In this document: positions 1-37,229 of the stretch, in pieces
Numbering within the stretch: the stretch's first letter is position 1
Layout of the letters: every line of letters starts with the position of its first letter
Origin: Sulfurimonas hongkongensis
GTDB taxonomy: Bacteria > Campylobacterota > Campylobacteria > Campylobacterales > Sulfurimonadaceae
NCBI RefSeq assembly: GCF_000445475.1
Contig: NZ_AUPZ01000019.1
Location: 1-37,229 of the forward strand
DNA: 37,229 nucleotides
Reading direction: 5' to 3'
Program-made: the position numbers and the translations under genes
Notes under the pieces: model-generated
Seen by the model: only the letters and a program-made list of their open reading frames with translations
Databases searched by the model: none
Told to the model about the DNA's origin: nothing

Positions 1-29
1 ATCACAGTAAACTCCTCTTTATCTATCAT
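1..29 (-). CDS. Start of a leftward gene, cut by the window edge
   Basis: On the minus strand an ATG at 29-27 opens a frame reading MIDKEEFTV before the window ends. A GGAG ribosome-binding site lies about 8 bases upstream of it, inside an AT-rich leader. Nine codons are too few to assign a family. The good ribosome-binding site and open frame make a real gene start plausible, diverging from the GGDEF gene on the right. Confidence 0.45.
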
Positions 30-126
30 ACTTTTACTCCAAATATTTATTTGAAATAAATAGTATCTTCTTTAAATAAAGTGGTACATTTTTAATCTGC
101 GTTACTGGTGTATTTTACCTCTGCGT

Positions 127-897
127 TTGACAGTTAGTAGTGCATTATGTAAAATTAGTGGCTACAAAAAAGATGAGATTATAGGTAAAACTCCAGCTAT
201 TTTTAAAAGCTACGATACAAATGATGAAGTATATAAAACTCTTTGGAACAAGATAAGTAGTGGTCTTGTTTGGAGTGGAGAGTTAAAAAACAAGGCAAAA
301 GATGGCACTTACTACTGGTTAAAAACTACAATCCTTCCAAATTTTGATAGCCACAAAAACATAGAGAGTTATACTTCAATAAGTCAAGACAATACAGATA
401 AAAAGATTATCGAAAAACTATCCCAAACAGATAAACTAACACAGCTCTACAACAGACTCAAACTAGATGAGTATTTAGAGGACGAGTTTAGCAGATTTGA
501 GAGTGGAGTTTATACTTTTTCCATCATGCTTATAGATATAGACAAGTTTAAAGATGTAAACGATACATATGGTCATCAAGTAGGCGATAGCGTACTAATA
601 GAGATGGCGAATATTTTAAAAAAGAAGTGTAGAAAAACGGATATTGTTGGTAGATGGGGTGGTGAAGAATTTCTAGTGATTTGTAGCAACACCAATATTG
701 ATGGAGCTACTATTTATGCTCAAAACCTTAAAGAAGCGGTTGAGAAGTTTTACTTTCATGTAGTTGGACAAAAAACCATTAGCATCGGCGTAACCGAAGT
801 TAAACAAGAAGATACTTTTACAACACTTATACAAAGAGCTGATAAAAATCTATATAAAGCAAAAGAAGATGGAAGAAATAGAGTTGTAGCCATATAA
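127..897 (+). CDS. GGDEF diguanylate cyclase with a partial PAS domain, probably 5'-truncated
   Basis: Predicted to make cyclic-di-GMP from two GTP. Residues 5-90 are PAS-like (ALCKISGYKKDEIIGK and a W-G-E-L-K-N segment). Residues 95-256 form a GGDEF domain with GGEEF at 178-182 and an RKTD product-inhibition site five residues before it, so the cyclase half looks intact. The PAS lacks its usual first strand, and the frame is closed by TAA at 73-75 upstream. The only start available is TTG at 127, without a visible ribosome-binding site. Diguanylate cyclases of this kind normally carry a sensory N-terminus, so the front of the gene seems to be lost. It could be an expressed short cyclase or a remnant. 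It converges on the phosphatase gene with 2 bases between them. Confidence 0.8.
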   Translation: MTVSSALCKISGYKKDEIIGKTPAIFKSYDTNDEVYKTLWNKISSGLVWSGELKNKAKDGTYYWLKTTILPNFDSHKNIESYTSISQDNTDKKIIEKLSQTDKLTQLYNRLKLDEYLEDEFSRFESGVYTFSIMLIDIDKFKDVNDTYGHQVGDSVLIEMANILKKKCRKTDIVGRWGGEEFLVICSNTNIDGATIYAQNLKEAVEKFYFHVVGQKTISIGVTEVKQEDTFTTLIQRADKNLYKAKEDGRNRVVAI

Positions 898-904
898 GGC
901 TACA
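885..904. terminator. Small hairpin at the convergent gene ends
   Basis: TGTAGCC (885-891) and GGCTACA (898-904) form a perfect 7-bp stem with a 6-base loop. It spans the last codons of the GGDEF gene and of the phosphatase gene facing it. No T-run follows on either strand, so an intrinsic terminator is possible but not proven. Confidence 0.35.
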
Positions 905-2720
905 GCTTAAACTCTAAAAGCAACATAGTTATATCATCACTTTGTTCACAATCTTTAGTAAAGTCTGTTATTGATTTTTCCATAAATTGCATTGTTTGGT
1001 TTACGCTCTTCTCTTGTGAGGTAGCCAGAGCATCGCTTACTCTTCTATCTCCAAACTGCTCATCATCTTTTGAAAAAGCCTCTGTAACGCCATCAGTATA
1101 TAAAAAGAGTTTAGAGTTTTTAGTTAAAAAAATTGTCTCATCCCTAAAAGGTAGATTTTCAAAAGCTCCTACAACAGTATTGCCAACTGCTTTGAGCCTT
1201 TTATATTTTCCAGCCTCACTTAGAAGATAAGGTTCATCATGTCCAGCATTAGTGTAGTTTAGCTCTCCGCTTTTTACATTTAATATCCCTAAAAAAAGTG
1301 TAACAAACATATTTGCATCATTGTTAGATGCAATGGTGTTGTTTAGTTTAACAACTATCTCTGATGCAGATAAACCTATGGTTGAATATGCTCTAAGATA
1401 ACTTCTCGTGACCGACATAAACATAGCAGCAGGGACACCTTTACCTGAAACATCCGCAATTAAAAAACAGAGATGCTCCTCATCTATATAAAAAAAGTCA
1501 TAAAAATCTCCACCAACTGCTCTAGCAGGTTTTAGCATCGCACAGAGTCTTATGTTCTCATTTTCAGACAAGCCCTTTGGTAGCATACTTCTTTGGATGG
1601 ACCTTGCAATATCAAGCTCACTATCGATTTTTTGTTGTGCCATAGTAGCTATTCTTAAATCTTTTATATACTTTTTTATAGCTTTTTGCATAGTGTCTAT
1701 TGCCAAAGAGAGTTTGTAAATCTCATCATGGGTTTTTGGAAGAGTTATCTTTTTGTCAAAATCACTCTTTGCTATATCATCTGTTATACGAGTGAGTTCT
1801 CTTAGTGGTTCAGTTACTCTACGAGAGATAAGAGCCATAGTAACTATGAGTAAAATTGCCCCAATAGTAGCTAAAATGATGTGGATTATAGACATATAGT
1901 GCAAAGATGAAAAAAGTTCATCTATAGGAAAGACAATAGCAAGAGTTAGCTTAGTATTTTTAATATTTGCATAGTAAGTCCAGTGCTCTTTTTCTTTTAT
2001 CATTTCATTGTGTTTAACTGGTTTTGTATCATATATTTGCATAATAAGCGCAGGGTCTTTGTGAGCTAAAATTTTATGCTCGTTTGAGAGTATAAAAGCG
2101 TATCCAGAATCAAGTATCTCAATGGCTGAAATCATCTCTTGAATCTTTTTTAAAGTGAGATCAACTGTGAGAATAGCTACAAGTTCTTCTTTATAAAAGA
2201 TAGGATTGCTGTATGTTGCCATCAGCATATCTCCACCACCCTCATCAAAGTATGGCTCACTCCATAGAGGCCCGCTTTGCTCTAGTGGTATTTTGTACCA
2301 CTCTTTTGTAAGGTAGTTATAATCTTTTGAAGCTAAATCTCTATAGTGGATTTCTCCTTTTTCCTTATAATAGTATGGTGAGAAAGGAGTTTTGTAAATC
2401 TTAGTAGGTTTAAAGGCTATAGTTGTACCAAAAAAAGAGTCCTCCTCTTCTAGCATTTTTGTCAATCTCTCTTTAATAGCTGCTTTACTAAAATCGCCTT
2501 CTTGAAAAACTTTTTTTAGTCTTGTGGATGTTTTTTCTGCTTTTGCTATTAGGGCTTCGATTTGGTATCTACTATTTTGCTCCATAAGTTGTGCTTTTTG
2601 TATTGCATCATCTAGGAGTTCTTTTTTTAAAAATAGGTAGCTAACTCCTCCTGTAAAAGCCAAAACAAAAAGAGCAACGGATACAGATGCTAGAGCAAAG
2701 CGTATAGAGATGCTACTCAC
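900..2720 (-). CDS. Membrane sensor with HAMP and SpoIIE/RsbU-type PP2C phosphatase
   Basis: Likely dephosphorylates the STAS antagonist encoded two genes upstream, in response to an extracytoplasmic signal. Order: TM1 at about 8-30, a Cache-like periplasmic sensor at about 35-270 (WSEPYFDEGGG, AILTVDLTLKKIQEMI), TM2 at about 278-298, HAMP at about 300-355 (TEPLRELTRI), then PP2C/SpoIIE at about 370-606. The phosphatase has metal-site motifs GGDFYDFF, IADVSGKGVPAAMF, YTDGVTEA and a terminal SDDITMLLLEF. The start is GTG at 2720, overlapping the stop of the kinase gene (GTGA), which implies translational coupling. Last gene of the seven-gene leftward operon. The fold and domain order match RsbU-like sensor phosphatases closely; the signal sensed is unknown. 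Confidence 0.9.
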   Translation of the reverse strand: MSSISIRFALASVSVALFVLAFTGGVSYLFLKKELLDDAIQKAQLMEQNSRYQIEALIAKAEKTSTRLKKVFQEGDFSKAAIKERLTKMLEEEDSFFGTTIAFKPTKIYKTPFSPYYYKEKGEIHYRDLASKDYNYLTKEWYKIPLEQSGPLWSEPYFDEGGGDMLMATYSNPIFYKEELVAILTVDLTLKKIQEMISAIEILDSGYAFILSNEHKILAHKDPALIMQIYDTKPVKHNEMIKEKEHWTYYANIKNTKLTLAIVFPIDELFSSLHYMSIIHIILATIGAILLIVTMALISRRVTEPLRELTRITDDIAKSDFDKKITLPKTHDEIYKLSLAIDTMQKAIKKYIKDLRIATMAQQKIDSELDIARSIQRSMLPKGLSENENIRLCAMLKPARAVGGDFYDFFYIDEEHLCFLIADVSGKGVPAAMFMSVTRSYLRAYSTIGLSASEIVVKLNNTIASNNDANMFVTLFLGILNVKSGELNYTNAGHDEPYLLSEAGKYKRLKAVGNTVVGAFENLPFRDETIFLTKNSKLFLYTDGVTEAFSKDDEQFGDRRVSDALATSQEKSVNQTMQFMEKSITDFTKDCEQSDDITMLLLEFKL

Positions 2721-3106
2721 AGACTAAGCCTTAAAACATTTAAACCATCTTTTTGCTCATACTCTAAGTTTGGTGCATATTTTTTTACTAAATATATACC
2801 TAAACCTCCAAGCTCTCTCTCCTCAATCTCGGCATCTATATTTGGGTCTTTATAGTCTTGAAGATTAAAAGCTTTTGAATTATCTCTATACTCCATCACA
2901 AATCCACTCTTTTTATCAGACTCTATCTCAAGAGTTATCAAAGGAGTTCTATCTTCAAAATCAGCATGGCGGACTAAGTTTGTAAGCAACTCTTCACAGA
3001 TAAACATCACTTTAAATTTCATCTTTTTATCAGCACCTTCAAGATACTCTTCTATTTTTAAAAGGGTGTCTTCTAACTGATTTAATCCCATCCTAAATGT
3101 AGCCAT
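2717..3106 (-). CDS. RsbW/SpoIIAB-like anti-sigma-type serine kinase (HATPase_c)
   Basis: A 129-residue stand-alone GHKL ATPase of the serine-kinase/anti-sigma class, expected to phosphorylate the neighbouring STAS protein and to bind a target when the STAS protein is phosphorylated. The N-box is EELLTNLVRHA, the G1 box YRDNSKAFN and the G2 box ELGGLGIYLVKK. The length is typical for RsbW-like proteins. It lies 3 bases after the STAS gene and overlaps the phosphatase gene, giving the classic partner-switching trio. No sigma-factor gene is nearby, so its target is unknown and may be an enzyme or the ATPase-GNAT fusion of the same operon. Confidence 0.88.
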   Translation of the reverse strand: MATFRMGLNQLEDTLLKIEEYLEGADKKMKFKVMFICEELLTNLVRHADFEDRTPLITLEIESDKKSGFVMEYRDNSKAFNLQDYKDPNIDAEIEERELGGLGIYLVKKYAPNLEYEQKDGLNVLRLSL

Positions 3107-3109
3107 AAT

Positions 3110-3436
3110 TTAGGCCAGAGCCTCTTGCTTTGTCTCAAACGACTCTATAAAGTTGTCAAAACCAGATAAAAAAAAGACATCCTTAACCATCTCTTCCATT
3201 CCAAATACCCTATATTGGATACCTTCTTTTTTGGAAGTTTTAGCACCAGCTAAAAGGACTTGAAGTCCTGAGCTTGAGAGAAAGCTAACCCCACTTAAAT
3301 CTAACAAACAAGACTCTGGCTTATCTTCTAGTAGTCTTGCGAGTTCTAAGCCAAATTTTGGTGCATTAAAAGTATCTAGTTTTCCACTAGGTGCAACTAT
3401 AAGAGTTTTTTCTTCTACAAAAGATTTTACTTCCAT
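3110..3436 (-). CDS. STAS-domain anti-anti-sigma-type antagonist (SpoIIAA/RsbV-like)
   Basis: A 108-residue single STAS domain. The core reads LLDLSGVSFLSSSGLQVLL; the serines of the SSSG segment are where SpoIIAA/RsbV proteins are phosphorylated by the partner kinase and dephosphorylated by the PP2C phosphatase. Both expected partners are encoded directly downstream, 3 bases away and then overlapping. ATG start at 3436. The family role is a reversible switch that frees whatever the kinase holds. Here the output is likely to concern the acyl-activating enzymes encoded upstream in the operon, which is inference from linkage only. Confidence 0.88.
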   Translation of the reverse strand: MEVKSFVEEKTLIVAPSGKLDTFNAPKFGLELARLLEDKPESCLLDLSGVSFLSSSGLQVLLAGAKTSKKEGIQYRVFGMEEMVKDVFFLSGFDNFIESFETKQEALA

Positions 3437-3439
3437 TTT

Positions 3440-4942
3440 TTATCCTTCATCTATTTGATTGTTATCTTGTGCGCAAACATAATCTCTTAACTCTTTTGCT
3501 AATGGTGTATAGCTGTGGATAAGAGAGTAGTCAAATTTTATGTTGTTTATAAACTGAAATATTAAAGCGTTATCATGATGATAGTATGGAAATATCCCAG
3601 AAAACAGGTAGCCCATATCTTCAAGTTTTTCTATTAAATCCAGAGAGTTTTCATCTTCTAAATCTAGATATAAGTAGATGATGTCTATCTTGGCAATAGA
3701 GAATTTTTTTGTTAGATATTTTACTAACTCTAATGCATCAGATGCTATACTTTTAATAACTATCTCCGCAATGTTTAGTGCAGATATTATAGTATCTGTT
3801 AGTTCAGTCTTAACTGCTGTTTTCGCCCATTTATTTGGGCTTTTTTGTATAGCTTTGGTGCCGATTCCATTATAGAGTTTTTTTATCATCCCCTCATGTT
3901 TTTTTGGCATAAAGAGCTCAACGGCGGACTCTTTTTTTAGGGCGTTATAGCTTATAATAGTTGACTCTCTTTGAGTTAAATTATTGGTAATATTTTTAAA
4001 TGAAACATCAGAACCAGCATAACCAACCAAAAGAGCTACATCACTAAAGCCATACTTAACACAGATCTTTTGCGTAAACTCATGGTTAGTAACTGAGTGT
4101 GAGAAGATGCCATGATATGAAGAGTTCTTTGCTTTACTCATTATCTTTGAAATTAGCTCACTCATAATGCCTTGTCCACGAAACACAGGGTCGCTAATAG
4201 CCATCCCCCACTCACTTATCTTTGCACCATCAAATGGCTGCATCAAAGCGATATGCCCAATAACTCTATTTTGCTGTGAGATTGCAACTTTAGATATAAG
4301 AGAATTTTCTTCTATCTTTTTGACAAGTCTATCTGGGTAGTAAACCATATCATTTGGATAGGAGTAGCCATAAGTTTTATAAAAAAGACGAGAGATGCCA
4401 GTTATATCTCCACCTATTGGCACTCTAATGAGTTTAAAATTATCCTCTTTTGTTATAAGCTCTGGCTCTGATTCTTCTTGGATTCTTTTGTTGGATGCGT
4501 AGATTGTCATCTCTATGGAGCGACCATCTTTTCCTTTGTTTATATAACTATATTTATCTAAAAGTCTATGAATTACAAAATCACTAAGCGCACTTATATC
4601 ATCCCCATCAACCTTTGCAAGAGACTCAAAGGAGACATCTTTTACCATATCATCAAGGCTCTGATCGATTTTTTTAAAAGGATTTTTAGGGATGCCATTA
4701 TCGGAGATAGTGACCTTTAGTCCAGATGCTATATGTGTGATTTCAACTTCTATATCTTCTTCACTACCATACTCAAAATCAAAAGAGATGCTGTTTTGCA
4801 GGCTCTCTTCAAGGGCATAAGAGATTTTTTGTCTCTCTTTTTTGTTGAGACCCACAATCGAGCCGATGGAGTTTAGATACTCAACCAAAGGCTCTATAGA
4901 GTCAAAATTATTTTTAATAATAACCTTACTTGTTTTGTACAT
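3440..4942 (-). CDS. Fusion of HATPase_c (RsbW-like) and GNAT acetyltransferase domains
   Basis: A 500-residue two-part protein. Residues about 1-140 are a GHKL ATPase of the anti-sigma type (N-box ALEESLQNSISFDF, G1 box TISDNGIPKNPF). Residues about 165-320 are a GNAT N-acyltransferase with the acyl-CoA loop PVFRGQGIMSEL and a downstream KYGF motif. The last 180 residues (YLFSGIFPYYHHDNALIF) resemble C-terminal extensions of some GNAT enzymes. The gene lies 1 base after a PaaK-like gene and 3 bases before the STAS gene, so it sits at the joint between the chemistry and signalling halves of the operon. A plausible reading is that the STAS switch controls an acyl transfer through the ATPase domain. 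The GNAT substrate is unknown. Confidence 0.82.
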   Translation of the reverse strand: MYKTSKVIIKNNFDSIEPLVEYLNSIGSIVGLNKKERQKISYALEESLQNSISFDFEYGSEEDIEVEITHIASGLKVTISDNGIPKNPFKKIDQSLDDMVKDVSFESLAKVDGDDISALSDFVIHRLLDKYSYINKGKDGRSIEMTIYASNKRIQEESEPELITKEDNFKLIRVPIGGDITGISRLFYKTYGYSYPNDMVYYPDRLVKKIEENSLISKVAISQQNRVIGHIALMQPFDGAKISEWGMAISDPVFRGQGIMSELISKIMSKAKNSSYHGIFSHSVTNHEFTQKICVKYGFSDVALLVGYAGSDVSFKNITNNLTQRESTIISYNALKKESAVELFMPKKHEGMIKKLYNGIGTKAIQKSPNKWAKTAVKTELTDTIISALNIAEIVIKSIASDALELVKYLTKKFSIAKIDIIYLYLDLEDENSLDLIEKLEDMGYLFSGIFPYYHHDNALIFQFINNIKFDYSLIHSYTPLAKELRDYVCAQDNNQIDEG

Positions 4943-4943
4943 A

Positions 4944-6209
4944 TTAAGAGTTCAGTCTTTTGTCTAAAATTCTTTTTGTTTTACCTGTTCTAGGATTTTT
5001 CTCTAAGGCATCTGCATCACACCATTCAATAGTTATAGGATGAATTATATTGTTGCTAAGGAGCTCTTTAAACATACTCCTTTGCTCGTAAAGATACGCT
5101 ATGATTTTCTTTGAAAGAGCCTCTGCATCTGATGGCATAAGTGCAGGAGTAGCCTTTATAACTGCCCTATCTTTTTTCTCATCATGAGTTACAAGTAGCT
5201 GAAAGCTTAACACTTGAACCTCATCACTAAAATGTTTTAACACATCCATAATATCTTGGGCATAGAGTGTAGCAGGTCCTATTCTAGCACCCTCTTGTGA
5301 GCGACCAAGAATTTTAAACCTTCTATCTTTAACTCCCTCATCCTCGCACCACATAGCCATATCTCCAACAGGATAACGAATGAGTGGCATTAGTTTTCTA
5401 TTTAGGTTTGTAACTAAAAGCACACCTGCTCTGTTTACTTCATCTATCACATCTCCTGTATCTTCATCAACTATCTCCATAATAGTACTCTCATCAAATA
5501 CTCTATGCTCGCCATTTTGGCAAGTCGCAGCGTCAAAGTAGCCAAGCTCTCCACCATCTACAGATGCATAAAGAACTGAGTGCACTTTTATATCGCCAAA
5601 CTCCTCTTTAATAAGCTCAAGTTGGTCATCATAAAATGACTCTCCACCAAAGAGTATAAGGTCAATATTAAGCTTTATATCTTTGTGTGTTTGAAGATAC
5701 GAAACTATACTCATAATGCTTGTTGGCACACCTGCTATAACATTTATGTTTAATTTTTCAAGCATCTCCACTATGACTGAAGTCTCTGTTTGTCCAGCTA
5801 TTGGGTAACTCACACCAATGTCGGCACACTTTACAAGGTCTGTAACATAGATAAAAGATGCGTAAAGTTCTCCTGCATAAAAGATGTTTGCGATGCGATC
5901 ACCTTGTTTGACTCCGTTTTGTCTAAAGCCTCGTCCTGAGACCTCTGTAAAGTTATCCCACTCTTTTGCAGTGAAGTAGGAGTATTTAGGGTTGCCCGAA
6001 GTTCCTCCACTTTTAAAGACTATTCCGCTCTCATGTTTAGATGTAAGAACTCCCTCGCCAAAGTTCTCATTTGCTCTCCAAAACTCTTTTTGCTCTACTA
6101 TAGGATATTTTGAGATATCATCACAATCCTCTTCTACATCCCTATAGTGCTCTGCATAATATGGCGAATTTTTACGGACAAAGTTCACATGTTCTAAAAA
6201 TCTTTTCAT
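4944..6209 (-). CDS. PaaK/LuxE-like adenylate-forming ligase
   Basis: A 421-residue member of the phenylacetate-CoA ligase/coenzyme F390 synthetase branch of the adenylate-forming (ANL) superfamily, which activates carboxylic acids as acyl-AMP. The nucleotide loop SGGTSGNPK is at 67-75; later come LILFGGESF, a YASVDGGELGY segment and LMPLIRYPVGDMAMW, corresponding to the adenylation core. Unlike full PaaK, no ordinary thiolation partner is obvious. It overlaps the upstream fusion gene by 4 bases and its C-terminal neighbour in the fusion protein is a homologue (compare SGGSSGKPT), suggesting duplication. Substrate not predictable from the sequence. The alternative is a LuxE-type acyl transferase. 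Confidence 0.82.
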   Translation of the reverse strand: MKRFLEHVNFVRKNSPYYAEHYRDVEEDCDDISKYPIVEQKEFWRANENFGEGVLTSKHESGIVFKSGGTSGNPKYSYFTAKEWDNFTEVSGRGFRQNGVKQGDRIANIFYAGELYASFIYVTDLVKCADIGVSYPIAGQTETSVIVEMLEKLNINVIAGVPTSIMSIVSYLQTHKDIKLNIDLILFGGESFYDDQLELIKEEFGDIKVHSVLYASVDGGELGYFDAATCQNGEHRVFDESTIMEIVDEDTGDVIDEVNRAGVLLVTNLNRKLMPLIRYPVGDMAMWCEDEGVKDRRFKILGRSQEGARIGPATLYAQDIMDVLKHFSDEVQVLSFQLLVTHDEKKDRAVIKATPALMPSDAEALSKKIIAYLYEQRSMFKELLSNNIIHPITIEWCDADALEKNPRTGKTKRILDKRLNS

Positions 6210-8713
6210 TTTGATATCCTCTTATCTATGATATGCTTTATCTTGCCTGAGTGAGTTACAGCTTCAAAGGTGTTAGCATCTACTAAAAGAGTCTCAAACT
6301 TCAAACCTAGCTCATTGCAACTAAGATCTAAATCTGTATAATTATCTAATAAATAAGCACTTATTTTATCTCCACTCACACCAATACTATCTTCAACTTT
6401 AAGTGTAAGTTTCATATCAATTCCCTCATTGGTTAAGAGGATTTGAGAGACTCCACTATAGCCAAAGCCATCTTCGAGATACTCTGTAAACTTATTAAAA
6501 TGCAGGAATGGGCCACCAGCTTTAAAAACATCACTACTTCTTCCTTGAAGCGTATATTTTGTCTCAACTCGTCCACACGAACAAAGCTCTTTGTTTATAA
6601 AACCAGTATCGCCTATCTCATATCGTAGTATATTTTGACCTTTTCTCTTTTTAGAGCTAAAGATAAGTCTTCCACTCTCTCCATGGGGCACCTTTACTTC
6701 ACTATCAAGTTCAAAGATCTCAAGCTCTTGGATGGATGAGAGTAGATGATACTCATTTGATTCACAATCACTACATTGATACCCAAGTGGACCAGCATCG
6801 TTGCTTCCATAAGCAGCAGCACGAACTAGCTCAACTCCAAACTCAGATTTTAGATACTCTATCTGCTCCTGTGGAAAGTGGTCTCCGCCAAAGAAGAGTT
6901 TTTTTACCACTTTATGCTCTCTAAAGAGCTCTTTGTTATCTGCAAATAGCTTCATAATCAAAGTAGGAAGACTTAAAATCGAGTTTATCTTATGTTCAAC
7001 GATAAGCTGGCCAACCACTTCAGTATCTTCCATAATCCCCATAGGATAGTGTGGAACTTTTAGATACTCTAAAATAGTATGAAAACTCAAAAATCCACCA
7101 TATAGATGCCCAGCTGCAAACATATTTATAACACTATCTCTTTTAGGGTCAAGTCCAGCGCTATAAAGGCCATAAGCAGTAGCCCTCATTTGTGCATGGT
7201 AATCCTCATAAGTATAGTAAGCGTAAGTAGGTTTACCAGATGAACCACCACTCTTTACTACTAGATCTATATACTCTTTTGGAACTTCTAAAGATTGAAA
7301 TCTCTCTTTATTCATTATAGGTATATTGGTTAAATCTCTTGTATAAGAGCCTTCAAACTCTCTAAAACTCGCAACTCTATCTAACTCATCACCTAAAAGC
7401 AAAGAGATTTTTTTCATAAATGATGGCAGAGCATAAACACCATCATGAGGTTCGCCAATATAGCCATCATGCATATGTCCAGCTTCTCTAATCCTTAAAC
7501 ACCCTGCTCCAAAAAGTCTCCTTGAGAGTTCAACTACCCTCTCTCTTGGAGCTACGAGCGCTGCAGTTTGGAGGTAACTCTTCATTGGATGCAACACTGA
7601 TATAATCTCATCCGCTTCAAGTGGCTTTATAAGTATGGTTCTAAAAAGAGGCGATACTCCTAAGCTTTTTCGCTTGTCAGCTATAACAGACCAGCTAAAA
7701 TCTTTTGCTCGCAGTACATAAGTAAGTCCCAAAGCCTCCTCAGTTTTAGCGATGCTAAGAACTGTGCTAATCTCAGCCTCAGCTCCACTACTAGGCGTAG
7801 TTCTTGGCATCGTAGGTGATACTTCTCCTAAGACAGTTGCAAAGCTATCTGCAAAGTTTTTTAACACTTCAAAATCAGAACTCTCCACAAAAATATCTTG
7901 AGGACTAGAACATGCGTTTTGATCTAAGAGACAGATATCCTCTGCTACTTGTCTCATAGCATCTCTATCTTGCATCTTCTCTTTTGCAAAGTAAGCAAAA
8001 GATATTTTATGTCCCCAAGCTACAAATCTTACACCTTGAGGAGTCATATTTTGCACACTTTTTATCGCCTCTTCACTTCCCCAAGCGGAAACTACATCTG
8101 CCGAGTCTATGATTTGTTGGAGTAGCTCTTTTTGTTTTGAAGAGACTTCTAGGATGATAATATAAGGCTTTAGTAACTCTTTTGTATCAAACTCTAAAAA
8201 GGCTTCTAAAAAGAGTTGAGGGAGTCGGTTTTGATTTATCGAAGTTTTTAAGATGTTTATATTTCCACTTAAGAGTCCCTCAAACACGCAAAGCACGCCA
8301 ACAGTAAAAACATTTGTAGGAGCGATATGAACAAGTGTTCCTAGTGGCATCCAAGATTCAAAGTGTTCCTCTTTCATAGAAGTTCTCTCAATTACAAAAG
8401 GGTTTGAACTCCCAAGTTCAGCGATAAGTTTTTCCTCTAGGCCATCTTTAGAGATAAAACTGGTGATGCTACCTAGCATCGCCTCTGCTTTTGCTCTTGA
8501 AGCATCTTGTGTCTTCATAGCGAGCTTTACAAACTTCTCAAAAAGTTCACCACGAGATGAGAGTTCTTCATGCATCTTTTGCGAAATTTCCAAAAGATAC
8601 TCTAGGGGAAATGCTCTGCCTAAAACTGGTTCTATAAAACTTGTGATATTTTCAATATTGTTTAAAAGAGTCTCATCACTTATCCACTCTCCCTGCCATA
8701 AATGTTTTTGCAT
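6206..8713 (-). CDS. LuxC-like acyl reductase fused to a PaaK/LuxE-like adenylating domain
   Basis: An 835-residue fusion. Residues about 20-440 are LuxC-like: the reductase of the bacterial luciferase fatty acid reductase complex, which reduces an acyl thioester to the aldehyde with NADPH. The motif LLDQNACSSPQ places the nucleophilic Cys at 268, matching the LuxC active site. Residues about 460-835 are a PaaK-like adenylate-forming domain with loop SGGSSGKPT at 488-496, FFGGDHF, a cysteine pair CSDC and another CSCGR, and a conserved RYEIGDTGF. In Vibrio LuxC and the LuxE synthetase are separate; here activation and reduction are joined in one chain. One base separates it from luxE. The predicted product is a fatty or other aldehyde; the acyl substrate is unknown. 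Confidence 0.87.
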   Translation of the reverse strand: MQKHLWQGEWISDETLLNNIENITSFIEPVLGRAFPLEYLLEISQKMHEELSSRGELFEKFVKLAMKTQDASRAKAEAMLGSITSFISKDGLEEKLIAELGSSNPFVIERTSMKEEHFESWMPLGTLVHIAPTNVFTVGVLCVFEGLLSGNINILKTSINQNRLPQLFLEAFLEFDTKELLKPYIIILEVSSKQKELLQQIIDSADVVSAWGSEEAIKSVQNMTPQGVRFVAWGHKISFAYFAKEKMQDRDAMRQVAEDICLLDQNACSSPQDIFVESSDFEVLKNFADSFATVLGEVSPTMPRTTPSSGAEAEISTVLSIAKTEEALGLTYVLRAKDFSWSVIADKRKSLGVSPLFRTILIKPLEADEIISVLHPMKSYLQTAALVAPRERVVELSRRLFGAGCLRIREAGHMHDGYIGEPHDGVYALPSFMKKISLLLGDELDRVASFREFEGSYTRDLTNIPIMNKERFQSLEVPKEYIDLVVKSGGSSGKPTYAYYTYEDYHAQMRATAYGLYSAGLDPKRDSVINMFAAGHLYGGFLSFHTILEYLKVPHYPMGIMEDTEVVGQLIVEHKINSILSLPTLIMKLFADNKELFREHKVVKKLFFGGDHFPQEQIEYLKSEFGVELVRAAAYGSNDAGPLGYQCSDCESNEYHLLSSIQELEIFELDSEVKVPHGESGRLIFSSKKRKGQNILRYEIGDTGFINKELCSCGRVETKYTLQGRSSDVFKAGGPFLHFNKFTEYLEDGFGYSGVSQILLTNEGIDMKLTLKVEDSIGVSGDKISAYLLDNYTDLDLSCNELGLKFETLLVDANTFEAVTHSGKIKHIIDKRISK

Positions 8714-8714
8714 C

Positions 8715-9869
8715 TTAAACCTCTCTCTTTTTTAATAGTTCAGATGCAGAGACTGCACAGCTTTTGTTTTGACTAACACCAGCACGACCAAGAACTTCAA
8801 AGAAAGGAGTTTGTGCTCCACAGTCACACTCACTTGGCTTATGCATAACGCCCAAATCTCCCATCATAACACTCACAGCAGGAACTGAAGTGATGTATGG
8901 AGTTACAAAGTTCATAAAGCCACTTTGTCCATAGTCTAGCACTTCTAAGGTTTTAACATCTCTTACAAAGAGTCTCGACCAGATAGGAACATGGAGATTG
9001 TGATTTTTGCACTCTATGTAAGGAATGGAGTGCTCAACTGAACCGTAAGCATCACGGATTCTAGATACCCTGATGCCCAAATACTCATTTATAAGTGAGA
9101 AGAGTTCATCTTTTGATATCTCTTTGTTAGCGTAACCTTTCCAGCCACCGCCAAACATCACAAGTGAATCGGGATGAAGTTGTACTTTTATATCCATCTC
9201 CTTCATCTGCATCAGAGTGAAGTACATAAACGAGGGAAAGCCATGAATGCGAACAGGAAGATTTTGTTCTGCATACTCTTGCAGTTTTCTCACAGTTCCA
9301 AAACGGTCAAACTCATGAGTGCCTGCCGTTTGACGAAGTGCGAAAAAGACCTCTTTTGGTTTTGAAAAAGAGGTAAGAAAAATATTTGTATTTGTAGTTC
9401 CAACTTTAAAGTTTTTAAGTGGCTCATAGGCTAGTAAAAGATAGTTTGCTTCTTGATCTGGTGTGTTAAAACCCATCTCATTATAAATAAATTTTACCAT
9501 CCTTCTAGCGCTTAAAATCGACCACTCATCAAAAAACATCTGAGACTTCTGCCCTGATGTACCTGATGATGTAAGATGCTCGCAAATGTTTTTTTTATCA
9601 ACCGATACGCTTTCATGCATTTTAAAAAAGTTAGCATGGATAAAAGGCAACTCTTTTAAATCATCCACGCTTTTGAGTTTTTCCAAATCAAAATCATAAG
9701 TAAGTTTGCTATAAAACTTATTGTTATTTCGATGCCAAGAGATTATCTCTTTAAACGCATCCACAAACAAAGCATCTAACTCATCACTAGATGCATAGGC
9801 ATCAGTTATTTCACATAGTTTTTGTACATTTTTTAAGGTAGTAGCATCGGGAGGAAGGAGTAGAGACAT
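8715..9869 (-). CDS. luxE: LuxE-like acyl-protein synthetase
   Basis: A 384-residue LuxE family protein (acyl-protein synthetase, PF04443), close to the usual 370-380 residues. LuxE activates a fatty acid as acyl-AMP, moves it to its own C-terminal Cys, and passes it to LuxC. The adenylate loop TSSGTSGQKS is at 100-109; further on are FGGGWKGY and DAYGSVEHSIPYIEC. Near the end, NKSCAVSASELL gives Cys371 in the place of the acylated Cys of Vibrio LuxE. First gene of the seven-gene operon, with AAGGG before the ATG. No luxA or luxB is nearby, so light emission is not implied. Confidence 0.88.
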   Translation of the reverse strand: MSLLLPPDATTLKNVQKLCEITDAYASSDELDALFVDAFKEIISWHRNNNKFYSKLTYDFDLEKLKSVDDLKELPFIHANFFKMHESVSVDKKNICEHLTSSGTSGQKSQMFFDEWSILSARRMVKFIYNEMGFNTPDQEANYLLLAYEPLKNFKVGTTNTNIFLTSFSKPKEVFFALRQTAGTHEFDRFGTVRKLQEYAEQNLPVRIHGFPSFMYFTLMQMKEMDIKVQLHPDSLVMFGGGWKGYANKEISKDELFSLINEYLGIRVSRIRDAYGSVEHSIPYIECKNHNLHVPIWSRLFVRDVKTLEVLDYGQSGFMNFVTPYITSVPAVSVMMGDLGVMHKPSECDCGAQTPFFEVLGRAGVSQNKSCAVSASELLKKREV

Positions 9870-9903
9870 ATTTAAAACCCTTATAAGTTGATATTTAGAC
9901 TAG

Positions 9904-9946
9904 TTCAAGTCTCATATAGTACCTTAAAGAGACTTGAAAAATTATA
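9904..9946 (-). promoter_or_regulatory. Predicted promoter and overlapping operator-like inverted repeat for the luxE operon
   Basis: Reading leftward, TATAAT (9946-9941) is a good -10 box, and the start of transcription should fall about 7 bases later, near 9934. A perfect inverted repeat, TTCAAGTCTC (9904-9913) and GAGACTTGAA (9929-9938) with a 15-base spacer, covers that point. It has no following T-run, so an operator or a 5'-leader hairpin fits better than a terminator. No obvious -35, as is usual for sigma70 promoters in this phylum. Confidence 0.5.
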
Positions 9947-10010
9947 TCTACCATGCTATAAAGGATATATTAAAAGAGCTTATTCTTTTGTAACCTCTTC
10001 TATCGAAGTA

Positions 10011-10298
10011 TTATTTGAATCTAGAAGTAGCTGACTTCAATGCACTATCCATAGAGTCCCACGCACTTTCAATACCTGCTTTGAGGTCTTTCCAGGCATC
10101 ATCACTCGCGTCTTTAAGTTCGTTAAGCTTTTTACTCGCTGTCTCTTGCATAGACTGCAACTCATCGATTTTTTTCTCATACTCAATTTTTCTATCGGCG
10201 TCTGCACCATTAGCTTTTGCCTTAAGTTTATCAATCTCGGCATTCCATTCGTCTAGTTGTGCCTGCAATTTTTGTTCGTATGCTTCTTTCATGCTCAT
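10011..10298 (-). CDS. Small coiled-coil protein, sll1863-like stress family
   Basis: A 95-residue, highly charged, almost entirely helical protein with heptad-like spacing (KLQAQLDEWNAEIDKLKA) and no membrane segment or signal peptide. It ends in WDSMDSALKSATSRFK. Short proteins of this appearance are annotated as coiled-coil domain, sll1863-like stress-response proteins. Start ATG at 10298 is well supported by GAGGAG 6 bases upstream. It is transcribed alone, between the luxE promoter region and the antiporter operon. No enzymatic motif is visible. Function beyond a possible stress role is unknown. Confidence 0.75.
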   Translation of the reverse strand: MSMKEAYEQKLQAQLDEWNAEIDKLKAKANGADADRKIEYEKKIDELQSMQETASKKLNELKDASDDAWKDLKAGIESAWDSMDSALKSATSRFK

Positions 10299-10431
10299 GA
10301 TTTTCTCCTCTTAAATAAAGTGATTTATGTAAACTTTACACTACTAATATTTCGAATTCTTACTTAACCTCCTCCTTTATATGTTTAAATATTTTATATA
10401 TTATGAAAAAAAACCTTAATTAAAAATATTA

Positions 10432-11214
10432 TCAGATGGTCTTTAAAAATTTCCCCATTGCACTTTTAAATTCATCTAGATTTTCTATCATACTCATGTG
10501 TCCACTTTTACTTAAACTTATAAAGGTTGAATTTTTTATCTTAAGCGCCATTTGTTTCATTGTCTCTTTAGGTATTATCTTGTCATTTTCGCTAGTTATA
10601 AGTAAAACAGGAATGTCCGTTTTTTCTAAACTTTGAGTTGTGTCAGTTCTACTAATCATCGCTAACAGGGCAGCTTTTATCCCTGTAGGATTAAAACTCA
10701 TTATATTTTCTTTGATCTCTTCTATCTTTTGTGGCGATTTTTTTATGAACCCCTCACTAAAAGCAGCCAAAAAGAAGTCATCTATAAAAGATTCAACTCC
10801 CTTTGCATCTATCTTTGCAATACCAGCGGCCCTTTTTAGTTTTGCTTTATCATTGTCGCTGTTTGTTGCGGTATTTGCAAGTATCAAAGCCTTATAGCTC
10901 TCTCTTTCATTTGCACGAAGTGCAACATAACCACCCATAGAAAACCCGCAAAGAATGGGATTGTCCAACTTTAACTCAAATACAATGTTTTCTAAATCTT
11001 GTGTATAACTCTCCATAGTAAACTGGGCATCTCCTATCTCAGACTTGCCAAGTCCTCTAATATCATATGAGACGCAATAATACTCATCTTTAAACTCACT
11101 AACCACATCATCCCAAAGTGTATGGTCAAATGGAAATCCATGTATAAAAACTATAGCCTGCTTGCCTACTTTACCAGAAGTCTTAACACTTATACCATCT
11201 ATCATTTTTTGCAT
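10432..11214 (-). CDS. Alpha/beta hydrolase
   Basis: A 260-residue alpha/beta-hydrolase fold enzyme. The oxyanion motif is FIHGFPFDHTLW, the nucleophile elbow GFSMGG puts the Ser near 92, and an acid (SENDK) and a terminal His (SKSGHMSMIE) complete a triad. The start was chosen at the ATG at 11214, 1 base after the stop of the AMMECR1-like gene and with AAGGA about 7 bases upstream; an in-frame start at 11268 would overlap that gene by 53 bases. Last gene of a three-gene leftward operon. The closest named types are enol-lactonase or esterase-like hydrolases, but the substrate cannot be told. A LuxD-like thioesterase role for the neighbouring operon is conceivable but unsupported. Confidence 0.85.
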   Translation of the reverse strand: MQKMIDGISVKTSGKVGKQAIVFIHGFPFDHTLWDDVVSEFKDEYYCVSYDIRGLGKSEIGDAQFTMESYTQDLENIVFELKLDNPILCGFSMGGYVALRANERESYKALILANTATNSDNDKAKLKRAAGIAKIDAKGVESFIDDFFLAAFSEGFIKKSPQKIEEIKENIMSFNPTGIKAALLAMISRTDTTQSLEKTDIPVLLITSENDKIIPKETMKQMALKIKNSTFISLSKSGHMSMIENLDEFKSAMGKFLKTI

Positions 11215-11215
11215 C

Positions 11216-11599
11216 TTAAGTCCTTTTTTGCTCTGATTCAACCATACTATTTTTAAGTATAGGCTCATCTCTTTGACTCATCACTCCATCAGGGGTGTTT
11301 AGTATGAGTTCTATCTCACAGCTTAGATACTCCGAAGTTGTAAGTGGAGTGAAGTTTTTATCTTCAAATGCTGCAACTTTAGCGTTGTATATGATATCTT
11401 CTAAAAGGCTTTTTTGTGCAGCTGGCGATGTGTATGAACCTCTTAGCTCTTTGTCTAGGTAGATATTTAGAGTTGTGGCGATTTTTTCATTAAGAAGTGG
11501 GTGTTCATTTAAAAGGGTCGCCTTATCTATAGTTCTTTGAAGCTCTAAGACCTCTTGGATGGACTCACGAGCAAGTTGTAAAAGTACAGACCTAGACAC
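11216..11599 (-). CDS. Short AMMECR1-like protein
   Basis: A 127-residue protein that follows the AMMECR1 pattern: LARESIQEVLEL at the N-terminus, a strand ending in KELRGSYTS where family members have LRGCIGS, then NAKVAAFEDKNFTPLTTSEYL and a closing strand CEIELILNTPDG. Normal AMMECR1 proteins are nearer 180-200 residues, so this is a minimal or truncated version, and the conserved Cys of LRGCIG is replaced. The start is GTG at 11599, close behind a GGAGG, and the gene overlaps the antiporter gene by 8 bases. The family function in bacteria is not well known. Confidence in the family comes from the order of motifs rather than strong identity. Confidence 0.65.
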   Translation of the reverse strand: MSRSVLLQLARESIQEVLELQRTIDKATLLNEHPLLNEKIATTLNIYLDKELRGSYTSPAAQKSLLEDIIYNAKVAAFEDKNFTPLTTSEYLSCEIELILNTPDGVMSQRDEPILKNSMVESEQKRT

Positions 11600-12752
11600 T
11601 TACCTCCCCCTTTAACTTGAAGTTATTTATGAGTTTGATGATAATCATAACACTTATAACCTGAAATAAAGCCGCTAATATAAAAGCATAATAGTGAAGT
11701 GTGTCTATGCTTGAGCCTTGATAAGCAAGCGTAGCCATAGCGATAAGAAGAGTAAGAGGCATGGAGTGAGAAAGTCCCATAAGAACAGAATCTATAAGCC
11801 CTAACTCTTTGATAAAAACTAAAGATGCGACAACTCTCATAATAATCATAAATACTGTAATTACTAAAGCTTTATAGATAAGCCCATTCATAGTAAGTGC
11901 GGCTAAATCAAAGGAACTTCCTATGTAGATAAAAAAGATAGGGATTAAAAATCCAAACCCATAAGAGGCTAGCTTTTCGGGTAGTTCCTGTTTATGTTCA
12001 AAAAATGTTGGTATAAAAATTCCTGCTAAAAATGCCCCAAAAGCTAGTTCTAACCCAAGGTAGAGCATCGCACCAACGAGTAAAAAGAAGATGCCCATGG
12101 ACAAGCGGATATCTTGCTCTTTGTTGTCATCAACTGGCATCAAAGAAGTTGAGACTCCGGGAAACCACCAAAAAAGAAGTTCCATAGCGCGAAAAAGTAA
12201 GAACATAAAGAGCAAAAATAAGATGAGTGCTAGTACCGTCTTTATAAGTCCACTTCCAAAACCAGACTCTATGGCTGCTGATGTAAGCGTTAAAAAACCT
12301 ATACTCACAACCTCTCCAATCCCTCCAGCAGTCATAGAGAGACCTAACCAAGGAGTCTTGCCATACTCTTTTGAAAGATTTGCTATTAGTCCAACTGAGA
12401 TAAGAGGAAGAAGAACCATAAAAATTTTTCCAAGGTTAAAATAGAGCGAGATAAGGATAGAAAAAGCATAAAGTATGATGAGATAGAGTACGATTTTTTT
12501 CATAAGCTCTTTGGGAGTCTTTAGAACTTTTTTGAGGTTAATCTCAGTTCCAGCTATAAACATAAGATACAAAAACCCAAGCTCTGCGACTATCTCAAAC
12601 AGGTGTTCGGTATGTAAAAAACCGACATATCCCAAAACTGAGCCAAAGATTATCTCTATGGGAGTAGTAGGGAGCTTTAAGAGTTTTGCAAAAAAAGGAG
12701 TAGTTATGATGATAAGCGAGATAGTAATTATCAAAACAACATTATCGTGCAT
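11592..12752 (-). CDS. Cation:proton antiporter, CPA2 (Kef/NapA-like) membrane domain
   Basis: A 386-residue, strongly hydrophobic protein with about a dozen predicted membrane segments, beginning MHDNVVLIITISLIIITTPF. Segments such as ELGFLYLMFIAGTEINLKKV and AFGAFLAGIFIPTFF, plus a PIFFIYIGSSFDL stretch, match the sodium/hydrogen exchanger core of the CPA2 family. It ends after the transmembrane core, without the cytosolic RCK/TrkA-N domain that full Kef channels carry. Probably moves Na+ or K+ against protons for pH or ion balance. First gene of an operon with the AMMECR1-like and hydrolase genes. The transported ion is not predictable. Confidence 0.85.
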   Translation of the reverse strand: MHDNVVLIITISLIIITTPFFAKLLKLPTTPIEIIFGSVLGYVGFLHTEHLFEIVAELGFLYLMFIAGTEINLKKVLKTPKELMKKIVLYLIILYAFSILISLYFNLGKIFMVLLPLISVGLIANLSKEYGKTPWLGLSMTAGGIGEVVSIGFLTLTSAAIESGFGSGLIKTVLALILFLLFMFLLFRAMELLFWWFPGVSTSLMPVDDNKEQDIRLSMGIFFLLVGAMLYLGLELAFGAFLAGIFIPTFFEHKQELPEKLASYGFGFLIPIFFIYIGSSFDLAALTMNGLIYKALVITVFMIIMRVVASLVFIKELGLIDSVLMGLSHSMPLTLLIAMATLAYQGSSIDTLHYYAFILAALFQVISVMIIIKLINNFKLKGEVSV

Positions 12753-12784
12753 AAATTTCCTTTTATTAGTTAAACTATCTCATT

Positions 12785-12942
12785 AATCTATAAACTAGAT
12801 TCCGTGTCAAGCACGGAATGACGAGACGCGCATCATCCTGAACAAACAAATCGTCATCCTGAACAAACAAATCGTCATCCTGAACCCTAAAGAAACATTT
12901 TTGCATAGCAAAAAGCGATTCTCTTGTTTTGATTCAGGATCT
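12785..12942. repeat. Composite intergenic palindromic repeat with short tandem copies
   Basis: ATTCCGTG (12799-12806) pairs with CACGGAAT (12812-12819). It is followed by a 21-base unit starting CATCCTGAAC at 12834 and 12855, with a partial third copy at 12876, and a final GATTCAGGATCT (12931-12942) that can pair with the CATCCTGAA arms. Twenty-four bases (12785-12808) are identical to 20208-20231. Dispersed non-coding palindromic elements of this type often serve as transcript ends; here it lies between bioB and the antiporter operon. Confidence 0.7.
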
Positions 12943-12965
12943 ATTTTGACAACTCTTCAAAGCAT

Positions 12966-13811
12966 TCAGCTAACTTTTTTCGCAATACTAAGATTTAGTG
13001 ATTTTAGCATCTCTAAATCTTTGCTCGTTATTCTACCATTTGTTGTTAGATAGTTTCCTATAACTATGGAGTTTGCCCCATGTTTAAAGATCTCATCTTG
13101 TCTATCTCCAAACATAAGTCCTCGCCCACCTGCTATCATGATCCTCTGTGCTTTTGGGATACTCTCTCTTGTAAGCTTTATGAGTGAAAATGCCTTTTCA
13201 ATATCAAGCGGATTTGGCTCTAGTTCTAATGCATCATTATGATGGTAGAAATTTATAGGGACCGAAGTTGGATTTAGCGACTCTAATGACTTTAACATTG
13301 AGATTCTATCTTCATCGCTCTCGCCAAGACCAAAGATGCCACCACTTATGAGAACTAGTCCTGATTTGTTTACATTTTGACAAGTCTCATATCTTTCATC
13401 CCATGTATGAGTAGTGCAGATGCTAGGGTAAAAATCTCGTGAAGTCTCCAAGTTGTGGTTATAAGCCTTGATGCCAGCATCTTTTAGAGTCAAGAGTTGC
13501 TCTAGCGAAGCTGTTCCATTACAAGCGATGAGCCTAAGTTCTGGGACTTCTTTTGTCAAAACCTTTGCAATGCTACAAACAAACTCAAGAGTTTTATGAT
13601 TTAGTCCTTTATCTGATGTGACCAAACAAAAGCCTAAAGCTCCGTTATCTCTTGCAGTTTTTGCCTCATCTAAGATGTGTAGCATCTCTTTTTGCTTATA
13701 TCGCTCTATATCTGCTTTGTATCTCACACTTTGTGAGCAAAACTTGCAGTCTTCGTTGCATGTTCCACTGTTTATATTACAGATGGCACATAAAAATATC
13801 TCTTTATTCAT
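12966..13811 (-). CDS. bioB: Biotin synthase, short campylobacterial type
   Basis: Radical SAM enzyme inserting sulfur into dethiobiotin. The [4Fe-4S] motif CNEDCKFC gives Cys18, 22 and 25. It is 281 residues against about 346 in E. coli, as in Helicobacter and Campylobacter. Candidate ligands for the auxiliary cluster at Cys62 (GFCLVT) and Cys97 (IACNGT) are present, but the position of the third ligand (VCSGG in E. coli) is LISGG here, with Ile155. The AGGR near 230 fits the family. Extra cysteines at 132 and 144 lie in between. The gene overlaps the phosphoesterase gene by 4 bases. Biotin synthase is very likely; the auxiliary cluster chemistry may differ from the E. coli enzyme. Confidence 0.9.
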   Translation of the reverse strand: MNKEIFLCAICNINSGTCNEDCKFCSQSVRYKADIERYKQKEMLHILDEAKTARDNGALGFCLVTSDKGLNHKTLEFVCSIAKVLTKEVPELRLIACNGTASLEQLLTLKDAGIKAYNHNLETSRDFYPSICTTHTWDERYETCQNVNKSGLVLISGGIFGLGESDEDRISMLKSLESLNPTSVPINFYHHNDALELEPNPLDIEKAFSLIKLTRESIPKAQRIMIAGGRGLMFGDRQDEIFKHGANSIVIGNYLTTNGRITSKDLEMLKSLNLSIAKKVS

Positions 13812-14329
13812 TGTTTAACTCTTTTATATGAAAATAGTTCTTCTTTAAACTCTTTATCTTTTTTATCTCTTGTAAAGTAGCTAACATAAAAATGACTCTT
13901 GCTAATCTCAAGCATTGCACACTCTGAGATGGGCTTGTTTCTTGCACAAACTTCACCAGGATTTAAAAAAAGAGTCTTGCCCTTAAAGTCACTTTCATAT
14001 GCATGAGTATGTCCAAAGATAACAACATCTGCATCAGGAGCCATATAAAAAGGCAGATGCATAAGTTTAAACTTTGTGTCTGCAAGCTTAAAATAGTATG
14101 GCTCTTGGACTAAGTTGTACTTTGAGTGAAAGCGAGCTAAGTGAGCATCGTTGTTTCCATAAACAGCTACATACCGAGCCGAGCACTTTTCTAAATACTC
14201 CAAAATCTCGCTCTCTCCAATATCTCCAGAGTGGATAATAAACTGGGCACCTCTTTTTATAAGTAAGTCTATAGCATCTTTTGCTAACTTTACTTTTGTG
14301 TGAGTATCTGAGATAACGCCTATCTTCAT
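13808..14329 (-). CDS. YfcE/MJ0936-type metallophosphoesterase
   Basis: A 173-residue calcineurin-like phosphoesterase with the metal motifs in order: ISDTHTKV near the start, HSGDIGESE, VYGNNDAHL, then IFGHTHAYES and LNPGEVCA. These are the residues that bind two metals in YfcE and MJ0936 phosphodiesterases. ATG at 14329 is the natural start, and the 4-base overlap (ATGA) with bioB means the two are co-transcribed. Natural substrate unknown; there is no evident link to biotin. An alternative is a cyclic-nucleotide or phosphatase role. Confidence 0.88.
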   Translation of the reverse strand: MKIGVISDTHTKVKLAKDAIDLLIKRGAQFIIHSGDIGESEILEYLEKCSARYVAVYGNNDAHLARFHSKYNLVQEPYYFKLADTKFKLMHLPFYMAPDADVVIFGHTHAYESDFKGKTLFLNPGEVCARNKPISECAMLEISKSHFYVSYFTRDKKDKEFKEELFSYKRVKQ

Positions 14330-14348
14330 GTTTTTCCTTAATTGAAAA

Positions 14349-14421
14349 CTAGATCCCCAGTCAAGCTGAGGATGACAATTCTTTGCACACCGTCATCCTC
14401 GGGCTTGACCTGAGAATCTAG
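14349..14421. repeat. Intergenic palindromic element overlapping the topA stop codon
   Basis: An imperfect palindrome about 73 bases long: CTAGAT at 14349-14354 against ATCTAG at 14416-14421, GTCAAGC against GCTTGAC, and GAGGATGAC against GTCATCCTC, around a 14-base centre. It is related to the elements near 12800 and 20230. Its right end contains the topA stop TAG at 14420-14418. May act as the topA terminator. Confidence 0.7.
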
Positions 14422-16640
14422 CTGTTTTCTTCTCTTGGAGTTCTGTTTTTACACTTTACACACTCATAAACATCTTTGTTTCTGTAAACTCTCGGAGCTA
14501 AAACACCCTTACAACCTTTCTCCTTACACTTGATGGTAGTTGGCTCAAACTTTGAGATAAATTTACAATCAGGATAGTTTGCACAACCCCAAAAAGGTCC
14601 ACGTCGTGAATTTTTAAGACTTATCTCGCCACCACAATCAGGACAAGGAGTCTTGCTAACTTGTGTCTCAACATCTATACTCTTTGTATTTTTACACTCA
14701 GGATAACCACTACAAGCTAAAAACTGGCCATTTCTTCCATTTTTGACAATCATCTCTTTACCGCATTTTTCACAAACATCACCACTTTTTTCTTGCTTTA
14801 CTTCAACTTTGTTTCCATCTTCATCGACTTGTTCAGTATATTTACACTTTGGAAAACCGCTACAAGCTATAAAGTTTCCAAAACGACCTGAACGCAGAAG
14901 AAGCTCGTGTTCGCCACATTTTGGACAAGTCCTCCCTAGTGGTTTTGCAAGTTTTAGTGAGACAATCTTCTCTTTACCCTCTGCAATCTGCTCCATAAAA
15001 GGAAAGTAAAAATCACTTAGAAGTTTTTGCCAGTCAGTCTCTCCTTCTGAGATCTCATCTAGTTTTTCTTCCATATTTGCAGTAAAAGAGATATCCACAA
15101 TGTTAGCAAAGTTTTTCTCTAGCATCTCAGTCACAGTAAATGCCATCTCAGTTGGTACGATTTGCTTTTTTTCTATGTTTACATAGGTACGACCACTTAG
15201 AGTTGCAATGGTTGGTGCGTAGGTTGATGGGCGACCAACTCCCTCGGATTCGAGTTTTTTGATAAGGCTTGCTTCTGAATATCTCGGTGGTGGCTCAGTA
15301 AAGTGTTGCTCAGGTTTTATGCTTTGAATCTCAGCCTTATCGCCCTCTTTTAGAGTTGGAAGAAGTCTGTCTTTGTCTTCATTTCCTAAAACTGCATAAA
15401 AACCATCAAAGATAAGTTTTCTACCACTTGCACGAAATTCATTGCTTTTTCCACTAAAGATAATGTTGTTTTGCTCAAATAGTGCATCATTCATCTGAGA
15501 CGCCATAAATCTTTCATATATAAGACGATAAAGTTTTATCTCATCAGGCTTTAAAAAACTCTTTGCAATCTCAGGAGTAAACTCTAACATTGTTGGGCGG
15601 ATAGCTTCGTGAGCTTCTTGTGCACCCTTTGCTTTTTTACCATAAAATTTTGGTTCATCTGGTAGATATTTTTTTCCAAACTTCTTCTGTATAACATCAC
15701 GAATGCCACTAACTGCTTCACTAGCTATATTTAGTGAGTCAGTTCTCATGTAAGTAATAACTCCACTTGTTCCATCAGGTGTTTTTACTCCCTCATAAAG
15801 GCTTTGGGCCACCATCATAGTTTTTTTAGGAGTAAAGCCTAGCTTGCTAGATGCAGTCTGTTGCAGAGTTGAAGTCATAAAAGGTGGAGGAGTTGAAGTT
15901 TTTCTCTGCTTTGTCTCTATCTTTGAGATAACAAAGGAGTCAGCTTCAACACTTTTAACTATAGAAGTAGCGTCATTTTTGTTCTCTATGGAGAGTTTTG
16001 AGAGTTTATCACCCATGTGCTTGATAAGAGTAGCTTCTATATCTTTTTTAAAAAGAGTATCTATAGTCCAGTACTCTACAGGGACAAAGGCTCTTATCTC
16101 TCTCTCACGATCAACTACTAGTTTTAGAGTTGAAGACTGAACACGACCGCCAGAGAGTCCTTTTTGAATCTTTGAGCTTAGAAGTGGAGAGAGTTTGTAA
16201 CCCACTACTCGGTCAAGCATACGACGAGCTTGTTGAGCGTTTACCATATTCATATCTATAGTTCTTGCAGATTCAAGTGCATGGTTTATTGCACTCTTTG
16301 TTATCTCATGAAAAACGATACGAGGGAGTTGCTCTGGGTCTTTTTTTATAGCATGAGCAATATGCCAACCAATAGCTTCACCCTCACGATCCTCATCGGT
16401 CGCGATATAGATAGTATCTGCTTTTTTGGCAAGTTCTCTTATCTCTTTAACGGTAGGAGCATTCTCTTTTGCAACGCTGTACGCAGGGACTAGTTTGTTA
16501 TCTTCATCTACAGTGATTCCAAAACGAGACTTTGGAAGATCTCGTATGTGACCTTTAGATGCGATAACCTCATAACCTTTACCTAAAAAGTTCTTGATAG
16601 TCCTTGCTTTTGCGGGTGATTCGACGATAATTAAGTTCAA
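14418..16640 (-). CDS. topA: DNA topoisomerase I
   Basis: Relaxes negative supercoils through a transient Tyr-DNA bond. The Toprim domain (VESPAKARTIKNFLG, TDEDREGEAIGWH at 81-93) is followed by the catalytic segment GVITYMRTDSLN, with Tyr297. Cys-rich zinc ribbons occupy the C-terminus: CPKCGEH, CEKCGKE, CPDCGGE and a last CKEKGCKG...CVKC. The length (740) is normal for Campylobacterota. The start codon is TTG at 16640, with AGGA about 8 bases upstream; no other start keeps the Toprim motif. The stop codon lies inside a palindromic repeat. Housekeeping gene, transcribed alone. Confidence 0.97.
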   Translation of the reverse strand: MNLIIVESPAKARTIKNFLGKGYEVIASKGHIRDLPKSRFGITVDEDNKLVPAYSVAKENAPTVKEIRELAKKADTIYIATDEDREGEAIGWHIAHAIKKDPEQLPRIVFHEITKSAINHALESARTIDMNMVNAQQARRMLDRVVGYKLSPLLSSKIQKGLSGGRVQSSTLKLVVDREREIRAFVPVEYWTIDTLFKKDIEATLIKHMGDKLSKLSIENKNDATSIVKSVEADSFVISKIETKQRKTSTPPPFMTSTLQQTASSKLGFTPKKTMMVAQSLYEGVKTPDGTSGVITYMRTDSLNIASEAVSGIRDVIQKKFGKKYLPDEPKFYGKKAKGAQEAHEAIRPTMLEFTPEIAKSFLKPDEIKLYRLIYERFMASQMNDALFEQNNIIFSGKSNEFRASGRKLIFDGFYAVLGNEDKDRLLPTLKEGDKAEIQSIKPEQHFTEPPPRYSEASLIKKLESEGVGRPSTYAPTIATLSGRTYVNIEKKQIVPTEMAFTVTEMLEKNFANIVDISFTANMEEKLDEISEGETDWQKLLSDFYFPFMEQIAEGKEKIVSLKLAKPLGRTCPKCGEHELLLRSGRFGNFIACSGFPKCKYTEQVDEDGNKVEVKQEKSGDVCEKCGKEMIVKNGRNGQFLACSGYPECKNTKSIDVETQVSKTPCPDCGGEISLKNSRRGPFWGCANYPDCKFISKFEPTTIKCKEKGCKGVLAPRVYRNKDVYECVKCKNRTPREENS

Positions 16641-16742
16641 ATAGTTTTCCTATATATAGTATAGTGATTTTTAAGTGGCGGAAGTTTAGCACAAAAAGAT
16701 GAAAAAAGAAAAAAGTGTTTCTTAGTCTTGGGTTTGTTTTTG

Positions 16743-16751
16743 TGCTATAAT
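16743..16751 (+). promoter_or_regulatory. Extended -10 promoter giving a probable leaderless transcript
   Basis: TG-C-TATAAT (16743-16751) follows a T-rich run, the typical sigma70 pattern in Campylobacterota. The ATG of the next gene is at 16758, only 6 bases after TATAAT, so the transcript should begin at or very near the start codon with no ribosome-binding site. Confidence 0.6.
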
Positions 16752-16757
16752 CAACAT

Positions 16758-16988
16758 ATGGCAAAGATAGATGAAATAAAAGAGTGGCTAAACTTTCTAA
16801 ATAGGTTATTTACTATAGGATTGGTTACGCTATTAGGTATTGTTGGATGGTTGTTTATGAATTACACCACAGTAAGCAATGTTTTAATAGGTAGTGCATT
16901 GATAGGTATATTGGTATTGACTGTTGTGTTAATATTGCTTTCTAGAAAAATCATATCTAATATAAAAATGATGAAGGATTTAAAATGA
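16758..16988 (+). CDS. Small two-helix membrane protein
   Basis: A 76-residue protein with a charged N-terminus (MAKIDEIKEWL) and two hydrophobic segments, about 17-34 (IGLVTLLGIVGWLF) and about 42-63 (LIGSALIGILVLTVVLIL), ending in a basic tail SRKIISNIKMMKDLK. The ATG at 16758 was preferred over an upstream in-frame TTG at 16728, because it lies just after a strong -10 box and has no ribosome-binding site, which suggests a leaderless mRNA. Tightly followed by a 29-residue membrane peptide, with ATGA overlap. Function unknown. It lies near a lone antitoxin gene on the other strand. Confidence 0.7.
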   Translation: MAKIDEIKEWLNFLNRLFTIGLVTLLGIVGWLFMNYTTVSNVLIGSALIGILVLTVVLILLSRKIISNIKMMKDLK

Positions 16989-17074
16989 TTGAGTATGTTG
17001 TTGCTGCTAGCTTGTTGCTAGCTATAGGTGTTTTTAGTTATATCTCTTTAAAAACATTAAATATTTCTTTATAA
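16985..17074 (+). CDS. 29-residue single-helix membrane peptide
   Basis: A short frame (begins MIEYVVAASLLLAIGV, ends with LNISL) whose ATG overlaps the stop of the preceding small membrane gene by 4 bases (ATGA), giving translational coupling. Most of its length is one hydrophobic helix. It could be a subunit of a small membrane complex with its partner, a toxin-like peptide, or a chance frame. The coupling and hydrophobic composition favour a real gene. Confidence 0.5.
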   Translation: MIEYVVAASLLLAIGVFSYISLKTLNISL

Positions 17075-17101
17075 ATTTAGAGTTTTTTTGAAGTAGTGTT
17101 T

Positions 17102-17365
17102 TTACATTCCAGTTTCAAATAAATCCTCATCGCTATCATCAAAATCATTTTTGCTAAGACCAATGGCGATTTTTCCAAAGTTATCTAGTTCATTATCTGA
17201 CCAAAAACTCCATTCATCACTTGAGTTATTTATCTTTATATACTTTTCATAGTCCATAACTACCACAAAAGGCTTTTCTCTTTTAGTTATGAGTATGTCA
17301 CCCCTTAGAGCTTCTTGAAGTCTTTGTGAGTTTTGTTTTATCTCTGATGCGGATATAGTATGCAT
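17102..17365 (-). CDS. Lone Phd/YefM-type antitoxin
   Basis: An 87-residue protein with the Phd/YefM N-terminal DNA-binding pattern: MHTISASEIKQNSQRLQEAL, then ILITKREKPFVVVMDYEKY. Its acidic C-terminal tail (FDDSDEDLFETGM) would normally wrap a cognate toxin. No RelE, YoeB, Doc or PIN toxin gene lies immediately downstream; the next leftward gene is topA. It may be an orphan antitoxin used as a repressor or as protection against a toxin elsewhere. The start ATG at 17365 is preceded by AAGGAC. Confidence 0.8.
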   Translation of the reverse strand: MHTISASEIKQNSQRLQEALRGDILITKREKPFVVVMDYEKYIKINNSSDEWSFWSDNELDNFGKIAIGLSKNDFDDSDEDLFETGM

Positions 17366-17447
17366 GATTGTCCTTTTTGTCTATTTTAGTCATTATAGCT
17401 ATAAATAGAGCAAGAAGTCAATTTTAAAAAAAGTTCACAAAGAAAGT

Positions 17448-17474
17448 TAAAGTTATATTTTACAGTGTCGATAT
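17448..17474 (+). promoter_or_regulatory. Sigma28 (FliA) promoter of the first flagellin gene
   Basis: TAAAGTTA (17448-17455), then 11 bases, then GTCGATAT (17467-17474), matching the flagellar sigma28 consensus TAAAGTTT-N11-GCCGATAA in 13 of 16 positions with exact spacing. Predicted start of transcription near 17482, giving a leader of about 70 bases before the flagellin ATG. Confidence 0.85.
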
Positions 17475-17552
17475 ACTTAATATCAAGGCAAGGATGCCAA
17501 GATAAAAACTTAAAACAAGAGCGAAAGGCTCTTCCATAGAAAAGGATTTATT

Positions 17553-18785
17553 ATGGGATTTAGAATTAACACAAACATTGCGGCAATGAACGCACACAGA
17601 AACGCTCAACAAACTAACTTGGGACTTGACAAGAGTCTTAACTCGCTTAGTTCAGGTTTAAGAATTAACAAAGCGGCAGACGATGCTTCTGGTATGGCTA
17701 TTGCCGATTCACTTCGTCAACAAGCTCAAGGTCTAGGTCAGGCTGTAGCAAACGCTAATGATGGTATTGGTGTTGTCCAGACTGCTGATGGTGCATTAGA
17801 AGAGTATATAAATATCTCTAACACTATTAGAACGAAAGCTATCCAAGCTGCATCTGATGGTCAAAACTTACAATCTCGTGAAGCTATTCAAGCAGATATC
17901 GATAGACTTATGGAAGAGGCTCAAAATATTGCTTCAACTACTTCGTTTAATGGTCAAACGCTTTTAAATGGTGCTTATGAGAACAAATCATTTCATATCG
18001 GTGCATACTCCGGTGAGACGGTAAAACTCTCTATAGGAGACTCTCAAACTCATAGTGTTGCTAACAACTTTGCTATGACATCTTCAACAACAGCGGCAAC
18101 AGGTCCTAATACTGCTGGATTTGGTAGTACATCAGCTGGAGCTGCTGCAGGTACAGCTGGTTTAACAGTAACAGTGGGTACTGGTGCTGATCAAAAAACA
18201 GTTAATACAGGTACTGTAAATATAACTGAGGGTGAACATGAAGCTTACGAAATAGCTCAACAGGTTGTTGATGCTTTTAATGCAAAAGCACAAGAGGATG
18301 GTGTTGATGTAAGAGCGAGTGTTTTTGAGAGTTCAAGTTCAACTCCGGGAGCTGCAATATTTGCTATTCGTGTAGACTCTTCTAAAGATTTAAGTAGTAT
18401 GTCTATTACAGATAATGTAAATGATGGAAAATCAGCGGCAATCCAAGCTGCAGCAACAGCAGGTGCCAACAATAACTTCTCTACAATAGATGTTACTACT
18501 AAAGATGGTGCTGAGAGAGCGATTATTATCTCTGACTACGCTTTAAGAGATCTTGATAAAACTAGATCAGATATAGGTTCGGTTCAAAACCAACTTGAGT
18601 CTACTATCAGAAATATCTCTGTAACTCAGGTAAACGTTCAAGCCGCCGAGTCTCAGATTCGTGATGTTGACTTTGCCGCAGAGAGTGCAAACTTTTCAAA
18701 ACTTAACATCCTAGCTCAGTCTGGTACATACGCTATGAGTCAAGCTAATGCTGTTCAGCAAAATGTGATGAGATTGTTACAGTAG
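17553..18785 (+). CDS. flaA: Flagellin (FlaA-type, sigma28-driven)
   Basis: A 410-residue flagellin. The N-terminal D0/D1 (MGFRINTNIAAMNAHRNAQQ, then SLNSLSSGLRINKAADDASG) and C-terminal D1/D0 (QIRDVDFAAESANFSKLN ... MSQANAVQQNVMRLLQ) are conserved. The central 190 residues are Ser/Thr/Ala-rich and form the exposed part where sialic-acid-like sugars are usually attached. ATG at 17553 with AAGGA upstream. Followed by a terminator, then by a second flagellin nearly identical at both ends. Exported by the flagellar type III system, so no signal peptide is expected. By promoter type this is the FlaA-like major flagellin. Confidence 0.95.
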   Translation: MGFRINTNIAAMNAHRNAQQTNLGLDKSLNSLSSGLRINKAADDASGMAIADSLRQQAQGLGQAVANANDGIGVVQTADGALEEYINISNTIRTKAIQAASDGQNLQSREAIQADIDRLMEEAQNIASTTSFNGQTLLNGAYENKSFHIGAYSGETVKLSIGDSQTHSVANNFAMTSSTTAATGPNTAGFGSTSAGAAAGTAGLTVTVGTGADQKTVNTGTVNITEGEHEAYEIAQQVVDAFNAKAQEDGVDVRASVFESSSSTPGAAIFAIRVDSSKDLSSMSITDNVNDGKSAAIQAAATAGANNNFSTIDVTTKDGAERAIIISDYALRDLDKTRSDIGSVQNQLESTIRNISVTQVNVQAAESQIRDVDFAAESANFSKLNILAQSGTYAMSQANAVQQNVMRLLQ

Positions 18786-18815
18786 TAACTCTTCTCTAAC
18801 TTTGCTAAACAAACT

Positions 18816-18848
18816 CACTCCCAAGTTTTTTTTTGGGAGTGTTTTACT
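18816..18848 (+). terminator. Intrinsic terminator after the first flagellin
   Basis: CACTCCCAA (18816-18824) and TTGGGAGTG (18833-18841) form a perfect 9-bp stem with a short T-rich loop, followed by TTTT and further T-rich sequence. It separates the two flagellin transcripts. Confidence 0.85.
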
Positions 18849-18922
18849 CTTCTTTTTAAAACCTCTCTTATGAACATTCACTACCTCAAACAATTATAAA
18901 ATATAAGCCGACATTATCAACT

Positions 18923-18940
18923 TTGGAACACTCCTTGCTT
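18923..18940 (+). promoter_or_regulatory. Sigma54 promoter of the second flagellin gene
   Basis: TTGGAACA (18923-18930) and TTGCTT (18935-18940) make a -24/-12 pair. GG at 18925-18926 and GC at 18937-18938 are separated by exactly 10 bases. This equals the flaB-type sigma54 promoter of Campylobacter. Transcription is expected near 18950, about 25 bases before the ATG. Confidence 0.88.
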
Positions 18941-18974
18941 AAACCATACAAATAACCACTAAAAAGGATTTGTG

Positions 18975-20195
18975 ATGGGATTTAGAATTAACACAAATAT
19001 TGCAGCAATGAATGCTCATAGGAACGCTCAACAAACTAACTTAGGACTTGATAAAAGTCTTAACTCACTTAGTTCAGGTTTAAGAATTAACAAGGCGGCA
19101 GACGATGCTTCTGGTATGGCTATTGCCGATTCACTTCGTCAACAAGCTCAGGGTCTAGGACAGGCAATCATGAATGCAAATGATGGTATCGGCGTTGCCC
19201 AAACAGCTGATGGTGCCCTAGAAGAGTATATAAATATAACAAACATCATCAGAACAAAGTCCATCCAAGCTGCGTCTGATGGTCAAAACTTGCAGTCTCG
19301 CGAGGCTATTCAAGCAGATATAGATAGGCTTTTAGAAGAGGCTCAAAATATCGCTTCAACTACTTCATTTAATGGACAAACACTGCTAAATGGAGCTTTT
19401 CAAAACAAATCCTTTCATATAGGTGCGTTTTCTGGAGAGACTGTAAAAGTATCCATAGGAGACTCTCAGATTGAGAAAGTATCCACATTTGCTATGACTT
19501 CTGCCACAACTGCTAACAGTGCTGGTACTGTTGGATTTGGTAATACATCAGCTGGAGCTACTGCAGGTTCTGCTACTTTATCAGTAACAGTAGCTGGTAC
19601 TGCTACAGCTGTTACATCAGGTCCTGTAGCTATAACTTCGGGAGCACATAGTTCTTATGCAATAGCTCAAAAAGTGGTTGATGCGTTTAATGCAGATGCT
19701 CAGACTAACGGTGTTGATGTAAGAGCGAGTGTTTTTGAGACTTCAAGTTCGATGCCTGGAACTCCTTCATTTGCTATTCGTGTTGCTTCTAGTTATGATT
19801 TAAGTGGTATGAATATTACTGAGACTGTAGATGATGGAAAAACAGCATCAATCCAAACTACAGCATCTGTAGGTCTTAACAATAATTTTTCTACAATCGA
19901 TGTTACCACTAAAGATGGTGCTGAAATAGCGATCATTATTACTGACTTTGCTTTAAGAGAGCTTGATGCAACAAGGGCAGATTTGGGTTCAGTTCAAAAT
20001 CAACTTGAATCAACCATCAGAAATATCTCTGTTACTCAGGTCAATGTCCAAGCCGCCGAGTCCCAGATTCGTGATGTTGACTTTGCGGCAGAGAGTGCAA
20101 ACTTTGCAAAACTCAACATCCTAGCTCAGTCTGGTTCATACGCCATGAGTCAAGCTAATGCAGTTCAGCAAAATGTGCTTAAACTATTACAATAG
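18975..20195 (+). CDS. flaB: Flagellin (FlaB-type, sigma54-driven)
   Basis: A 406-residue flagellin, almost identical to the first in its first 130 and last 90 residues, and different in the middle. ATG at 18975 was chosen rather than the GTG at 18972: it has AGGA at the same 6-base distance as in the first gene and gives the same N-terminus MGFRINTNIAAMNAHR. Typical differences include QAIMNANDGIGVAQTAD. The exposed centre is again Ser/Thr/Ala-rich (TSATTANSAGTVGFGN). The distinct promoter class points to the basal or minor flagellin role of FlaB. Shared ends suggest tandem duplication kept alike by gene conversion. Confidence 0.95.
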   Translation: MGFRINTNIAAMNAHRNAQQTNLGLDKSLNSLSSGLRINKAADDASGMAIADSLRQQAQGLGQAIMNANDGIGVAQTADGALEEYINITNIIRTKSIQAASDGQNLQSREAIQADIDRLLEEAQNIASTTSFNGQTLLNGAFQNKSFHIGAFSGETVKVSIGDSQIEKVSTFAMTSATTANSAGTVGFGNTSAGATAGSATLSVTVAGTATAVTSGPVAITSGAHSSYAIAQKVVDAFNADAQTNGVDVRASVFETSSSMPGTPSFAIRVASSYDLSGMNITETVDDGKTASIQTTASVGLNNNFSTIDVTTKDGAEIAIIITDFALRELDATRADLGSVQNQLESTIRNISVTQVNVQAAESQIRDVDFAAESANFAKLNILAQSGSYAMSQANAVQQNVLKLLQ

Positions 20196-20207
20196 AACTT
20201 ACTGATC

Positions 20208-20342
20208 AATCTATAAACTAGATTCCGTGTCGGAGCACGGAATGACGGTTTCTCATCATTCTGAATCAAGCACGAAATGATGGTTTTTTGTCATCCTGCG
20301 GTGTGATGGTTTTTCGTCATCCTGAACTTGATTCAGGATCTA
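20208..20342. repeat. Composite palindromic repeat after the second flagellin
   Basis: ATTCCGTG (20222-20229) and CACGGAAT (20236-20243) form the same hairpin as at 12799, with 24 identical bases at 20208-20231. GTCATCCTG units are repeated at about 20289 and 20316, and ATCCTGAA/TTCAGGAT (20319-20339) makes a second hairpin. The right end overlaps the last codons of the leftward gene at 20333. Probably transcribed as the end of flaB. Confidence 0.75.
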
Positions 20343-20785
20343 GCTTGAGTGCTCTCTAGCGATTTTAATGTTTTTAAGAGCTGGTGTTCATATGTCTTGA
20401 TGATATTATCAGTTGAGTCTATAAAGAGTTTTTTCATATTTTTGATGTGCTTTTTTTTGTCTTTTAGTCCCTCTGTGTTGAAAAAATCTGTTATATATGA
20501 AGCTATGAGTTGTAGATATATAAGCATGATTTGATGTAGTTCGTCTTCATATGAGTAAAGTGCCTCTGTCATAAACTTTATAATACTACTCTCAAAGTGT
20601 TGCTCACTAGATGAACTACTCTCTTTAAACTCTTGCAGTAACTTTTGGTAGTGCTTAACATTTTTTTCTCTGTCTTTTAAGTTTTGTGTCTCTTGCTCTG
20701 TTAGAGTCTTTGAAGAGTACTTATCTAATATCTCTGTTAAGTCTTTTTTAATGTTTAGTTTATCTATATCTTGAAGTGCTTTCAT
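20333..20785 (-). CDS. Unrecognised coiled-coil protein next to the flagellins
   Basis: A 150-residue, Lys/Glu-rich, mostly helical protein. It begins MKALQDIDKLNIKKDL, has a polyserine stretch ESSSSSEQHF at about 56-65, and a long amphipathic helix region with one more hydrophobic section (ALYSYEDELHQIMLIYLQL). No signal peptide or clear family. It lies between the second flagellin and maf, on the other strand, so a flagellin chaperone, glycosylation helper or unrelated role are all open. Its last codons (A-R-S-stop) come from the palindromic repeat, so the original C-terminus may have differed. Confidence 0.7.
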   Translation of the reverse strand: MKALQDIDKLNIKKDLTEILDKYSSKTLTEQETQNLKDREKNVKHYQKLLQEFKESSSSSEQHFESSIIKFMTEALYSYEDELHQIMLIYLQLIASYITDFFNTEGLKDKKKHIKNMKKLFIDSTDNIIKTYEHQLLKTLKSLESTQARS

Positions 20786-20854
20786 TTGTATTGCTCTTTG
20801 AATGATTTAAAAATACTATATCGAAATATTCTTTTATAGATTATAAAATTTAGA

Positions 20855-20860
20855 TATAAT
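20855..20860 (+). promoter_or_regulatory. -10 box of the glycan island
   Basis: TATAAT at 20855-20860, after an AT-rich stretch, lies 29 bases before the maf start, which has AAGGGG upstream. Sigma70-type promoters in this phylum usually show only the -10. No sigma28 or sigma54 match was seen here, so maf may be expressed constitutively. Confidence 0.5.
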
Positions 20861-20888
20861 AACCTTCATATCAAAAGGGGATAAGTAG

Positions 20889-23510
20889 ATGCAAGATATA
20901 GAGTCTGTTGTAGTTCAAAACTATGAAAAAAGTATGCTTTACTTTGAACAAAGTCATCCTGACCTTTTTAACAAACTAAAAGCACTTGAACTGCTTCTTG
21001 GTGAGGGCAAATACCCACAAAAGTATGACCTAGAGTTTAAAGATGGCTACTTTGATGTTGTAGAGCTAGCCTCTGGTAATTTTCTATATAATATGGACTC
21101 TTATAAACACTCTCATAACTTAGTAAAAGAGATAAACTTCAAAAAAGATGCACATGTAATAGAGACTTTTTATAACCATAACTTTGATGATGAGTCAGTT
21201 AAAGCCGCAAAACAATTAACAGCTAACCATACTTACGCAACAACTGCTCCAATAGTAAACTACTACAACAAAAATATTGAAAAATCCATGTCTATGAAAA
21301 AAATACATAAGTTTATGTTCCTAGGGGTTGGGCTTGGTCTCCATATACAAAACATAAGTCAAAAAACGGGTGCGGATGTTTTTTTAGTCTTAGAAGATGA
21401 TATAGAGCTATTTAGGCTATCTCTTTTTACATGTAACTACGAAGAAACATTTAAGGGTAGAGAGGTTTTTTTTGGCATAGCCCAAAATAACCCAGAGTTT
21501 GAAGAGACTTTTGCACATTTTTATGAATATGCTTTTATACGAAACCACTACTTAAAATTTTCTCTTTTTTCATCAAAAGATGAAGTACTTATAAAAAAAA
21601 TACAGACTGCAATACTCAGCAGATCAGAACACTGCTACTCTCATGCAGCACTTCTTGAGAAGGGCTCTAGGGTTTTAGAAAAAATTAGTAAAGATTATAA
21701 ATTTTTTAGCATGCTCAAAAAAGATGAAAAGTTTTTTGATGATAAGCCCATACTTGTTTTGGGTGCTGGTCCATCTCTGGGTGCAAACAAAGAGTGGTTA
21801 AGACAACACCAAAACAACTTTATCATCATCGCTCCTTTTTCGACTTTACGAGTTTTGTATCACCTTAATATCGCCCCAGACATCATTGTTCACATAGATG
21901 AAGGAGACGCTTTTGCTGAGCGTAGTATAGAACTATATGAAGGAAAGAAGGAGTTTTTCAAAAACTCTCTTTTTATCTTTAGTGCTTCTATCCCACAACT
22001 TTTCTTTGATACATTTGACAAAGATGCCATCTATCTACTAGAAGATAGAACCCAGTACAAGCTAAATGACAACTACCTAGAGATAGCAAGTGTGGGTGAA
22101 GCAGTTTACGCTATAGCCCTCTCACTAACGCGTCAAAATGTTTACTTGCTAGGTCTTGATATGGCACTAGCGGATGATGGTTCAAGTCACTCAAGAACAC
22201 ACTCTAAAGGCAAAGCCGATACTTCACTAGCAGATAAACTAGATGATGTAGCGGATATCCGAAAAACCGTGCTAAATGTGAGAGGTAACTTTAGAGATAA
22301 AGTTGTAACTATGCCACTCTTTACTATGTCTATAACACTTATAAATCTACAAACCAAAAAGTACAGATCTAAAGATCAACAGATATACAACCTTAGTGAT
22401 GGTGCATACTTTGACAACACTACACCTTTAAGACCAGAAATAGTAGAGTTTAAAAACAAAGATGAACAAGAGTATGGAGTAGTACAGAGTGAGTACGGCA
22501 TAACTTTTATAGGTTACTATAAAAAGATAAATAGTGATAACGTTTATGATATAGATGTCTACATAGATGGCAACCATATCGATACTCTAAGAGCTGATAA
22601 GGCGCTTAAGAGCGTAGAAGAGGCTTTTGATGTAGATAGCAATGGATTTGAGTTTGTTCTTGAAGAAAAGTACCTTAAAGAGTCACATCTACTTGAGTTT
22701 AAAGAGAGCAAAAGTGGCAAGCTACTCATGGATGGATCTGTCAAGACTATAAGTATGCAGGATGAAAAATTTAATGAGCTTAGATTTATGGATAGTGTTG
22801 AACACATTGATGATAAAGAAATTAAAAATGCCTACTGCAAAGATGCTATAGGATTTATGGCGACTGAGGAGAATTTGGCAGATGTGGAGTTTGTAAACTA
22901 TATCAAAGAACTAATGGTTAGATTTCCTGATGTTGAATTTAAGGGGTTTTGTTTTGATGATACTTGTCTAAATAACCTAAAGTCAGTTTTTGGTGAGTTT
23001 GGCTCAACAATCAAAATTAAAATTGTTACCTCTGGGTTAGAAGTTATTGAAAACATCGAAATATTTATTTACACGAAAAAAAGTTTAGAAAATAATTCTC
23101 ACAATGTATTAGTTAAAAAAATGGTACATAAATGTAAGTGCATCCATAGAATTATGTTTGATAAATCAAGAAAAAATAAATTACTGAAAGATGTAGGAAT
23201 TATTGACCAAAATGATTGGTTTCTTAAAAATGCTCCTTCTCTTGGAATAAACCAACAAGACTTTATCAATGCACAATACAACAGAAATCTGTTGCTAGCA
23301 CAATTGGCTTATAAACAAGGCTTAAATATTGAAGTTACTTTAGATACAAATTCTTATGATTGGATGTATTTTGATCAATTGGAATATTTATTAAAATACT
23401 CTCAGTACAAAAAACTTGTAACTAAAATTCCATATCTTTTTCATAATAAAATATTTGAAAGCCTTGTTTCTTCATCAGATGAAGTAATTAGTAGTAAACC
23501 AATAAAATAA
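20889..23510 (+). CDS. maf: Maf-family flagellin glycosyltransferase (motility accessory factor)
   Basis: An 873-residue Maf/DUF115 protein with the MptE-like core: a nucleotide site LVLGAGPSLGANKEWL at about 290-305 and a VHIDEGDAFAERS segment. Maf proteins transfer CMP-nonulosonic acids (pseudaminic or legionaminic type) onto Ser/Thr of flagellin in the cytoplasm before export. The family N-terminal domain with FMFLGVGLGLHIQNI is present. Residues after about 650 are a separate region whose coding DNA is visibly more AT-rich than the first two-thirds. First gene of a long rightward cluster and next to the two flagellins, which fits the role. Confidence 0.92.
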   Translation: MQDIESVVVQNYEKSMLYFEQSHPDLFNKLKALELLLGEGKYPQKYDLEFKDGYFDVVELASGNFLYNMDSYKHSHNLVKEINFKKDAHVIETFYNHNFDDESVKAAKQLTANHTYATTAPIVNYYNKNIEKSMSMKKIHKFMFLGVGLGLHIQNISQKTGADVFLVLEDDIELFRLSLFTCNYEETFKGREVFFGIAQNNPEFEETFAHFYEYAFIRNHYLKFSLFSSKDEVLIKKIQTAILSRSEHCYSHAALLEKGSRVLEKISKDYKFFSMLKKDEKFFDDKPILVLGAGPSLGANKEWLRQHQNNFIIIAPFSTLRVLYHLNIAPDIIVHIDEGDAFAERSIELYEGKKEFFKNSLFIFSASIPQLFFDTFDKDAIYLLEDRTQYKLNDNYLEIASVGEAVYAIALSLTRQNVYLLGLDMALADDGSSHSRTHSKGKADTSLADKLDDVADIRKTVLNVRGNFRDKVVTMPLFTMSITLINLQTKKYRSKDQQIYNLSDGAYFDNTTPLRPEIVEFKNKDEQEYGVVQSEYGITFIGYYKKINSDNVYDIDVYIDGNHIDTLRADKALKSVEEAFDVDSNGFEFVLEEKYLKESHLLEFKESKSGKLLMDGSVKTISMQDEKFNELRFMDSVEHIDDKEIKNAYCKDAIGFMATEENLADVEFVNYIKELMVRFPDVEFKGFCFDDTCLNNLKSVFGEFGSTIKIKIVTSGLEVIENIEIFIYTKKSLENNSHNVLVKKMVHKCKCIHRIMFDKSRKNKLLKDVGIIDQNDWFLKNAPSLGINQQDFINAQYNRNLLLAQLAYKQGLNIEVTLDTNSYDWMYFDQLEYLLKYSQYKKLVTKIPYLFHNKIFESLVSSSDEVISSKPIK

Positions 23511-23523
23511 TAGCAAAAATGAA

Positions 23524-24216
23524 ATGAAAAAAGCCATCTTAATTCAAGCACGATTATCTTCAACAAGATTTCCAAACAAAATGATGCATGAATTAAATAA
23601 TTGCTCCTTGATAGAGTATGTTTACAATAGATGTAAAAACTCAACAATAGCCAATCAAGTTATTGTGATAACCTCTAATGATTTAACTGATGACCCGTTA
23701 TATGACCTATGTATTAAAAAACAAATTCCTGTCTTTAGAGGCAATTTGCATGATGTATTGCATAGATATATAGAAGCATCAAAATTTTATAACGTAGATA
23801 TAATCTGTAGAGTATGTGGGGATTCTCCTTTTGTTGACATTGGAGCTATAGACACCATGTTTAATGAAGTTGAAGAAAAACAGTTAGACTATATGTGCGC
23901 ATCTCAAACAATCAATGGGTTTATATCTGAGATAGTCACTTCAAGAGCATTAAATGATATATACAGTTGTGATATAGATAGAAATGATAAAGAGCATGTG
24001 ACTAGATATATTAAAAACAATAAAAAACTATTTAAGTGTAGAGAATTAAAGCTGGGCTTTGAGAATAAAAAGTTGAACTTTCACCCATTGACTGTTGACT
24101 ACCCAAAAGATTTATATGTAGTAAACTTGGTTGCTAAAGAGTTGCTAGGTTATAGTTTTTCATCGAAAGATATAGTCGATATATTAACAAATTCAAAGGT
24201 ACAAAATGATTTATAA
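23524..24216 (+). CDS. SpsF-like cytidylyltransferase family protein
   Basis: A 230-residue nucleotidyltransferase-fold protein. The N-terminus AILIQARLSSTRFPNKM is the nucleotide-binding motif of the SpsF/CMP-nonulosonate synthetase family, and VCGDSPFVDIGAID holds the metal-binding Asp. Likely couples CTP to a sugar acid or related glycan unit. It is shorter than and different from canonical NeuA or PseF, so the substrate may be an unusual sugar. No good ribosome-binding site is seen at 23524; the start is set by the conserved motif. It overlaps the radical SAM gene by 11 bases. Confidence 0.85.
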   Translation: MKKAILIQARLSSTRFPNKMMHELNNCSLIEYVYNRCKNSTIANQVIVITSNDLTDDPLYDLCIKKQIPVFRGNLHDVLHRYIEASKFYNVDIICRVCGDSPFVDIGAIDTMFNEVEEKQLDYMCASQTINGFISEIVTSRALNDIYSCDIDRNDKEHVTRYIKNNKKLFKCRELKLGFENKKLNFHPLTVDYPKDLYVVNLVAKELLGYSFSSKDIVDILTNSKVQNDL

Positions 24217-25066
24217 AGCACCTCCATTTCCAAAAAGATTAGAAGTTGAACTTGTAAGTGATTGTAACTTAAAGTGTGTATATTGCCCAAGACATTATGT
24301 AAATGATTTAACAGGATATATGGACTTTGAACTTTTCAAAAAAATCATTGATGAATCCAAAGAATATAAAGATATGATTTTTGTGTTGCATAGAAGAGGT
24401 GAAAGTATGCTTCATCCAAAGTTTAATGAAATGTTAAATTATATTTCTGGAAAATTTAAAGAGGTTCAAATGGCTACTAATGCGACAATGTTAACTGATG
24501 ATAAGTTTGAAGCTATAGTAAATGGATTGAACTTTTTATCTTTTAGTTTAGATACTCCAGAAAGATTTAACAAAACAAGGTTACCAGCAAAATATGAAAA
24601 AGTAGAAAAAAAAATACTTAAGTTTTTAGAATTTAATCAAGGCAGAGTAAAAACACAGGCTTCTATGGTTAAAACATCTGATACAACAGAAGAGATGTGC
24701 ATAGAGTTTACAGAGATATGGAAAAATAGAGTGGATAGAGTCAGAATATATGAAGAACACTCAGCTGATGGAGAGTTTGGTTCTTTGATTAAGCCTAGAA
24801 AAGAGAGAAAACCTTGTGTTATGCCAATATATGAAATGCTTGTTTATGACAATGGAGTTGTAGCTAGATGCAATCATGACTGGGATAGTGATGGAATGGG
24901 AAATGTGACAAAAAATTCCCTTAAAGAGATTTGGATGAATCCTAAATATGTAGATTTGAGGGAGCAACACTTAGCACAAAAACTTACAGATCCAGTTTGT
25001 AGTAAGTGTGATAGTTGGTATCCTGAGATTGGGAATCAAGACACTGGCGAGGTTATAGAAAAATGA
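24206..25066 (+). CDS. Radical SAM/SPASM protein of the glycan island
   Basis: A 286-residue radical SAM enzyme. CNLKCVYC provides Cys20, 24 and 27 for the [4Fe-4S] cluster. The C-terminal SPASM-like part has CVMPIYEMLVYDNGVVARC with further cysteines (PVCSKCDSWYPE) for auxiliary clusters. SPASM enzymes modify peptides or sugars by hydrogen abstraction. In this cluster a sugar or amino-sugar intermediate is a reasonable substrate, but that is inference. ATG overlaps the previous gene's stop, and its own stop overlaps the aminotransferase start. Confidence 0.85.
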   Translation: MIYKAPPFPKRLEVELVSDCNLKCVYCPRHYVNDLTGYMDFELFKKIIDESKEYKDMIFVLHRRGESMLHPKFNEMLNYISGKFKEVQMATNATMLTDDKFEAIVNGLNFLSFSLDTPERFNKTRLPAKYEKVEKKILKFLEFNQGRVKTQASMVKTSDTTEEMCIEFTEIWKNRVDRVRIYEEHSADGEFGSLIKPRKERKPCVMPIYEMLVYDNGVVARCNHDWDSDGMGNVTKNSLKEIWMNPKYVDLREQHLAQKLTDPVCSKCDSWYPEIGNQDTGEVIEK

Positions 25067-26205
25067 AAAACTTCATACCATTAGCAAAACCTGATATAGG
25101 TGAAGAAGAGATAGAGCTAGTAGTTGAAACCATCAAGTCTGGTTGGTTAACAACTGGACCAAAGGTGACAGAGTTTGAAAATGCACTATCTCAGTATTTA
25201 TATCATGATGAAAAGATTTATAGTGTAGGTTTGAACTCTTGTACATCAGCACTTTTTTTGGCATTGGTCGCTTTGGGCATTGAAGAGGGTGATGAAGTGA
25301 TAGTTCCAACTTGGACATTTGCTGCGACAGCTCAAGTGGTTGATTGGATTGGTGCTAAAGTTGTTCTGTGTGATATTGATGAAGAGTCTTTAAATATAGA
25401 TATAAAAAAAGCTGAACGATTAATTACTTCAAAAACCAAAGCAATCATCCCTGTGCATATAGCGGGCTATCCTTGTGATATGGAAGCCATTGCTAGTTTA
25501 GCAACTAAATATAATCTTAAAGTCATCGAAGATGCTGCTCATGCAATAGGCACAAAATATAAAGATAAAAAAATTGGAAATTTTTCAGATGTAACTTGTT
25601 TTAGTTTTTATGCTACTAAAAACCTTGCCATGGGTGAAGGTGGAGCTGCTGTTTCAAAAGATGAAAAAGTCATTGAAAAAATCAGAAAATTAAGTTATTT
25701 TGGTGTTAATAAAGAAGCTTTTAAGCGATACGAAAAAGCTGGTAGATGGTTTTATGATATTGAAGAGATGGGGTACAAGGCGAATCTCGATAGTATGCAT
25801 GCTGCACTTGGTATAGTTCAACTAAAAAAGTTAGACAAAATGAATAAGCGAAGAAGAAAAATTGCAACATACTATAGAGATAACTTAAGTGAAAAACTAA
25901 TCTTTAATAAAGACTCAGATGAGCATTATCATACCTATCACTTATTTCCTATACGATTACCGCAAAATATAAATAGAGATGAATTTATTGAAGAACTAAA
26001 AGAGAACAATATTGGTTCAAGTGTTCATTTTATACCTCTTCATTTGCATACTTTTTATAAAAACAGATCAAATAATAAATTTGGAGTTGCAGACAAAGCA
26101 TTTCAAAAGATACTCTCTATACCAATGTCTTCAGCGATGAATGATTTTGAGGTAGAATATGTTGTCAAAACTATCAATAATATAATAGGAAAATACAATG
26201 ACTAG
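25063..26205 (+). CDS. DegT/DnrJ/EryC1-type sugar aminotransferase
   Basis: A 380-residue PLP-dependent aminotransferase. The catalytic Lys is in SFYATKNLAMGEGGAA (Lys186). VPTWTFAATAQVVDW and VIEDAAHAIGTKY are typical cofactor-site segments. This family adds an amino group to a keto sugar, as PseC, LegC or PglE do in nonulosonic acid and bacillosamine pathways. Here no 4,6-dehydratase precedes it in the window, so its keto-sugar supplier must lie elsewhere. Tightly coupled (ATGA) with the radical SAM gene. Confidence 0.92.
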   Translation: MKNFIPLAKPDIGEEEIELVVETIKSGWLTTGPKVTEFENALSQYLYHDEKIYSVGLNSCTSALFLALVALGIEEGDEVIVPTWTFAATAQVVDWIGAKVVLCDIDEESLNIDIKKAERLITSKTKAIIPVHIAGYPCDMEAIASLATKYNLKVIEDAAHAIGTKYKDKKIGNFSDVTCFSFYATKNLAMGEGGAAVSKDEKVIEKIRKLSYFGVNKEAFKRYEKAGRWFYDIEEMGYKANLDSMHAALGIVQLKKLDKMNKRRRKIATYYRDNLSEKLIFNKDSDEHYHTYHLFPIRLPQNINRDEFIEELKENNIGSSVHFIPLHLHTFYKNRSNNKFGVADKAFQKILSIPMSSAMNDFEVEYVVKTINNIIGKYND

Positions 26206-27499
26206 TTTCCAAGATGCTCTCTTATCAAGAAAAAGAATTTCTATATGGGGAGTTGGTTATTTAGGATATACATCTGTTTTGAGATTGCAAGACAGTGGTT
26301 TTACTCCTAGCGTGTATGATTTTAATAAAACCCGACTAAATAACTTACTTGACGGTAGTTACCCAAATAAAGAACAGCTCAATAGCTGGTCTAAAAAAGG
26401 CAAGATACCTACTGTTGATATGCAAAAGATAGAAGTTTGTAACGATTACTCTAGCCTTTTTTCAAACAACATACATTTGATTTCATTTCCAAATACAGAA
26501 AAGTTTGACTATATAGAGCTAGCTAATGTTTTTATACGAAATAAAGATAAGTTAAAAAACACTTTAGTGATATTTCAATCTTCAGGCATACCTAAAACTA
26601 TAGAACAGAAATTTTCTAATATTTTAAAAAAAGAAAATATAAATATCAGTATAGCTACAGTTTTTAGAAGTGACTGGACAATAGAAACATTTTTTAATAA
26701 AGATTCAAAAAGAGTAATATCTGCAAATAGTGAAGATGCAATAGTTCAAACAAAAATATTTCTAAGACTGCTAGATCTTTGTGCGGTCGAACTAAAAAGT
26801 ATAGAAGAGGCTGAAATCTATGAAAACAGTAAAAATGCGCTTAACTATACTATGATTGCTTTTTTTAACCAACTGTCGCTATCTTATCCACATATAGATG
26901 TAAATGTGTTATCAAAAGAGTTGCTTAAAGATATAGATGTTGATGATTTATCACTAGGTGTTAGCAATGTTGACTATAAATCTGAACAATCAATAGAGAA
27001 CTTACTTAGAGGTTCTTCAGACGATTTTTTAACTATACTAAAAGAAGCGAACAGTACAAACATCTCTTTTTTGTTTTACTATGTTAATTTACTAAAAGCT
27101 AAAAATATAAACTCTGTAACAATAATTGGGCTAAGTTCATATAACAACCTAAAAGACTTGAGGTTTTCCCCTTCTGTAATGTTGGCTGAGTATCTTCATA
27201 AAGAAAACATAAAAGTAGATATATATGATGAAAATTTTACTCAAAAAGAGCTCTTAACTATCCTTCCATTTTGTAACTATATTGATATAAATAGTGAAAA
27301 AATAAGCTCTGATGTAGTTATAGTTATGAGTTTATCTAAAGAATCATTATTTTTCAATCAAGAAAAAATAGATAACATAGGATTATCAGATGTTAAGTAC
27401 ATACTTGATAATACTGGTTTTTTCAAAGACTTTAAATATAATACTAATTGTTTATATCACCAGTTGTGTGATGGAAACTTAGTAAAAATAGTTGAATAA
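26198..27499 (+). CDS. Divergent nucleotide-sugar-dehydrogenase-like protein, catalytic Cys not seen
   Basis: A 433-residue protein of the UDP-glucose/GDP-mannose dehydrogenase type by overall plan: NAD-binding WGVGYLG at 17-23, a middle helix with ENSKNALNYTMIAFFNQL matching the family's Lys/Asn helix, and a third domain. In active enzymes the loop after that helix carries a GGxCFPKD motif with the nucleophilic Cys. Here the corresponding stretch (LSLGVSNVDYKSEQSIENLL) has no Cys. It may perform a simple oxidation-reduction or be structural. Overlaps the aminotransferase by 8 bases. The exact reaction is not predictable. Confidence 0.75.
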   Translation: MTSFQDALLSRKRISIWGVGYLGYTSVLRLQDSGFTPSVYDFNKTRLNNLLDGSYPNKEQLNSWSKKGKIPTVDMQKIEVCNDYSSLFSNNIHLISFPNTEKFDYIELANVFIRNKDKLKNTLVIFQSSGIPKTIEQKFSNILKKENINISIATVFRSDWTIETFFNKDSKRVISANSEDAIVQTKIFLRLLDLCAVELKSIEEAEIYENSKNALNYTMIAFFNQLSLSYPHIDVNVLSKELLKDIDVDDLSLGVSNVDYKSEQSIENLLRGSSDDFLTILKEANSTNISFLFYYVNLLKAKNINSVTIIGLSSYNNLKDLRFSPSVMLAEYLHKENIKVDIYDENFTQKELLTILPFCNYIDINSEKISSDVVIVMSLSKESLFFNQEKIDNIGLSDVKYILDNTGFFKDFKYNTNCLYHQLCDGNLVKIVE

Positions 27500-27502
27500 A
27501 AT

Positions 27503-29164
27503 ATGTGTGGAATAGCAGGCTTTATATCTTCAAATAAAAATTATGACTCTAAAAAAATTGTATCAAATATGCTCAATATTATATCTCATAGAGGACCCAA
27601 TCAAAAAGGGCTTGAGACTTATGATAACACAACTATGGGCATGGTTAGACTTAGCATAATAGACTCAAAAGAACATGCTATACCAGTACTTGACCATAGT
27701 AAAAACTATGCAATAGTATATAATGGTGAAATTTACAATCATGACTCAATAAGAAGTTCACTTAAATCTAAATATAGCTTTAGAACAGATTCAGACACAG
27801 AAACAGCTTTAGTTAGTTATATGGAAAATGGCGTTAATTCCTTTTCAAAACACAATGGTATGTACGCTTTTGCTATTTATGATAAACTAAATCAAGAAAC
27901 AGTTGTAGTAAGAGACAAATCAGGAGAAAAACCTCTATATTATACGCAGGGAAAAGACTTTTTTGCTTATGCTAGTGAAATGAAATGCTTGCTTGAAGTT
28001 GTAGAGGCAAAATTTAATGATGACGCCATCTCTTATGAAGCTTATGAGTTTACAGTTGGAAAAGAGACACTGTTTAAAGATATTTATCAACTAGAGCCAG
28101 GTGAATATATAAAAGTAAAGGATGCAAAATATACACTTCACAATTACTGGAAAATATGGGACAATCTCATAGATGTACCAGATGATGAAAATAAAATAAT
28201 TTCTGATTTAAGTGAGTTAGTCGAAGATTCTATCTTGCTAAGAACAAAAAATGCAGCTCACCAATATAGTGCCTTTATAAGTGGTGGAGTAGATAGTTCA
28301 CTTATAGCTTGTATAGCGAAACCAGACTATATATACACAGCTCACTATGACTATAGTGACTTTGATGAGTTAGAGTATGCAAAGCTAGTTGCTAAACAGA
28401 TTAATAAAGAGTTAGTAATAGTATCCCCCACAAAAGAAGATTTTATAAGAACAAGAGAAGAGATAGCTTACTATCTTGATACACCATGTACTTGGACAAG
28501 TTTTACTTTATGGATGTTGCTAGAACGTGCAAAAAAAGATGGCGTGAAAATTGTAATGAGTGGTGAGGGTGCTGATGAGATGTTTGCAGGTTATCATAGG
28601 TACCATTTACTTCATCATGATGAACAGATACATAGCCTTGAAGCGATGAAGCAATACTCTTATCTTATAGGAAAGTATCATGGAAGTGCAAATAGTAGAT
28701 ATGCAAAACTTGTAAATAGATGTGAAAACCCTTACAATGAAAAAGTCAATAGATATCTAGATGAATCGATCGGAAATTATGCTAGTAAAATGAGTGAAGA
28801 CATCGTTCATTTTATGGGATTAAATGATTTTTATAGCACTATGCAAGTTCTTTTACAAATGAGTGATAGACTAAATATGGCACATAGCATCGAAAATAGG
28901 TCTCCTTTTTTGGACTATAGATTGGTTCAGTATGCTTTTTCTATAGAGTCAAAATACAAAATCAAAAATGGCATCACAAAGTGGATACTTAAAGAAGTTT
29001 CTAAAAAGTTTATACCAAATGAGATAAGCAATAGGACAGATAAAAGAGGTTTTTCAGCACCTATTAACAAATGGTTTGAGTGGGATAAAACAGGAAAATA
29101 TAATAGAAGTGCTTATAAAAATATGGTTTTTGAAGATTGGAAAAAATCTTTTGGAGTTAAGTAA
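27503..29164 (+). CDS. asnB: Asparagine-synthase-like glutamine amidotransferase
   Basis: A 553-residue class II amidotransferase. Starts MCGIAGF, so Cys2 is the glutaminase nucleophile, and has the ATP PPi-loop SAFISGGVDSS and MSGEGADEMFAGYHRY. The domain order is that of AsnB. In glycan clusters such proteins often amidate a carboxyl group on a sugar or amino acid rather than free aspartate. Located 3 bases after the dehydrogenase-like gene and overlapping (TAATG) with the acyltransferase gene. An asparagine-specific role cannot be excluded. Confidence 0.9.
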   Translation: MCGIAGFISSNKNYDSKKIVSNMLNIISHRGPNQKGLETYDNTTMGMVRLSIIDSKEHAIPVLDHSKNYAIVYNGEIYNHDSIRSSLKSKYSFRTDSDTETALVSYMENGVNSFSKHNGMYAFAIYDKLNQETVVVRDKSGEKPLYYTQGKDFFAYASEMKCLLEVVEAKFNDDAISYEAYEFTVGKETLFKDIYQLEPGEYIKVKDAKYTLHNYWKIWDNLIDVPDDENKIISDLSELVEDSILLRTKNAAHQYSAFISGGVDSSLIACIAKPDYIYTAHYDYSDFDELEYAKLVAKQINKELVIVSPTKEDFIRTREEIAYYLDTPCTWTSFTLWMLLERAKKDGVKIVMSGEGADEMFAGYHRYHLLHHDEQIHSLEAMKQYSYLIGKYHGSANSRYAKLVNRCENPYNEKVNRYLDESIGNYASKMSEDIVHFMGLNDFYSTMQVLLQMSDRLNMAHSIENRSPFLDYRLVQYAFSIESKYKIKNGITKWILKEVSKKFIPNEISNRTDKRGFSAPINKWFEWDKTGKYNRSAYKNMVFEDWKKSFGVK

Positions 29165-29796
29165 TGTTTGATTTTTTAGCACTAATAACAAACAAAAAAT
29201 ATTGGATAATTCATAGTTGGATCATAAAATTTATTTTAAAATATTATGGAATTAAGATAGGAAAAAAATTTTATTGTGAAGGTGTTCCAAAACTTAAGAT
29301 AAAAGGTAAGGGTGAAAATATATATATTGGAAACAATGTAAGTTTTTTAGGAACAATAGATTTAAGAAATAGGGAAAATGGAAAAATTATTATACAAAAT
29401 GATTCTACTATAGAGCATGAGGTGAGACTAGTTTCTGCAAGGGATGGGATTATAAGTATAGGGGAAGATAGTACTATTGGTCCTTTTACAATTATAAATG
29501 GTGGGGGGAATGTGATTATTGGTAAAAAATGCTTATTTGCTAAAGGTATTTCAATCAATGCAAATGATCATAAATTTTATAAAAATATACCTATTAGGGA
29601 ACAAGGGTTTACTCATAAAGATGTTGTTATAGAAGATGATGTATGGTTAGGTGCAAATGTATGTATCAATAAAGGAGTTAATCTCAAAAGAGGCTCGATT
29701 ATTGGAGCCAACGCAGTTGTAACAAAAGATACAGAAGAATACTCAATAAATGTAGGAATTCCATCTAAACAAATAAGCAAGAGGTTACAAGAATGA
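29164..29796 (+). CDS. Hexapeptide-repeat acyltransferase
   Basis: A 210-residue left-handed beta-helix O- or N-acyltransferase of the LbH type. Isoleucine-containing hexapeptide repeats run from about 50 to 190 (IGNNVSFLG, IGEDSTIGPF, VIEDDVWLGANVCI, GSIIGANAVVTKD), with a likely catalytic His in NANDHKF. Such enzymes acetylate sugars, so acetylation of a glycan unit is likely. The first 25 residues are hydrophobic and may associate with the membrane. One of the most AT-rich genes of the window. Confidence 0.88.
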   Translation: MFDFLALITNKKYWIIHSWIIKFILKYYGIKIGKKFYCEGVPKLKIKGKGENIYIGNNVSFLGTIDLRNRENGKIIIQNDSTIEHEVRLVSARDGIISIGEDSTIGPFTIINGGGNVIIGKKCLFAKGISINANDHKFYKNIPIREQGFTHKDVVIEDDVWLGANVCINKGVNLKRGSIIGANAVVTKDTEEYSINVGIPSKQISKRLQE

Positions 29797-30929
29797 AAAT
29801 AAAATATTGTAAAAAATGCTTGATGCCAAGTACAAAACCATACCTAACATTTAACGATGAAGGTATTTGTAATGCTTGTCAATCAAGTGAAAAAAAAGAC
29901 AAAAAAAAGAGTGAAAATCAAATTGATTGGTCTAAGCGAGAAAGAGAATTTAATGATTTGATTGATTGGGCAAAAGAACAAAACGCTCCTTGTTATGATG
30001 CTATAGTGCCTGTAAGTGGTGGTAAAGACAGTATCACACAAGTTCATAGACTATTAAATAAAGGTTTGCGAATATTGGCAGTTAATGTTGATTATGGAAT
30101 TAAAACAAAAATTGGTAAATACAATTTAGAGAGAATTCCTGAGATGGGAGCAAATCTTATTATATTTAGGCCAGAATTAACACTACATAAGAAGCTTATT
30201 AAAATTGGTTTAGAAGAGTATGGTGATCCTGATTTACTTAGCCATACACTATTGCATGCATATCCTTTGCATGTTGCAAAACAATTTAATATACCTTTAT
30301 GTTTACTGGGTGAAAATTCTGCATTTGAATATGGCGGAGATGAAAAATTAGCAAATAACAATGAAATCACAAGAGAGTACTTCAATCATTATGCAGCAAA
30401 TAAAGGCATGACAGCAAAAGTTTTTGGAAAAAAACATAATATTCCATTTGAACTATTGTGGCAATATGATTTTCCAGATGAAATAGAAAATAATACTGAA
30501 ATTAAAGCAGTTTTTTGTAGTTACTATTTTAACTGGGACTCTAATGAAAATCTTAAAATTGCTCAAAGTTATGGTTTTAAACAATTAGAACTTGCCAAAG
30601 AAGGGACATATAGAAAATTTGTTGGTGTTGATGAACAGATTAATAGACTACATCAATACATCAAAGTTCTAAAATTTGGATATGGCAGAGCTACTGATCA
30701 TGCTTGTGAGGATATACGATTGGGAATTCTCTCAAGAGAAGTAGCCAAAAAATTGGTAAAAGAGTATGACTTACAACCTTTAGGTGAAGAGTACATAAAA
30801 AGTATTAGCCGCTTTCTTAACTATGAAAGAGAAGAATTTATAGGTATTTTGGATAGATTTAGAAACAAAGATATATGGCACAAAAACTCCAATAATAATT
30901 GGTATATTAAGAATCACCTAGAGGATTAA
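29793..30929 (+). CDS. N-acetyl sugar amidotransferase (WbpG/PseA-like), copy 1
   Basis: A 378-residue PP-loop ATPase. Cys6, 9, 26 and 29 (CKKC, CNAC) suggest a zinc or cluster site, and VPVSGGKDS at 73-80 is the PP-loop. WbpG in Pseudomonas and PseA in Campylobacter belong to this family: they convert a sugar acetamido group into acetamidino using ammonia from HisH/HisF-type partners. HisH- and HisF-like genes follow shortly, and a second family member lies after them. Start overlaps the acyltransferase stop (ATGA). Substrate unknown. Confidence 0.88.
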   Translation: MKIKYCKKCLMPSTKPYLTFNDEGICNACQSSEKKDKKKSENQIDWSKREREFNDLIDWAKEQNAPCYDAIVPVSGGKDSITQVHRLLNKGLRILAVNVDYGIKTKIGKYNLERIPEMGANLIIFRPELTLHKKLIKIGLEEYGDPDLLSHTLLHAYPLHVAKQFNIPLCLLGENSAFEYGGDEKLANNNEITREYFNHYAANKGMTAKVFGKKHNIPFELLWQYDFPDEIENNTEIKAVFCSYYFNWDSNENLKIAQSYGFKQLELAKEGTYRKFVGVDEQINRLHQYIKVLKFGYGRATDHACEDIRLGILSREVAKKLVKEYDLQPLGEEYIKSISRFLNYEREEFIGILDRFRNKDIWHKNSNNNWYIKNHLED

Positions 30930-30930
30930 A

Positions 30931-31266
30931 ATGATAGATTTATTAAAAGAAAAACCGAGAACTTTTGAGGTTAATAATATTCAAATAAAAGATTTTGGTA
31001 AAATCATTTTAGAAAAAAATGAAATGGTCTCTTTTAAAACAAATTCAAATAAAGAGTATGATTTTGTTGCAAAAGAGTGGGGTTTTTATGCCACTCCTTC
31101 TATAAATGGTAGGTTAAAAAAAGAGGGTTTTAAAACAGCCTTAGTAAAGAATAGTTTTAAAAAATATTATATTAATGTAGTTGATATTGATAAAATGGAT
31201 AGTTTTTTAAAGTATTTAAAACAGGAAAACAGTTCAATAGTAGAGTGGATGGATGAAAGACGATAA
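30931..31266 (+). CDS. Unrecognised 111-residue protein in the amidination module
   Basis: No family recognised. It starts MIDLLKEKPRTFEVNNIQIK and contains EWGFYATPSINGRLKKEGFK and a C-terminal WMDERR. Compact and soluble-looking, with alternating strands and no membrane segment. It lies 1 base after the first amidotransferase and overlaps the HisH gene by 14 bases, so it is co-translated with the amidination enzymes. A small structural or substrate-presenting role is a guess only. Confidence 0.75.
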   Translation: MIDLLKEKPRTFEVNNIQIKDFGKIILEKNEMVSFKTNSNKEYDFVAKEWGFYATPSINGRLKKEGFKTALVKNSFKKYYINVVDIDKMDSFLKYLKQENSSIVEWMDERR

Positions 31267-31870
31267 AAACTTGATAGGCATAATTGATTATGGTGGTAGC
31301 AATTTAAAATCAGTGTTTAATGCATTTAATAAATTAAATATAGTGTGCGAGATATGCGATGATTATTCAAAACTAGATAAATATGACAAATTAATATTAC
31401 CTGGGGTAGGTGCTTTTGAACTAGCATCAAAACAACTTAAAGCTAATGGTTTTTTTAATAAAATCATAGATAAAGTTAATAGCGGCACTCCTATATTAGG
31501 AATTTGTTTGGGTATGCAACTTTTATTAAACAGTAGTGAAGAATATGGTTACAGCAAAGGTATGGGTTTAATTGATGGTGAAGTTAAGAGTTTTAAAAAT
31601 ATAGGTGTAAATCCTCATATTCATATGGGTTGGAACGATATTAAAATAACTAATAATAGCAACATACTTGGTGAGGGGAATGAAACTTATTATTTTGTAC
31701 ATGGCTATTATTGTGATATTAAAGAGCAAGAGTTTGTTGCAGCAAAAGTTCACCATGGGCTTTCATTTGATGTTGCTTATGAAAGAAATAATATATTTGC
31801 AGTACAGTTTCATCCAGAAAAAAGTCAAAAAAATGGTTTATCTCTTTTAAAAAAATTTGCTAATTTATAG
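31253..31870 (+). CDS. hisH: HisH-like glutamine amidotransferase of the sugar amidination module
   Basis: A 205-residue class I glutaminase with a complete triad: Cys85 in LGICLGMQL, His187 and Glu189 in VQFHPEKS. It releases ammonia from glutamine for its HisF-like partner, encoded 8 bases downstream. No other histidine genes lie nearby and it sits between two sugar amidotransferases, so its job is probably ammonia supply for acetamidino formation rather than histidine synthesis. Catalytic residues are all retained. Confidence 0.9.
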   Translation: MKDDKNLIGIIDYGGSNLKSVFNAFNKLNIVCEICDDYSKLDKYDKLILPGVGAFELASKQLKANGFFNKIIDKVNSGTPILGICLGMQLLLNSSEEYGYSKGMGLIDGEVKSFKNIGVNPHIHMGWNDIKITNNSNILGEGNETYYFVHGYYCDIKEQEFVAAKVHHGLSFDVAYERNNIFAVQFHPEKSQKNGLSLLKKFANL

Positions 31871-31878
31871 GATGTATT

Positions 31879-32661
31879 ATGGTTAAAAAAAGATTGATAC
31901 CAGTGCTTTTTATAAAAAATGGTCAAATAGTTCGAAGTGAAAAATTTTCTAAACATCAACACTTAGGAAATGTAATCAATCAAGCACATAGATATAATGA
32001 ATGGGATGTTGATGAGTTAATTTACATAGATATAAGTGTTGAAAAAAGATATGATTTAAATAGAAATGAACATGGAGTTAAATCATATAGTTCAATTGGG
32101 GAGATTATAAAAAGAATCTCAGAGGAATGTTTTATGCCTTTGTCTTTTGGTGGTGGTATTAGAACTATTGAGCAAGTAGACAGTATTATAAGAAGTGGTG
32201 CTGATAAAATTATATTAAATAGTATATTATTTAACAATATACTATTTATTGAAGAAATCGCTCTTAAATATGGTAGCCAATGCATAGTTGTTTCTATTGA
32301 TTACAAAATTGTTAATGATAAGCCGATAGTGTTTTCAGAATTTGGCAAAGTAAGTACTAATATTAATCTCTATGATTGGGTACAAAAAGTCGAGAAGTAT
32401 GGAGCTGGAGAGATATTTTTAAATTCAATTGACCGGGATGGCATGGCATGTGGATATGACTTAGAAACAATTAAAAACACTATGGAACTAGTCAATATAC
32501 CCATAATCGCATGTGGTGGAGCAGGTGATTTTTACGACTTTGTTGATTTGGCAGAGTTAGGTGTATCTGGTATAGCAGCTGGAAATATTTTTCATTTTAC
32601 TGAAAATTCATATCAAAGAGCTAAAAAATTATTAAAAAAAAGGGATGTTAATGTTAGATGA
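31879..32661 (+). CDS. hisF: HisF-like acetamidino modification protein (WbuZ/AglZ type)
   Basis: A 260-residue TIM-barrel related to HisF (LSFGGGIRTIEQV, SIDRDGMACGYD, ACGGAGDFYDF). In true HisF the N-terminus reads IACLDV with an essential Asp11; here it reads IPVLFI, with Phe11. The second catalytic Asp (VVSIDYK) is kept. The loss suggests it no longer makes imidazole glycerol phosphate and instead passes ammonia to the amidotransferases. Good ribosome-binding site (AGGATG) upstream, and it overlaps the next gene. Confidence 0.88.
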   Translation: MVKKRLIPVLFIKNGQIVRSEKFSKHQHLGNVINQAHRYNEWDVDELIYIDISVEKRYDLNRNEHGVKSYSSIGEIIKRISEECFMPLSFGGGIRTIEQVDSIIRSGADKIILNSILFNNILFIEEIALKYGSQCIVVSIDYKIVNDKPIVFSEFGKVSTNINLYDWVQKVEKYGAGEIFLNSIDRDGMACGYDLETIKNTMELVNIPIIACGGAGDFYDFVDLAELGVSGIAAGNIFHFTENSYQRAKKLLKKRDVNVR

Positions 32662-33832
32662 CAAATACTGTATAGAGCCTGATAGACCAAAAGAAATGAT
32701 TTGGTGTAAAAAATGTCTATACCCTTCAAGTTCTGCGACATCATTAAGTTTTGATGAAAAGGGTGTCTGCTCAGGGTGTCAAGTTTCCAAAGAAGGAGAA
32801 ACAAACGTAGATTGGGATAGGAGATGGAAGCTATTACAAAGACTTACTGATGAATACAAAAATCAAGATAGGTCCAATTATGACTGCATTATCCCTGTTA
32901 GTGGAGGAAAAGATAGCTATTTTCAAATTCATATTATCAAAAAAGTTTTAGGTTTAAATCCATTACTAGTAACATATAATGCTAATAACTATACAAAAAC
33001 TGGTATGGAAAACCTAGTAAATATGAAAGAAGTTTTTGGCGTTGATCATATATTCTTTACTCCAAGTATTGATGTTTTAAAAAAGCTCAATAGGATGGGT
33101 ATGAAAATGATGGGAGATATGAATTGGCATGCGCATGCAGGTATTAATACATATCCTATCAAGGTTGCAGTTGCCCAAAAAGTACCTTTAATGATTTGGG
33201 GGGAGCATGGCCGAATGGAACATGGAGGAATGCACTCTCATAATGATATGATAGAATTTACATATAGATACAGACATGAGCATCAATTAAGAGGATATGA
33301 ATGGAGTGATTTTGTAAAAAGAGCAAAAGAGTTTGGTGAAACACTATCTAAAGAAGAGATGATTCCATGGATGTATCCCAATGATGAAGAGATAGAAGAT
33401 ATCGGAGTAAGGGGAATATACTTAAGCAATTATGTTAAATGGGATGCCACTAGACATACTAAAATGATGATTGATTTGTATGGATTTAAAGAATCAGATG
33501 AGCCGTTTGAGAGAACATTTACGAAAACATCAAACCTTGATGATATGCATGAAAACGGCATACATGATTATATGAAATATATAAAATTTGGATATGGAAG
33601 AGCCACTGATCATGCTTGTCGTGAGATAAGAAAAGGCAGAATGAGTAGAAAAGAGGCTATACCAATAGTATTAAAAATGGATCCCATTAAATCAAAAGAC
33701 TTATATCGTTGGCTTGATTATGTAGGTTGGAGCGAAGAAGAGTTTGATAAAATAGCTGATACTTTTAGAGACCCTAGAGTTTGGTGGAAAGATAAAAATG
33801 GAAACTGGAAAAAAGATAATATTAAAAATTAG
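32651..33832 (+). CDS. N-acetyl sugar amidotransferase (WbpG/PseA-like), copy 2
   Basis: A 393-residue paralogue of the enzyme encoded at 29793. Cys19, 22, 40 and 43 (CKKC, CSGC) and the PP-loop IPVSGGKDSY (SGGKDS at 84-89) are preserved. The ATG at 32651 is preferred over 32645, because the AAAGGG site then lies at normal distance. It overlaps hisF by 11 bases. Two family members in one operon suggest two amidinated positions on the sugar, or two different substrates. WEST: copies differ widely in the N-terminal loop and in length. Confidence 0.88.
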   Translation: MLDDKYCIEPDRPKEMIWCKKCLYPSSSATSLSFDEKGVCSGCQVSKEGETNVDWDRRWKLLQRLTDEYKNQDRSNYDCIIPVSGGKDSYFQIHIIKKVLGLNPLLVTYNANNYTKTGMENLVNMKEVFGVDHIFFTPSIDVLKKLNRMGMKMMGDMNWHAHAGINTYPIKVAVAQKVPLMIWGEHGRMEHGGMHSHNDMIEFTYRYRHEHQLRGYEWSDFVKRAKEFGETLSKEEMIPWMYPNDEEIEDIGVRGIYLSNYVKWDATRHTKMMIDLYGFKESDEPFERTFTKTSNLDDMHENGIHDYMKYIKFGYGRATDHACREIRKGRMSRKEAIPIVLKMDPIKSKDLYRWLDYVGWSEEEFDKIADTFRDPRVWWKDKNGNWKKDNIKN

Positions 33833-33844
33833 ACAGAGGTAAAA

Positions 33845-34828
33845 ATGACTGAAAATGATATAAGACCGGACTCATTAAGAGCAAATCAAAAGCAATATGA
33901 AGATGAAGACATTGCTTTTATGATTGCAAAAAGAGAGCAATTTGAAAAAGTAAACTGCCCAGCATGTGATTTTAACAATCGACATGAACTGTTTTCAAAA
34001 AATTTAATGAAATACAAAGAGTGTGATAATTGTGGTATGCTATATATTAACCCAAGGCCTACACATAAAATACTCAAGTCATTTTATAGCAACTCACCTG
34101 TTTATAAATACTTCAATGATTTTATCTTCCCAGCATCTAAAGAAGCAAGAAGAGATAAGATATTTATTCCTAGAGTACAAAAAATTTCTTCACTAATTGA
34201 TAAATATAATATCAATACAAATTTTATTTTGGAAATTGGGGCTGGATACGGGCTATTTTGTGAGGAAATGGTAAAAATAAATAAATTTGACAATGTTGTT
34301 GCAACAGAAGCATCAGATAGTTTATATGAAACTTGTACTAGTCATGGATATAAAGTATATAATGGAATTTTTGAAGAGTTAAACATAAAAGAAAAGTTTG
34401 ATTGTGTAGTTTCATTTGAAGTTATTGAACATGTATCTAATCCATACAGTTTCTTAAAAAAAATATACTCAACAATGACAAATAATTCATTACTCTATTT
34501 AACATTTCCTCATTATAATGGTTTTGATATTGGGGTAGAAAGGGAAAATTCAAGAAGCGTGGATCATGAACATTTAAACTATTTCAATGAAAATTCTATA
34601 AATATTTTACTAAATAGAGTTGGCTTTGAATTAGTAGAAGTAGATACTCCTGGTGTTTTAGATGTCGAGTTAGTAAGAAAAGATATTTTATCAGGGATAT
34701 ATAAACCAAATGCTTTTATCAAAACTGTATGCATTGATAGATATGAGGAATTGGGAGAAAAATTTCAAAAATTTTTGACTGATAACAAACTCTCATCAAA
34801 CATGTCAATAGTTGCAAAAAAAATATAA
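33845..34828 (+). CDS. SAM methyltransferase with N-terminal zinc-ribbon-like motif
   Basis: A 327-residue class I SAM-dependent methyltransferase. CPACDFNNRH and CDNCGMLYINPRP form a pair of CxxC motifs near residues 38-70, then FILEIGAGYGLFCEEM is the SAM site (motif I) and VVSFEVIEHVSNPYSF motif II/III. Similar Zn-ribbon methyltransferases act on nucleotide sugars and deoxysugars in O-antigen clusters. O- or N-methylation of the glycan is plausible. It is 12 bases after the second amidotransferase gene. Confidence 0.85.
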   Translation: MTENDIRPDSLRANQKQYEDEDIAFMIAKREQFEKVNCPACDFNNRHELFSKNLMKYKECDNCGMLYINPRPTHKILKSFYSNSPVYKYFNDFIFPASKEARRDKIFIPRVQKISSLIDKYNINTNFILEIGAGYGLFCEEMVKINKFDNVVATEASDSLYETCTSHGYKVYNGIFEELNIKEKFDCVVSFEVIEHVSNPYSFLKKIYSTMTNNSLLYLTFPHYNGFDIGVERENSRSVDHEHLNYFNENSINILLNRVGFELVEVDTPGVLDVELVRKDILSGIYKPNAFIKTVCIDRYEELGEKFQKFLTDNKLSSNMSIVAKKI

Positions 34829-34854
34829 AGTTAAAAACTAAAGAGGTTATATAA

Positions 34855-36048
34855 ATGAATAATGATATTTGGCTAGGTAAAAAAGACATAATAAGTAAGT
34901 GCAGAGATAAAAAAGTTGTTTTTTGGGGTAATGGAGAATGGGTAGAAAAAACAATTAAACTATTAAATTTAGTACCAACATATATAATTGATAATAATAA
35001 AAGCATTCAAGGGCATTATGAAAAAGGAGTCAAGATTATTGACTACAAAGATTTAATTGATAAGGAAAATTATTTTATTATTATCACAACAGGTTCTTTC
35101 AAGGGACTTGTTAGAGAACTTAAAGAAAAAAGTTTAATTGAGGGGGAAGACTTTGTATGTTCCCCTGTATTAAATAATTTAAAAATAAGAGATGAAATTA
35201 TTTTTTTGGATAAAAATATTTTGTTTAGTGTACCTGCTCCAGCTTGCGATAAAGGTGGAGTTTATGTGTATAATACAAAAACAAAAAATTTAAACCAAAT
35301 TTTTAGTGGAAAATCAAGAGGTCTTGCAAAAAGTGAAAATTATATATGCTTAGGAGATGAAATAGAAGGTATAATTTTATTTGATCACAAACTTAATATA
35401 GTAAATAAAATACAAGTATTAGACAATTCAATAGCACATGGAGTTTCTATTTCAGAAAAACACAATAAAATTTTTATGGGAAACTCAGGCAGAGATTCTG
35501 TGTCTATCTTTGATTTAAGCACAGGTAAACATTTAGATGAGATAAAAATAAGTGACAAATTTAGCAGTTCACAAGAAGCTCAACATAATGTTAATGATGT
35601 TTTTTTTGATGAAAATACCGAAACCTTATTAATCTCTATGTTTTCATTTACAGGAAACTGGAGAAAGGGAGTTTATGATGGAGGGGTTTTAGAATATGAC
35701 CTCAAAACTAGAAAAATTAATGGACCTATAATAGAAAATATGTGGATGCCCCATTCAATTCAGATTATAGATAATAATATGGTACTTTTAGATAGTATGA
35801 GGGGAGACTTATATAAGACTAATAACAAAATAATAGGAAATTTTGATGGTTTTATCAGAGGAATAGATAAAGATGACAAATTTTTTTATATAGCTCAAAG
35901 TTCACATAGATATTTTGATAGATTAAAAGACATTTCATTAAACATTTCATTAAACTGTGGTATTTATATATTTGATGAAAACACCAAGGCAAGCATGTTT
36001 CATTCTTTTCCTGAAATAGAAAATATTCATAGTGTTATTGCATTATAA
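34855..36048 (+). CDS. Two-domain protein: Rossmann-like N-terminus plus TIGR03032/DUF4915-like propeller
   Basis: A 397-residue protein with two parts. Residues about 20-110 look Rossmann-like (VVFWGNGEWVEKTIKLL), as in NDP-sugar-binding modules of glycan enzymes. Residues about 120-397 form repeated beta strands, with IFMGNSGRDSVSIFD, NVNDVFFDENTETLLISMFS, MWMPHSIQII, resembling the propeller-type family that often accompanies sulfotransferase or glycan genes. No catalytic triad was identified. Probably handles or senses a sugar intermediate; function unknown. Good AGAGG upstream of the start. Confidence 0.6.
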   Translation: MNNDIWLGKKDIISKCRDKKVVFWGNGEWVEKTIKLLNLVPTYIIDNNKSIQGHYEKGVKIIDYKDLIDKENYFIIITTGSFKGLVRELKEKSLIEGEDFVCSPVLNNLKIRDEIIFLDKNILFSVPAPACDKGGVYVYNTKTKNLNQIFSGKSRGLAKSENYICLGDEIEGIILFDHKLNIVNKIQVLDNSIAHGVSISEKHNKIFMGNSGRDSVSIFDLSTGKHLDEIKISDKFSSSQEAQHNVNDVFFDENTETLLISMFSFTGNWRKGVYDGGVLEYDLKTRKINGPIIENMWMPHSIQIIDNNMVLLDSMRGDLYKTNNKIIGNFDGFIRGIDKDDKFFYIAQSSHRYFDRLKDISLNISLNCGIYIFDENTKASMFHSFPEIENIHSVIAL

Positions 36049-36072
36049 GAAATTCGTTAATTAATAAATATT

Positions 36073-37152
36073 ATGAATTCAAACCCAAAAAAAAATGTTT
36101 ATATCATAGCAGAAATCGGTATTAATTTTAATGGTAGTTTAGAGAATGCTCTTAAAATGATAGATGTCGCAAAACAGTCAGGTTGTAATGCAGCTAAGTT
36201 TCAAATGTTTAGTGCTAAAAACTTATATCCTAGAAGTGCTGGTGAGATGGACTGGAAAGATGATAAAAGAGAGTATAGCTACGATATTTATGAGGCGGTA
36301 AAATCATTTGAATTACCAATTTCATGGATTGATGATATAATTAAATATTGCAATTTAAAACAAATCGATTTTATGGCTTCTGTATTTGATATTGAGGGCT
36401 TAAACTTTTTAATTGAAAAAGGTATGAAAGTAATTAAACTTTCTTCATATACGATAACACATATTCCATTAATTGAAGTAGCAGCAAAAACAAAACTTCC
36501 TATCATCATGAGTACAGGTGGTGCTACAATAGGTGAGATAGAAGAAGCAGTAAATAGTGTTTTGAAATATCATAATGATCTGACACTTTTGCATTGTTCT
36601 ATACAGTATCCTACAAAGCTAGAAGATGTAAATATGGGTGTTATGGATACATTTGCTAAGGTTTTTCCAAAGATCAAAAGAGGATACTCAGATCATACAG
36701 AAGAACCATCAGATGCACCAGTTCAGTGTATATATCTAGGTGGAACTGTGGTTGAAAAACATATTACTTTAGATAAAGAGATGCAAGGCCCTGATCATTT
36801 TTTTGCACTTGAACCTCATGAGCTAAAGCAGATGGTGCAAAACATCAGAAAAGCAGAGATTGACTACGCGAGTGGAGATTTTAGTATAGATAAAAAGATT
36901 TATGGAAGTACGGAAAAGATATGTTATAAGCATGAAGAGTATTTAAGAGATTTTGCGTATATGACACTTTTTTCAAAAAGAGATATAGAAAAAGGTGAGG
37001 TCATAAAGGTAGAAGATATTTCAATATTGAGATCTGGTAAAAAAGAGAAAGGTTTGGAACCTAAGTATTTGAAACTATTTAAAGAAAATAATGTAACTGC
37101 TTCAAGAGATATTTGTTTTGAAGATCCAATAAACTGGAACTGTATTTTATGA
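36073..37152 (+). CDS. NeuB/LegI/PseI-family nonulosonic acid synthase
   Basis: A 359-residue sialic-acid-synthase family enzyme, condensing phosphoenolpyruvate with a hexose-derived sugar. N-terminal barrel: IIAEIGINFNGSLENA, GCNAAKFQMF, LLHCSIQYPT, GYSDHTEEP and VEKHITLDKEMQGPDH. A C-terminal SAF (antifreeze-like) domain (FSKRDIEKGEVIKVEDI) ends the protein. The family's usual NHNG reads NFNG here. The exact product (legionaminic, pseudaminic or another) is not assignable. Overlaps the next gene's ATG (ATGA). Confidence 0.9.
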   Translation: MNSNPKKNVYIIAEIGINFNGSLENALKMIDVAKQSGCNAAKFQMFSAKNLYPRSAGEMDWKDDKREYSYDIYEAVKSFELPISWIDDIIKYCNLKQIDFMASVFDIEGLNFLIEKGMKVIKLSSYTITHIPLIEVAAKTKLPIIMSTGGATIGEIEEAVNSVLKYHNDLTLLHCSIQYPTKLEDVNMGVMDTFAKVFPKIKRGYSDHTEEPSDAPVQCIYLGGTVVEKHITLDKEMQGPDHFFALEPHELKQMVQNIRKAEIDYASGDFSIDKKIYGSTEKICYKHEEYLRDFAYMTLFSKRDIEKGEVIKVEDISILRSGKKEKGLEPKYLKLFKENNVTASRDICFEDPINWNCIL

Positions 37153-37229
37153 TAAATGTGTTAACCCATCTAAAACAACTTGAAGCAGAGTCTATCCATA
37201 TAATGAGAGAAGTCATAGCAGAGTTTAGA
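37149..37229 (+). CDS. cysD: Start of sulfate adenylyltransferase subunit 2 (CysD-like), cut by the window edge
   Basis: Only the first 27 codons are present. Their translation contains LTHLKQLEAESIHI, nearly the same as the E. coli CysD N-terminus (LTHLRQLEAESIHI), followed by a REVIAEF segment. CysD with CysN makes APS from sulfate and ATP, the first step of sulfate activation. It overlaps the NeuB-like gene by 4 bases, so it belongs to the same transcript. A link to glycan sulfation is inference; the rest of the gene lies outside the window. Confidence 0.75.
   Translation, partial: MINVLTHLKQLEAESIHIMREVIAEFR

Follow-up and report, generated by a model that had tools for sequence, protein, structure and literature searches.

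A partner-switching module linked to a LuxE/LuxC-PaaK cassette in Sulfurimonas hongkongensis: a possible signal-gated small-molecule pathway

Partner switches are known mostly as controls of sigma factors. What, then, is controlled by such a switch in an operon of Sulfurimonas hongkongensis, where its genes are packed together with those for LuxE-, LuxC- and PaaK-type enzymes? Seven minus-strand open reading frames at positions 900–9869 of the window (the whole 37,229-nucleotide stretch analyzed here) make up this operon, and the features are listed in Table 1. Starting from LuxE, successive spacings are a 1-base gap, a 4-base overlap, gaps of 1, 3, and 3 bases, and a second 4-base overlap. 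An earlier note, made from the sequence alone, had described this run of seven closely spaced leftward genes and named their domains, all of which Pfam and NCBIfam searches bear out; the extent it gave, to 9946, has to be shortened, as the first gene starts at 9869. The operon proteins score far under all NCBIfam equivalogue cut-offs and are thus distant members of their families. Scanning the window for Rfam families and tRNAs gave no match, and an alpha/beta hydrolase encoded at 10432–11268 matches general hydrolase models in Pfam.

Table 1. Genes and other features of the operon, with the basis for each assignment.
Feature	Positions	Strand	Basis
LuxE-family acyl-AMP/acyl-protein synthetase, 384 aa	8715..9869	-	Pfam LuxE 2e-38
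LuxC acyl reductase fused to PaaK-type AMP ligase, 835 aa	6206..8713	-	Pfam LuxC 2e-86
Second, stand-alone PaaK-type AMP ligase, 421 aa	4944..6209	-	NCBIfam PaaK models up to 6e-27, below cut-offs
HATPase_c_2 (RsbW-fold) + GNAT + C-terminal GNAT-like half (tentative), 500 aa	3440..4942	-	Pfam, AlphaFold
Single-domain STAS protein, anti-sigma-antagonist type, SSSGL motif	3110..3436	-	Pfam STAS 1.5e-18
RsbW-like kinase, 129 aa	2717..3106	-	Pfam HATPase_c_2 7e-14
dCache-HAMP-SpoIIE (PP2C) membrane phosphatase, 606 aa, GTG start	900..2720	-	Pfam, alignment with relatives
Terminator-like hairpin after last operon gene	885..904	-	Consensus match only

The enzymes retain the expected catalytic residues. 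LuxE aligns to the LuxE of PDB 7xc6 with its C-terminal Cys matched, and this acyl-accepting residue, Cys371, is present in all 82 aligned sequences (window included, as in the counts that follow). The LuxC half of the fusion aligns to 7xc6_A and the ligase half to the PaaK structure 2y4o, the AMP-binding match of this second half (1.4e-6) lying just under the Pfam cut-off; both the LuxC catalytic Cys268 and the ligase Lys824 occur in 85 of 85 aligned sequences. For the free PaaK-like protein, Pfam AMP-binding reaches 2e-4, also below cut-off, and Lys410 is found in 79 of 79. The luciferase family PF00296 has no match in the S. hongkongensis genome at E up to 0.01, compared to matches in 10 of 14 control genomes, which extends the reported absence of luxAB to the entire genome, and no LuxD model appears among the Pfam matches of the operon proteins. 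The description of the acyl group as “fatty” is not supported, as the tests run here do not fix the substrate.

The genes for PP2C, STAS, and RsbW-like kinase are found together in the operon. The STAS protein scores above the cut-off of TIGR00377, the PP2C protein has PDC/Cache, HAMP, and SpoIIE (4e-45) domains in Pfam, and in alignment the kinase keeps its N box and GGLG box, with the first glycine box reading DNSKAF (Gly replaced). Only two proteins in the genome exceed the HATPase_c_2 cut-off, both encoded by the operon (five further matches are below it), and there is no above-cut-off RsbW-family protein elsewhere in the genome. One STAS protein is of single-domain size, and two others above cut-off lie in frames of 518 and 559 aa. 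Sigma-70 region 2 was found in two proteins of the genome, in frames of 618 and 245 aa, whose sizes suggest the housekeeping and flagellar factors. Both are encoded outside the operon and no dedicated sigma factor is seen, in agreement with the earlier note.

The second of the two HATPase_c_2 proteins combines this domain (1e-9) with a GNAT domain (2e-6) in one chain. In the AlphaFold model, residues 2–150 match RsbW of 6m37 (Z 17.4), and residues 169–341 match GNATs (Z about 13). The C-terminal half, modeled alone with pLDDT 91.8, tentatively has a GNAT-like fold; the caution reflects its weak matches (Z up to 8.6) and a best Foldseek E of 1.6e-3. In the HATPase-GNATs of the window clade, the RsbW-fold domain has no GLG box, and this domain may therefore be unable to bind ATP. 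We read it as a docking domain; it could instead be in decay. Decay of the ATPase domain of the GNAT is not a general consequence of having a separate kinase, because four loci (L113, L117, L230, and L232) have such a kinase and keep a GLG- or ALG-type box.

The enzyme genes have a much wider distribution than the operon. When 84,980 species were scanned for relatives of the LuxC-PaaK fusion, 356 stretches came up; the best-scoring 80, hence biased toward the window, are all fusions, and the other 276 need not be, as both scan patterns sit in the LuxC half. These 80 and 4 plasmid loci make up the 84 cassette loci compared here, in which starts of open reading frames are approximate where GC content is high. 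LuxE is present in 82 (81 full, and L099 cut by a contig end), a separate PaaK in 81, and some assigned GNAT gene in 78, namely 69 stand-alone GNATs by clustering, those of L092 and L094 by annotation, and seven HATPase-GNATs. LuxE, the LuxC-PaaK fusion, a second PaaK, and a GNAT acyltransferase thus constitute a mobile cassette, whose carriers among the best 80 include Streptomyces, Massilia, Bdellovibrionota, Sulfurimonas, and Desulfobulbaceae, and which also occurs on two Salmonella plasmids. Its usual form has a stand-alone GNAT, and the window represents a minority form, with an RsbW-fold domain on the GNAT and with switch genes added. A window-type GNAT profile matches 25 of the 69 stand-alone GNATs at E up to 1e-3, weakly and over part of each, and the two types may be related. 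Among further genomes, neither 150 from the family (E up to 1e-3) nor 396 from the phylum (E up to 1e-10) gave another LuxC-PaaK fusion; these draws left out two Sulfurimonas MAGs carrying the fusion. The earlier note would have given up its reading if the gene order were rare or scattered: rare it is, but the whole unit is kept wherever the operon occurs, which suggests that it has moved as one block.

These distributions also bear on the possibility that LuxE and LuxC serve lipid modification of surface glycans or flagellin. Flagellins and sugar-type genes were recognized in the translations at 17553–37152, 7.7–27 kb from LuxE/LuxC, and LuxC and LuxE genes are reported from islands for flagellin glycosylation in Aeromonas and Enterobacteriaceae (PMC7874193, PMC4875605). 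However, in the Sulfurimonas locus L098, with operon proteins 83–95% identical, the LuxE-side neighbors differ from those in the window, a weak test because the contig stops 3.7 kb past LuxE, and annotated plasmid cassette loci lie outside glycan islands. We regard this role as very improbable.

To evaluate the linkage between enzymes and switch, we compared gene content around the cassettes. Two other Sulfurimonas MAGs share all seven genes: L098, which also has a permease gene within the run, and L099, which is truncated by its contig at either end. So does Desulfogranum mediterraneum DSM 13871 (L131). The complete form, i.e., cassette, HATPase-GNAT, STAS, RsbW, and PP2C, occurs in 6 of the 84 loci (these three, L101, L113, and L117), and L100 has the STAS/RsbW/PP2C trio on a contig that ends before the GNAT. 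By comparison, the complete trio is found in none of the 76 loci with stand-alone or unassigned GNAT, some of them on short contigs (e.g., L106, L109, L118, L150), and the RsbW profile has no match in these 76 at E up to 1e-3 (L103 is outside this set). The trio follows the GNAT in the window, L098, L099, and L131, and precedes LuxE in L100 and L101; in L113 and L117, PP2C follows the GNAT and STAS-RsbW is convergent. The complete form thus spans Campylobacterota, Thermodesulfobacteriota, and Pseudomonadota in three arrangements, conservation that rules out chance adjacency. With signaling and enzyme genes staying together in three phyla despite differing arrangements, the idea of the earlier note, a signal-controlled acyl- or aldehyde-type pathway without luciferase, gains support.

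Profile construction affects some of these assignments. Profiles STASb/RsbWb contain L113/L117 sequences, so that scores on these loci are partly by construction; independent Pfam matches exist for the L113 STAS and both kinases, and the L117 STAS is detected only by the STASb/RsbWb-profile search. Profile PP included one REC-PP2C protein of L098, which is omitted from the later profiles PPd/PPn. In a quick tree, trio-bearing rows fall at two places, but a constrained single-origin tree is better, and the AU test (p 0.86) does not reject a single origin for the trio-bearing fusions as a whole. Repeated independent gains of the trio are accordingly not claimed, and the co-occurrences do not amount to many independent events.

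Loci without the cassette help to locate the output of the switch. Two genomes from a different family of Campylobacterota (L284, L286) have HATPase-GNAT, STAS, RsbW, and PP2C arranged as in the window, on stretches that contain no lux genes, and the order STAS-RsbW-HATPase-GNAT is seen in L230 and L232. Because the components form a unit without lux genes, and because the GNAT itself carries an RsbW-fold domain, the GNAT is the likely output, which refines the earlier interpretation. The association is not universal. Thermodesulfobacteriota sites (40) were chosen by us, mostly as best full-length matches; of 35 HATPase-GNAT loci from this phylum, two have STAS and RsbW, one STAS only, and two the lux cassette (one with PP2C), and the other 30 have no STAS, RsbW, PP2C, or lux cassette on the stretch, some stretches being short. 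The lux cassette and HATPase-GNAT occur without the trio in L103 (an 8.2-kb contig) and L252, and with PP2C in L251, where 10.7 kb of upstream and 9 kb of downstream sequence contain no STAS or kinase gene. In L266, the trio is beside a GNAT without ATPase domain.

The trio can also lie on a stretch without any GNAT (L283, L285), as would be expected if the switch targeted something outside the operon, either a sigma-70 protein or, in the manner of SiaABCD, the PAS-GGDEF diguanylate cyclase encoded at 127–897, with the enzymes merely co-transcribed. Two bases separate the end of the cyclase gene from the PP2C stop, and the PP2C protein scores 97.5 bits over its HAMP-PP2C part against the SiaA equivalogue model, far under the cut-off of 700. 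However, this gene is on the opposite strand and convergent, hence not in the operon, and the cyclase query has no match in trio loci L098–L101, L131, L113, and L117 (phmmer, E up to 1e-4, within limited stretches). The only two sigma-70 region 2 proteins have sizes that point to housekeeping and flagellar roles, and an outside target gives no reason for the GNAT to carry an RsbW-fold domain. We consider such a target unlikely.

Even with the GNAT as output, its substrate could be protein. Pat acetylates the C-terminal lysine of AMP-forming ligases, the class to which the invariant Lys824 and Lys410 belong, and a switch-controlled, Pat-type GNAT acetylating the catalytic Lys of the PaaK/LuxE ligases would turn the pathway on or off; the GNAT gene assigned in nearly all cassette loci (78 of 84) fits this as well. 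Against it, HATPase-GNATs outside the cassette mostly have no ligase nearby, PaaK/fusion profiles matching 3 of the 35 loci (L238, L251, L252), and in two tested Campylobacterota loci the HATPase-GNAT gene adjoins an M20 peptidase gene, a better fit to small N-acyl compounds. We give protein acetylation a low probability.

A signal-gated small-molecule pathway, with the partner switch acting directly on the acyltransferase instead of a sigma factor, has in our judgment a slightly better than even chance of being correct. Judging from the protein families, LuxE would adenylate a carboxylic acid and hold the acyl group on Cys371, and LuxC Cys268 would take it as a thioester and reduce it to an aldehyde; the fused and free PaaK ligases would activate one or two additional acids, with the GNAT moving an acyl group onto an amine. 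The RsbW-like kinase would keep the STAS protein phosphorylated, binding of an extracellular ligand by the Cache domain would turn the PP2C phosphatase on, and dephosphorylated STAS would dock on the GNAT protein, at the RsbW-fold domain, and change the activity of this enzyme. A more specific version is possible, though we hold it with less than even confidence. It takes HATPase-GNAT, STAS, RsbW, and Cache-PP2C as a self-standing, sigma-free partner switch that at least three phyla plugged into the mobile LuxE/LuxC-PaaK/PaaK pathway. The output would be an acyltransferase with its own RsbW-fold receiver, in the window clade a pseudokinase without ATP-lid glycines, and the pathway would make an amino-acid-linked aldehyde or acylated signal, its synthesis switched at the enzyme level by an outside ligand.

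If this is true, a receiver domain on a metabolic enzyme allows a partner-switch device to gate chemistry directly. In the PMC literature, which lacks most subscription papers, we found no report of a GNAT as partner-switch output and no description of the LuxE/LuxC-PaaK/PaaK/GNAT cassette, nor of the kind of route it would mark, one leading to small aldehydes or acylated products. The idea is directly testable, as D. mediterraneum, with the complete form, has a culture-collection number.

Among known systems, the LuxC-LuxE fatty-acid reductase of luminous bacteria (PDB 7xc6) shares the LuxE C-terminal acyl Cys, the LuxC catalytic Cys, and gene adjacency, but here the genome has no luciferase-family match and the operon proteins match no LuxD model, and LuxC forms a fusion with a PaaK ligase, alongside a second PaaK and a GNAT. 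The carboxylic acid reductase GriC/GriD of grixazone biosynthesis (PMC10179220) proceeds from acyl-AMP activation to aldehyde without luciferase, and the operon enzymes would do likewise; in the operon, the activating and reducing halves form one protein beside LuxE, PaaK, and GNAT, and the parallel is one of proposed chemistry. A regulatory parallel is SiaABCD of Pseudomonas aeruginosa, a PP2C-type switch in which, according to PMC8457831, a small protein binds and activates the enzyme SiaD with no sigma factor; the switch proposed here would also act on an enzyme, but its small protein matches STAS (PF01740) and, in place of a diguanylate cyclase, its output would be an RsbW-fold-GNAT protein. 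Finally, PP2C, STAS, RsbW-like kinase, and the RsbW fold are shared with the RsbU/RsbV/RsbW and SpoIIAA/SpoIIAB partner switches, from which the operon differs in having no visible cognate sigma factor and a second RsbW-fold domain fused to an acyltransferase.

The seven-gene unit in the window is real and rare, and is apparently transferable. The earlier note had described seven leftward, tightly packed genes, and gene calls combined with Pfam searches bear this out: the genes form one contiguous set, with 1- or 3-base gaps or else 4-base overlaps between neighbors, and a terminator-like hairpin lies 3' of the last gene. Their GC content is 0.33–0.38 (vs. 0.33 for positions 10000–37229), and the LuxC-PaaK fusion is 95% identical to that of a Sulfurimonas MAG, so the source organism is most probably a Sulfurimonas. 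No such fusion was found in 150 other sampled genomes of the window's family or in 396 other genomes of the phylum, where matches cover one half only.

Coordinates of the operon, its neighbors, and two loci from other genomes.
Sequence	Positions	Strand	Feature	Remarks
Window	900–9869	minus	LuxE, LuxC-PaaK fusion, PaaK, HATPase_c_2-GNAT, STAS, RsbW-like kinase, Cache-HAMP-SpoIIE	Operon, in gene order
Window	127–897		PAS-GGDEF diguanylate cyclase gene	Convergent with PP2C gene, 2-base gap
Window	17553–37152		Two similar flagellin genes, then putative flagellin sugar-acid glycosylation locus	From ORF translations
L265 (one Thermodesulfobacteriota genome)	7567–11790		Four tandem GNAT genes of this GNAT family	
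L097 (Streptomyces europaeiscabiei plasmid)	1883–10341		Stand-alone LuxE and LuxC	Neighbors: YcaO-like, MBL-fold, and DUF692 genes

The enzyme cassette (LuxE, LuxC-PaaK fusion, separate PaaK, and GNAT) is widespread. Scanning 84,980 species by profile gave 356 stretches related to the fusion, the best 80 of which are all fusions; these 80 and the plasmid loci L091, L092, L094, and L096 make up the 84-locus set referred to below. LuxE occurs in 81 of the 84 loci, plus a fragment at the L099 contig end, and was not found in L109 or L114; a separate PaaK likewise occurs in 81, and was not found in L102, L144, or L150. By sequence clustering, 69 loci share a ~390-aa protein, one tested member of which is a GNAT by Pfam, beyond which L092 and L094 have a GNAT by annotation. 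An MFS transporter is likewise shared by 26 of the 84 (Pfam on one tested). Catalytic residues are invariant in all aligned sequences, window included: LuxE Cys371 (82/82), LuxC Cys268 (85/85), fused-PaaK Lys824 (85/85), and separate PaaK Lys410 (79/79). The two cysteines align with cysteines in LuxE and LuxC of PDB 7xc6.

Six plasmid records were recovered by tblastn with at least 80% of the query covered, four from Streptomycetaceae and two from Salmonella IncF plasmids. Gene order in Salmonella L092 (LuxE, LuxC-PaaK, PaaK, GNAT) is the same as in the window. Both Salmonella plasmids, CP054717.1 (L092) and CP053580.1 (L093), are conjugative, with the cassette near recombinase genes, and L093 has the shorter GNAT frame of the two. 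The L097 plasmid locus is possibly a modified-peptide cluster that uses acid reduction.

The GNAT with an N-terminal RsbW-fold domain (HATPase-GNAT) occurs together with the trio of STAS protein, kinase, and PP2C phosphatase in six of the 84 loci: L098 and L099 (Sulfurimonas MAGs), L131 (Desulfogranum), L101, L113, and L117. The trio is also present in L100, where the contig stops before the GNAT, and the 8.2-kb contig L103 has a HATPase-GNAT without the trio. Three arrangements were seen: the trio comes after the GNAT in the window, L098, L099, and L131 and before LuxE in L100 and L101, and L113 and L117 have PP2C downstream with STAS-RsbW convergent (STAS of L117 was called from a single profile match). 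For the three Desulfobulbaceae loci, identity to the window is 71–72% for LuxE, 60–61% for the fusion, 55–64% for STAS, and 46–50% for PP2C, and an AU test did not reject a single origin of all trio-bearing rows.

None of the 76 other loci in the set holds a complete trio (profiles, E ≤1e-3). At this threshold they gave no RsbW-profile match, one STAS-profile match (L124), and seven PP2C-profile matches (L121, L122, L126, L132, L146, L147, L173). The PP2C genes of L126, L132, and L146 lie ~280–380 bases upstream of the GNAT on the same strand and form one clade in the tree, and the two proteins tested are PAS-GAF-SpoIIE-HATPase_c_2 by Pfam, possibly a second link of PP2C control to the pathway, in a Streptomyces-type cassette. 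Five of the 76 (L149, L150, L153, L154, L171) have no clustered GNAT, and in L149, L154, and L171 GNAT profiles match in overlapping frames. Kinship of the stand-alone GNATs, which do not carry the ATPase domain, is weak.

Modeled with AlphaFold from 8 sequences (mean pLDDT 74.8), the HATPase-GNAT matches RsbW of an RsbV/RsbW complex over residues 2–150 (Z 17.4, rmsd 2.0, 112 aligned), as well as SpoIIAB (Z 16–17), and GNATs over residues 169–341 (Z ~13). The C-terminal half modeled alone (53 sequences, pLDDT 91.8) gave weak GNAT-like fold matches (Z up to 8.6; best Foldseek E 1.6e-3). The glycine box of the HATPase-GNAT has ALS, VLS, or AVT in place of GLG in five loci (window, L098, L099, L101, L131), all of which keep the N-box Asn. 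The separate predicted kinase keeps GGLG in 6/6 aligned sequences; in its first glycine box, Ser or Ala replaces Gly in the three Sulfurimonas.

Switch genes also occur without lux genes. GNAT matches (E ≤1e-15) were found in 66 of 395 Thermodesulfobacteriota genomes; of 40 places taken, a profile detects the ATPase domain in 35. STAS and kinase adjoin the HATPase-GNAT in two of these 35 loci (L230, L232) and STAS only in one (L227); the lux cassette accompanies it in two, with PP2C in L251 and alone in L252. The remaining 30 have no STAS, kinase, PP2C, or lux cassette on the stretch, some being shortened by contig ends. The cassette of L251 and L252 is more distantly related: its LuxC-PaaK-type protein has 890–898 aa, and it includes MFS plus an additional protein of ~455 aa without Pfam match. 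In L266, a GNAT without the ATPase domain adjoins STAS, kinase, and PP2C.

A kinase search of 397 Campylobacterota genomes matched seven: the window's own, G354, G394, G446, G344, G355, and G450; neighborhoods were covered for the first five. In G354 and G394, two genomes of one genus in another Campylobacterota family, HATPase-GNAT, STAS, kinase, and PP2C follow each other as in the window, and the fetched stretches hold no lux genes; for the G354 GNAT, the ATPase match narrowly misses the Pfam cut-off. The stretches of G446 and G344 include STAS, kinase, and PP2C and no GNAT. In the window's own family, no trio was found on 20 stretches, one of which (L061) holds a histidine kinase instead. 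In Campylobacterota loci L044–L060, many HATPase-GNAT or GNAT genes are preceded by a ~396-aa gene (M20 peptidase in two tested). In Gammaproteobacteria, the class of the Dokdonella genome, three of 369 genomes matched at E ≤1e-25, that one among them; the stretches of the other two hold no trio and no lux genes.

Above cut-off, the window's own genome encodes two HATPase_c_2 proteins, both in the operon, and three STAS proteins, the operon's and two others whose frames (518 and 559 aa) suggest transporters by size. It also has one SpoIIE protein besides the operon's, two sigma-70 region 2 proteins, and no Bac_luciferase. The parsimonious interpretation is a local target. Most likely the partner switch controls the unit by acting on the GNAT. 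Because of the single-match L117 STAS, the weak GNAT kinship, and a weak flank test against the rival flagellin role of LuxE/LuxC, we hold both this explanation and the reading as a self-standing module slightly less likely.

As for the signal, Tyr121, Trp128, Tyr129, and Tyr144 of the window's Cache domain (numbered by eye on the alignment, with Trp-Tyr set at 128–129) have the spacing of the amino-acid motif residues named in PMC10104139; Arg126 is replaced by Lys, and the Asp corresponding to position 173 lies one residue further on. As a lead only, this hints that the ligand may be an amino acid or something related. In L098, a tryptophan/tyrosine permease gene sits between GNAT and STAS.

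Precedents for non-luminous use are GriC/GriD acid reduction (PMC10179220) and LuxC/LuxE in flagellin islands (PMC7874193, PMC4875605), and SiaABCD is a precedent for a partner switch with enzyme output. The unit would vary one known theme in its enzymes, acid reduction of lux type with no light, and another in its control, the enzyme-output partner switch.
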